Below the pieces are notes generated by a model. That model was not told the origin of the DNA, did no database searches, and saw nothing but the letters and a program-made list of their open reading frames with translations. A stretch of DNA of 64,000 nt from Mytilus galloprovincialis (Eukaryota; Mollusca; Bivalvia; Mytilida; Mytilidae): the NCBI RefSeq assembly GCF_965363235.1, contig NC_134840.1:57902793-57966792 (forward strand), written 5' to 3'. Both the position numbers and the translations under genes were made by a program. Positions 1 through 64,000 of the stretch are shown in pieces (the stretch's first letter is position 1; every line of letters begins with the position of its first letter).

Positions 1-239
1 TATCTGATTCACTTTCAAATTCAGACATTTCTGAACCTGTATTATTTGTATCCATATTGATTACACTTGGGTTAAATTAAATATTAGTTCTTTCCGGATT
101 TTATCAATAAATTTTCTATGACATTAATGTCTTCAGAATCAGACTAACTTAAAGTAACAGACTACCACTCCCTATTAGAGAAATAGTGAGACTAAATAAT
201 AATTAGAAATATATATATATATACAAAATTAACACAACC

Positions 240-760
240 TGTATATAAATATTTAAAATCTACAAAAACTGCAAACGTAGATAATTTTCGTAATTTTCTG
301 GTTTCAATAATAGATGTAAGCGTACTCAAATGATCAATAGTACTTCTACCACAATGAAAACCGTTTTGCTCATCGTGTAAAACCTTTTGTTTCTAACCAA
401 GATACAAGTCTATTATTTAAAATGCTACAAAACAATTCGTAACTTCATGGTGCTAATGTAATGCCACGATATGACAAAGAATCCCTAGTGTCTGATGTAG
501 AACACCCAGGTATAGGTGTTATTATCCCTTTACTCCACATGGATGGGATTTTACAAAATTTGAAACACTTATTAAAAAATTATGTAAAACACGTAATAGT
601 ATATATATCATTTCTATACAATTCTATAGGTATCAAATCAATACCTGGCGCTTTACCATGTTTTGCTTTAATCAATACATTTATAACTTCGTCAATACTA
701 ATTTCACATTCTAAAAAATCATCTGAATTATTGTTTACGTATTAAATAACTATAAAATTG
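240..760 (-). mobile_element. LINE reverse transcriptase fragment (degenerate)
   Basis: Read on the minus strand, this encodes the N-terminal part of a non-LTR reverse transcriptase. Visible in order: an acidic lead-in (DFLECEISIDEVI), the hallmark GKAPGIDLIP motif, a P..W..G.I.PI block, YRGITLAP, a remnant of the C.ILNNRL..W block, and a final AVFVDF that normally precedes the first catalytic aspartate region. Several in-frame stops and shifts interrupt it, so it is a dead copy. Only the fingers/early palm part remains; positions 1-239 do not continue it recognisably. The motif wording fits RTE/I-type LINEs better than R2, but the clade is inference. Confidence 0.8.
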
Positions 761-950
761 GTGATATTCAAGAAACTTGTACTGGAAGTAGAAAGTTGTA
801 TTTTGTTTCAGTTAAAGTTGTGTGTTTTGATTCAGTTCTATACAAAAATTGGAAACTGGTTTTTTGACTATATTCCAATTATATCGGTATTATTGATTTT
901 TCCTTAAACTGTGCCATCGGGACTTGCAGCCAAAATCTTGTGATTAGGAT
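750..950. repeat. 200-bp dispersed repeat, copy 1
   Basis: Diverged match to 8,095-8,295. Both share an 'aaaattggtgat' start, a 'gttctaaacagaaat'-like middle and a 'ggacttgcagcc' end followed by 'gtgattaggat'. No coding sense is seen. Confidence 0.6.
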
Positions 951-2310
951 GTATAACAAGTCCACACTCTTCAGCTTGATAGTTTTATGATTATTTTAAA
1001 ATGTAGCCAATGTATTACAAAACTCGTTCTTGACTCAGTCCGAAGCTTGTTGCTTTAATCTTAGAAAATGTCCAATAAAAAGGAGAAGAAATAAGTTTAA
1101 TGACAGATAAATTCAGATTTCTTTATACATGTTATACAATGCGGCCAAAATATGAGGAGTTGGACATTTTTTTGCTGTCCTGTAGAGTGTCTGAAGATAA
1201 TCTCGAGCGTTGTGTAAATTTCAGTTTTATAATATAGCTGCTTAATAATTGTTTAGGTTAAATGTTATTCTCTGCTTGTATACATTCTTTCCCATACTGT
1301 TTATTTTTTTTATGGCTAAATGTAATGTTACTGTCTTCATTTTCGCTTCCATTTATTTCTTTTATATCTAATTTGAATTGAGGTATTATTGACATAAACA
1401 TTTAGGTTTCCTTCTTGAATAACCACTGGTTGATTGGGTACTATATTCCTTATTATGTCTAATGTAATGTTGATGCCTTCAATTTCGCTTCTATTTTTGT
1501 CTTCATTTCTTATATCAATTTGGAGGAATTGTTAAGATTTAGATTTCGCTTTTGTATCTAATAAGAACCACTGGTACACTGGGTATTTGATTCCCATTCT
1601 TTTGGTGAACATCAAGTAGCTATAGTATTCCAAACTATGTTGAATGTTTTGTACCATATCATCTAGTGTGACTTTAACCTCTGTCAGAGTGATTGTTCAT
1701 TTATCTCTAATCTCTTCAAAGATTTTTCAGAGTTGCTGGTGGTTAATCAAATAAGGTTGAATGACGTTTTGGCAATATTGTTTAGCAAGATGGCTTTGTA
1801 CATTTCTGTAGCGATATGATTTTTTATGTTACGGCCTTCAAGCTAACTTGTTAGACCAATAACAAATGTATAGGCTCGCGTATTAAAGGTAGGAATGACT
1901 TTAGACGGTTTGTTTTCATTTTCTGATAAAAACCTCTTTAAAAGTGTATTGGATTATATTACTTTCACTGTTGAGGTCTTCTTGTTTCTTTCTTTACATG
2001 TTGTCTTGCTCTTGAATTAGTTCTGACTTCAATTCTCCTAATTTACTATCTAAGATGGCGATTTTCAAGCTGCTGTAGAAATCTTAGGTAGCGGTATATT
2101 TTCTACAAGTAATATTCGTTTAAATATAGACGTGGAGACCAGATATTTTTACTAGTTGACAAATTCATAAAACGATACTGTACTGTCGGAAAGACAACCT
2201 CGAATGACAATTCTAGATTATAATACTATAATTTGGCGCTTAAATTCTAACATGAAACTATCATGATTAATGTATTGTTTGTTCAAACAAATTAAACATC
2301 CAAAACGGTA
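949..2310. repeat. 1.35-kb direct repeat, copy 1
   Basis: Matches 6,012-7,348 almost end to end with small indels. Both begin 'gtataacaagtccacactc' and end at 'tgttcaaacaaattaaacat'. Read on the minus strand both copies keep broken coding-like stretches rich in charged, coiled-coil-like residues (for example LDSKLGELKSELIQEQ and LTEVKVTLDDMVQNIQHS). This suggests decayed mobile-element coding sequence. I do not recognise the family. Confidence 0.75.
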
Positions 2311-2324
2311 ATTCCTTCGTTATT

Positions 2325-2640
2325 CTCTATCTCCCTTCTCGACATTCCCTTTGCATGTGTCCAAAGCCCTGGCATTCAAAACACTGCGTGGGTTTGGGAA
2401 CAAATAATTCAGTTTTGTGGCTTTTAAAGCCTCTCAACACTCTAGGAGTTAGCTCTGCTGTATTAAAACACGTTTCAGAGTCTTTGATGGTACCCTATTA
2501 TTAGTACTTTTGTCTTAATAAGTAAGTCTCTGCAATCGACCAACTTGTTGCTTCTCTTAAATTTCCTGAAAATCTGTTTCGTCAATATCTAATGCAACAT
2601 TATAGATACAACCTATACAGGTGTTCAGTGATTTAGGCAG
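2325..2640 (-). mobile_element. CCHC zinc-knuckle fossil (ORF1/gag type)
   Basis: The minus strand encodes CFECQGFGHMQREC, a C-x2-C-x4-H-x4-C zinc knuckle, preceded by a short basic stretch. The 'CF.CQ.FGH' wording is typical of ORF1 proteins of Jockey/I-type LINEs, though gag proteins of other retroelements share it. The element is broken and only this short part is recognisable. It lies on the same strand as the reverse transcriptase fragment near the window start, but whether they belonged to one element is unknown. Confidence 0.55.
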
Positions 2641-2659
2641 AAATACATTTACTGGTCAT

Positions 2660-5600
2660 TGTCATAATTGTTTTAGTTTAGATAATTGACTGAAGTGGCG
2701 ACCGTTGATACTTGGTGCATTGCCAACGGGCAAGACTCTGTACATCTACCAGACGCACTTGTCTCGAAACAGTCTTGGCTTCCTTGATGAGGGCTGGAAC
2801 CATCTTTTAGAAGTTGAGCTTGTTTCCATTTGCTTTCCCGTTGAACATACGGTACCAACCTGTTAAAAATTAAAATTAAATGTTGAGTACATATTATAGA
2901 AAAAAAAATTATAGCCGGTGACAATATTTAATAACAGTTTCGTATCATTTATTTTATTGTAGTATTTATCAGACTGTAATAAGTTCAATAATTGTTACTT
3001 CCATGCTTCTCATTTAATTCGGTTGAATATTTGTCTCGTTGGCAAAAATACCAACTCTACTGTTTTGTAAATAATATATAAAAAATAAATACCTTCTACA
3101 TCATAATTGGTACAGATGAAAAGCTTGCACACTGACCATTTGGCCACACTCCAAACGGAACACGGTATGCTGTCTTTTTTCCAAGTTGGCAACTTTGCGC
3201 ATCACTGCCTGACCTCAGTGGAAGGCACATCCCTCAATATCGGTGGTTGGAAAGACGGACTTTACTGCTGACCAGGCTCTTGCAGGAGAATCGAATAATA
3301 GAAGTTTTTTTTCAATTATATGTAATATACACATTATATATGCATATTTTAAATAAAAATCAATCACATACAGTTCAAAAATCGAAAATGGCAGATAATA
3401 CTTAGAAACAAATCTACATAATCGTGCAGCAATATTTTGTTGTAAATATTCATACTTATACTATGTATTGTGAGTTGGATCAAGAGTTGGATCATTGGAA
3501 CTCATACGACATCTTCTTGTATCTAATAATATGTATATATACTTACCAGCTTCAAAATCTAAGCATAAGGTTTGCACTCTATGCTGAGGGATCAGTTCAT
3601 CGAGTCTGGTGAATACCTAAAAAACAAATAAAATTGCATAAGAAATCTTAATCACTTTGTGTATATAGAATTTTATTGTAATACATCATAATTATATATA
3701 TATAAATATGTAATAAATCAATAAAAGATGCATAGTTGTCTTATTGACATATACCCAATAGATTTTGGTACTATAATGTTCTCATAATCTAATGGACATA
3801 TACTCCGCATAATACACATAAATGGTTATATACTCACTGGTTTGTATTACAGAGACAGTGTTGCCACTTTAAATATTGCTCACACTGAAGTGAATGCTGC
3901 CGAAGCTCACATAACACAATTTTATTTCTTTTTTCTAGGTGGGGTAGGCATTTGTTGCCCTTTAACAAAAAAAAAGTATAACAATCTTTTAGGGCCTGGG
4001 CTTATTGACAAACAGTACAAACATAAGCTCTAATGAGCTTTTCACCGAATATAAAAGCAGATGCAATAAAAAATAAAACAAGGCATGCAGCATGCAAAAT
4101 AAATAATAAAAAGCGTTACCAAAAGCTAACTCTATAAGCAATAGCATATACATGTATCTTGCGAAAATACCAAAACATATATATGAAGCTCTAAATTTTT
4201 AAAGATTTGCAGTTGAAAAAATATTTTTTAAATAATTTATGATCTATAAAGTAACAATTTCAAATCTTTCAAATTTTAAAATGTTAAAAACAAAATTTCA
4301 GTTGCAATGCAAGCTGTACAGTTAAGTTAATGCATCATACAGCATAAATATTGTAACACACATTATCTACAGGCAGAGAAAAAACATTCTGTTCCACTCC
4401 AGGACTGAACAAGACTTTTAAAATGTTAGAAGCAGTTAACAGTCCTGAAATGGTCTAGTAAGATATTCAATAAAGTAGCAGTAGCAAAACTAAAAGATTT
4501 TTTACCATATGAGGTAGTTCTTACCTGTGGTATTTCCAAAATATTACTGTAACTAAAAGAATATTTAGTGTCTTCATTTTGGAGTAATTTTGTAAACATA
4601 AAGGAGCCAAATTATTTTAAATTTTATCAGTCTCAAGTGTCATTGTCCTGATGCGTCTTACTTGTAGGATTGGAACCTTTGCGTTCTGAAGAAGAGTATC
4701 AGAGGATGATAAGTAGTCGTCATATACAAATCTTAATGCTCTCTCTTGTAATTTTTCAAGTTTTTTTTAGAATTTTTCTCTGTACAAAAATAAAATAGTC
4801 TTTTGCCTTTGGGATTTGAAGTTTTTTGAAAAAAGGTTTGACAGTATTCCAAAAATCAGCACTCTTTGATCCTCCAGAACAGCGTAGATTTCCTTTTTAA
4901 CTTATTTACCAAATTTCTTTGCTGTCTGAATTTTTCCCCAAGCATAATTATTTCTTTTTTTTTTTGTGGTGTACTAAGGTGTCTGAATCTCATTTACCTG
5001 TTCTGCAGTTGTTACTCTATCTGCAATTTTAATCTTAATTTTGCGGCAATATCATTATTATTTAGCATTTTCTTTCAATTGACTGTGATCTTAACAAGTC
5101 TTTCATCCTGTTTAATAACAAATAGTTACATCCACAACTATCATTATTCGTTCTTCTAAGAAATTATAATAATTTGAATGTTAAAAATATGGTTTTTGTC
5201 AAAAATCAAAGTGGCCGCATCCGTGTCCATCCTCAACCTTTATATATGTTATGAGTTATCATCAAATACAACTTACATTAATATTAAGAATGAACACAGA
5301 TGCAAATTTGATACAGTAATTACTTCTAATTATAATTCATGTCACGTTCACTACACTAAATCATGTTAGTTACACGTAAAGTTCTTCTAGCAAGTTTAGT
5401 TTTCATGTGTTATTTTTAGTTTGCACTTAAATGACAAGCTTTCTATAGCATGCAGATCTATTTTTGAATTATTTTAATTTTCTTATTCTTAAAAAAATAG
5501 AAAAAATTCATATTTTGAGGCTCAAAAGGGTGGTTTTTGTTTACAAAAAAGGGTGAATCTTGGCAATGTGTTTGTTTTTTAATGTTTGACTAATTATAAT

Positions 5601-6010
5601 TTTGAGGAAATACATATTTTAGACGAAATTTAACATATCTAAATCAGTGCCAATATAAGTTGCACGCTGGCAATTATAATTATTTTACTTCCTTTAAACC
5701 CATCCCTAACTTTACCAGGTAACTTCATTTCATCAAGAAAGTTTAAATATAGCATTACCCTAATACATGTAACTAGAAATCCGACTGATAAAAATATAAT
5801 TATGATATTGTACAAAAATACACATGGAGAGAAATATATTAATATGAAATATGTAATATGAACTCATTGTAAATTGAACATGTTGAAGTAAATGGTTTAA
5901 AATGTATGAATTGAACTACATTTAAAACTCTTTTATGTTTTATATGTTTTATATGCATTGAAATTATGTGAATTTTTATCCTGGATATTGCACAAAATTA
6001 TGTTTCTCTG
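2660..6010. repeat. Segmental duplication block A
   Basis: Direct-repeat partner of 13,250-18,650 (block B), collinear from the MULE exons to 'gcacaaaattatgtttctct' near 6,008. Diagnostic shared stretches are 'gaccgttgatacttggtgc', 'tgatctataaagtaacaatt' and 'gcagatctatttt'. Relative to B it lacks the LINE segment at about 15,905-17,285, with an A-rich microhomology junction near 4,793. It keeps a 4,560-4,760 segment that B has lost. Apart from the MULE exons no gene is seen in it. Confidence 0.8.
2680..3616 (-). pseudogene. MULE transposase pseudogene, copy A (three exon remnants)
   Basis: Three minus-strand exons can be followed. Exon a (3,616-3,547) runs from an AG acceptor to a GTAAGT donor and encodes VFTRLDELIPQHRV..LCLDFEA. 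Exon b (3,276-3,093) encodes AWSAVKSVFPTTDIEGCAFH then GQAVMRKVANL, the FP...I.GC.FH..QA..RKV signature of MULE transposases. Exon c starts at 2,859 after 'taacag' and continues with W-x-R-x-FNGKANG and PALIKEAKTVSRQVRLVD. The exons join in consistent phase 1. Stops lie after the CAFH motif and in exon c, and a small shift follows RKVANL, so this copy is dead. The first catalytic Asp would be in exon a (LDFEA); the C-terminal NN.VEGWH motif spans the b/c junction. Related copy at 13.25-14.80 kb. Confidence 0.8.
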
Positions 6011-6011
6011 T

Positions 6012-7348
6012 ATAACAAGTCCACACTCTTCAGCTTGATAGTTAACTTTTGATTATTTAAAATGTAGCCAATGTATTCCAAAACTCTTTGTTGACTCAGT
6101 CCGAACCTTGTTGCTTTAATCTTAAAAAATGTCCAAGTTTAATGACAGATAAATTCAGATTTCTTTATACATGTTATACAATGCGGCCAACATATGAGAA
6201 GTTGAACATTTTTTCGCTGTCCTGTAGAGTTTCCGGAGATAATCTCGAGTGTTGTGTAAATTTCAGTTTTATAATATAGCTGCTTAATAATTGTTTAGGT
6301 TAAATGTTATTCTCTGCTTGTATACATTCTTTCCCATACTGTTTATTTTTTTATGGCTAAATGTAATGTTACTGTCCTCATTTTCGCTTCCATTTATTTC
6401 TTTTATTTCTAATTTGAATTGAGGTATTGTTGACATAAACATTGCGGTCTCCTTCTTGAATGACCACTGGTGGATTGGTTACTATATTCCTTATTATGGC
6501 TAATGTAATGTTGATGCCTTCAATTTCGCTTCTATTTTTCTTCTTCATTTCTTATATCAATTTGGAGGTACTGTTAAGATTTACATTTCGCTTTTGTATC
6601 AAACAAGAGCCACTGGTACACTGGGTATTTGATTCCCATTCTTTCGATGAAAATCAAGTAGCTGTATTATTCCAAACTATGTTGAATGATTTGTATCATA
6701 TCATCTTGTGTGCCTTTAACCTCTGTCAGAGTGATTGTTCATTTATCTTTAATCTCTTCCAAGATTTGTCAGAGTTGCTGGTGAAATATCAAATAAGGTT
6801 GAATGACTTTTTGGCAATATTGTTTAGCAAGATGGCTTTGTTTTTGTACATTTCTGTAGCGAAATGATTTTTTATGTTACGGCCTTCAAGCTAACTTGTT
6901 AGACCAATAACAAATGTATAGGCTCGCGTATTAAAGGTAGGAATGACTAGACAGTTTGTTTTCATTTTCTGATAAAACCTCTTTAAAAGTGTATTGGATT
7001 ATATTATTTTCACTGTTGAGGTCTTCTCGTTTCTTTCTTTACATGTTGTCTTTCTCTTGAATTAGTTCTGACTTCAATTCTCCTAATTTACTATCTAAGA
7101 TGGCGATTTTTAAGCTGCTGTAGAAATCTTAGGTTGCGGTATACTTTCTGCAAGTGTAATATTCGTTCACATATAGCCGTGGAGACCAGATATTTTACTA
7201 GTTGACACATTCACGAAACGATACTGTACTGTCGGAAAGACAACCTCGAATGACAATTTCTAGATTATAATACTATAATTTGGCGCTTAAATTCTAACAT
7301 GAAATTATCATGATTAATGTATTGTTTGTTCAAACAAATTAAACATGC
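6012..7348. repeat. 1.35-kb direct repeat, copy 2
   Basis: Second copy of the block at 949-2,310, immediately abutting the end of segmental block A. In block B the sequence after the corresponding point is different ('cttgcttttatatatac'), so 6,010/6,012 is a real junction between two repeat units. It carries the same decayed minus-strand coding-like stretches as copy 1. Confidence 0.75.
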
Positions 7349-8094
7349 AAATGTTTTGATTTGAACATACGTGCTTAAAGTAAACAAATTAATTTACGTG
7401 TTCCCGAGTAACCTTTAGAAATACATTTTTAAACAATGTACATATGTATTGTTAAATGTTTGATATTTTGCGGTGAGATATTCCTTGAAATATATATTTC
7501 TTAAATAGCATAATGATTTTGAAACAAATATGTACACATAGAATCATTTTTATATCAGCATGGACAACCACAAAACTTTTTTTGGTAATAATACTGGATC
7601 CATTACTGTTTACTTGTTTGTCATCGGATATCGAAAACAGTGATTTCACATTCCCTCAGTCTGTCAGAAGCTTTCCAGTGGGGATTTAAATAGAATAACA
7701 GAGTAACGTACATATAGGTTCAAAAGAAGAAAAAGAAAGTTTAAGTATTCAACATTTAAAGGAAAACCTTTGGCGACCCTACAGTTTGAATGTCTATAAC
7801 ACGTACGATATGAAAAGTAGGCGTTACAGAAAAACATTCACCTATTCTGGCCCAGTCAATTCGATAACCTGAAAACGCCAAGAAGTGGTCTTGTCCACGC
7901 TGTTATGAAAATAATTATATTTAACAATGAAAATATTAAATCATAAAAATACAACCTAAAATGAATACCGTATATTACAGCTTTTATACGGCAATTCGGC
8001 TTTTACAATGATAGGTTTCCAAAACCCTTTGTTATTCTCTGAATGTGAGTTGATTACCGTTTAATACGGATTCATTGTACGAACTGTAAAATCA
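7349..8094. other. Non-coding stretch, nothing recognised
   Basis: AT-rich sequence with no convincing exon, RNA gene or repeat match inside this window. Short open frames here have no family resemblance. Confidence 0.5.
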
Positions 8095-8295
8095 TGGTAA
8101 ATTGGTGATGTTCAAAAACCTTTGTTTTTTCCAGTTGTTTTTTTTTTTGGGGGGTTTTTTTTGTGTTAATTTAGTTCTAAACAGAAATCGAAAACGGGAT
8201 ACGTGATTCTATGTTTTAATTAAATCAGTTTAATTGCAGTTTTCTAAAACTATGCCTTCAGGACTTGCAGCCTAAATTGTGTGATTAGGATATAG
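8095..8295. repeat. 200-bp dispersed repeat, copy 2
   Basis: Diverged partner of 750-950 in the same orientation. It carries a T/G homopolymer run at about 8,140-8,162. The sequence from 8,296 to 8,950 holds nothing I recognise beyond the probable 3' untranslated tail of the adjacent LINE. Confidence 0.55.
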
Positions 8296-8952
8296 TCGGT
8301 ATCCGGTCGTTCCGTCCCAAAACCGATCCTGCCCAAAATCGATCCGGCCTCATAATAAAATATGAATAAACTAAATTGACTTTGGAGGATTTTGTGACAA
8401 ATTTTATAGTATAAATGGAATATGCAAAGATTATCGATGACGGATGACAGCAGGTAAGTGAAGTACTGGAGTACCAGTCAAAGAACTATTTTAAATCGTT
8501 ACGAACCTGGGTATGACTGTGTCTGTTTGTATAGCAGCTTCAACATATTAATATGAAGTTATTTTCCATGATATCTTTGAATGTCATGGCGAGTTTTATT
8601 TTATTTAATTCACACACAGAATAGCTAAATAAATATTTACAGTCCAATGGACCGATAAAATTTAACTAATTATATAATGACTTTTTTAATCAAATTTTTA
8701 GTCTAATTAGTTTGTTTATTAAACAGTTGTGTAATGATTGTGAACTAAGGTAATGCCACTCGTAATCACTTAATTCAATCAACAATGTCTTTGTAGTTTG
8801 ATCTTTTGTTTATGTGTTATGTTACTTACATACAGTACTGGTGAGATTACTGCAAACACCGCCAATGTCCTCAGCCGAGGCCATCCGTCATCATGTGTTT
8901 CGATCCCTAGCTCGGTACACTCTAAGGATGGGGGGTCCACAGTGGTGATCAA

Positions 8953-10185
8953 TCACTGCGCATTGGTGGTGGGTTTCCAGCTACTACTATCTCTCTTCAT
9001 CCATATCCAGCAAGATGCTTTCTCTGCTGCTTGGCCCAGTTTCTTGATTGCTGCTCTTCTATTCTGGCCAGTCACTCCAACTGCAGAAAACATTCTCCAC
9101 ACTGACTGTGCAGGGAAGCCTCTGCAGCTAACCTCAACAGGAAAGTTCCATGTCTGCCATCCTCTATCTCTGCACTCTGCCAACAGTCCATCATATTTTG
9201 CCCTCTTTCTTTCATTTGCTTCGCCACATCTCTCCTCCCAGGGAACTGTCAACTCTATGTTTACTACCTTTTTACTGCTTGTAGACCAAAGTACCATGTC
9301 TGGTCTTAGGTTAGGTGGTACAATATCAGGAAATTGCATCTTCTTTCCTAGATCAACTTCTAATTGCCAATCCTTCGCCTGATTAAGCATTCCTGATATG
9401 TTCTTTTTACTTTTCTGGCCTACTTCACCCTCCTTCACAAACTGGATCTTGATAGGTTTGTCTCTAATGTGTTTTGCATCTTTCCTCTGTTTCTCTATCA
9501 CTTCAGCAAGGTCCCGGAGTACTTGGTTGTGTCGCCATGTATATCTCCCCTGTGTAAGAGCGATATTGCACCCTGAAAGAACATGTTGTAGAGTTCCTCT
9601 GTTTCCGCACAAGGGACAGTCAGGTATTTCTGAAAGTTTCCACCTGTGCAGATTTGAAGGTGTTGGTAACACATCATACACTGATCTCAGAAGGAACTGC
9701 AGTTGGTATTGCGGATATCGCCATATATCTGACCATGTAAGGGATCGTTGTTCCAAATCCCATCTCGACCAAGCACCTTGGCTCCCTAATTCTACTGTCT
9801 TTGCTTGTCTGTTTTCTTCTTCTCTAGATTTTATCTCTCTTTGGACAAGACTTCGTCTTTCTTGGGTGTTAGCGTTCTTCCAGTAGCAACTTTTTGATGT
9901 ACCAAGGCCCTGTCGTCCTACTGCCACTGTTCCAACAATATCTTTATGCCTCAATCTACTCTCTGCCTCTGAAACTGCTTTTGATGCTGACCATTTTCGT
10001 CCTGTTCTTACTTGGACACCTGCTGTTCTTACTTTGTCATCTCTAGATTTATTTCAGTGTCATCACAAGGCGACTTTTGCTAACTTTGAATTCTTCCACT
10101 AGAGATGTAAATGGTAGCTGCAACTTTGCGGTTCTGCTGTACAGTCCTACAGTTGTAAAACTTGGAGGGACACCTAACCATTTCC
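8953..10185 (-). mobile_element. R2-like LINE C-terminus: CCHC zinc finger plus restriction-like endonuclease
   Basis: A 333-residue minus-strand frame (stop at 8,953) encodes the 3' end of a site-specific-type non-LTR element. A CPLCG.....H....C finger (C113, C116, H124, C129) is followed by a restriction-like endonuclease domain: RPDMVLW near residues 217-223, IELTVPWEE near 233-241, then KYDGL. Upstream, in a second frame from about 10,185 to 10,070, the minus strand reads WLGVPPSFTTVGLYS and LVEEFKVSKSRLVMTLK, the linker just after the RT thumb in R2/R4/NeSL relatives. A frameshift near 10,060 separates the two parts. There is no polymerase domain, so this is a 5'-truncated insertion, the usual LINE outcome. 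The long downstream frame is well preserved, suggesting moderate age. Exact clade (R2, NeSL, HERO) undetermined. Confidence 0.85.
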
Positions 10186-10907
10186 TAGTTTGTTATTTTA
10201 TAATAATTAGTTGTATTTGTTTTTAGGTACCATCAGAGGTTTCTATAACACATGTTTTTTTTTTAATATCGAATATATATTTTTGAATAGTTCTGTGTAG
10301 ATAAAAAAAAACCAAGTTATATGAATATCCATTATTCTTTATTGCAAGATGATAACAAAATAACAACACTGAATGTACATTTTCACTCTCTAAAATATAA
10401 TATCAGCACTACTATAATGTAACAATAAATTCATACACACTAACAAACACACTGTCTCTGACACTCACACAATAAATATATATAACTTTAAAATCATTTA
10501 AACTAACAGTTACACTGTTACTTACATAATATAAAAGGGGACACAATTACAGCACTACAATAACATATACAGTAACTATCATATGCATGCAGTACATATA
10601 TAATATATGGAACATCTAACAGCACTATAATTGTTCAATTTGATTAGCTTACCAAGAATAAACGCACTATTTTATTCCAAACATAAAGAATACTCATTAA
10701 GCATTTAATGAATAAATGTTATATAAACTTATAGATTGTAGCTACGGTGTCTTCAACCTATGCCAACATTGGATAAAAATATATTCAACCTATGCCTACA
10801 AACAAAATACAATAGGTGTTGTTATAACAATTATTAATTATTATTAACCAACTAAGTACATTATTGCCAAAAATGACTATTTATTAAAAATTACATATTT
10901 TCTGTAA

Positions 10908-10998
10908 TGGCCCTGTTTTTTCTGTAATGGCCCTGTTTTTCTGTAATGGCCCTGTTTTTTTCTGTAATGGCTCTGTTTTTCTGTAATGGCCCTGTATT
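10908..10998. repeat. Short tandem repeat, CTGTAATGGCCCTG units
   Basis: About five units of roughly 18-20 bp with the core 'ctgtaatggccctg' separated by T runs. The same core appears in the hairpin at 11,341-11,508, so the two are probably related in origin. Confidence 0.8.
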
Positions 10999-11340
10999 GA
11001 TGCCCAGTTTGTCTGTATTAAGCCCATTTAGGGTTTTTAATAAAGTTAATTAAATTAAGTTGTAAAGAGTATAATACCTTTTTGTATTTTGTTTTATTTA
11101 GTAACCAGCAACAAACATTAAAGAGTTGTAAAGAACCATATAAAGGGATCACTGTTCATCCTGTTTTTCAACACATAACTTCTTTCAACTTTATTTGGAT
11201 ATTTGGTATATTAAAATCTTTATCATGGTGAAGTACAAATTATTTTTTTTCAAACTAAACTATCATTAAAAGAGTAAGAGAGTACATCAAGTTGGTAGCA
11301 ACACATATACTTTTGTTCAGTTGGTTAATAAATGTATTAA

Positions 11341-11508
11341 GAAATGGGTGTTTTTATAATGGCTCTTTATATGTCCTCGGTCAGTAATAATGGCCTCGGA
11401 TGTCTGTAATGGCCCTCGGCGTTGCCTCATGCCATTACAGACTTCCTCGACCATTATTACAGACCTTGGACAGATAACAGGGCCATTATAAAAACACCCA
11501 TTCATTAA
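11341..11508. repeat. Fold-back (hairpin) MITE-like element
   Basis: A nearly complete palindrome. 'atgggtgtttttataatggc' on the left pairs with its inverse near 11,482-11,503, and inner segments (gtctgtaatggcc / gccattacagac; aataatgg / ccattatt) also pair, leaving a small central loop near 11,425-11,432. Such whole-length hairpins are typical of fold-back MITEs. No open frame is implied. Confidence 0.75.
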
Positions 11509-11949
11509 TACTATAATAAAAGGTAAAAGCATTAAATATTACTCTTTTAAAATTCAGAAACAAAAATAAAGTACATGTATTTGCAAAATTGTGTTGTAGT
11601 AAAAATGGAAATATTATAAAAAAATCTAAAAGACAAAAATTGTAAAATAGAACCCTTAATACTAGCAAAATTGTTTTGAAATAAATATTAAATCATTAAT
11701 AAAAAATAGACTAAAATTAAACATTTAAATATAACAATACTTGAGAAAAAAAGTTAAAAGCTCTTTCATTTGTACAAGTTTCTATGATAGTTTTTGTTCA
11801 TTGTTATGTTGTATTTAATATGAAGCATACTTCAATAAGCAACATATAAACAAATAGACCATACTTTAACAGAAACCCTTTTTTAATCAAATCAATTTCT
11901 AATATAAAATTTAAAATACATGTAAATATAAAATAAAATATAAAAAATA
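11509..11949. other. AT-rich non-coding stretch
   Basis: Very A/T-rich sequence inside the TA-flanked element. No gene or repeat recognised. Confidence 0.5.
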
Positions 11950-12225
11950 AAGATGTGGTATAATTGCCAACTATCCACAAGAGACCAAAATGACACGGAC
12001 ATTAACAACTATAGGTGACCGTACAGCCTTCAACAATGAGCAAATCCTATACCGCATAGTTAGCTATAAAAGGCCCCGATATGACAATGTAATACAATTC
12101 AAACGAGAAAACTAACGGCCTTATTTGTATAAAAAAAAATGAACGAAAAACAAATATGTAACACATAAACAAACGACAATGCTTTTTTTGTTCATTTATA
12201 AGCAGCGACTTTCCAGTGGGAAAGT
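11950..12225 (+). repeat. Dispersed SINE-like repeat (full-length copy)
   Basis: Begins 'gatgtggtataattgcc' and runs through 'gaccaaaatgacac', 'cattaacaactatagg', 'accgcatagttagctataa' and 'gagaaaactaacggcc'. Other copies: inverted at 19,080-19,305, diverged at 29,370-29,530, and one split by a transposon at 37,663-37,726 plus 39,033-39,155. I know this family as abundant in mussel sequence. I see no clear Pol III box, so the SINE label is tentative. This copy shows the intact sequence at the site where the TTAA element later inserted in the 37-39 kb copy. Confidence 0.7.
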
Positions 12226-12429
12226 GCACACCCTTTATTTACTTTGTTTTAGTTCAGAAATTTAAAGTACCGAATGTTTGTTTTTATTCATTATATTGAG
12301 TTGTGAGATTTATGGTTACATTTTGTGTCTCTAAGATATTGTCCGAAAACCAAATGTGTCTTCGGACGACGACGCTGACGACATCATACAATAATATTTT
12401 TGCGATCGTATAAAAATTAGTGTTATTTA

Positions 12430-12640
12430 TACAAACGAACGTATGACTATCCTAAGATCATACAAAGAAACCTCTCGTGTAGTCCTTACTTTGTGACCAA
12501 CTTTAAAAATATCCAAATTTAAAATGTGAAACCCACTAATGACTAGAATATACCGTAAAACCATCCTTAGACATGTCTTACTCATGAAATAGTTTTGTGA
12601 AACTGGCCACAGAGACTCAAGGATAACAATATGACACAAG
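12430..12640. repeat. MITE-like repeat related to 40,610-40,790
   Basis: Shared wording with 40,610-40,790: 'gactatcctaaga', 'gtgtagtcct', 'gaccaacttta', 'gtgaaacccact', 'agacatgtctta' and 'ttgtgaaact'. 39,925-40,090 is a more distant relative. Non-coding. The rest, 12,641-13,205, holds only the right end of the TA element. Confidence 0.55.
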
Positions 12641-13253
12641 TTGATTGTGCAGATGCAGCATCATATCTTATAGTATAACTTTTGAGACAATCATACAAGT
12701 GAAATTTGTCTTATTCTCTGTATGTGTTGGATTAATAGATAAATAGATATTTTGCACGAGTCAGTATTAATAAATACGCGAGTTTCAATAGTGTTGTATG
12801 TCATTGTATGTAATGTTTTTATCATATTTTTTTATATTATTCATGAGAATGACACTGATAGATATTTAATATGACTAGGTGATTGTTCCTTTAATCAAAA
12901 TCCTTAAAATCCTTTTTTTTCACCATTATTTCATTATATTAATTTTAAAGTTATTCCTATATGAAATAAGAGACACTCAACACACACAATTACCTACATT
13001 TTCACTAGCACTTGTAAAGAAATTGTAGATTGAATATACTTTTAATAATGCTAGGTTCAAACTGGTTGTAAATTGATTAGCTCCTAATTAATTTATGTCT
13101 TTATAGCACTTAATCTGTAATAAATTATTCAACCTATGCGAACATTTTTGCATACAATTTTATTCCTAAATTTCAAAATGTTTGCATAGGTTGAATGAAC
13201 CGTAGCTACATATGAACTAACATAATACAGTTCACTCACTGTTAATTAAATCA

Positions 13254-14804
13254 ATCGCTGCCAGTGTCTTCTACTTGTTCTGGGTCTGGCACAAGAATGT
13301 CGTACATGTGTCCGACGGCACGAAAGATGCAGTGATGGTACCGTCTTGAAGTTATTCCATAGTGAAGAGAGGCGTCCCTGTGACCGTTGATACTTGGTGC
13401 GTTGTCAACGGGCAAGACTCTGTTCATCTGCCAGACGATCTTGTCTCGAAACAGTCTTGGCTTACTTGATGAGCGCTGGAACCATCTGGCAGAAGTGGAA
13501 CTTTTTTCCATTTGCTTTCCCGTTGAACCTACGATGCCAACCTGTTAAAAATTAAAAGCAAATGTTGAGTACATATTACAGAAAAGAATTAAAATAGCAG
13601 GTGACAATATTTGATAACAGTTTCGTTTCATTTAGTTTATTGTAGTATATTTATCAGACTGTAAGAAGTTCAATAATTGTTACTTCCATGCTCCTCATTT
13701 AATTCGGTTGAATATCTGTCTCATTGGCAAAAATACCATCTCTACTTTTTTGTAAATAATATATATAAAAAAAAATTCCTTCTACATCATTATTGGTACA
13801 ATGGACAGCTGGCACACTGACCATTTGGCCACACTCCAAACGGAACACTGTAACCTGAGTATGCTGTCTTTAATCCCAAGTTGGCAACTTCGCGCATCAC
13901 TACCTGACTCTAGTGAGGCACATCCCTTAATGTCGGTGGTAGGAAAGACGGACTTTACTGCTGACTAGGCTATTGCAAAATAATCAAATAATATCAGTTT
14001 TTTACAATATATATATATATATATATAAAAGTCTATAAAAAACGACCAACCAGCAAATTTACTATGTACCGGATCGTCTAGAATAGGCAAATCTTTATAT
14101 ATATACAACTCGTCTAAACATCAACTCAACAATGTTAGATCTGTAAATTTGCTTTCGCAAATTTTTGGTTCTTCCCTCGCCGGGATTCGAACCCATGCTA
14201 CTGTGATATCGTGACACCAAATCGCCTGCACTGCAGCCGTCCCGCTAGACCACACGACCACCTGGGCTCTCAAAAAAAGAGCTTTCGCTGGCCATGTGTT
14301 ACCTTTCCACGTCAGTTTTAATCTAGCGGCGTACTACAGTACATGATATATAAGGCATGAAGATGTTATTGTTACAGATCAGCTAAATTATCTATAGTAA
14401 AGGATCCTACAAATTAATGTAAGATACAGTCACAGAAAATAATTATATTCATAAGTATATATATATAATTCGTATTCGTATAGTTCGATTTTTGAACTGT
14501 ATGTGATTGATATTTATTTAATATATATATGTATTAAATAAATATCAATCACATACAGTTCAAAAATCGAAGATGGCAGATACGAGTAATACTTAAAACA
14601 AATCTACATAATCGTGAAGCCAATACTTTGTTGTGTATGGAACGCCAACTATGAATTGTGACTTGGATTGATAGTTGCCTCATTGGCACTCATACGACAT
14701 TTTCTTGTATCTAATAATATGTATATATACTTACCAGCTTCAAAATCTAAGCATAAGGCTTGCACTCTATGTTGAGGGATCAGTTCGACGAGTCTGGTGA
14801 ATAC
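13254..14804 (-). pseudogene. MULE transposase pseudogene, copy B (three exon remnants)
   Basis: Same exon set as copy A. Exon a is 14,804-14,735 (VFTRLVELIPQHRVQALCLDFEA, GTAAGT donor). Exon b, 13,969-13,779, encodes SAVKSVFPTTDIKGCA, then after a shift QVVMREVANLGLKTAYSGYS and VPFGVWPNGQCASCPLYQ, then NNDVEG. Exon c starts at 13,541 and gives WHRRFNGKANGKKFHFCQMV, so the MULE NN.VEGWH motif is rebuilt across the splice. Breaks: a TAG where copy A has the Trp codon at the start of exon b, a shift after GCA, a stop before NNDVEG, and a stop in exon c. Damage differs from copy A, so the copies decayed mostly after duplicating. A different frame of exon c stays open to 13,251 but has no family resemblance. 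Confidence 0.8.
14050..14290 (-). mobile_element. tRNA-derived SINE
   Basis: The minus strand shows a tRNA-like head: a box A-like 'tggtctagcgggacgg' and a perfect box B 'ggttcgaatcc' about 55 bp downstream, followed by an unrelated body ('ggcgagggaagaacc'). It lies in an intron of MULE copy B and is absent from the same place in copy A, so it inserted after the duplication (or was lost from A). Not a functional tRNA, because the anticodon arm and acceptor pairing are not preserved. Confidence 0.7.
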
Positions 14805-15904
14805 CTACAAAACCAAATAAAATTATAGTAAATCTTAATCAATTTGTGTATACAGAAATTTACTGTAATACATCAGAATTATATATATGTAATAAATCAA
14901 CAAAAGATGCATAGTTGTCTCATTGACATATACTCAATAGATTTTGGTGACATATACCCAATAGATTTTGGTACTCTAATATTCTCATGATCTAATGGAC
15001 ATTTACTCCGTATAAAACACTAAAATGGTTTTATACTCACTAGTTTGTATTACAGAGACGGTGGTTGTCACTTTAAATATTGCTCACACTGAAGTGCATG
15101 CTGCCGAAGGTCACATACCACACTTTTATTTCTTTTTTCTAGGTGGGGTAGGCATTTGTTGCCCCTTTAACAAAAAAAAGTATAACAATCTTTTAGGGCC
15201 TGGGCTTATCTCGCCCTTTATTTAAATAAATTCAGATACAAATTATTCTGTTCTGCTAATTTTTCGATGTCTTTCACTCGATGTTCTGAGAGTAAGTAAG
15301 TAAAACTTTATTTGGATTTGGCATATTGACAAACAGTACAAACATAAGCTCTAATGAGCTTTTCATCGAATATAAAAGCATATGCAATAACAAATAAAAC
15401 AAGGCATGCAGCATGCAAAATAAATAATAAAAAGCGTTACCAAAAACTAACTCGATAAGCAATAGCATATACATGTATATTGCGAAAATACCAAAACATA
15501 TATATATGAACCGCTAAATTTTTGAAGATTTGCAGTTTAAAAATTATTTTTTTAATAATTTATGATCTATAAAGTAACAATTTCAAATCTTTCAAATTTT
15601 AAAATGTGAAAACAAACTTTAAGTTGCAATGCAAGCTGTTAATGCATCATACAGCATAAATATTGTAACACACATTATCTACAGGCAGAGCAAAAACATT
15701 TTGTTCCACTCCAGGACTGAACAAGACTTTAAAATATTAGAAATGAAATGGTCTGGTAAGCTTTTCAATAAAGTAGCAGCATCAAAACTAAAAGATTTTT
15801 TACCATATGAGGTAGTTCTTACCTGAGGTATTTTTAAAATTTAACTGTATCTAAAAGAATATTTAGTGTCTTTAATTTGGATTAAATTTTTTTTCTCTGT
15901 ACAA

Positions 15905-17090
15905 AAATGCCAAGCAAATATTAAAATTACTCAAAATAAAAGTATGAAAAATTGTAAGTTTGAGTAATCTGTTTAAAAATGATACAATTCTCTTGAAAAC
16001 ATTCAGCTGCTGTGATGCTTTTCTACACAAGTTACTTATATTTGCATCAAATTTTAGTTGGTAATCAATATCAATTAAAAGTAACTTTACTGTTTCTTCA
16101 CATGATAAAATATTTTGCTGAATTTGTATAGATGGATTTTTTGCAAAAGTTCTTTCCCTACAGCAATAACTTGAAATTTATCAGGATTTGCCTACATCTT
16201 ATTTTCTTCAAATCAATCAGCACTTGAGACTCAGATTCTAATATGGATATGAAATGGTCATAATCCGGACTACTAAAAGACAAAGTATTGTCGTCCGCAT
16301 AATTGTATAATGTACTATGCTAAACAAAATAAAAAATATCATTTATGAAGACATTAAATAAAAGGGGCCCCAATACAGAACCTTGGGTACCCCCTTTTGA
16401 ATGTCAGACTAGCTACTCAGAACACCGTTTACTTTAATTTGCTGTTTTCTATCAGAAAGATATGATTTTAATAAAGAGACGTCGACCGAATGTGGAGAAA
16501 CACCATATGCTAGTAATTTATCTAGTAAAATTTCATGGGGTAAGCAGTCAAAAGCTTTTGATAAATCCATAAGAACTGCAGCTATATAAAAGTTTTTGTC
16601 TAAGGCTTTACGCCAGTTTTCCAGTAATCTGAACAGCGTAGTCTGACATCCATGACCTCTACGGAAAGCACATAGATAAGGATTAAAAATGAAATAAAAG
16701 AAATCGTATAACTGTATTTCAAATATCTTTATTTGTCCTTTTTAACTTTTTTGGATTCGAGCGTCACTGGTGAGTCTTTTTTAGACGTAACGCGCGTCTG
16801 GCGTATATACTAAATTTAGTCCTGGTATCTATGATGAGTTTGAAAAAATAGGCAACACACTGACTGGTCTGTAATTTGATTTCAGTAGTGGGTCGCTCTT
16901 TTTATGTAAGGGTGTAACTTCGGCTTCTTTGAGGTTGTCTGCACATATGCCCGTGTCTACAGTCAAATTTATAAGACTGATCAGCTGAGGTGCAACAACA
17001 GATTTACTTGATTTAACTATTTTTACTGGTATGCCATCTGCTCCAGCTGCTTTTTTCACATTTACTTTATTGATGATTTTTTTCCCCCAC
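15905..17090 (-). mobile_element. LINE reverse transcriptase (CR1/Jockey-like), split by a ribozyme element
   Basis: The minus strand encodes most of a non-LTR RT core: KKAAGADGIPVKIVK, APQLISLINL, EAEVTPLHKK, SNYRPVSVLPIFS, then after a 111-bp insertion K/IFEIQLYDFFY, LCAFRRGHGCQT, AAVLMDLSKAFDCLPHE, LLKSYLSDRKQ, KGVP and the catalytic YNYADDNTLS near 16,300. The AFDCLPH and YADD motifs hold the catalytic aspartates. Small shifts occur around the GVPQG/GPLLFN region. The phrase order fits CR1/Jockey-type LINEs. The piece is absent from segmental block A with an A-rich microhomology, so A suffered a deletion or B gained it. Confidence 0.85.
16728..16838 (+). ncRNA. 111-bp solo hammerhead ribozyme element inserted in LINE
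   Basis: Removing these 111 bp restores the LINE reading frame exactly (PIFS-K-IFE), so this is a clean insertion with a 3-bp TTT repeat at both edges (16,728-16,730 and 16,839-16,841). The plus strand at 16,759-16,805 reads as a type I hammerhead: stem I GCGTCA/TGGCGT, stem II GTCT/AGAC, stem III on ACGCGCGT, GTC cleavage site. The core is decayed (CTGGTGA for CTGATGA; GTAA for GAAA), so it should no longer cleave. It starts TTTATTTG and ends GGTATCTATGATGAG, edges also seen at 42.7-42.9 kb. Confidence 0.8.
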
Positions 17091-18714
17091 TTTTTCTGAT
17101 GTCACCTTTTGAAATTTGCATCTGTTTTTATGTGATTTTGTTCATGTATGGCATTTATGCTATGATTGTTAAATAGATCATATATAACAGTATTTCTTAT
17201 CTTCTATGCAACAGTAGCAAAAAAAAAAGATTTAAAATATCCCAAACATCTTTTGAATTATTTATGATTTTATTTTCTTCAAATGAAATAGTCTTTTGCC
17301 CTTGGGATTTGCATTTTTTTTTTTTTTTTGACAGTATCCCAAAAATCAGCACTTTTTGATCCTCCAGAACATCGTTCTAAAAAATATATTTTCATAGATT
17401 TCCTTTTTAACTTATTTACTAAATTTCTTTGCTGTAAGTATGATTATTTCTTCTTTTTTTTTTGTATACTTAGAAATAGCATGTGTTTTCGGTTAATGGC
17501 TTTTCTTAATTCTCCATTCATACATGGAAGAGGACTTTTTCTTGGATACCTTGACTTCAAAGGTGCATGTTTGTCTAGTGTGCTAATAAAGTTATTTTCA
17601 TATGTCTGAATCTCATTTACCTGTTCTGCAGTTGTTACTCTATCTGCAATGTAAATCTTAATTTTGCGGCAATATCATTATTATTCAGCATTTTCTTTCA
17701 ATTGACTGTGATCTTAACAAGTCTTTGATCCTGTGTAATAACAAATACTTACATCCACAACTATCATTATTCGTTCTTCTAAGAAATTATAATAATTTGA
17801 ATGTTAAAATATGGTTTTTGTCAAAAATGAAAGTGGCCTTATCCGTGTCCATCCTCAACCTTTATATACATGTATGTTATGTATTATCATCAAATACACC
17901 TTACATTTCAATATTAAGAATGAACACAGATGCAAATTTGATACAGTAATTAGTTTTATTTATAATTCATGTCACGTTGTACACTAAGTCAAGTTATTTA
18001 CACGTAAAGTTCTTCAAGCAAGTTTTAAAATAGTTTTCTTGTGTGTTATTTTTAGTTTGCACTTAAGTGACATGCTTACTATAGCATGCAGATCTATTTT
18101 AGAATTATTTGAAGTTTCTTATTCTTAAAAAAATAGAAAAATTTCATATTTTGAGGCTCAAAAGGGTGGTTTTTGTTTACAAAAAAAAAGGGGTGAATCT
18201 TGGCAATGTGTTTGTTTTTAATGTTTGAATAATTGTACTTTCGAGGAAATACATCTTTTAGACGATATGTAACATATCTAAATCAGTGCCAATGTAAGTT
18301 GCACGCTGGCAAATAATAATTATTTTACTTCCTTTAAACCCATCCCTAACTTTACCAGGTAACTTCATTTCATCAAGAAAGTTTAAATATAGCATTACCC
18401 TAATACATGAAACTAGAAATCCGACTGTAAAAATATAATTATGATATTGTACAAAAATACACATGGAGAGAAATATACTAAATGTAATATGAACTCATTG
18501 TACCTTGAAGTGAATGGTTTAAAATGTATGAATTGAACTATATTTAAAACTCTTTTATGTTTTATATGCATTGAAATTATGTGAATTTTTATCCTGGACA
18601 TTGCACAAAATTATGTTTCTCTTGCTTTTATATATACTATAACACACCTGCGAAATCGCGGGCATTCAGAGCGTAGTTTAAATTATGTAAAGTGTTGTTG
18701 GAAGAATTTTGTAA

Positions 18715-19020
18715 AATATTGAATGACTGAAGAATTTCAGCAAAAGTATCATAAGTCATAGGTTATTGGGGACAGGAACTTTATTTTTTTTTTATCCCTC
18801 CTTCTTTATTTCCGAAATCCCCAATTTTTTGTTTTCTATCAATTTCAATATGAACATACCTTTAAATGTTATGACTGGAGAATTTCAGCAAAAGTATCAT
18901 AAGTCATAGGTTATTGGGGACAGGAACTTTATTTTTTTTTTTTATCCCTCCTCCTTTATTTCCGAAATCCCCAATTTCTGGTTTTCTATCAATTTCAATA
19001 TGAACATACCTTTAGTATGT
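18715..19020. repeat. Two-unit tandem repeat (~148 bp) plus partial third
   Basis: Units starting 'gaatttcagcaaaagtatc' at about 18,732 and 18,880 each run to 'atgaacataccttta'. A third start ('gaatttcagaaaaggtatc') lies at 19,314, after an intervening SINE-like copy. Non-coding. Confidence 0.75.
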
Positions 19021-19079
19021 TATGAACATTTAAGTAAGGAGCCTGTAATTCAGTGGTTGTTTATGTGTTACATATTTGT

Positions 19080-19305
19080 TTTTCATTCATTTTTTGTACA
19101 TAAATAAGGCCGCTAGTTTTCTAGTTTGAATTGTTATACATTGTCATGTCGGGGCCTTTTTAAGCTGAGTATGCGGTATGGACTTTGCTTGTTGATGAAG
19201 GCCGTACGATGACCTAGCTATAGTTGTTAATTTCTGGGTCATTTTTGGTCTCTTGTGGAGAGTTGTCTTAACATGGCAATCATACCACCTCTTTTTTTTT
19301 TGTAA
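19080..19305 (-). repeat. Dispersed SINE-like repeat, inverted copy
   Basis: Inverse of the 11,950-12,225 family: 'ggccgctagttttct', 'cggggcctttttaagctgag', 'gatgacctagctatagttg', 'ggtctcttgtggagagttg'. It sits between the second and third units of the local tandem repeat. Confidence 0.75.
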
Positions 19306-20899
19306 TGACTGGAGAATTTCAGAAAAGGTATCAAAAGTTCACATGAATTATTTTAGCGCTTATCTGTATATTATGAACATTCATTACTATATAAATAAAG
19401 TGTATTTACTTTCAATTCTAAGTTTACTAATCGATCCATGGTGGTCATTGATATAGTATACAGACCCTCTATATAATAAATTCTGTGATCGCCGTGGATA
19501 GTAAACTTGAAAATGAAAGCAGATAGATTTAAAATACTGTAACACTTTATTCGTAGTATATGTATGTTTAAAGAAAAACGCAAACCGGAAGTCTAATCTG
19601 ACTTAAAATTTTGTCCAATGGCGGGACAATATCCGGATGCCTTTTTTCTCGTTTTTCTCCCAAAATAACTTAATCTGAATAATCATATGAATGGATGACA
19701 AATGCGACTATGCACTGTACCTATAGGACACAGAGGCGTGTTGATTAATTTATTGTGGAAAGAAGAGAAGCGACACACAAAATGAGGTCTTCTCGTTTAA
19801 TAGTATAGATATAATAGATGCATGTACTTTGTCAATGATATTAATGTTGAATGGTATGGTTTTATATTAGCAAGTTTAGTCCTTTCAACCTGCTTGCAGG
19901 AACAACAATCATTTCTTTGTAAATGCTTAAATATCTTCTCCCCCTGTCTACAGTTCATTACATAAACGGAAACCAAAAAATCATACAATCGACAATTTCA
20001 TCTTGTACACGATCTGTTTTAATCAATAACAAACAACTGTTTAGAAATAAAGTACTTCGTTGGAATGAAAAACACCAATTGGTGATACTGGGTTTTTTTT
20101 CTCGGCATCTTGGTGTTCATGTTACATGTATTTGCTTTTTCAACAAATGAGCTCCCATATACCTGACGACTTTGTCTACTTTCTTTTTCCACAATCAACA
20201 CTATATTTGTAAGGAACGTTTGTCCAGGATGTTAATTATTAATATCATATTTTTAATAAAAGAATGTTAGGTAATGAAAATTTACAAGAAACGTACGCCT
20301 CGGGTCAAATGACTTTTTGAAAATAAAGACAATATGTTAACAGTACTTTCGAAAGAATCCTACTTGTCAACATTAGCATCATATAAAAGAATGTAACTTG
20401 CATATGCTTTTTAACAATGTTAATGTCATAGATGTAAGTAATTCATTATTATAGTTGTATCATCAAGATATTTATAACTTTATTTTTATGTACATATTGT
20501 AGCAGTGTCGATTATTTTTTCATTTCTATATATTTTTTTAAATGTTACTGGTCAATTGAAAGATTGAAAAAATGACGTTTCCAGTCGTATGCATGCATTT
20601 ACTCATGAACCATTTAACCAAAGCTGTTCAAAATTGAATATGTTGTTACTAATGACAAAATTGAGGTCAAGTTTGATATTCACGATTTTCACTTTTATTG
20701 ATCAGGGGTTATGGTTCTTGATAGATTAAAAAATTGAGTTACGGTAAGATTATTAAAATTAAAATTAAAAATCTGGTTTGCTGTCTCTCTGACAGCCTCT
20801 TGTGTAGTCTTATTTCCAACAGTGTATTCATAACTTTTAAATTCTATATCATACTCAATGTGTTCATCTAGACAGTGGTGGGGCACATGGAATAGTGAC

Positions 20900-23800
20900 T
20901 TGGTACTGTTGAAGGTACGTTATTTGTAGGAACAGAATTGGACATTGTATGTGTGCTGGTCTTTTACATTAGAACCACAGTCCGTCACTGTATTGTTTTT
21001 CTGTCTTTAAAGGGCCTTAAAAGGTATTAAACAAGGAAACTGCATCTGCTGTTGAAAGGTCACTTTCGTTTCTTTTATAAGTTTAATTTCATTCATTTGT
21101 TCAACTACCGAGATTTCTTCTTCAGGCATAATACACGTGTCTCTTCTTTAGTCAATCGTGAGATTCGATGTATATGGTTAGTATATCTAATTCTGATAAC
21201 ATGGACAAAGAACTGTACAAACTTTAATTCATGCCAAGAGGTAAGCGCGTGTACTTTCATATGTTATTTACACTTGTCATTTTTCGAATGTTATTTCTAG
21301 TTTGCACCTAATTGACATGCTTTGTATAGCATGCAAGTCTATTTTTACATTATTGTAATTTTCTTGCTCTTGATAAAATTTAAAACATTTATATGTTTAG
21401 GCACTAAAGGGTCGCTCTATGTTAAGATTATAAATCGTATCTCAGAATAGTTCGTGTTTTTATTGTTTAATTCTCTTCTTTTTTTTTGAGTAAATAAATC
21501 TCTCTTCAATATTTCTACATTAACGTGACATTATATTGTGCCCGCTAACTAATTTAATCATTTATTTTCACTAAATTTATCTCTAACTTTACCAGGTAAC
21601 TTAAGTCTATCGCTTTCTTATACCACTTCAACATTTCCCAAAAACGTTTAAATAGCATTTCACTACTGGAAATCCAGCTGATAAGAATATAATTGTGAAC
21701 TCGCACACAAATACACAAGCATAAATATGAACTCATTATACCTTTATAAAGTACACGATTCAAAACGTTTGAATTGGATTATATTAAAACTCCTTTTTTA
21801 TATACACTAGGCATTTTTAGGGCCCTTCATAGCTTGCAATTCGTTATGAGCCAAGACACCCATGTAAAATGGTTTTCTTTGAAAAATTGAGACTTAGATG
21901 GAGAGTTGTTTCCACATTTCCTATTAAAATTCTTTTTTTTTAGGAATTATCCTGGACAGTGCACATGCTTATTTTTCTCTCGATTTTATAATACATACAT
22001 GTACTCATGATAACCCGCACCGATATGAGTTTTGAACGGCAAGGTTTCATACAAGCAGGTTTAGTTCTTTCAATTTGCTCGTAGTCGCTCGAATCGATGG
22101 TTGGCATAATATTCAATACTTATTAGTATTATTGCAATATAGATATAAGACACTGTGGTATTACTGTCAACTCTCGATCCAAGTCACTATTTGTTAGCAT
22201 TATAAGCTACCTTTTGTGTTTGCAGATCATTTCTACTGGAACTATATAATTGTTAATCAACTAAATGTCGAACGCTTTGAACTACTTTTTTGAGCATTAA
22301 ATCTTAAGCTAGATCGCCTTGGAGAATTAAGCGTCTTATAGAAATATGTACCTCCTCGGTAAAAAAATTTGCACCTTTAATTCAATTATACCCCACGCAA
22401 GGTATAACATTTTGACCCTTCTGTCTGTCTGTTCATCGGTCCGTCAGTCCTGTTTCTTGTCATCGAAACTTCTTTCAAACCACACAGCAGAATTTCATTA
22501 AGTCCCCCTTTTTAGATAAGGACATACTATGTAGATGTGCATATCGACAGGAAATTACAATCCTTTTTTTTTCAAGGAGTTATGCCCTTTTGAACATTTT
22601 TGCTCCAATAAACTACTTCAACAGTTTGTCATCGCAATTCCTCTGAAACCACACAACAGAATTTCACGAAGCCTTTTTAGATAGTAAGGAGATACTACAT
22701 GTATGTAGATGTGCATATCGACAGGAAATTACAATTCATTTTTTTAAGGAGTTATGCCTCTTTGAACTGATTTGCTTCAATATACTACTGCAACAGTTTG
22801 TCATTGTAACTTCTATGAAACCACACAGGATAATTTCATGAAACTTTTTTAGATAATATTGACATGTAGATGTGCATATCGACAGGAAATTACGATTCAT
22901 TTTTTTTCTAGGAGTTACGCCCCTTAGAACTGATTGACTTCAATATACTACTGTAATAGTTTGTCATCGCAACTCTTCTGAACTCACACAACAGAATGTA
23001 GATTGCATATCAACAGGAAATTATAATTTATTTTGAGCGCGCTCACCGTGCTAAGGTTCTTTAATTTTGATATATGATAATTAATTTGTCTAAATCAATG
23101 CGGGAATAATTTTTAAGATTGAGAAATAAAATAATTCAAATTATTTGATCAGGACTTAAATTTGAAGGTCAAAAAATTTAATCAAATTTTTCAAAACTAC
23201 AAGTCGAAATACTTGACATTTTGAGAATATTTGACAAAAATTAAAAAATCTTGTGGACAATGTAATCCTCTGTTCGAGTCTCTGTTATATGGTTATGTCT
23301 TAAAACATCCTACAAAATAATAAAGCTGTAACTCAAAAACTGTAGAGGGAGATATCTCCCCCCCCTTTTTTTTTACCTGTTAGGCAGTTTCAGCTTCGTG
23401 GAAAGTTTTTGATTAATGCTGTGGTATGTTTTTTATGTTACGGTTCATTACAATACATCGGTTCTGTAAACCATCAAAGTTATCCATTAGGCAATAACTT
23501 CTAGTGCATATCACGTTTTGTTATTTTAAGTAACAACGTGTCTACTTTCATTTTCCATTATCAATGATGTAAATTTTATCCAGGAAGATGATTGTTTCTT
23601 TTTATAGAAGAACATGAAGAAATAACAGGAATTGAAAATTTGCAGAATATTATAACTATTGGATATACGAAAAATAAAACATCAATAGGGTACCAGTTTT
23701 TCAAACTATTCAATATCAGCATCACCGAAATATAGATAAGAATGCAACGTGCACAATTAACTATATGCTATTATAGATGTAAGTAATTCCTTTTATTTCA
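20900..23800. repeat. Segmental duplication block C (diverged)
   Basis: Diverged, collinear relative of 18,040-20,480 (and of 5,400-6,000 in block A). Shared landmarks are 'tagtttgcac...tgacatgctt...tatagcatgca' at 21,300, 'ctaactttaccaggtaactt' at 21,585, 'aaatcc.gctgataa.aatataatt' at 21,670, a 'tcaa.tgct.g' stretch at 22,070, and 'tagatgtaagtaattc' at 23,775 (partner 20,430). The C copy is expanded by the 171-bp tandem repeats. No gene is recognised. Confidence 0.6.
22440..23035. repeat. 171-bp tandem repeat, about 3.4 units
   Basis: Anchor 'ttgtcatcg' recurs near 22,457, 22,628, 22,798 and 22,970. Each unit contains 'gaaaccacaca', 'gatgtgcatatcgacagga' and 'ggagttatgcc'. Units are clearly diverged, so this is an old array. 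Its leader ('ataccccacgcaaggtataa') matches a widespread mollusc repeat type. Non-coding. Confidence 0.8.
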
Positions 23801-26087
23801 AGTATATTAAGATATATTTTAAATTTTATCTGGCAATGTAGAAAGTTTTCTATTTCACAAACTAGCTTATAAAGCCTATTTTTGTAATGAAACATTTGTT
23901 TGAATATCTTCTGAATAGGGATGTAGTTACTGTAAAAGCGAAATAGTAGTTTAAAAGTTAACGATTTAAATCTCTTAAAATTGTTTACATTTTGTCTCAC
24001 ACATGGTATTGAACTTAAAATAGACAAAATACAATATATGGTTCAATTTGTTTTGTTTAAAAGTGCTTTGTTAGGTTTCTTAATTACCTTAGTCAAAATT
24101 TAAGACAGGTGTTTTTATATCGGCTGTATATTTATTATCAAATATGATATATCTAAACATGCCCTTGCTATAAATAATATATAAATAGGCTATCAATAGG
24201 ATTCCCCAGGTAAAAATTTCCAATAAAAAACCCTATGATCTTGTCCTATCATTAGCTGAAATGAAAATGAAAAAATCCCCAACTGTCAAATGATCGCTAT
24301 TCTACCTCTAATTACTGTCAAAGGAACTTGTAAGTTGAATTGATCAATAATTTTGGGGAAAATTATGTAATAACCGAAACAGTTAAAGCAACTTTCTTAA
24401 TTTCTAATTTTTTTGTAATTCTGTAATATATATACGTTTTATTTTGAGATTGAAGTAAAAATAAAGAACAATTCTTATTTGTTAGTACCTAGCATGTATA
24501 GTTTTCAGCATTTTTCATTGAGAGCTTGAGGGCCATCAGTGAAGGGAAATGCTCTGTAATATATACTTGTTTCATTATCATTACCTGCACATTTTTTCGG
24601 GATATTTTAACGAATGTTTCAAATGAATGTTAATAACATAAGAATAAGGTTCTCTTGTTCCATTTGCAGATGCCTTTGCTGTTTTTTTTTTTTTTTTAAA
24701 TCTCAATTGTTTGCATTCAAGTTATTTCATGTTTTCTTGTAACACTAGCTTAACGTGCAAAGGGGATTACCGTCTTATATTTTAAGAATTAAGTAAACAA
24801 GTTTTGGTAATTTTTGAGGAACTATTACGTAGGCTTTGTATAAATTTCCTAGGTTCAATAGACTTGTACACAAGATACAGGACTACTCTTGTCTTAAAGA
24901 ACTCAAAAGTATTTTTTTGTTTTACTTTTTTAACTTTAAATCACATGAAGAAGGTTCAGTTTTATCTTCACTTATATCTAGTAGAGTATTCGTTTTCGTG
25001 TAATTTTAGGAAGTACGTTTCAATTTAAGTTATATTGTGTCAATTCTATATATGAAGCTCGAACATAATTATATGTACAGTGGCAACTATTGCACGTGTA
25101 TCATGACGAGAATGTGAAAAAGGGAATTACATATCATATGTACTCTGCTTTAATACTAGACCGACATAATGAATCGGATTGTTAGCAGGCTAGTTCACAA
25201 CCGTAAACAGTACGCAGGGAGACGTGTCACCCAACCTAGTCATATTATAATGTCTCCAAGTTGAAAATCATATGTTATCTTCTTAGTGTTGCGTACTCTG
25301 TAAATACTAATTTTCAAGTCTCTGGTTTGATTCAACAGGAAATAAAACCCTCAAACTCGAGACATGTTCGCTACATTAAAGTATTGTGCATACGTAGCAA
25401 TTTGTAATAGATCTGAACTGAATCAGGTTAATCAATTAAAGTAAGAGCGACTTTTAAATCAAATTTTGATTAAAAGAGAATACAAAATACAGTATCTCCA
25501 ACTTTATTTTGATTTTCGAATCGGACAGTATGAGAAATTAAATAATTCAAAGCTATTGCTGAAGGTACTTTTTACAAAAAAATGTTAATGCTATTACTAA
25601 AATACCCGGCTCAACATGACTGCGAACATCTGTTAAATGTCAAATAATTTTTATGAATAATCTCACTGATAACTTCATATTAAGTAAGCAATGAAGGTTA
25701 TTGATAAGCAGAAATTTACCAAGAAATTGGCTATATTTGATTTTACGTGTGTAAGAGTACTTATCTTTTCGTGATAAAGCTATAAGACCGTTGTAATTCT
25801 TTCCTATGTATATGTTTATGTGTTATCTGTTACAATTTGAACATCGGTATACTACTGTTGCCTTTATTTAAAAAGGGAAAATAACAGCGATCTTTACCAA
25901 AAATATTAAGACTTATAAATATACCATTATGTAACAGAAATTCAAATAAAATGTACAATATATATATAAAAAAGTATAATGTATACTTCATACAAAAATT
26001 TCCTTTAATATAGAATATGATAATTTTAATGTATATTTTTCGCATTAATTACTTAAAATAATGTGTATCTTATTGTTTTGGTTTCAG
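23801..26087. other. AT-rich upstream region of the TNF-ligand gene
   Basis: No coding exon, RNA gene or repeat is recognised. The first exon and promoter of the TNF-ligand gene should lie here or further upstream, because the first visible exon begins with a splice acceptor at 26,087. I cannot pick the promoter by eye. Confidence 0.45.
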
Positions 26088-26229
26088 ATCCATTTTGACG
26101 CTTCATTATTAATTCAAAACGATGGATCTTCCTATACCATGTCGTACTACTCAATTGCCAAGAAACTGCAGAGTTTAGCGTTCACCGTTTACTTTAACCC
26201 TAGGACCTTTTATAATAAAACTGAAAGAT
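26088..26229 (+). promoter_or_regulatory. 5' leader with two upstream open frames
   Basis: The exon begins after 'tttggtttcag'. Before the main ATG (26,230) there are two upstream ATGs. The first (MDLPIPCRTTQLPRNCRV, from about 26,111) ends inside the leader. The second (MSYYSIAKKLQSLAF...) begins at about 26,139 and runs past the main start to stop at 26,264. The second overlaps the main coding start and would repress its translation if used. Whether this leader is transcribed is inferred from the splice acceptor only. Confidence 0.5.
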
Positions 26230-27937
26230 ATGGATATCAAACTAACACCCCAACTCAGTACTAATGATTTTATCAATGAAATAACCGAAACTGATTCTAA
26301 ATTGCCTGATATTTGCATCAAAAGAAGCAGTAGTAACGAGGATGACATGCAACAAGAAGAAGAAATTTCAAGCGGATACAGCTCAAATTTAACTCTAGAT
26401 GAGCAGCAAGAAACACAAGATTCGCTTCTTTCTAACCAGAAGAACTTCAGCAGAAGTATAGAAAGTGGAACTATGATATCCTATGACGATAGTGCAATAA
26501 GTTTAACAATTGATCCCATTATTGAAGATCAAAATCAAATACCTACAACTCAGAATACGTTGTTAGAACAGAACAATGGTACTGATAACAATATTAAATA
26601 TGCATTATCAATTCAAAAGACATGGCTCTGTTTATTACTGTCCATGACTTTTAATGTTTTGTTCATCGTGTCCATTGTTGTCTGCAGTTTATTCTTTAAA
26701 ACAGACAATGCAGAAAAATCTTCACCACCATCCTTATGTGTTCTAGAAAGTCACAAAACCCCATTGTGTTCAAATTCTTCATCAGTACATCTTCAGTATT
26801 TAGTTCACGTCGTAAGTAACTTTTAACATTATTAAAACTTTTATCATAGGTATTAAAATTACATAAAAGCGGAAGATCTGACATACATGAGACACCAAAT
26901 TTGTTAACTGTAATTTAATTGTATGAACATTTTGTTGTTTGTCTCTCTATTATATTGATGTTAATTTCGAATCCTCTGATTTAACGCATGATATTTTCAT
27001 TATTAGATGCAAATTAGAGACAATCAAAGTCTACACTCAGGAGCTGCACAGACCTACATTTCATTTCATAGCAATAAAGGTAAGTTGATATTTCGTGGAT
27101 ATTCTATTCATTTTTATGTAATTGTTCCATTTCAATATCTCGAATGTATAACTGATAACGCTAATGTTTATTCTCGCATACAACCTTCAGCGTCGGATTT
27201 TAGAAGAAATAATAGAATATACATAAATTTTAAAAAGAGCACACATGTAGATTTATGTCCCTTAATGATAATTCAGAAATTATGAAAAAAAGATAAATGT
27301 TTATGTATACTTTAAGGTCCTTTATAGCTTGCTGTTCGGTGAAAGCCTATGCTACGTGTTGAAGACTGTACTTTGACCTATGATTGTTTACTCTTACAAA
27401 TTGTGAAATTGATGAGAGAGTTGTTTCATTGGCACTCATACCACATCTACGAAATCTGTTTAAATAGCAGGAAATTCGTATTTTTAATGACTTTTTTCCA
27501 TTATGGTTTTTATTACAGGTGATGGTAAAAAGGACATTATTCCTAGCGTTTTGATGACAAGTACAAAATCAGCACACCGTCTTGAAACAAGAAAAGAAGT
27601 TTTGTTATTTAAAAACAACAAAATAATTATCCGAAAATCAAGCACATACTTTGTATCCGTCCAGTTGCTGTTCAAACGAGAATCCAGGTTGAATCACACT
27701 ATTCAAGCCAATGTTGAAGTCAAACTAATAAAGAAAACCCGTCTAGAATTTGACAATATTACCCTTTTGACAAAAACACTACCAATTTGCAACGGTAGTC
27801 AAACTCTTCAAACCGTTCGAATAGTAGAAACTTTTAAACTGAAGGAAGATGATGAAATCAGCATATTGGTGTCGAAACCTGATTTGGTATACAAATGTCC
27901 TACTTGTAATATGGTAACAGTAATTGAAATCAAATAA
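26230..27937 (+). CDS. TNF-superfamily ligand (type II membrane cytokine), three coding exons
   Basis: Exons: 26,230-26,811 (GTC|gtaagt), 27,007-27,079 (attag|ATG ... AAAG|gtaag) and 27,519-27,937 (acag|GTGATG ... TAA). Phases 0 and 1 fit and give 357 residues. Residues 1-131 are an acidic, serine-rich cytoplasmic tail; 132-156 form one membrane segment (CLLLSMTFNVLFIVSIVVCSLFF) with no signal peptide, the type II topology of TNF ligands. The extracellular part ends in a TNF homology domain (about 205-357): strand pattern SSTYFVSVQLLFK matches the G-x-Y-x-VY-x-Q-x-x-F motif, and ETFKLKEDDEISILVSKP matches the F-x-L-x-x-GD-x-x-x-x-V motif. Two Cys (CNGSQ..., CPTC) may form the usual loop disulfide. 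Ligands of this family trimerise and bind TNF receptors in immune and apoptosis signalling. Subfamily unassigned. An AATAAA overlaps the stop codon. Confidence 0.85.
27310..27460. repeat. Dispersed repeat in TNF-ligand intron 2
   Basis: 'cctttatagcttgctgttcgg...tgttgaag.c.gtactttgacctat...attggcactcataccacatct'. Same family as 31,225-31,385, 21,815-21,930, and partial copies at 3,455-3,520, 14,640-14,715 and 40,785-40,830. Non-coding. Confidence 0.7.
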
Positions 27938-28189
27938 AAAGTGGTACAAAGTGGAAAACTGAACTTTAAAAAATCATATGAAGCATGCATTTGCTTGGGA
28001 ACATGATATGCATTTTTTATAATTTTTTTTTTATCGTTTGTTAAAATGAGCTTTCAAAATGTATTTGTTGCCATATTTCTAGTCAAAAAGAATGTGTTAA
28101 CTTTTAGTGTACTTGATATACCAAGATATTGAATTTGTGCATTTATTATTTTATTGTTTTATACTTATATGTTTGTTTGGCTCAATTAG

Positions 28190-29120
28190 AATGAACTAGT
28201 CTTCAAATATGCCTTTTTATAGAAACAATCGTTATAAAAACAATAATATTTGTATTCTGATAGAAGGCACTGGAAATGCACAATTTGTAAATAAGCCTTC
28301 TTCGATGGCAGCTTTTATATCTATAAATGGCAGTTTTTATCTATGTAATGTTATGTTAGTTTTTAGTGTATTTGTAGTGTATTCATTGTTCAATTTGTTG
28401 AACAAAAATTTTTTTGTTTCGTTCAAAAGGTTGTTGGAAATTAAATGTTGGAAATATTATGTACAACTGTTACGATGAGTACATTCGATTGGTCGCAAAA
28501 GTAGTTAAACTCATATGTTATTACCATTGTAAAACTACATGCAGTATTTTTAAATGTACAAAAAAGAAGTGAATCATAGGAAATATTCTTTTTAAATAAT
28601 GTAACTTTTCAAGGTACCATGACATCATACTGATATTTTAAGTCCTAAAGTGTATTTGAGGATAAGAAAATAATTGAATGATCCAATATCAAAAGGTGAT
28701 ATCTTCCTAGTTGACGACATTCATATGAAACAGAAATAATTATTTTCGTGTGAACCAATATAATTGCAAAGATTAAATTAGGTACAATGAATTCTTGTTG
28801 TTATCTGCTAGTGAATAGCTATACAGTTACGCTTTATCAATTTGAAATAAGATACATTAATAAAAGTTTATATCTTTATTTTATGACTGAATGACAAATC
28901 AATGATCCGTCCTATCAATTAAATCCATGGGCCATGTCAACGAAAAATGTCCTAAAAGTTTAAAGGTTGATCTTATATAGGAAGTGTCTGCAACATGTCT
29001 ATAAAGGCTACGTTAGGACAGTTCTTATAACGGTTGTCCTATGACAATCATAATAAAAATATGTAGAGAAGTATTATTGTTATTACTGAATTTGATACTT
29101 TATGTTGTAATATATGTATA
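28190..29120. repeat. Post-TNF module, copy 1
   Basis: Matches 29,700-30,610 with clear divergence: 'aggcactg.aa.tgcacaat', 'tgtatttagtgtattcattg', 'cttcctagttgacg', 'ttatctgctagtgaatagct', 'acagttacgcttta', 'aatatgtagagaagt'. It lies 250 bp beyond the TNF stop and may descend from the gene's 3' region. A short open frame (28,209-28,478) has a hydrophobic stretch but no family resemblance. Confidence 0.7.
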
Positions 29121-29369
29121 TAGTGTATCCTTATTATTATATTCTGCTTGCCAAATTGAATAAGCATAGGGAATTTAATTCAACAAGCTATCAAATGTGA
29201 AGACGAGTAATAAAATATTAAAGGAAAAACATGAGATAGTACATTTATCTACACAAAGGTAAAATCTTCTGGTCGTTTTTCGTGGTTTAAATATTCTTAA
29301 GGAAACTTCCTACTAGTAAAATTGTCCGAAAACGGCATTAGCTGTTCTGTTTAAACCGTATTATATAAA

Positions 29370-29640
29370 AATATGGAGATGTTGTATCTTTGCCAATGAA
29401 ATACGCAGTCATGCAGCTTTCAACAATGAGAAAAACCCATACCAAACAGAACGCTTTACAAGGCTCAGACATGAAAAAATATGATACCATTCAATTGAGA
29501 AAACTAACGGCTTGGTTAAGAACAACATGATTTACAGAAAAACAAGTATGACAGACATGAACCAACGACAACCTCTACATGCACCCTTCTGGCTTCTGTC
29601 TTAGAACAGGCACATTAAGGATGGGGGGGGGGGTAAACAT
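29370..29640 (+). repeat. Diverged SINE-like copy between the two post-TNF modules
   Basis: 'gatgttgtatctttgccaatga', 'cttcaacaatgagaaaaacc' and 'gagaaaactaacggc' mark the 11,950-12,225 family in a degraded form, ending before a G-run at about 29,622. Confidence 0.6.
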
Positions 29641-29699
29641 TTATGTGAGCACTCAACAACTTCCATCAACAGGGACACTGGAGTCCGTATAACTTTACA

Positions 29700-30610
29700 A
29701 TCAATTTTTATCGTAGGAGTTTTTGTGAAAAAAGGCACTGTAACTGCACAATCAGTGAATAATCAAGCCTTCTTTGGTGGAAGCTTGTATTTCTATAAAT
29801 TTGAATTGTTGATGATGATGTTATGGTTTTTTTTATTTGTATTTAGTGTATTCATTGCTCAGTTTATTGAACCAAAAAAAAATTGTAAAATTGTTGAAAA
29901 TTATGTGTTTGAAATTTTCTATTTTTAATTTGTATCACGGTTTGTCTTTAAAAATACTAAGTAATTTTTATAATTTAAAAAAAGATGTTAATCATAGGAA
30001 ATATTCCTTGTGAAGTTATGTACATTTTCAAAGTATCATGACACCATACTGCTATTTTTAAGTCCAAAATGTATTTGAGGATAAGAAAAGAGTTATTCAA
30101 GTTTCAATATCAAAGGTCATCACTTCCTAGTTGACGTCACGAAACCGAAAAATATCTTTCATATGGACCAACAGGATAGCAGAGATTTAAATTTTGCAGA
30201 AAGAATAGTTATGTTCGTTATGTTATCTGCTAGTGAATAGCTGTACAGTTACGCTTTATAAATTTGAAAATAAGATTCATTATTAAAACAAGCTTTATAT
30301 CTTTTTATTATGACTTAGTCTAATGACCAAAACAATTATCCGTCCTGTCAATTAAATCCAGATGCCATGTCAACGAAAGTATCCCAGAATATGTCCTAAG
30401 ATACGTATTCGTTCATTATTTAGGGTGGTCTTATGTAGATCTTGTCCGGGACATGTCTTAGAATGTAATGCAAAGCTATTTTTGGAACAGTACTAATAAC
30501 GAGTGTCCTATCACCATTATAACATATTTATTTAATCAATAAAAATATGTAGAGAAGTTTTTATGACTGATTTTTATTCTTTTATATATTGTAATATATG
30601 TATCTAATGC
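29700..30610. repeat. Post-TNF module, copy 2
   Basis: Second copy of the 28,190-29,120 module, same orientation, 1.5 kb apart. A third, more diverged and shorter copy is visible at about 35,965-36,110 ('gtgatgtcatact..tatttttag.c.ag...tgaccacttcctgattg'). No coding exon of the TNF domain is seen in either copy. Confidence 0.7.
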
Positions 30611-30732
30611 AGGACATTATTATAAACTAGTCTTTAGCCTAGATGTGTTATCTTGTTGAAATAAAGAACATTATTGGAAAAAATATATTCAACCTGCTAC
30701 TGAAGCCTCAATTGTGAAGATAAAGAAGGATC

Positions 30733-30752
30733 TCCCCCCCCCCCCCCCCCCG
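30733..30752. repeat. Poly-C run
   Basis: About 20 consecutive C residues. A likely length-variable or assembly-uncertain spot. Confidence 0.9.
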
Positions 30753-31224
30753 AGAGATGGATTTGTCATTTTTTTTCTAACGATATATATATGCAAACCT
30801 TACTCACATGTTAGAAACATTACAACTGGACCTTTACGCCAATTTAGGCTTCGATACCATTTCTACTTATAAGTATTGAAACCTTTCTTGTCGTACAATT
30901 GTCGTCGAACCTACTTGAAAAAGTCGATTTATTTGATACACTAATGGTGAGATAACTTATATAAACGAATCCCTTTCAATTTATATGTTATAGTGTGTCT
31001 TCCTATGTTGTGATGTTACACTATTGTTTCAGATAATGGTAAATGTTTGGTACCAATAAAACGTTTAAACCCACTGCAATTGTTTGTACCTGTCCTAAGT
31101 CAGGAATCTGATGTTCAGTAGTTGTCGTTTACTGATGTGATTCATAAGTGTTTCTCGTTTCTCGTTTTTATATAGATAAGACCGTTGGTTTTCCCGATTG
31201 AACAGTTTTACAATAGTAATTGTT

Positions 31225-31390
31225 GGTGCCTTTTACAGCTTGCTTTTTGGTGTGAGCCGACGCTCTGTGTTGAAAGTCGTACTTTAACATATAATGGTTT
31301 ACTTAAAATGGTTTACTTTTATAAATTGTGATTTGGATGAAGAGTTGTATCATTATCACTCAAACCAAATCTTCTTATATCTTAGTCTTG
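31225..31390. repeat. Dispersed repeat (family of 27,310-27,460)
   Basis: 'ttttacagcttgctttttgg', 'gtgttgaaagtcgtacttta', 'gtgatttggatgaagagttg' and 'aaatcttcttatatct' match the TNF intron 2 repeat. Confidence 0.65.
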
Positions 31391-31606
31391 TTAATCTATT
31401 ACATTGAAAAAGTAAATACCAAAAATACCAAACTCCAAGGAAAATTCCTGAGAAAAAATGTGACAATAATTTTCAACTTTGCTGTTCATTTTTTAAAAGT
31501 TTGTAAGTGTTCGGTAAACAAGAGGTTGCTGATTGATGAATCTTAAAACGCATCATATGATAAAACTGACTTTGTACTTGTTTTGGCTTGCAAACTTTTT
31601 TCATCT

Positions 31607-31653
31607 GAGCGTAACTGGTTGGTCTTGTGTGGATGAAACGCGCGTCTGGCGTA
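31607..31653 (+). ncRNA. Degenerate hammerhead ribozyme copy
   Basis: The plus strand keeps the flanks and right half of the 356-bp-type ribozyme ('gaaacgcgcgtctggcgta', then 'ttggtaccttttg'). The first core element is CTGGTTG instead of CTGATGA and stem II is damaged. It should be inactive. The surrounding 31,570-31,690 resembles the retrozyme unit on the same strand. Confidence 0.7.
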
Positions 31654-32149
31654 TTAAATTTTACACTTGGTACCTTTTGTCTATTAATCGTGTGTTTCTC
31701 TGTCCTATATGTTCTCCCATTTATTTGTATTGTAGTCCTGTCATGTATTGTTGTCATTTTAATGTTATATTTAAAATTGCAATAAAAGAGGGAGGTTTGA
31801 CATGCTATAAAACCAGGTTCAACCCACCATTTATTTTCTTAAAATGTCCTGTACCAAGTCAGGAAAATGGCCATTGCTATATCATAGTTCGTTTCTGTTT
31901 GTGTTACATTTTAATGTTCCGTTTCTGTTGTGTCGTAGTTCTCCTCTTATATTTGATGTGTTTCCCTCAGTTTTAGTTTGTAACCCAGATTTTTTGTTTT
32001 TTTTTTCTCAATTGATTTATGAATTTCGCACAGCGGAATACTACTGTTGCCTTTATTTATATAAACCTTGAAACCAAATTTCAGAAATCCTTAGAGTGAC
32101 TTTTAATGTCGAAAACTTTTTAAATTGAACAAAAGGTAAACGTTGTAAA

Positions 32150-32260
32150 AAGTAAAATTCCAAAAATACTGTACTTCGAGGAAAACTCAAAACGGAAAGT
32201 CCCTAATCAAATAGCAAAATCAAAAGCTCAAACACGTCAAACGCATGGATAATAACTATC
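32150..32260 (+). repeat. Dispersed repeat also found at the duplication breakpoint
   Basis: 'gtaaaattccaaaaatactg', 'gaggaaaactc', 'aaagtccctaatcaaat' and 'aaagctcaaacacgtcaaac' match 52,940-53,018 and 62,403-62,520. This family is the sequence that was interrupted when the ribozyme array arrived. 32,261-32,750 holds nothing I recognise. Confidence 0.7.
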
Positions 32261-32764
32261 TGTAATAAAGTTTTATAAACAACATCTTGAATTTGTTGTC
32301 CATTAGAAATGATTTTGCATCATTTCACGTAGTTGATTTAAAGTTTTATCAATAATTGTGAGCGTTACTGAATATAAAACCTATAATTTAAAACATATCG
32401 TATACATTTGTGATGTTTGTCATGATTTCGACATTTTGAATCTCCATCAAACAATGCCACCAAAGTAACGAAAAAGATCAAAATTGAGAAATAAATAAGT
32501 TTAAAGTTTACAATTATTGATAAAATTTTGATCTTTTTAAATACTTACTAGTATCTCGATACAACATTGCCTCAACTTTGTGTGATATAAAGAAGACATT
32601 GTTTCAATGTCCAACTGATGGTAGTCTTCGGATAAAAGAAACTTATATGAATTCTAATATTTTATAAAACTTTTAGCTATTTATTGGAAAGTAGAATACT
32701 TCTTTTACAAACATTTTGGTTATTTTTGACACTACAATCCACATATATCGGGTACTAGCATCAT

Positions 32765-33010
32765 TAAAAGAGGGACGAAAGATACCAAAGGGACAGTCAA
32801 ACTCATAAATCGAAAATAAACTGACAACGGCTAAAAATGAAAAAGACAAACATACAAACAATAGTACACACGACACGCCATAGAAAACTAAAAAATAAAC
32901 AACACGAACCCCACCAAAAACTAGGGGTGATCTCAGGTGCTCCGGAAGGGTAAGCAAATCCTGCTCCACATGTAGCACCCGTCGTGTTGCTTATGTGATA
33001 ACAAATCCAG
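32765..33010 (-). repeat. Dispersed repeat shared with SLC16 intron 3
   Basis: 'gacgaaagataccaaaggga', 'aataaactgacaacg', 'aacaacacgaaccccac' and 'gtgctccggaagggtaagca' match 50,950-51,150 and 60,413-60,613. It lies just beyond the 3' end of the Penelope-like element on the minus strand, so it may be part of, or a frequent partner of, that element. Confidence 0.7.
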
Positions 33011-35440
33011 TAAATAGTCTAATTCGGTAGGTCACATTCATGAAAGGGAAGGGGATCGTAGTTACGACGTAAGGAACATATCCGATATCATTGTAAAACG
33101 GTTATTCCATAACGGTCAACCAAATCGTGATGGCGTTCGTAAAATGTACGAAGGGATGATTTCAACTTCACCATTTAGAACTCTTGGTTTAATATCTCCC
33201 TTGTGAGCAGCAACTCTCTATCAAGAAAATCATGATAGGAAATGCAAGCACGGAAATATCGTATCAAAAATACCCCTTATGCAGGTGATGCTGGAATGTT
33301 GCTACTTAGAAATGGAAAGTTCACAATTGGAAAGCTGAAATCATCTCTTTTATAGTAAAGTTGTTTTCAACCGACCCTCATTGTCAGTTTCTAGATGAAA
33401 GTCAAGATATGAGGCTGACTTAACTGTATCTGTAGTTTCCTTTATCTCTAGTTCGATGGGATAGATGCGTTCCACATAGTCACCACATTTTGAATTATTT
33501 AGTGAAAGAACATCATATATATAGCGGAAAGAAGAGTTAAAGGATACCGCTAACTTCTTATGTTTCTTCCTGCATGAAGTCAGCCTCATAATAATAAAGA
33601 AACAAGTTTTTTTCCCATTGGAATGCCGACAGTCTGTTAAAAAAACATGTCCTCCGAACGTAACAAATATGTTGTCAATCAAGAAATCAAGCATCTTGAT
33701 AATATCAGTTTCAAAGAATTTTTTGTTTGAATCAGAGTGATCTTTTACAAAGTAGGATTTATTTCTCCCTAAGACTAGATACTTATATCTACGTTGGCCA
33801 TTCTTTTTTATGAAGCAAAGCAATACCAACTCTTTCAATTTGTCTTTTAGTTTGGAATGTGGAATACTTGTGTAAAGAGTAGAAAAGTCAAATGTTTTGA
33901 TACTATTACAATATGAAAGAGAGTTAGATTGTATGTACTCTAAAAGATCTTTGGAATGTTTAAGTATCCTTATCTGATTCATGCAACCTCTAGAATAGGC
34001 AGTTTCACAATAACTTTGGAGCCCATCTTTGATTGCTGATAAAATAGATGTTAATAATTTAGAAAGAGGTTTCGTGGAGCACTTGGAAGACCCAACAATA
34101 TACCGTTGTTTGTAAGGACACTTATGTAGTTTAGGTATCCAATACAGTGATGGAAGATCCAGTTCTTCATCTTTGGTTGAAATTCCAAAGGAACATAGAA
34201 CAGACCTATGATTATCCAGGATTTCCTCTTTGGTAAGTGTCATGAGAGTATATGTTGAGTTTCCAAGTGAATTGTCAATACATAATTCGTTTATCAAGCA
34301 GTTAATGTAATGAGTTTTACACACAGAAACGATGGTGTTTAGGGCTTTATCTGCGGGGACAACAACATAGTTGTCATGAAGGTAGGATAAGTGTTTTGCA
34401 ACATTTGGGTCTTTAAAGATCGACGTAGCATGGGCATTGATAGACCCATTCAGTTTCTTAATTCTGACTTGTATCAACGACCTCACTGCCTTAATCCATT
34501 CGGAAAGAGTGTCTACTTCTTCCTTCTCGCGCTTAGCCCATTGCCTGACATAGTCCTCGACTGAATCCATCAAAATTTTAAAGTTGTATTTCCAATTGAT
34601 GGATTTAGGCTCACGATATATCGGACCTTTCGATAACACATTTCGTAGAGGAGAGTTATTAACAATGTTGAGGTCACCGGTAAAAACGTGACCAGCCGGA
34701 TTATATGTGAATCGGGAACAAGCACAAGTGCAATCAGGAGGTTTAGACTTGAAGTCGTCAATATCGAGATCCTGCAAAACGTGTTTGTAATTGAAAATTT
34801 TAGTTGCAATAGGTTTGGTATAGGTATAAGAAATGATTGGTCCAGACTGGTCTTTGAAATAAGGAAGTATTTTCGATTGAACTAATTTATGATGAAGGAT
34901 ATTGCCTAAGTTGACGCCATTGAGACCTTTGTTGTCAAAGGAAATATTAAGGAAAGATCTTTTCTCTTTTTCATCTTTTCTAATGCAGACTGGCTTGAAA
35001 AGTCTGTGACTTGCAATATCCGAAATTATAGCTTCAAGTTTGTATTGGTTTGAATGAGGGTTTGTAACAGTGTATTCCAAACATAAATTGAACAGAGAAT
35101 GAAGTTTTGAAAGGGGTAATGAATAAAGTTTCGTGCGAATGTGATGAATACCTAACGGCTTTTGTATAAATGGCAGCAAGTCATTAACAGAGACATAATG
35201 CAGAGAAGGTGATGTATAATGACGGTGACCATGACTGCGTCTACGTCGAGGAGTCGAGTTGGAAATTTTCATCATAATAACCGAGTTACACGAAGGACTA
35301 GATAGAATACCTATACCATCAATTTTGTCATAATGTGTCGCAGTTCCCAATTGTCTAATCCAGTAGTCCTCTTTTTGTCTACGTAGAGTCGTTGAAAGAT
35401 TAGGATTGTTAGAGCTATGGTATATCTTTTCGAAAAGTCA
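33010..35440 (-). mobile_element. Penelope-like element (PLE): GIY-YIG tail then reverse transcriptase, broken
   Basis: The minus strand has a 666-residue frame (35,350-33,350). Known PLE blocks in order: PLGIHHIRTKLYSLPLSKLH (65-84), a CTCAC cysteine cluster (207-211), VVVPADKALNTIV (329-341), LPSLYWIPKLHKCPYKQRYI (399-418) and FDFSTLYTSIPH (487-498), with the family's YIYPIELEIK- and SASYLD-type blocks before 652. The frame extends upstream as STTLRRQKEDYWIRQLGTA, which resembles the end of a GIY-YIG endonuclease and so places that domain before the RT. Downstream, minus-strand sequence to about 33,010 continues the family tail (RDDFSFPIVNFPFL, FYERHHDLVDRYGI). The copy is broken with a handful of breaks and lacks an intact start. 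PLEs reverse-transcribe their RNA at chromosomal sites and many carry hammerhead ribozymes. PLE identity is secure; domain order is inference. Confidence 0.88.
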
Positions 35441-35449
35441 TGCTACATT

Positions 35450-36590
35450 ACTGAAATTTTCACAATTTTAACATTTGAGCTCAATTTTAGACAGCTTCCG
35501 TCTTAAATGGACGTTGCCGAATTTTGTGTTCATTCATAATATTCAAAAGTAATTTGTATTTGAAGATACATGAAATACATAACATATGTAAAGGTTGAGA
35601 GTGAACACGGATTCGGCCACTTTCATTTTTGACCCCAAAAATATTTCAAAAGTGACACATTATGGCATGATTGACAGATTCTTCATATTTAAGCTGGACT
35701 TTGAGTGTCTGTAATGACTAAATCAGTTCAAATTTTTGACATAAACTTATTGAATTAACTGAAGTAGACATTTAAGTGTTTAAAAAGTGTCAACATATTT
35801 TCATCAGATGAACCTGAAATTTGGGGCCAAAATCGGTCCTTACCGGACCTACTCCTTTATCGCTTTGACTATTTAATAAAATATTCAAGTATGCAATCAA
35901 TTACAACTTCTCGTCCACTTATTTTTAAGATTAAAAATTTAAATATAACTATAGCCTATCATATTTCTTATAGTTTCGTGATGTCATACTTGTATTTTTA
36001 GACAAGTTATTTACTGAGAAAACAAAGAGAACTTTAATATTGATGCTATCTATAGGTGACCACTTCCTGATTGCGTCATATTAAAACGAAACGGAAATTC
36101 AATAGCATATTTGGTTTTATTTAGAACAAAAACGTGATTATGTAGTAAAATAGGGGACTTCTAATATTAGGTTTATTTTGCAAAATCAATTAACCAAGTA
36201 GCTGTAATTAATCGTCTAAGTCACGAAACATGCAATAATGATTAAATTAAAGATGTTTATTTATTTTTTAACTTCTAACTGTATGTGAATGTTGAGTGCT
36301 ATGTAGAACATTATCTATAAATAAAAAAGAAGATAAATGAAAAAAAAAAATATTTTCAAAATTCTGCTTTAAATGTAATGTTATCAGGTCATTAAAGATT
36401 GCATATTTTTATTATTGATTCACGTATAGGGTCTTTGCATCGGAACTAAACACATTAATTTAAAAAAAAAACAGCTGTTGGCATGACACGGGTTATGTTC
36501 TTCTCTTATAGGTATGATACTAAACCTCTAACGGGAAGGATTGTGCCTGATATTCATATGATGAAGATATAATATTTCAATCAGTTTAAT
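35450..36590. other. Non-coding stretch with repeat pieces
   Basis: 35,600-35,640 is an inverse copy of a motif also at 5,200-5,245 ('aaggttgag.gtgaacacggat' with 'ggccactttcatttttgac'). 35,965-36,110 is the third post-TNF module. No gene recognised. Confidence 0.5.
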
Positions 36591-37085
36591 TGAAGTCTGA
36601 TGCTGGCATGTCAGTTAACTGCTAGTAGTCTGTTGTTATTTATGTATTATTGTCATTTTGTTTATTTTCTTTGGTTGCATCTTCTGACATCAGACTCGGA
36701 CTTCTCTTGAACTGAATGTATAGTGCGAATTGTTATGCGTTTATTTTTCTACATTGGCTAGATGTATAGGGGGAGGGTTGAGATTTTATAAACATGTTTA
36801 ACCACGCCGCATTTTTGCGCCTGTCCCAAGGCAGGAGCCTCTGGCCTTTGTTATTTTTGTATTATTTTTAATTTAGTTTCTTGTGTACAATTTGGAGTTT
36901 AGTATGGCGTTCATTATCACTGAACTATTATATATTTCTTTAGGGGCCAGCTGAAGGACGCCTCCGGGTGCGGGAATTTATCGCTGCATTGAAGACCTGT
37001 TGGTGACCTTCTACTGATGTCTGTTCTATGGTCGGGTCGTTGTCTCTTTGTTACATTCCCTATTTCCATTCTCAATTTTATCTTA
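36590..37085 (+). repeat. Dispersed mussel-type repeat (GCGCCTGTCCC family)
   Basis: 'cttctgacatcagactcgga', 'gagggttgagattttataaa', 'ttgcgcctgtcccaaggca', 'cagctgaaggacgcctccgg', 'ggtcgggtcgttgtctcttt'. A shorter related copy is at 43,135-43,390. I recognise the family as common in mussel DNA. Probably a SINE or LINE tail. Confidence 0.7.
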
Positions 37086-37660
37086 CTAATAAAAAATTGT
37101 TCTGTTAAGATTTATTAATGCAGGTTCGACTTTATTGATGTCTAAATTAATTTGATCCAATGTTGGAGAAAAGCTAAGGTAAATTCTCAGTAAAATACGA
37201 AAAAATGGAGTGGGGAAATGTGTTTCAAAACTTTAACTTCTATTGGTCGTTATTTTTTCAAATAAGGTGTTATTTGAATTATGCAGGTGATTCGGTCCCC
37301 TAACATGGTTGAAGGGGGACCGATTTTTAGATCCCGTGGTACCATGTGGACTGGAAATAGTGAGGGAAAGGGGAGATATAAATGAATCATTCAATCGATT
37401 GATATTTACAATAGAATGGATGATTAAAGGTGACTTTGAAAGTGTGTAATCAAAAGTTAAACAAAAAGTCCAATATCATGAATATTCAAATACTGTTATT
37501 TCCAGATATTTTCTAATGTATTTATTGTTATGCTCGCACTTTTATTGATACAGCTGTGAAATCAAATGAGTTGATGAAAGAAAGAAAGGGGTAAAACCTT
37601 GGCTTAAAAAAAGACGATAAGACATTGAAGATTTTTTAATTGTCTAATATATAAAAAAAA
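37086..37660. other. Non-coding stretch, nothing recognised
   Basis: AT-rich, ending in an A run at 37,651-37,663 that leads into the split SINE-like repeat. Confidence 0.5.
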
Positions 37661-37726
37661 AAAAGATGTGGTATGATTGCCAATGAGACAACTGTCCACA
37701 AGAGACCAAAATGACACAGACATTAA

Positions 37727-39032
37727 GGTTCATCATAACAAACGGACAAATATGGCTGTATTTACATGCCAAAAATTACTCTGAGTACAGACTTACCTGT
37801 AAAGTTAGAAAAGTTTTAATGCCTAGCATTCACTAGATATATATGGCACGCCGTTATTATATTTATTCAATTTCGAGATATATTATTTAGTTAAATAAGA
37901 TATCTTATAAACTAATTGAGATATCTTAATAACAAAATGAGATATCTTATATATTAATTGAAATATCTGATTTATTAAATAAGATATCTTATTAACTTAT
38001 AGAGATATCTTATAAACTAATAGAGATATCTTATGAACTTTTAGAGATATCTTATTAACTTATAGAGATATCTTATTAACTTATAGAGATATCTTATAAA
38101 CTAATAGAGATATCTTATAAACTTTTAGAGATATCTTATTAACTTATAGAGATATCTTATTTAATTGGTTATAAAGATATCTTTTTAATATATAAGATAT
38201 CTCCATAAGTTAATAAGATATCTCTATTAGTTTATAAGATATCTCTATTAATTAATAAGATATCTTATAAAGTATGTATTTAAAAGATATCTTTATAAAG
38301 AAGTTAGATATCTTATATACTTTATAAGATATCTTATTAATTAATAGATATATCTTATTAACTTATATAGATATCTTATAAACTAATAGAGATATCTTAT
38401 AAACTAATAGAGATATCTTATAAACTAATAGAGATATCTTATTTACTTCCAAATTAAATAAGATATCTTATAAAAATTAAAGATATCTTAATACTTGATA
38501 AGATATATTGTTAAATAAATAAGATATCTTCAAATTTGAATAAATATAAAAACGGTGTGCCATAGATATACTAAAGTTAAATGCATTTTGTGTTTCAGAA
38601 AGATAAAATCTCTTTTGGATTTTGATGGGCATTTTTTTTCCTTCATGCAAAAGGTGTAAAAATTGACTAAGTTGTGGTACAACTATGAGATGCTCCCTTA
38701 GGTAAAAAAACCAGTTTGTATTGTTTTCATTGTCCTTAATTGACTTGGACACCAGGTATCTTCACAACTATAGGTGAGTTAAAGAGTTTATCTGAGTCAG
38801 TGAGTGGACAGTATCAAAGTAATTCATTTTTGCACCTTCTGCAGAACGGAAAAAAATGCCCATCAAAAACCAAGAAAGATTTTATCTTTCTTAAGCACAA
38901 AATGCATTTAACTTTTATATATCTAGTGGATGCTAGGCATTAAAACTTTCCAAACAGCACAGGTAAGTCTGTACACAGAGTAGTTTTTGAGGTGAAAATA
39001 CGGCCATATTTGTCCATTTGTTATGATGAACC
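37727..39032. mobile_element. TTAA-flanked fold-back DNA element (1,306 bp)
   Basis: Both ends start GGTTCATCATAAC (inverted at 39,032) and are flanked by TTAA (37,723-37,726 and 39,033-39,036). Inverted homology runs about 115 bp inward (37,727-37,840 against 38,920-39,032). A second, inner inverted pair exists (38,575-38,680 against 38,840-38,935). There is no transposase, so it is non-autonomous. A TTAA target with purine-first ends fits Kolobok better than piggyBac (which starts CC). The superfamily is inference, but the insertion itself is proven by the split host repeat. Confidence 0.8.
37845..38562. repeat. Array of AGATATCTTAT palindromes inside the TTAA element
   Basis: About 30 copies of GATATC-centred palindromes spaced about 21-22 bp with A/T linkers ('aactaatagag', 'aacttatagag'). 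Orientation of the linkers flips near 38,190-38,260. The array is bounded by a 26-bp imperfect inverted repeat (ggcacgccgttattat... at 37,845; inverse ending ggtgtgcc at 38,562), so it may itself be a nested element. Confidence 0.8.
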
Positions 39033-39164
39033 TTAACAACTATAGGTCACCGTACGGCCTTCAACAATGAACAAAGCCCATACCGCATAGTTAGCTATAA
39101 AAGGGCCCGATATGGCAATGTAAAACAATTCAAACGAGAAAACTAACGGCCTTTATGACTGCTT

Positions 39165-39495
39165 CAAAATATTGAGTAAGTTAGGTAGAATTTAGATAAA
39201 ATTGGTTGACAATTCAAGATATCCGGAATGATGAAAAGCACATATTTCACAAGTAAACATACGATTGATTGATTATTGGTGTATTTGTGCCACTTTTGGG
39301 CTTTTGTGGTGGTAAGGTTTTGTGGGTGGAGAAAGCCGGAGTGCCCAGAGAAAACAATCGACCTACAATAAGAAATTAGGATTGGAGTCGAGTGCACCTG
39401 CACGAGCGGGGTTCGAACTCACAACCTCAGTCTTGACTGGCAAGTGATTACGATAGTAGAACTACTTAGACCACTTGACCACCGAGCCCCCAGTT
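39165..39495 (-). mobile_element. tRNA-derived SINE, MetaSINE type
   Basis: The minus strand starts 'gggggctcggtggtcaagtg' with a box A-like segment, has box B 'gagttcgaacccc' at about 39,407-39,419, then a body containing 'tctctgggcactccggc' and 'tttctccacccacaaaacc', which resembles the conserved central Meta domain shared by SINEs of many animals. It is degraded but near full length. Family naming (BivaMD-like) is from memory and should be checked. Confidence 0.7.
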
Positions 39496-40609
39496 AACAT
39501 ATGTATCTGTTACAATTTTTTAACTTTCATCAGCTGAGGGAAGTTAAACTGAAATAATATCTCTAAATAGGAATACAAACAGTCACCAAGTTCTTTTGCT
39601 ATAAATTTATACGCTCGTGTGTTTTTATTTAGATGACATTTGCAAGATGAGTTTGAAAAAAATAAATCCAACCAAATCATTATGAACATGTCGAATTATC
39701 TTTGTTCTAAAACAGGGGTCTCAATCTACAAGTATGGATACAGACGTCCGACTAGGGTTTGAAAAACAGCCCCTGTTCATATATTGATTTGTAATGCAAA
39801 AGTCCCTAACTACTCAAATATTTTAAAAGAAAATTACAACCTATTAATATATATATATATATATATATTCTTGCTATAATGACATCTTGTTTCAATGAGA
39901 ATTAAGGCACATGGGATCCAGAGGGCGGTTTCATGAATCTATCCGAAGACCTATCAAAAGATATATCTATGGACATCTCTTATGATCTTTTTATGACTAT
40001 CCTAGGAAATATATCGGACCTTGCATCGAAGCTGTCTTATGATGATATTAGCAAAGATATTCTAAACCTGTCGCAAGTAAAATTAAATTTTCAAATATCA
40101 ACATGGATTTATTGAAAAATTCATGTAAATTTAGCATGTCTTTCACATAAATTAATAAACGTATATTGATTAATTTAATTGGATAATTTGCAGAATTGTT
40201 ATAAAAAATAACTGTAATTTATATAACTAATCAATTACTATTAATAATACACCATTATACATATTATGATACTTTCAATACAAAATTGAGTAAAAACAAA
40301 TAAAATGATGACATTTTTTTTTTTTGTACAATTTAGTTGAATTCAATTTGTCACTGTATCGGTTCAATAAGGTTGAAAGATAAAATCGTGCATTCTTGAT
40401 ATCAATACATCGAATAACTTTTTAATTTTAGACTATATAATTATGTATCACAATACTTGGTGTATTTTCAGATGAAATAAAAATAAATTACAAAAAAAAA
40501 AATACATCGAATATTCATTGATGACAAATCATGATAATCTGTCAACCTATAAAGATAAGTCATGGGCCGGAAAAGGAGAAATTTGCAAAATTGTTTAAAA
40601 AAACCAACA
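39496..40609. other. Non-coding stretch
   Basis: AT microsatellite at 39,846-39,869. 39,925-40,090 is a distant relative of the repeat at 40,610-40,790 (a short frame there is an accident). Otherwise nothing recognised. Confidence 0.5.
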
Positions 40610-40835
40610 TGAGTGTGAATTATTGACTACCCTAAGACCATCATAACACCCACGTGTAGTCCTAACTTTATGACCAACTTTAAGATATGTTATAATGCAG
40701 GACCCCTTTGTGAAACCCACTTAGGACTACAGTATGTCGTAAGACGGCCATAAGACATGTCTTAGTCCTAAGAGAGCTTTGTGAAACTTGAGAGTTGTCT
40801 CATTGGCACTCATACCAAATCTTCTTATATCTATG
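40610..40835. repeat. MITE-like repeat plus partial dispersed repeat
   Basis: 40,610-40,790 matches 12,430-12,640 ('gactaccctaagacca', 'gtgtagtcctaac', 'gtgaaacccactta', 'gacatgtctta'). 40,790-40,835 carries the 'gagttgtctcattggcactc' end of the 27,310-27,460 family. Confidence 0.6.
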
Positions 40836-41986
40836 ACCCATTGGCGTTGACATATACTTAATGCGTCTATGGAAATTGCACTTCATTGATATACTTGACA
40901 TTCCAAAAATTTACCCATACCAGCAACACGTCTGCGTGTACCTTTTTAACATTTATAGAGACCCCCTTTTCCGGCCCTTCGTGTGTTCAGTGTGCAATTT
41001 CTTACAACTTAATTGGATTTTTATACGTTACGATGATATTCACATGATATTAAAGTAATGTTGATGTAAAATATAGTAGAGCTTCCCATACATACTGTTA
41101 AGCATAAACGTAACTGATCAATAAATAACATTTTAGTTGTTTTTAACATTTCACAGGTGACCACTTTAAACTTCTTATGAATACCAAGACTATACATTGG
41201 AACTGGTCCCATTTCTATTACATTAAAGTAGTCAGAATACACATTTTAAAATTTGTTTAATTCATGTTACACCTGGACAAACAAGTACAAAAGTAGTATT
41301 TTTTTCATATTCCGTGGCGCATTTAAATCAACATATGTATCTACAATCTACACAATATAAAACGCTTAAGCGGAAATATAGTTACATATTGATTTGTGTG
41401 TAACAATTAGCTGAATCTGTAAATAGTTTTAAAAAACAACAGAATATGATACGTATATGTAATAGAAATTGCTGACTTCAACCTAATAAGGTGGTATGTG
41501 ATGTCATCGTCAGCTGCTTATTAGGTCTATTGATTTCAACAGTTTGTAGAAACCATTAAATGAGCTGATCCAGAGAGGTAAGATCATATGCTTTTTGAAA
41601 AATCATATTTTACATACTACATGTACATTGTATGTCTGAAATTAGCTAGCTAGTATCCTTTATAAATTACGTTAAGGAACAGTACACATGTAATGTAAGT
41701 AGTATCATTGTCATTTTGTTACAACTTGTGCGTCTGTAATGTATGTATTGTGTAAATATGTACTTATATGGAGTAAGTATTGATACAAGAGATAGTTGTG
41801 AAGGGACATTACTCAGAAGTATAACAGCAGAAGACTCAACGATTGGGAAGACGACGGTTGCAAGGGATGAGGGTCACGACCTTGACTACCCTTGCGCGGC
41901 CATCCCTTCCGATTGTATTGAAGTAAAAAAAACGAAAGTAATACTGTATATGTAATCAATAACATTTAATTTATCATGTGGTCTTT
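40836..41986. other. Non-coding stretch, nothing recognised
   Basis: No exon, RNA gene or repeat could be supported here. Confidence 0.5.
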
Positions 41987-42797
41987 AACAACACGGCCGA
42001 CACTCGGCTAACCGAGAGTTTGGTCGGTTAATCTATATTGAGTATGCGGCTATATCGGCGGTTGGTCTGTTAATCGGGTTGGCTAAAGTCTGTTAATCAT
42101 GTGTTATCGAGAAAATCATTGCAAGGTCAGTATGTTTCATTGTATAACTTTTTAATTATATTTATATCATAAAAACTATTTATGTCTGACAAAACGATTT
42201 GGAGTACTGAATCCAGTGGTGTAATTATTTTTTTTCTAGCTTCAATAAACGATCTATAAAATGAAAAGGCGAGTTACTCACCAGTAAATTTATACACATT
42301 TTACACACACAAAATGTACCCAAAAATGACAAGTTGGTTGAGTTTACTTGCATGCAATATTTTGAACATCGAAAAAAGACAGGCATTATGTTTGTTTACC
42401 ATATTAACATCAATATGTAAAAAATCTACACGAAAAACTGTATTTTGGTGACATAAATCAATTTTTGATAAAAATGTGGTCTGTTAATGGGTCGGATGTA
42501 TAAAACTCGGTCTGTTAATTGGTCTGTTAAGAGTTATGAATGACATTACAAGCATAATTTAATTGCTATATGGGGTGTTATCTGAATAAAAGGATAGACT
42601 CAAGATTAGTGGCTAGAATATATGGAAACAACACATGAACAATGAAACATAAGTTTAGACAATGGAATCTGAAAATTGATAGAAATGGTTTCAAAAAGTG
42701 TAATATCAAAGTAATATTAATTTCAAAAGACAATACATACCGGAAATAAACTCCTCATAGATACCAGAATTGAAATTTTATATTTACGCCTTATATT

Positions 42798-42845
42798 TAC
42801 GCCAGACACGCGTTTCGTCTACGAAAAACTCATCAGTGACGAAAA
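42798..42845 (-). ncRNA. Type I hammerhead ribozyme, core intact
   Basis: The minus strand reads CGTCA-CTGATGA-GTTT-TTCGT-AGAC-GAAA-CGCGTG-TC-TGGCG. Stem I has 5 pairs (one G-U), stem II 4 pairs (one G-U), stem III 2 pairs around ACGCGTGT, and all core residues (CUGAUGA, GAAA, C17) are present. It lies in a dispersed retrozyme-like element (about 42,735-42,900) nested in the 42.0-44.1 kb transposon. A 13-bp 'ggcgtaaatataa'-type duplication lies just downstream of the cleavage site. Predicted active; not tested. Confidence 0.8.
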
Positions 42846-43134
42846 AAATGTTTAAAAGGCCAAATAAAATACGAAGTTGAAAAGCATTGAGGAAACACAA
42901 CTAATACCGGCGTCACACATCAGCGTATAGCACTGGCGTGTTCAAAATCATTTACGCTGCCAATATGCTAGTAATTTTGGATGCATTTAACCTGTCAATC
43001 ATATTTGTAACGTGTGCAAAACGAGCTTTAAGCGTGTATTGGGCGTACTAGAAACGTATGTTGGCGTATGTTGTATGTTTTTTTATGCTGCATACAAATT
43101 TCCTGGGATTGTACCGTTCATCAAGCGTATTTAC

Positions 43135-43390
43135 TTTCCTTCATTGGCTAGAGGAATAGGAGGAGGGTTGATATCTCATAAACATGTTTATCCCCGCCGC
43201 AATTTTGCGCCTGTCCCAAGTCAGGAGCCTCTGGCCTTTGTTAGTCTTGTGTGATCTAGTATACATATTTTTTAAGGGTCCAGCTGAAGGACGCCTACGG
43301 GTGCGGGAGTTTCTCTCTACATTGAAGACCCATTGGTGGCCTTGGCCTGCTCTATGGTCGTGTTGTTGTCGCTTTAAAACATATAACGGT
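43135..43390 (+). repeat. Dispersed mussel-type repeat nested in the 42-44 kb element
   Basis: Same family as 36,750-37,060 ('ttgcgcctgtcccaagtcag', 'cagctgaaggacgcctacgg', 'cattgaagaccca'), lacking part of the middle. Apparent open frames on either strand are not genes. Confidence 0.75.
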
Positions 43391-44091
43391 ATATTGAAGT
43401 GACACACCCTTCAATGAAATGCAAAGAAATGAAATTAAAATAAAAGTTCTCTTTCTATAAGGATACTGTTGCACCGTATTGTAATTTTTTCGTCACCAGT
43501 ACATCTCATTTTTTTCAATGTGAAAATATAAACTAAAGGTAGTAAGACTATTGTCGTGGCTAAATAACTCTTAACTGACACGATTTAAATTGTCCAACCC
43601 ATTAACAGACTGTATTCCCCTAATATTCATTAAAATGTGGTATTACTCAACTTATATAACAATAATGAAATATTTATCAATGACAATTATTGTTTTAGAA
43701 CCAAAGTACTATTTTGTGTCCTTTTAATCATATATAAAAATGTTTTTTAGCCTTTTATCCAAAATATTGCTATGCGTACAAGCATGAAAACCACATACTT
43801 ACGAGACGCCTTTTCGTTTTACTTAAAACTGCGCAGGCTATGCATTTTTTTTACTGGTGGAAAATGTTCTATGATAGATATCATTTTGTCAGACACTTTT
43901 CTTTTTTTGATGTGGTTATCATAATATGGCAAAAATCTGTATATTTAACAGAGTTTAACATTAAATTGTGAGTTTTACTCTTAACAGACGTATAACCAAC
44001 CCGATTAACAGACCAACCGCCGATATAGCCGCATACTCAATATAGATTAACCGACCAAACTCTCGGTTAGCCGAGTGTCGGCCGTGAACAA

Positions 44092-47000
44092 TGGAAAATA
44101 GTTCACATAAGACAATTTGTATAATAGAAAGTATAGAGAGTTCTAGCTTGTACTCATCACTAAAAATGAATAAAGGGAAAATAACCATACTTTGAAATGC
44201 CAAACAAATCCCCAAAAATCGGAAAAAATTAAATGAGTTTAAATATGTAATATGCTGGCAGACAGTAACATGATTTGGTTCTTATCAGAATGAGCATTCC
44301 CTTTCTATTTATTTTTATATGTGTTATGTTTTATTGAAAGGGGCATTATATGTACGATTTAGACACATCTTAAAATTAAACCTTTTAGAACATTTATAAA
44401 AGCGCGGAATATTGAAGAATGTTTCGCTATTCGATGTAAATTTGATTCACTTTGGTCAAGTAAGCTCAAAGTTATTGCTGTTGAATTATTGGCACATTAA
44501 TCGGGCTATAATGCAAACTGACTTTGGAATTTATATTGTGATTGGTCTTTGCTATTTGCTTTAGACGTCAAGTTTCATGAAACTGGGAAATGCAATAGGA
44601 TAAGAACTTTGTATATTTAACACGAAGAAAATGAAATACACTCCTTAGTAATAAATAAGATAATAGATTCAAGGGTAAATTCAAACGGTAGCTGTTACGG
44701 TGTACACATTTTGTTTTAAATTTCCACTTAAATCCAAAATTGATTTTAATTTAATTTTGCAAATATCTACTCAAAAATACGCATTTCCAATAACCATCGG
44801 GTCTTTTACCATCAGCATGGCCTTATTCTATTCACAGTAAAAACATTAAACAGAAAAGCAATTTTGTTAGTGATCCGCATTCTTGTTTTCACGATTTCTT
44901 TTATGAAAGGAACTTCTTTAAGACTGTGACTTGAAATTAAACAGAGTCATCTTAAACAATTCATCTCTATACCATTACACGTGCATGTCCGTTTATTTAA
45001 ATATATATTTTTGTTGATATCGGGTAGTATGACCATCGACAGTCTTCAGATGTCGCATCGAAGGTTAATGAAATGGCGTCTATTTTTTTTTTAAATGCAC
45101 GAAATGTTGATAGATTACAACAGATATTTAATGAAATGCTTTCTTTGTATAAAATGTACAATTCATAAAGCATTTTAGAAAGTAAAGACTGATTTTATTA
45201 AAAACACTCAGGGTTACCATATACATTCGGTTTGGCCTTCTGTTTGAAAATGTTTACATTTAAACTAGTAGGTAATTCCATTCATATCATTTCAATAATC
45301 GTTTAATTCCTTATGTTAGAGCATTCGTATATTGGTTTTCAATAAAATATAATTTAATCGCTGAAAGACCCCTCTCCTAAGTTATTGAAAACTATCGTTC
45401 TTCATTGACAAAAATGTTTTGGTATAAATGCCCCCAAGGTGTGTCTTTTATTCATTTTTGCAGTACAAACGCAGTCAAGTTATTGTGTGATCAAGTATAT
45501 ATCAACGATCGAATAAACAGTTTCAGACATGAATGGCAAAGAAAAAGGAGTAAGTATTACTATGTATCTTAAGGTAAGCCTCAAATATACTGGAAATGTC
45601 TCAGCACAGCTCACAAAGGCATATATATTTTTTACTGCTAGTCTAGTATAAAAACGCAATTTAAACCACAAAATGTTGTATCGTTAGCGGATTTGAATAA
45701 TGGAGATGTGGGTTCATTTCAATGAAACATCAAAACAACGACTCAAATACACTTTACAGGTCAATACAACTTTTGAAGAGCGTAAAGTGCTATAAACTAA
45801 TGAATAATTAAAACGCAATAAGGACTCGGAATAATTAATAAAAAGCAAATATTATAAAAATATACAAAATCCTAAATGTGAACTTTGAACGAACAATTGT
45901 CGGGTCATACATGTATCACTTTATTTGTGTAATTGATTCGCATTTCTAATTTGATGACCGGATACATAAAAATGCAAATGTCAAATAATTGATACTTTTC
46001 ATGTGTTTACAAGGTATTAACACATGACATGGGCAAAATCTCTTTGTTCTTACTGTACTATAATCTGGATAATGCACAGCAAAGGTGTGCATTAACTACC
46101 TCAAATATACTGCACAGTTCAAATCTATTTTTACCTTTAGGGGCGGTTCCTAGATGTTGACAGGGGCGTTATTCTATCAAATTAAAAAAAATATATCACC
46201 GAGTGTAGCGAGACTAAAACAATATTGACGATTTTAAGGCAAAACACGATACTTTGTCCAATCCTAGGGAGAACGACATGTTCGTCCCCACCCCCGAATC
46301 CGACTTCTGCCTTGAAATTGCGACAAAATTTAACTTTGTACAAACATCGTAGTTTCAAAATAGGAAAAAAAAAAGGTTTCTCATTCCTTTTTTTTTTCAT
46401 CTTAGCTTGAACATAAAAATTGTATTATATTTTGCGTACAACATAAATCTTAAATCAGTGTTTTAAAGTCAGAAAGAGAGTTAAAACAATGTTTGGTCAT
46501 TTCCGCCAAAAAAGAAATGTATCTAAGAATATCCGAATAAAAGAAATCTGATTTGGATTAGTTTTAGACTCAATGGAATTTAATATAACGACTTTTTCAA
46601 TATCTATTCCTAGCTGGAGATCAATCAGACTTCATTTAGATGGACGTGTCTTAAAAATTAATACAGTAGATACAAAGAAATTTGGGGGAGGGGGAGGAAA
46701 AGATTGGAAAGAGAAACGTATTTTCTGTTTATTCAACATTTATAATTTAGGTAATATAACATCTTCCTCGGTTTATCTTTCTCTATTAAAGCACATCATT
46801 GATGGAAAGATATTCAAAAGCAATTAATCTAAACTCAATAACCCTTTCAGTTATGATTTTTTTTTTTCATACAACGATTTGAAGGTACTCAAATTGTCAA
46901 AGTCTTAATCGTCACTTATTAAATAAAAAAAATGGGAATAGATTAAACAGAAACATTAAGAAAAAATCTACCATTAAATCGCAATTTTACAAAAAGTCTA

Positions 47001-47140
47001 AACCCCAAAAAAGTGTCAATTTAAAACTCACCAATGAAAGTCGTATTTCTCCCTTTCTTAGGATCCGTGGATTGCGGAAAATCGTCCACATCTAAAACGT
47101 TCACGTAAGTTAATGACGTCATGTGTTAAAACAGTTATTG
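44092..47140. other. Non-coding, upstream region of the SLC16 gene
   Basis: No coding exon is supported. 46,140-46,330 contains a repeat-like GC-richer island ('gtgtagcgagac', 'acccccgaatccgac') with no identified family. A 5' untranslated exon of the SLC16 gene may lie here, because the first coding exon begins after an acceptor-like 'gtattttag'. Confidence 0.45.
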
Positions 47141-47145
47141 GCCAA

Positions 47146-47292
47146 TCAAATCGGTATATAGAATTTAATCTGCACGCGCTCAGGATGACCCTTTAACCCG
47201 AACTCCTACGTCGTTCGGGTTAATAAGGGTCACCTGAGCTGTGCAGATTAAATTCTATATACCGACTTGCTTGGTCAATAACTATAACTTAC
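47146..47292. repeat. Fold-back MITE just upstream of SLC16 exon 1
   Basis: A 147-bp palindrome. The arm 'cggtatatagaatttaatct' plus 'gcac' is perfectly inverted 70 bp away, with outer arms 'agttattggccaa' and 'ttggtcaataact'. The inner part ('gacccttt.aacccgaac' / 'gttcgggttaataagggtc') also pairs. Its edge lies about 80 bp before the first visible coding exon. Confidence 0.85.
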
Positions 47293-47371
47293 ATGTAGCA
47301 TTCTGATTGTAATAAATATAACGCGTGCTTATTTATTGACCAAACGGAAAACAATCTTTTGTATTTTAGAT

Positions 47372-50300
47372 ATGAGGAAAGGGGAAGTGGATGGTTGCTG
47401 GGGATGGATGATAGTGGCAGCCGCTGCCTTAAACAGAATAGTGATATATGGGATATCATACTCAGCTGGTGTGGTTTATGTTGTCATCCTAGAAGTTTTT
47501 AACGAAGGGAGCGGGATAACATCATGGATATCTTCTCTCATCACTGCTGTTTTATTTTTCACCTGTAAGTATTTGTGAAAACATGTCATTCCTTTTGCGC
47601 AGTTTATATCGTACATGTACATGTAGCAATCACGCATTGTTGTGTACGACCTTAAAATATTACGCATATAGTTATGTATTTATAGACATATGGATGTACA
47701 TGATGCATACTGTTTCATACTGCGAAACCGCTTCGAACGAATAAAATTTATAAAGTGCTAGTGTTTTACTTTTATATATTTTTTTCAAAATTTAAAATGG
47801 CGACATCCTTAATTTAATTTTTCGCTTGACTACATTTCATGAATCAAAACTCATCTTTGCCTGTCAATATTTTGTTTCAGTTGATAAATACGATGGAATA
47901 AGATTCGACAAGGTGAGTTAAATATAGGCTTATTTTTCATTATCTTGGCTTATATCCTCTCAAAGAAAAAGGTATACAACGATAATTCATTTCTTTTTGT
48001 CTAATAATGAACTAAACATTTGTTTTGATTATTCATGAAAAGTATGGTTTGTCTGTTTAAAAATAATAAATATTCATAAGACGTATGTATCTAAATAGTC
48101 ATAAAATTACCCATACTATAATTATAACTAAGTCTTGAAAACCATTACAGATAGAGTTTTCAAGGTACTTGTATTTATTAATAACTTTTCAATTTTCCAT
48201 TTCTATATGATACTACAATGTTTAATGAGCTATAAAAAGGTCAATTTCGTTTCGTCTAAACATAATTATGAATCATTTTTTGATATAATCATTATCTAAA
48301 ATATGTATAACTATGGGTGTGTTTGGATATACGCCTGAGGCATCCTATGGTTACCCATAGGTACCTATGGTTTGATATTTTGTGCATAAAATATCAAACA
48401 ATAGGTACCTATGGGTAACTATAGGCCGCCTCAGGCGTATATCCAAACACCCCCTATGTGGGGTCATCACACTTTGTTGAATTTAAATTCTTTCATCGAA
48501 ATTAAACGAAAGAACAACTACATAATTTTATATCTACCAAGTGTTTCGTCACAGAATTCCCGTTAAACTTAAAATAAATTGTATCACTTAAACCGCTAGG
48601 TCCGTTTTAACCTTACACTTAAAACAGTTTCCCTTTTGGTGCACTTGTATCTGAGTCGAGTTCACACCATTTACTTTTTTTCCCCCGTGAACATTGTGTT
48701 GCTTCAATTTAATTTTGCTATGAAGATTATTTTGATCAGGGTTTTTTTCCTTTAGACATAACGATGTCTGTTCTTTGGTTACATGTAGTATTATAAGAAA
48801 GTTTTTTAAAATTCTCCTTTGGTATAGTAATTTTTTTCTTAATTTAACCAGAGACATAATAATAATTCTTTCTTTTTTAATAATTTGCATTTTCTTGCAG
48901 TTAAATATTTTAAAACAATGATTTCTACTTTATATCTAACGATAATAGCAATTTAGAATTCTACCTTAATTTGCCAGAGTTAAGTTAAAGATATACGATA
49001 GAAAATAGTCTGTCTTACAAGCAGTTTATAAATTTCATTTCAGTTTGGGTCGCGCTTCTTCCATGACTTTTTGACAGTGTATTCATCAAGAGTTATATGT
49101 TAGCTAATGTATTTTAGTTTTCCACTTTCAGCAATTCATCACCTGAAGATAACTCTTGCTTACGCGCATATCGTAACATTGTAGCGGTGTGTTCGACAGT
49201 AAATATTACTTGTTCTTTTGTAAAACAGTCGATTTTTGAACTGAAAGCTGTAGAAGAAGAAAAAGCGAGATAGCTGGTTGGATCATAAATGATGGTTAAA
49301 TTTTTACAAAATGGCAATGCGAAGATGTTCTATAATGTAACAGAATCCTATGTTAGTATATTTCCTTTCAGGTCCATTGTCTGGATACTTGATTGAAAGA
49401 TTTGGTGAACGGAAGGTTGCCATTGCCGGAAGTCTGATTGCAGGTATCGGCATGACGTCATCAGCTTTTGTCAATTCCGTTCCAGCACTTCTTCTGACTT
49501 ACGGCATAATTTCAGGTAAAAACATATTTGGGACATCAGAAGTGAACAAAATACACTTTTTAATTACTGACGTATTACATGTAAATAATACCTGTTACCC
49601 TTACAAAATTTATGCAAACTTGTTCCTTCTATATATAATTATATTTACAGTGAGGTATATGCACATTACTTGGTTATCTACACAGATATATTTGAACATA
49701 TTTTTAGCAATACCGTAAATGTTATGCATAATACTATGTGATAAATCTTGTATTTCATTTTACTTCCAAGACAGACATCTACATCCTTTTTCTGTGTCAA
49801 AAGATAATATTCATCGAAGTATAATAGTTGTTATATTTTCTAGCGATTTAAGAAATATCATAATGCTGTACCTTGTAAACTTTGAATACTGTAGTTGTTT
49901 GCACAGGTAGTGTTGCCTAATGCTCTTAAAACATAATTAAACAGTAACTCGGGCTTTTGGCCAATCAATTTCATGTACACTGGATCTCATAATATATGTG
50001 TTGAGGATATTGAAATATGTTTACAGGCATAGGATGCGGAATAGCGTTTATGCCAGGAAGTGTAGCAGTGGCTAAATACTTTAAAAAACATCGAAACCTA
50101 GCAATGGCGATAGCTTCCGCAGGAGGCGGAGTAGGTAGTTTTGCATTCCCACCGATTATTGAAATGTTAAATGAATATTACACATGGCGTGGTATGTTTT
50201 TGATTCTTGGTGGTGTAACACTCAATATATGTGTATTTGGATCATTAATGCGGCCTTTAAGACATGATATCAGCCCAGAACAAAAGTCCCAAGAGAGTGG

Positions 50301-52081
50301 GTATTCATCGGACAAATCAGAATATAGTAAGTTACAAAAGAGCAATGTTAGCAAGAATCTCAAGACAGTACCTTTGAATGGAGAAAGTGAAAACTTCGAA
50401 CGAGTTGGATTTCTTGACAAACATTTTTATCTGAAAATTCCATCGTTTTACATCCTCATAATCAATAATTTTATGTATCAGTTTGGTGCATCGATTATCC
50501 TAGGTCACCTTCAAGCTTATGCAGTTTTTCAGCAAGGATTTACTAAGCCAAATGCTGCCATTTTATATACAATTTCCGGTGTTATGGTTCTTGTTTTCAA
50601 ACTTTTACATGGTGTTTTTGCAAATATGAGCCATGTTAAATTATTTAGACCAATTTATCAATATATATTCTTCTATGCATTAGGTGGTATAGCAACAATT
50701 TGTTTGATTATAAATTCCCGCTACGGAGTATACTTTTATAGTGCAGTATTTGGAATGAGTTATGCAGCATGTGGAGGCTCCCTTATCCCAGCTTTAATCA
50801 TTGACATTTCTGGTGTAGAAACATTTGGTGTTACATATGGAATTGTGCTTCTCGGTTTAGCATTTGGACAATTAACTGGTGCTCCTGTAGCAGGTAAGTC
50901 TTGTTTCTGAATGCACTTTAATTAATTTGAGAAAAATGTTTTGTAGGCGTGTCGAAAAGGGACGGAAGATACCAGAGGGACAAACTCATAGATTGAAAAT
51001 AAACTGACAACGCCATGGCTAAAAATAAAAAGAAAAACAGACAAATAATAGTACAGAAGACCCAACATAGAAAATTAAAGACTAAACAACACGAACCCCA
51101 CAAAACACTGGGGGTGATCTAAGGTGCTCTGGAAGGGTAAGCAGACCCTGCTCCGCATGTGTATATTTCGTCTCCTTCTGTTGGCATTCATTGTTCTCAT
51201 TACAAAAAGGGTACTTGTATAAACTACTTAAGCATACATGACGCGTCGTTAAACAGTTCAGAAGCGTAGACTTACACGTCATATACATGAACAAAAGCAC
51301 GTTAAAAGTAGCAGAGAAAATGACAACATTCGAAGTTTACATAGCCTTTCAATCAATATCAAACGGGGCTATATTATATCATCTTATATAAGTATTACCG
51401 AATAAAAACTACTATTCGAACAAAACTGTGAACATATAAATAACACGCTCTTTATAAAGATGCTGTTTCCGGAGCGTTTACAAATATATTATACCGTTTG
51501 GAAGAATACAACTAGTTGAAACAAGCTTAAAGACTTTTGTTTTTGTTTTAATATTTAATGAACTAATTGTTGCAGGTTTGTTATATGAACACCAGAAAAC
51601 ATATGATACTGCCTTCATCCTTGCTGGATCCATGATGATAGCAAGTGCTTTAATAATGATTTATCCTCTGAAAACTGATCTTAACCCTTCAAAACTAAAT
51701 AAACAAATTAAAAATAACATAGAAATACATATTGAAGAAATTGATTCAATAAACGATGAGGTGCTTACCGTTTTTGATCCAATATCAATGTCCGTCGTTA
51801 AGGGAAGCAGAACAAGTCTTCATAGTGGAAACATCGACAATTTACACAGTGCAGGGAACTTTTATCACAGTTCTTATGGTTTACATCGAATCAATCGACT
51901 AAGTGACAGTTTGGAAACTATAGAAGTTGGACCAAGATCATCAAGTTTTAGTGTTCATAGGCATATAGCTCGTCCACACAGTGGAAATACACAACAACCA
52001 AGTAGACTTCTGAATGCATTAAGACAGGAAGGTCAACCCCACTACCATCCAATACTTTCACCACTTGCAATAGAGCGATAA
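47372..52081 (+). CDS. SLC16 family monocarboxylate transporter-like protein (four coding exons, copy A)
   Basis: Exons: 47,372-47,564, 49,372-49,515, 50,027-50,893 and 51,576-52,081; all introns are GT/AG and phase 1, giving 569 residues. Exon 1 carries the SLC16 TM1 signature as EVDGCWGWMIVAA. Later: SGYLIERFGERKVAIAG (TM2-3 loop, MFS-type), GIAFMPGSVAVAKYFKKHRN, AMAIASAGGGVGSFAFPPII (TM5), YYTWRGMFLILGG (TM6), a long serine-rich loop (DISPEQ...NFERVG), a second six-helix half (FYILIINNFMYQFGAS onward), and TM12 plus a long Ser/His-rich cytoplasmic tail in exon 4. Family members move monocarboxylates, amino acids or hormones across the plasma membrane, some with H+; the substrate here is unknown. 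ATG chosen because it precedes the signature by five residues; an acceptor-like AG sits just upstream. Exons 3-4 are duplicated downstream. Confidence 0.85.
47881..47912 (+). other. Candidate 32-nt frame-shifting cassette exon in SLC16 intron 1
   Basis: 'tgtttcag' acceptor, 32 nt, then 'gtgagt' donor. Joined to exon 1 it reads through as FDKYDGIRFDK with no stop, but because 32 is not a multiple of three, exon 2 would then hit TGA after six codons. It could be a poison exon or a chance splice-site pair. Confidence 0.3.
48318..48457. repeat. Fold-back MITE in SLC16 intron 1
   Basis: A near-complete hairpin: 'gtgtttggatatacgcctga' to 'tttgatatttt', loop 'gtgcat', then the inverse back to 'caggcgtatatccaaacac'. 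Arms are about 65 nt with few mismatches. Confidence 0.85.
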
Positions 52082-53018
52082 TTTAGATGCTTATAAAAAT
52101 TTTGTTATGGAAAAACGACCAATAGTTAAACTATCAGTATTATGTGAAATTCGATTATATATGATAATAAGTTAGAAAATCTCATAATAGGTATTTTCTT
52201 TAAATATTTAACATGGCGGTCTACTTTTTTAACGAATTAAATCTTTCATAATGGATGGTTTTACATACATGAAGGTTAAAATGATCTACAAAAGGAACTT
52301 GTATTTCATATAGGTCACGAAACTTAATCTGATAAAAATAATTTGTTATTGTTTGTGTGTATGTACGAAGATTGCTTCATGAACGGAGCACCCCTATAAC
52401 CTAATGATTACCAGAAAAATAGTTTACAATTACGGGCGTATGATATAGAAAAGTGAATTCCGCGCATTTTGAATGGTCATCATGAGCAACGTTGCGTTAA
52501 ATGTGTTAATTGCTCTTGCGACTGTGCCAATAAGGCCAGAGAAAAGTCTTGATTGATTGGAAAAGTTCCCGGCGCTTGTAAACTTGCATCTATAGGTAAA
52601 ATATAAAATGGTTGCATATTCGGATACAAACTGTATATGAAGATAAAAACATCTTACAGTGTTAAAAGATGCAAATAATGTGAAACATATTAAGGTTGTT
52701 TTTTTAAAGCCACGATTATTTTTCGAATAGTTTTATTTTTCAATATTGATAATTTATAAACATACAAACTTAATTTGTTATAAGAACTTACATTACAAGA
52801 GTACGTTAAAGTACTGTAACACGTCTTTTTGTGATTTTTATGCCCCACCATAGACGAAGGGAACATACACCTATGTTGTTGAAAAAGAGAAGAAAGTAGC
52901 AAACAAAACTACATCCAATACATCCATCGAATCATTTGAAAAAAGTAAAATCACCAAAATACTGAACTCCGAGGAAAATTCATCAAAGAAAGTCCCTGAT
53001 CAAATGTCAATATAAAAA
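49744..53018 (+). repeat. SLC16 tandem duplication, copy A (3,275 bp)
   Basis: Corresponds base for base (offset 9,463) to 59,207-62,481. It spans part of intron 2, exon 3, intron 3, exon 4 and about 930 bp of 3' sequence. I saw two substitutions (50,684-50,685 region: GGT codon versus TGT in copy B; and one in the 3' flank near 52,783). It ends inside a dispersed repeat at 53,018, where the ribozyme array begins with a 3-bp AAA overlap. Confidence 0.9.
50945..51155. repeat. Dispersed repeat in SLC16 intron 3
   Basis: Same family as 32,765-33,010 ('gacggaagataccagaggga', 'aacaacacgaaccccac', 'ggaagggtaagcagaccctg'). Short minus-strand frames here are accidents of the repeat. Confidence 0.75.
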
Positions 53019-53050
53019 TAGTTATCAAAAGTACCAGGATTATAATTTTA

Positions 53051-53097
53051 TACGCCAGACGCGCGTTTCGTCTACATAAGACTCATCAGTGACGCTC
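53051..53097 (-). ncRNA. Type I hammerhead ribozyme (first of 18 in the array)
   Basis: Minus strand: GAGCGTCA-CTGATGA-GTCT-TATGT-AGAC-GAAA-CGCGCG-TC-TGGCGTA. Stem I is GCGTCA with TGGCGT (6 pairs, two G-U). Stem II is GTCT/AGAC capped by TATGT. Stem III is two pairs (A-U, C-G) with a GCGC loop. The core CUGAUGA/GAAA is perfect, and cleavage is expected after GTC, between 53,058 and 53,057. ACGCGCGT is self-complementary, as in ribozymes of Penelope-like elements and retrozymes that can pair as dimers. Copies recur every 356 bp to 59,103-59,149, 18 in total. The one at 57,002-ish carries a change in stem I (gaagctc for gacgctc). Confidence 0.92.
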
Positions 53098-53287
53098 ATA
53101 TCAAAATAGTTAAAAAAGCCAAATAAATACAAAGTTGAAGAGCATTGAGGACCTAAAATTCCAAAAAGTTGTGCCAAATACGGCTAAGGTAATCTACTCC
53201 TGGGGTAAGAAAATCCTTAGTTTTTCGAAAAATTCAATGTTTTTTAAACAGAAAATTTATAAAAATGACCATATAATTGATATTCAT

Positions 53288-53348
53288 GTCAACACCGAAG
53301 TGCTGACTACTGGGCTGGTGAAACCCTCGGGGACGAAACGTCCACCAG
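53288..53348 (-). ncRNA. Second structured module of the retrozyme unit
   Basis: Minus strand, 5' to 3': helix CTGGTG (53,348-53,343) / CACCAG (53,320-53,315) enclosing hairpin GACG-TTT-CGTC, followed by hairpin GTCAGCAC-TTCG-GTGTTGAC (53,307-53,288), eight pairs with one G-U and a cUUCGg tetraloop. In the diverged copy at 63,077-63,137 the pairs are kept by a compensatory change (GACG/CGTC to GACA/TGTC) and by C-to-U changes that give G-U wobbles only on this strand. Repeats with every array unit. Function unknown. Confidence 0.75.
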
Positions 53349-56300
53349 CAGTGGCATCGACCCAGTGGTGTAAATAATTATCAAAAGTACCAGGATTATA
53401 ATTTTATACGCCAGACGCGCGTTTCGTCTACATAAGACTCATCAGTGACGCTCATATCAAAATAGTTAAAAAAGCCAAATAAATACAAAGTTGAAGAGCA
53501 TTGAGGACCTAAAATTCCAAAAAGTTGTGCCAAATACGGCTAAGGTAATCTACTCCTGGGGTAAGAAAATCCTTAGTTTTTCGAAAAATTCAATGTTTTT
53601 TAAACAGAAAATTTATAAAAATGACCATATAATTGATATTCATGTCAACACCGAAGTGCTGACTACTGGGCTGGTGAAACCCTCGGGGACGAAACGTCCA
53701 CCAGCAGTGGCATCGACCCAGTGGTGTAAATAGTTATCAAAAGTACCAGGATTATAATTTTATACGCCAGACGCGCGTTTCGTCTACATAAGACTCATCA
53801 GTGACGCTCATATCAAAATAGTTAAAAAAGCCAAATAAATACAAAGTTGAAGAGCATTGAGGACCTAAAATTCCAAAAAGTTGTGCCAAATACGGCTAAG
53901 GTAATCCACTCCTGGGGTAAGAAAATCCTTAGTTTTTCGAAAAATTCAATGTTTTTTAAACAGAAAATTTATAAAAATGACCATATAATTGATATTCATG
54001 TCAACACCGAAGTGCTGACTACTGGGCTGGTGAAACCCTCGGGGACGAAACGTCCACCAGCAGTGGCATCGACCCAGTGGTGTAAATAGTTATCAAAAGT
54101 ACCAGGATTATAATTTTATACGCCAGACGCGCGTTTCGTCTACATAAGACTCATCAGTGACGCTCATATCAAAATAGTTAAAAAAGCCAAATAAATACAA
54201 AGTTGAAGAGCATTGAGGACCTAAAATTCCAAAAAGTTGTGCCAAATACGGCTAAGGTAATCTACTCCTGGGGTAAGAAAATCCTTAGTTTTTCGAAAAA
54301 TTCAATGTTTTTTAAACAGAAAATTTATAAAAATGACCATATAATTGATATTCATGTCAACACCGAAGTGCTGACTACTGGGCTGGTGAAACCCTCGGGG
54401 ACGAAACGTCCACCAGCAGTGGCATCGACCCAGTGGTGTAAATAGTTATCAAAAGTACCAGGATTATAATTTTATACGCCAGACGCGCGTTTCGTCTACA
54501 TAAGACTCATCAGTGACGCTCATATCAAAATAGTTAAAAAAGCCAAATAAATACAAAGTTGAAGAGCATTGGGGACCTAAAATTCCAAAAAGTTGTGCCA
54601 AATACGGCTAAGGTAATCTACTCCTGGGGTAAGAAAATCCTTAGTTTTTCGAAAAATTCAATGTTTTTTAAACAGAAAATTTATAAAAATGACCATATAA
54701 TTGATATTCATGTCAACACCGAAGTGCTGACTACTGGGCTGGTGAAACCCTCGGGGACGAAACGTCCACCAGCAGTGGCATCGACCCAGTGGTGTAAATA
54801 GTTATCAAAAGTACCAGGATTATAATTTTATACGCCAGACGCGCGTTTCGTCTACATAAGACTCATCAGTGACGCTCATATCAAAATAGTTAAAAAAGCC
54901 AAATAAATACAAAGTTGAAGAGCATTGAGGACCTAAAATTCCAAAAAGTTGTGCCAAATACGGCTAAGGTAATCTACTCCTGGGGTAAGAAAATCCTTAG
55001 TTTTTCGAAAAATTCAATGTTTTTTAAACAGAAAATTTATAAAAATGACCATATAATTGATATTCATGTCAACACCGAAGTGCTGACTACTGGGCTGGTG
55101 AAACCCTCGGGGACGAAACGTCCACCAGCAGTGGCATCGACCCAGTGGTGTAAATAGTTATCAAAAGTACCAGGATTATAATTTTATACGCCAGACGCGC
55201 GTTTCGTCTACATAAGACTCATCAGTGACGCTCATATCAAAATAGTTAAAAAAGCCAAATAAATACAAAGTTGAAGAGCATTGAGGACCTAAAATTCCAA
55301 AAAGTTGTGCCAAATACGGCTAAGGTAATCTACTCCTGGGGTAAGAAAATCCTTAGTTTTTCGAAAAATTCAATGTTTTTTAAACAGAAAATTTATAAAA
55401 ATGACCATATAATTGATATTCATGTCAACACCGAAGTGCTGACTACTGGGCTGGTGAAACCCTCGGGGACGAAACGTCCACCAGCAGTGGCATCGACCCA
55501 GTGGTGTAAATAGTTATCAAAAGTACCAGGATTATAATTTTATACGCCAGACGCGCGTTTCGTCTACATAAGACTCATCAGTGACGCTCATATCAAAATA
55601 GTTAAAAAAGCCAAATAAATACAAAGTTGAAGAGCATTGAGGACCTAAAATTCCAAAAAGTTGTGCCAAATACGGCTAAGGTAATCTACTCCTGGGGTAA
55701 GAAAATCCTTAGTTTTTCGAAAAATTCAATGTTTTTTAAACAGAAAATTTATAAAAATGACCATATAATTGATATTCATGTCAACACCGAAGTGCTGACT
55801 ACTGGGCTGGTGAAACCCTCGGGGACGAAACGTCCACCAGCAGTGGCATCGACCCAGTGGTGTAAATAGTTATCAAAAGTACCAGGATTATAATTTTATA
55901 CGCCAGACGCGCGTTTCGTCTACATAAGACTCATCAGTGACGCTCATATCAAAATAGTTAAAAAAGCCAAATAAATACAAAGTTGAAGAGCATTGAGGAC
56001 CTAAAATTCCAAAAAGTTGTGCCAAATACGGCTAAGGTAATCTACTCCTGGGGTAAGAAAATCCTTAGTTTTTCGAAAAATTCAATGTTTTTTAAACAGA
56101 AAATTTATAAAAATGACCATATAATTGATATTCATGTCAACACCGAAGTGCTGACTACTGGGCTGGTGAAACCCTCGGGGACGAAACGTCCACCAGCAGT
56201 GGCATCGACCCAGTGGTGTAAATAGTTATCAAAAGTACCAGGATTATAATTTTATACGCCAGACGCGCGTTTCGTCTACATAAGACTCATCAGTGACGCT

Positions 56301-59206
56301 CATATCAAAATAGTTAAAAAAGCCAAATAAATACAAAGTTGAAGAGCATTGAGGACCTAAAATTCCAAAAAGTTGTGCCAAATACGGCTAAGGTAATCTA
56401 CTCCTGGGGTAAGAAAATCCTTAGTTTTTCGAAAAATTCAATGTTTTTTAAACAGAAAATTTATAAAAATGACCATATAATTGATATTCATGTCAACACC
56501 GAAGTGCTGACTACTGGGCTGGTGAAACCCTCGGGGACGAAACGTCCACCAGCAGTGGCATCGACCCAGTGGTGTAAATAATTATCAAAAGTACCAGGAT
56601 TATAATTTTATACGCCAGACGCGCGTTTCGTCTACATAAGACTCATCAGTGACGCTCATATCAAAATAGTTAAAAAAGCCAAATAAATACAAAGTTGAAG
56701 AGCATTGAGGACCTAAAATTCCAAAAAGTTGTGCCAAATACGGCTAAGGTAATCTACTCCTGGGGTAAGAAAATCCTTAGTTTTTCGAAAAATTCAATGT
56801 TTTTTAAACAGAAAATTTATAAAAATGACCATATAATTGATATTCATGTCAACACCGAAGTGCTGACTACTGGGCTGGTGAAACCCTCGGGGACGAAACG
56901 TCCACCAGCAGTGGCATCGACCCAGTGGTGTAAATAGTTATCAAAAGTACCAGGATTATAATTTTATACGCCAGACGCGCGTTTCGTCTACATAAGACTC
57001 ATCAGTGAAGCTCATATCAAAATAGTTAAAAAAGCCAAATAAATACAAAGTTGAAGAGCATTGAGGACCTAAAATTCCAAAAAGTTGTGCCAAATACGGC
57101 TAAGGTAATCTACTCCTGGGGTAAGAAAATCCTTAGTTTTTCGAAAAATTCAATGTTTTTTAAACAGAAAATTTATAAAAATGACCATATAATTGATATT
57201 CAAGTCAACACCGAAGTGCTGACTACTGGGCTGGTGAAACCCTCGGGGACGAAACGTCCACCAGCAGTGGCATCGACCCAGTGGTGTAAATAGTTATCAA
57301 AAGTACCAGGATTATAATTTTATACGCCAGACGCGCGTTTCGTCTACATAAGACTCATCAGTGACGCTCATATCAAAATAGTTAAAAAAGCCAAATAAAT
57401 ACAAAGTTGAAGAGCATTGAGGACCTAAAATTCCAAAAAGTTGTGCCAAATACGGCTAAGGTAATCTACTCCTGGGGTAAGAAAATCCTTAGTTTTTCGA
57501 AAAATTCAATGTTTTTTAAACAGAAAATTTATAAAAATGACCATATAATTGATATTCATGTCAACACCGAAGTGCTGACTACTGGGCTGGTGAAACCCTC
57601 GGGGACGAAACGTCCACCAGCAGTGGCATCGACCCAGTGGTGTAAATAGTTATCAAAAGTACCAGGATTATAATTTTATACGCCAGACGCGCGTTTCGTC
57701 TACATAAGACTCATCAGTGACGCTCATATCAAAATAGTTAAAAAAGCCAAATAAATACAAAGTTGAAGAGCATTGAGGACCTAAAATTCCAAAAAGTTGT
57801 GCCAAATACGGCTAAGGTAATCTACTCCTGGGGTAAGAAAATCCTTAGTTTTTCGAAAAATTCAATGTTTTTTAAACAGAAAATTTATAAAAATGACCAT
57901 ATAATTGATATTCATGTCAACACCGAAGTGCTGACTACTGGGCTGGTGAAACCCTCGGGGACGAAACGTCCACCAGCAGTGGCATCGACCCAGTGGTGTA
58001 AATAGTTATCAAAAGTACCAGGATTATAATTTTATACGCCAGACGCGCGTTTCGTCTACATAAGACTCATCAGTGACGCTCATATCAAAATAGTTAAAAA
58101 AGCCAAATAAATACAAAGTTGAAGAGCATTGAGGACCTAAAATTCCAAAAAGTTGTGCCAAATACGGCTAAGGTAATCTACTCCTGGGGTAAGAAAATCC
58201 TTAGTTTTTCGAAAAATTCAATGTTTTTTAAACAGAAAATTTATAAAAATGACCATATAATTGATATTCATGTCAACACCGAAGTGCTGACTACTGGGCT
58301 GGTGAAACCCTCGGGGACGAAACGTCCACCAGCAGTGGCATCGACCCAGTGGTGTAAATAGTTATCAAAAGTACCAGGATTATAATTTTATACGCCAGAC
58401 GCGCGTTTCGTCTACATAAGACTCATCAGTGACGCTCATATCAAAATAGTTAAAAAAGCCAAATAAATACAAAGTTGAAGAGCATTGAGGACCTAAAATT
58501 CCAAAAAGTTGTGCCAAATACGGCTAAGGTAATCTACTCCTGGGGTAAGAAAATCCTTAGTTTTTCGAAAAATTCAATGTTTTTTAAACAGAAAATTTAT
58601 AAAAATGACCATATAATTGATATTCATGTCAACACCGAAGTGCTGACTACTGGGCTGGTGAAACCCTCGGGGACGAAACGTCCACCAGCAGTGGCATCGA
58701 CCCAGTGGTGTAAATAGTTATCAAAAGTACCAGGATTATAATTTTATACGCCAGACGCGCGTTTCGTCTACATAAGACTCATCAGTGACGCTCATATCAA
58801 AATAGTTAAAAAAGCCAAATAAATACAAAGTTGAAGAGCATTGAGGACCTAAAATTCCAAAAAGTTGTGCCAAATACGGCTAAGGTAATCTACTCCTGGG
58901 GTAAGAAAATCCTTAGTTTTTCGAAAAATTCAATGTTTTTTAAACAGAAAATTTATAAAAATGACCATATAATTGATATTCATGTCAACACCGAAGTGCT
59001 GACTACTGGGCTGGTGAAACCCTCGGGGACGAAACGTCCACCAGCAGTGGCATCGACCCAGTGGTGTAAATAGTTATCAAAAGTACCAGGATTATAATTT
59101 TATACGCCAGACGCGCGTTTCGTCTACATAAGACTCATCAGTGACGCTCATATCAAAATAGTTAAAAAAGCCAAATAAATACAAAGTTGAAGAGCATTGA
59201 GGACCT

Positions 59207-62200
59207 AATCTTGTATTTCATTTTACTTCCAAGACAGACATCTACATCCTTTTTCTGTGTCAAAAGATAATATTCATCGAAGTATAATAGTTGTTATATT
59301 TTCTAGCGATTTAAGAAATATCATAATGCTGTACCTTGTAAACTTTGAATACTGTAGTTGTTTGCACAGGTAGTGTTGCCTAATGCTCTTAAAACATAAT
59401 TAAACAGTAACTCGGGCTTTTGGCCAATCAATTTCATGTACACTGGATCTCATAATATATGTGTTGAGGATATTGAAATATGTTTACAGGCATAGGATGC
59501 GGAATAGCGTTTATGCCAGGAAGTGTAGCAGTGGCTAAATACTTTAAAAAACATCGAAACCTAGCAATGGCGATAGCTTCCGCAGGAGGCGGAGTAGGTA
59601 GTTTTGCATTCCCACCGATTATTGAAATGTTAAATGAATATTACACATGGCGTGGTATGTTTTTGATTCTTGGTGGTGTAACACTCAATATATGTGTATT
59701 TGGATCATTAATGCGGCCTTTAAGACATGATATCAGCCCAGAACAAAAGTCCCAAGAGAGTGGGTATTCATCGGACAAATCAGAATATAGTAAGTTACAA
59801 AAGAGCAATGTTAGCAAGAATCTCAAGACAGTACCTTTGAATGGAGAAAGTGAAAACTTCGAACGAGTTGGATTTCTTGACAAACATTTTTATCTGAAAA
59901 TTCCATCGTTTTACATCCTCATAATCAATAATTTTATGTATCAGTTTGGTGCATCGATTATCCTAGGTCACCTTCAAGCTTATGCAGTTTTTCAGCAAGG
60001 ATTTACTAAGCCAAATGCTGCCATTTTATATACAATTTCCGGTGTTATGGTTCTTGTTTTCAAACTTTTACATGGTGTTTTTGCAAATATGAGCCATGTT
60101 AAATTATTTAGACCAATTTATCAATATATATTCTTCTATGCATTATGTGGTATAGCAACAATTTGTTTGATTATAAATTCCCGCTACGGAGTATACTTTT
60201 ATAGTGCAGTATTTGGAATGAGTTATGCAGCATGTGGAGGCTCCCTTATCCCAGCTTTAATCATTGACATTTCTGGTGTAGAAACATTTGGTGTTACATA
60301 TGGAATTGTGCTTCTCGGTTTAGCATTTGGACAATTAACTGGTGCTCCTGTAGCAGGTAAGTCTTGTTTCTGAATGCACTTTAATTAATTTGAGAAAAAT
60401 GTTTTGTAGGCGTGTCGAAAAGGGACGGAAGATACCAGAGGGACAAACTCATAGATTGAAAATAAACTGACAACGCCATGGCTAAAAATAAAAAGAAAAA
60501 CAGACAAATAATAGTACAGAAGACCCAACATAGAAAATTAAAGACTAAACAACACGAACCCCACAAAACACTGGGGGTGATCTAAGGTGCTCTGGAAGGG
60601 TAAGCAGACCCTGCTCCGCATGTGTATATTTCGTCTCCTTCTGTTGGCATTCATTGTTCTCATTACAAAAAGGGTACTTGTATAAACTACTTAAGCATAC
60701 ATGACGCGTCGTTAAACAGTTCAGAAGCGTAGACTTACACGTCATATACATGAACAAAAGCACGTTAAAAGTAGCAGAGAAAATGACAACATTCGAAGTT
60801 TACATAGCCTTTCAATCAATATCAAACGGGGCTATATTATATCATCTTATATAAGTATTACCGAATAAAAACTACTATTCGAACAAAACTGTGAACATAT
60901 AAATAACACGCTCTTTATAAAGATGCTGTTTCCGGAGCGTTTACAAATATATTATACCGTTTGGAAGAATACAACTAGTTGAAACAAGCTTAAAGACTTT
61001 TGTTTTTGTTTTAATATTTAATGAACTAATTGTTGCAGGTTTGTTATATGAACACCAGAAAACATATGATACTGCCTTCATCCTTGCTGGATCCATGATG
61101 ATAGCAAGTGCTTTAATAATGATTTATCCTCTGAAAACTGATCTTAACCCTTCAAAACTAAATAAACAAATTAAAAATAACATAGAAATACATATTGAAG
61201 AAATTGATTCAATAAACGATGAGGTGCTTACCGTTTTTGATCCAATATCAATGTCCGTCGTTAAGGGAAGCAGAACAAGTCTTCATAGTGGAAACATCGA
61301 CAATTTACACAGTGCAGGGAACTTTTATCACAGTTCTTATGGTTTACATCGAATCAATCGACTAAGTGACAGTTTGGAAACTATAGAAGTTGGACCAAGA
61401 TCATCAAGTTTTAGTGTTCATAGGCATATAGCTCGTCCACACAGTGGAAATACACAACAACCAAGTAGACTTCTGAATGCATTAAGACAGGAAGGTCAAC
61501 CCCACTACCATCCAATACTTTCACCACTTGCAATAGAGCGATAATTTAGATGCTTATAAAAATTTTGTTATGGAAAAACGACCAATAGTTAAACTATCAG
61601 TATTATGTGAAATTCGATTATATATGATAATAAGTTAGAAAATCTCATAATAGGTATTTTCTTTAAATATTTAACATGGCGGTCTACTTTTTTAACGAAT
61701 TAAATCTTTCATAATGGATGGTTTTACATACATGAAGGTTAAAATGATCTACAAAAGGAACTTGTATTTCATATAGGTCACGAAACTTAATCTGATAAAA
61801 ATAATTTGTTATTGTTTGTGTGTATGTACGAAGATTGCTTCATGAACGGAGCACCCCTATAACCTAATGATTACCAGAAAAATAGTTTACAATTACGGGC
61901 GTATGATATAGAAAAGTGAATTCCGCGCATTTTGAATGGTCATCATGAGCAACGTTGCGTTAAATGTGTTAATTGCTCTTGCGACTGTGCCAATAAGGCC
62001 AGAGAAAAGTCTTGATTGATTGGAAAAGTTCCCGGCGCTTGTAAACTTGCATCTATAGGTAAAATATAAAATGGTTGCATATTCGGATACAAACTGTATA
62101 TGAAGATAAAAACATCTTACAGTGTTAAAAGATGCAAATAATGTGAAACATATTAAGGTTGTTTTTTTAAAGCCACGATTATTTTTCGAATAGTTTTATT

Positions 62201-62481
62201 TTTCAATATTGATAATTTATAAACATACAAACTTAATTTGTTATAAAAACTTACATTACAAGAGTACGTTAAAGTACTGTAACACGTCTTTTTGTGATTT
62301 TTATGCCCCACCATAGACGAAGGGAACATACACCTATGTTGTTGAAAAAGAGAAGAAAGTAGCAAACAAAACTACATCCAATACATCCATCGAATCATTT
62401 GAAAAAAGTAAAATCACCAAAATACTGAACTCCGAGGAAAATTCATCAAAGAAAGTCCCTGATCAAATGTCAATATAAAAA
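59207..62481 (+). repeat. SLC16 tandem duplication, copy B (3,275 bp)
   Basis: Second copy of 49,744-53,018. Left junction with the array at 59,207-59,208 shares AA with both parents. To the right it continues without a break through 62,481 into the rest of the dispersed repeat ('agctgaaacacgtcaaatga'), so copy B keeps the undisturbed right flank. Confidence 0.9.
59490..61544 (+). pseudogene. SLC16 copy B: exons 3 and 4 only
   Basis: Exon 3B is 59,490-60,356 and exon 4B is 61,039-61,544, with acceptor, donor and phases identical to copy A. The only coding difference I see is ALCGIA for ALGGIA in the TM8-10 region. Exons 1 and 2 (TM1-3 with the family signature) are absent, so alone it cannot make a full transporter. 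It may be a partial duplicate, or an alternative 3' end used by splicing from exon 2 (6 kb array plus exons 3A-4A skipped), or from exon 3A to exon 4B. No disabling change lies inside the copied exons. Confidence 0.8.
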
Positions 62482-62904
62482 GCTGAAACACGTCAAATGA
62501 ATGGATAACAACTCTTATATTCCTGACTTGGTAAAGACATACTCTTATGTAGAGCATGGTGGATTAACCCTGCTTTTTAAAGCTAGTTAAACAAATCAGT
62601 TGTATAACAGTCGCATCAAACTTCATTATAATGACAACAATATGTAAACAATACAAACAGACATAATAAGTTAAAATGTCAACGTTGTAGTGCTAGTATA
62701 ATCAAGATAATCAAAATGTTGTTATGGACGGATCAATTTTGGATTTGTCAGATTTTTCCTTGTTTTATAATAGTTTTGCACCTTGACAGAGCAGAACATT
62801 GCAAATTGTTTGGTTTCCGGCTGGACAATATCTTGTGTAAACCTCAACGAAATAATTCAAATTTGAAAATGTTGTCAGGGAAAACTGATCACAGACCAGT
62901 TTTA
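62482..62904. other. Dispersed repeat remainder and unassigned sequence
   Basis: 62,482-62,660 completes the repeat family also seen at 32,150 ('ctgacttggtaaagacatac', 'agtcgcatcaaacttc'). 62,700-62,904 is a 64-codon plus frame I cannot assign; it directly abuts the ribozyme element and may be part of a longer mobile element. Confidence 0.5.
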
Positions 62905-62911
62905 CAGTAAT

Positions 62912-63370
62912 TCTGGGTCCTCAATACTCTTCAACTTCATACTTGTTTGACTTTTGTAATTATTTTGATCTGAGTGTCACTGATGAGTCTTATGTAGACA
63001 AAACGCGCGTCTGGCGTATCAAATTCAAAGCCTGGTACCTTTGATAACTATTTTCGCCACTGGGTCCATGCCACTGCTGGTGGACATTTTGTCCCCGAGG
63101 GTATCACCAGTCAAGAAGTCAGTATTTTGGTGTTGACATGAATATCAATTATATGGTAATTTTTATGAATTAACTGTTTGCAAAAGTATGAATTATTCAA
63201 AATACTAAGAATTTCTTATCCATGGAATAGACCACCATAGCCGTATTTGGAACAATTTTTGAATTTTGGGTGCTCTTCGGCTTCATAAATGTTTGGCGTT
63301 CTTTCTATTTTGATCTTAGCGTCACTTATGATTCTTGGCATAGGCATATCGACCGAGGTGTACCAGACGT
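62912..63370 (+). mobile_element. Diverged retrozyme copy with two hammerhead sites, opposite orientation
   Basis: Plus-strand counterpart of the array unit: starts GGGTCCTCAATACTCTTCAA, hammerhead 1 at 62,972-63,018 (CTGATGA intact, stem II intact, but the GAAA element reads AAAA), spacer with the structured module at 63,040-63,137, then a second unit start and hammerhead-like remnant at about 63,319-63,365 (CTTATGA). Spacing of the two sites is about 346 bp. One spacer flanked by two ribozyme sites is the layout expected of a genomic retrozyme. It is old, clearly more diverged than the array, and probably inactive. Confidence 0.8.
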
Positions 63371-63419
63371 ACACATTTTTTTAAATTAAAGTCCGTATAG
63401 ATTAGATGCACGCAAGATG

Positions 63420-63660
63420 AACACTAAGCAATTGTTAGATGCGTGTTGTATAAGGGGCATTATGTTTGCTGGTCTGTGCGTCCGTTTGTCCGTCCGTCTG
63501 TTCGTTCGTTCGTCTGTCCCGCTTCAGGTAAAAGTTTTTGGTCATGGTAGTTTTTGATGAAGCTGAAGTCCGAACAACTTGAAACTTAGTACACATGTTC
63601 CCTATGATATGATCTGTTTTATTTTAATGCCAAATAAATTTTTTTATCCCAATTTCACGA
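63420..63660 (+). repeat. Dispersed repeat with GTCCGTCCGTCTG microsatellite head
   Basis: 'aaggggcattatgtttgctg', 'ctgtgcgtccgtttgtccgt' followed by 'gaagctgaagtccgaacaac' and 'gaaacttagtacacatgttc'. I recognise this as a very common mollusc repeat type. The remainder to 64,000 shows no gene; a 64-codon frame at 63,678-63,872 is the likely continuation of the repeat. Confidence 0.65.
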
Positions 63661-64000
63661 TCAACTGTACATAGGAAATGATAATGCGAGTGGTGCATCC
63701 GTGTACTATGGACACATTCTTGTTATGTTATCAGAAGACTGCAATATATACAACATATAAAAAGTCTTTGAAGTCAATTTGGGGTGCAGGAGGGGAATTT
63801 GTGGATTTTGGCTGGCAGATTTTGTCACAAAGAGATCGCCATACAAACAAAGGGAGACAACTACAAGAATAAGACTTTAGTCAGTACAAACTTTTTCGTT
63901 GATTTATTCTGCCAAAATATTTATACAATATGAACTAAGACTTCAATTGATAGAAAGTATCCACAATAAGTCTTTATATCCTTTATTATACTAGTTACAA

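Follow-up and report, generated by a model that had tools for sequence, protein, structure and literature searches.

How do animal retrozymes enter a genome? In those parts of the literature that we consulted, this entry is inferred rather than demonstrated, and the published integration model, as set out in the available text of PMC7229834, has an enzyme supplied in trans, from a LINE or a Penelope-like element, copy the circle. Within a 64,000-nucleotide stretch of mussel DNA (the window), we describe a retrozyme array that appears to have been inserted very recently. Its two junctions are both present, one edge retains the uninterrupted pre-insertion sequence and a duplication brackets the whole, a combination that yields precise predictions on integration.

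An array of near-identical hammerhead units

TRF delimited a head-to-tail array at 53016–59208 of the window (period 356, 17.4 copies, 99% matches), for which the minus strand is the ribozyme-sense strand. The core pattern CTGANGA...GAAACGCGCGTC matched the window 18 times, always on the minus strand (53058–53089 + 356n, n = 0..17), against 0 of 100 dinucleotide shuffles. These cores belong to 18 type I hammerheads of 44 nt each (53052–53095 + 356n, spanning 53052–59147), all of which were also matched by RF00163 (Hammerhead_1), 17 of them scoring 33.0 bits (E 2.4e-4 for each, with 64 kb searched) and that of unit 12 (56968–57011) scoring 28.6 bits (E 0.0065). All 18 scores lie below the gathering score of 34, so that a default Rfam scan reports nothing here. 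An earlier note on this DNA had recognised an array of minus-strand type I hammerheads, which TRF, core pattern and RF00163 confirm, and had proposed the covariance search, which found every hammerhead but none above the gathering score. Its position for the 5′ end of the cleavage product, 53057 + 356n, agrees with the RF00163 and core-pattern coordinates, which place the predicted minus-strand cleavage sites between 53058 and 53057 (+356n). The figure of 18 that it gave is right for the hammerheads but not for the units, of which TRF counts 17.4.

The units are highly homogeneous, with a GC content of 37.6%. Twelve of the 17 complete units match the consensus and can be called identical, as had been claimed of all, but the other five carry six substitutions in all, giving a within-array divergence of 6/6188 (95% interval 3.6e-4 to 2.1e-3). 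One substitution is common to units 2 and 11, a coincidence with a chance of 0.014 among six random changes; this variant is better accounted for if an older multimer was copied, or if units later exchanged sequence, than by repeated copying of a single circle. The complete hammerhead claimed for every unit likewise holds for the cores, intact in 18 of 18, but the hammerhead of unit 12, which comparison of units, RF00163 score and folding all single out, has a G-to-U change (sense strand) that disrupts one stem-I pair, and is predicted to be weak or inactive.

Folding of the 44-nt motifs with ViennaRNA gave the hammerhead an energy of −3.4 kcal/mol in 17 units and +1.4 in unit 12, against minimum-energy folds of −9.2 and −8.1 kcal/mol, respectively, and in none of the 18 motifs was the hammerhead the minimum-energy fold. 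The complete unit, folded as a circle in the form that carries the unit 2 variant, reached −73.3 kcal/mol compared to −70.5 ± 5.7 in 100 shuffles (z −0.5 for the sense strand; z −2.0 for the antisense strand, also from 100 shuffles).

A hairpin-rich stretch of the spacer, around 53300–53375, is repeated along the array. Rfam searches for a second ribozyme or a known RNA in the spacer returned none at E ≤10 in 52700–54200, and across the whole window the spacer was without any match at E ≤1. The core and spacer patterns had 0 matches in viral and prokaryote contig collections, which has no bearing on mussels, and four core strings were not found in the main texts of the literature searched.

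The array as an animal retrozyme

Animal non-LTR retrozymes have been published, and the available text of PMC7229834 gives about 5000 hammerheads in Mytilus galloprovincialis, of type I and usually in repeats of 350–390 bp with low GC, together with circular RNA that is abundant on northern blots. Compared to the general description of the animal class, the array has a type I hammerhead with an intact core in every repeat (18 of 18 cores), tandem repeats inside the range of about 150–450 bp (356 bp × 17.4) and a GC content under about 45–50%. No short target-site duplication of more than 4 bp was found at the junctions, where a duplication of 3275 bp is present instead. This does not exclude membership, as animal retrozymes are described with duplications 'larger than 4 bp, when present' (PMC7229834), which leaves the feature optional. 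For Nematostella, a retrozyme target-site duplication of 15 bp has been published. Plant LTR retrozymes have type III hammerheads within LTRs, together with 4-bp duplications; the present array is of type I and head-to-tail.

The array is very probably a retrozyme of the known animal type. The expectation that mussels carry retrozymes is borne out by the text available from PMC7229834, and that of unit-length circular RNAs, which remain predicted for this locus, is supported by its anatomy together with the mussel family described there. In contrast, 'unusually long' is not supported, since arrays in Acropora millepora extend to 62-mers according to the same text; 'recently amplified', on the other hand, is upheld by six substitutions in about 6.2 kb and by two in 3275 bp between the flanking copies described below. 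The DNA of the window gives nothing in favour of the array as a master locus.

A 3275-bp direct duplication brackets the array

Both ends of the array coincide exactly with the boundaries of a 3275-bp segment that is present in two direct copies, A on the left (49744–53018, plus strand) and A′ on the right (59207–62481, plus strand), which are 99.94% identical with 2 differing bases. Their divergence is 2/3275 (95% interval 0.7e-4 to 2.2e-3), a value compatible with the divergence inside the array. At the two junctions, array and flanks share 3 nt (AAA) and 2 nt (AA). The earlier note had missed this duplication, which calls for a different account of the formation of the locus.

A diverged repeat at about 32143–32257 aligns without interruption through the right edge of A′ into the following sequence, Y (97 of 117 columns identical, reaching 32 bases past the edge), whereas its alignment with the left copy stops at the edge of the array (69 of 85 columns identical). 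Since this repeat crosses A′|Y but halts at the array in the left copy, the alignments indicate that A–Y is the old arrangement, interrupted by the array, in a check that works through a related repeat and covers the A|Y edge. We found no ordinary short target-site duplication within 41 bases of the junctions, where the best shared word was 5 nt and out of register; no 4-bp duplication in register was found there either. A two-step origin, with the array preceding the duplication or the reverse, is unlikely by reasoning, as it needs loss of an array or an exact hit on an A/A junction. Among open-access PMC papers, in a search short of a full survey, no account of a retrozyme located at a tandem duplication came to light, and none contains both terms.

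One exon of a monocarboxylate-transporter-like gene lies within the duplicated segment, as does a presumed last exon. An upstream exon of this MCT/SLC16-like gene (49341–49515, plus strand; MFS_1 33.4 bits), with a GT donor at 49516 read by eye and a start that is an ORF limit rather than a mapped splice site, lies outside the duplication. In the left copy, it is followed by the MFS exon (50027–50893, plus strand; MFS_1 E 3.1e-25; MCT1/MCT2 chains E 3.1e-23 to 3e-21), whose acceptor (...TTTACAG) and donor (GTAAGT) were read by eye, and by an ORF from the ORF list that contains the presumed last exon (51458–52081, plus strand), has no Pfam match and stops about 0.9 kb before the array. The second MFS exon (59490–60356, plus strand; the left coordinates +9463) differs by one missense change, Gly to Cys, at base 60146, and the second presumed last-exon ORF, also from the ORF list, is at 60921–61544 (plus strand). 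The left gene copy retains the upstream exon, whereas the right copy has none between the array and the second MFS exon.

Other retrozyme copies in the window

Searching the window with a profile gave 23 places: the 18 of the array, four copies elsewhere and a fragment of one of these four. Because the same copies had been used to build the profile, it tests only for additional ones, of which there were none at E ≤0.01. An old, degenerate copy of 1.23 units, 82% identical, lies at 62909–63336 on the plus strand, opposite in orientation to the array; its first hammerhead has a core change of GAAA to AAAA. In an alignment read by eye, one spacer hairpin of this copy still pairs despite two changes; conserved structure is not claimed, as both changes are CpG-type and the outer stem is broken. 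There is also a solitary related hammerhead motif with an intact core at 42799–42842 (minus strand, 22.9 bits).

The 5′ end of the array corresponds to unit position 137. In two of the four other copies, BLAST similarity starts at positions 141 and 132, not more than 5 nt away, and this proximity suggests that the 5′ end of the array is a real element end. The remaining two copies start at positions 108 and 116, and the 3′ end of the 1.23-unit copy is at a position unlike that of the array.

A 695-aa ORF (33350–35437, minus strand) looks to us, by its motifs, like a reverse transcriptase. It had no significant match in Pfam (best E 0.13) or the PDB (best E 0.67), and its single-sequence structure model was uninformative (mean pLDDT 33.9), so that it was not taken as evidence of a helper enzyme; no source of reverse transcriptase was identified with confidence in the window.

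Origin of the locus

The explanation that we prefer, and regard as moderately probable, is a young insertion of a mussel-type animal non-LTR retrozyme, in which an aberrant target-primed event made both the array and the duplication. That array and duplication are both real and stem from a single event, we judge slightly better than even. Transcription of the minus strand would yield a multimeric retrozyme RNA, from which hammerhead cleavage would release units able to form circles. A nick at A|Y (53018; 62481 in the intact copy) would expose a 3′ end on the plus strand whose last bases are AAAAA. Pairing of this end with the UUU in the retrozyme sequence AACUAUUU may prime reverse transcription, and an enzyme supplied in trans would then make about 17.4 units of cDNA. 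The cDNA would not be closed locally, which usually leaves a short target-site duplication; its far end would instead join a break in the sister chromatid 3275 bp upstream via a 2-base AA match. The product would be X-A-array-A-Y, X being the sequence that precedes A, and the 3′ exons of the host gene would stand on either side of the array as a 3.3-kb tandem duplication. The full series of steps, in which a retrozyme RNA was reverse-transcribed at a nick beside the gene and joined to the sister chromatid 3.3 kb away, so that 18 ribozymes entered and the 3′ exons of the transporter were duplicated in a single step, is put forward tentatively, at somewhat less than even probability.

As in insertion-coupled tandem duplication, the direct duplication has the element exactly at its junction, and the junction matches are short. 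In PMC7058536, a LINE-1 insertion at a tandem-duplication junction, with a sister-chromatid model of the topology proposed here, is described for one tumour case, and LINE-1-mediated deletions have junction matches of 1–5 nt (median 3) in 47 of 63, a range that includes the 3 and 2 nt seen here. Several observations speak against our preferred explanation. A 3.3-kb target-site duplication would be far outside the short range published for animal retrozymes, one variant is common to units 2 and 11, two of the four other copies start elsewhere and the 1.23-unit copy has a different 3′ end, the hammerhead is never the lowest-energy fold, the circular unit is no more stable than its shuffles (z −0.5) and the window yielded no confident source of reverse transcriptase.

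Long homogeneous arrays and heterozygous insertions are places where assemblers fail, and the 3275-bp duplication could be false, created at a hard repeat, with a true locus that is X-A-array-Y or duplication-free. The M. galloprovincialis genome is, moreover, widely heterozygous and hemizygous, with a mean heterozygosity in Mediterranean mussels of 1.73 ± 0.24% in shared regions (available text of PMC7653742). However, the window contains no N, and if A and A′ were two haplotypes, the 3275 bp should differ at about 57 positions, against the 2 observed (P about 4e-22, a Poisson value that assumes Mediterranean mussel and an even rate). The array 5′ end also lies near the starts of two of the four other copies and is not an arbitrary break, and we consider such an artefact unlikely, at about one chance in four.

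Somewhat less likely still is an initial insertion of one or two units, from which the array later grew in place by unequal exchange, so that homogeneity reflects exchange rather than age. The very high homogeneity and the variant common to non-adjacent units are what such satellite expansion predicts, but it leaves unexplained the bracketing duplication, which has a divergence compatible with the array's own; expansion and our preferred explanation can both hold.

We regard as improbable that break repair or template switching duplicated A and took up existing array DNA (an extrachromosomal circle or cDNA) as filler, with no target-primed reverse transcription. The anatomy and the 2–3 nt junction matches are equally expected from such repair, and the variant in units 2 and 11 would be natural if an older array was copied. 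Weakly against it, the 3′ junction is placed where the A-run meets the U's of the element and the array starts close to the 5′ end of two of the four other copies, both of which suit an RNA with defined ends better than a random piece of DNA. A decayed repeat, whose sequence persists at a locus without cleavage or circularisation in vivo, would suit a hammerhead that is not the minimum-energy fold and the slow cleavage (kobs about 0.1 per min) and lack of most loop-contact nucleotides of mussel hammerheads in the available text of PMC7229834, but 18 of 18 intact cores with a single stem-I defect, and the abundant mussel circular RNA on northern blots reported there, make it very improbable.

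If our preferred explanation is true, the array ends mark the start and stop of reverse transcription on ribozyme-derived RNA and constitute an integration footprint, with predictions for how the ends are joined, for priming (A-run on UUU) and for the end of the template (near AGGTCCTCAATG). Retrozymes, elements that code for no protein and occur mostly in the form of small circular RNAs, would then be able to reshape host genes and, if the duplication is real, would join LINE-1 as elements that can duplicate host sequence, here exons. As a retrozyme the locus is ordinary; as an insertion footprint it is moderately interesting.

Comparison with known systems

Compared by description, the array is closest in form to the retrozymes of M. 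galloprovincialis, with a type I hammerhead, repeats in the usual 350–390 bp, low GC and no LTR, but the available text of PMC7229834 makes no mention of a 3.3-kb bracket such as that around these 17.4 near-identical units. Also by description only, and from the same text, retrozymes of Acropora millepora form tandem hammerhead repeats too, but with units of 220–245 bp, and satellite-2-type retrozymes of newt and axolotl share tandem repeats of about 330–350 bp and type I hammerheads, but are vertebrate, with a weaker stem III in HHR_Amex1. Plant LTR retrozymes have circular RNAs processed by hammerheads, as proposed for this array, yet differ in their type III hammerheads, LTRs and 4-bp target-site duplications (available text of PMC4918200). 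The LINE-1 tandem duplication (available text of PMC7058536) likewise has retroelement cDNA where the two copies of a direct tandem duplication meet, and a sister-chromatid model, but it is human and somatic, spans 22.6 Mb, is known there from one case and involves an element with its own enzymes.

Hammerhead ribozymes of the array

Tandem Repeats Finder placed the retrozyme array at 53016–59208, with 17.4 copies of a 356-bp unit, and a search for the type I hammerhead core pattern, including the octamer ACGCGCGT in stem III, found 18 occurrences in the window, all on the minus strand at a spacing of 356 bp, compared with none in 100 shuffles. The Rfam Hammerhead_1 model matched the same 18 sites (33.0 bits in 17 of them, 28.6 bits in unit 12, the twelfth repeat), confirming the number, strand and spacing of ribozymes claimed in an earlier note. 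The covariance search proposed there gave a divided result: a default Rfam scan returned no matches at the curated cut-off, because the gathering score is 34, which is the outcome named in the note as refuting, while the eighteen matches in register, at E-values of 2.4e-4 per copy (0.0065 in unit 12), support the claim. The ribozymes of the array are accordingly taken as real. The units, previously described as identical, are near-identical only: 12 of the 17 complete units show no difference from the consensus, and the other five hold six substitutions between them. In unit 12, one substitution disrupts a stem I G-C pair, abolishing the stability of the hammerhead fold (+1.4 versus −3.4 kcal/mol). 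Using ViennaRNA, some rival fold was predicted to be more stable than the hammerhead in 18/18 copies, a reason for care over the predicted ribozyme activity. The circular fold of the unit RNA was predicted to be no more stable than those of shuffled sequences.

A direct duplication brackets the array

The array lies between the two copies of a 3275-bp direct duplication overlooked in the earlier note, the left copy (A, 49744–53018) and the right copy (A', 59207–62481), which show two differences and no gaps. The limits of the duplicated segment coincide exactly with the array ends, A meeting the array at 53018/53019 and A' beginning at 59207, with a 3-nt match (AAA) at the left-hand junction and a 2-nt match (AA) at the right-hand one. 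This is the part of the locus worth following, since the duplication, if real, would be a fresh footprint of retrozyme integration; no report of a retrozyme at such a duplication was found in the open-access papers sampled.

The duplicated segment contains an exon of an MCT/SLC16-like transporter gene with a strong Pfam match to MFS (3.1e-25); the nearest PDB matches of this exon are the monocarboxylate transporters MCT1 and MCT2. It also contains the ORF that includes the presumed last exon, for which Pfam gave no match. An upstream exon, also MFS (49341–49515), lies outside the duplication, so the left copy is part of the gene retaining that exon; no upstream exon lies between the array and the right copy. 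The left edge of A falls within an intron, and the array begins ~0.9 kb past the stop codon of the left gene copy, its ribozymes running antisense to that gene. Of the two differences between A and A', one changes Gly to Cys in the right copy, which says little because the aligned position in MCT1 is Asn.

A diverged repeat (32143–32257) aligns unbroken through the right edge of A', extending 32 bases past it (97/117 columns identical), whereas its alignment to the left copy ends at the array (69/85 columns). Formerly, therefore, A was continuous with the sequence now right of A', and the array was inserted there.

That the duplication is instead an assembly artefact appears unlikely, though it is an alternative of some weight. 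The window contains no Ns, and if A and A' were two Mediterranean mussel haplotypes, the mean heterozygosity of 1.73% given in PMC7653742 would predict ~57 differences rather than 2. The array's right end (unit position 137) also lies within 5 nt of the start of BLAST similarity in two of the four copies found elsewhere in the window (starts at 141 and 132, against 116 and 108 in the remaining two). Both observations argue against a random false join.

Other elements in the window

A degenerate retrozyme copy of 1.23 units (62909–63336, plus strand), sharing 82% identity with the array unit and damaged in its first hammerhead core, lies ~430 bp past the right flank copy. Solitary hammerhead-like motifs, kin to the array ribozyme and without spacer, occur at 42799–42842 (core intact, 22.9 bits), 31567–31681 and 16724–16838 (cores damaged). 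An AT-rich hairpin-forming stretch (14474–14588), with weak both-strand matches to several unrelated miRNA families far under gathering scores, is probably a MITE-like inverted repeat. Two direct-repeat pairs of 1.0–1.4 kb at 91–92% identity (950–2304/6009–7351 and 4980–6009/17603–18622) are probably interspersed transposable elements. LINE-like reverse transcriptase fragments lie at 16409–16741 and 8953–10053 (minus strand; RVT_1 27.7 bits, zf-RVT 26.6 bits, each slightly below cut-off). A 695-aa ORF without internal stop (33350–35437, minus strand) had no significant Pfam or PDB match and an uninformative single-sequence fold; by its motifs, it resembles a transposable-element reverse transcriptase. 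A minisatellite (37876–38547) has 21/42-bp units based on AAGATATCTT-like palindromes.

Proposed insertion mechanism and comparison with known retroelements

Divergence in the flanks (2/3275) and within the array (6/6188) is compatible with a single date, as judged from a small number of substitutions. The A-run at the plus-strand 3' end of A could anneal to the UUU within the element's AACUAUUU; such pairing would fix both the strand on which the array lies and the direction in which it was synthesised. The reverse-transcribing enzyme would be supplied in trans; the authors of PMC7229834 consider its most likely source to be Penelope-like elements or other non-LTR retrotransposons. One variant common to units 2 and 11 (chance 0.014) argues against the simplest model, one circle copied 17 times, and suggests either a template that was multimeric from the outset or later exchange of sequence between units.

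The topology is the same as that of a single LINE-1 insertion at a tandem-duplication junction in a pan-cancer study (PMC7058536), explained there by target-primed cDNA joined to a sister-chromatid break; the same study gives 5' junction microhomology of 1–5 nt (median 3) in 47 of 63 LINE-1-mediated deletions.

The array lacks the usual short target-site duplication, which the published description of retrozymes treats as optional. According to PMC7229834 (Cervera and de la Pena), animal non-LTR retrozymes are low-GC tandem repeats of ~150–450 bp with type I hammerheads, transcribed and then processed into linear and circular RNA. M. galloprovincialis there has ~5000 hammerheads in two families, with repeats usually of 350–390 bp, slow cleavage in vitro (~0.1 per min) and plentiful retrozyme circRNA on northern blots. 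The array's length, earlier called unusual, is unexceptional beside the coral arrays of up to 62-mers in that paper. Ribozyme type, repeat size and GC all agree with this description, by which the hammerhead array is a further member of the published kind.
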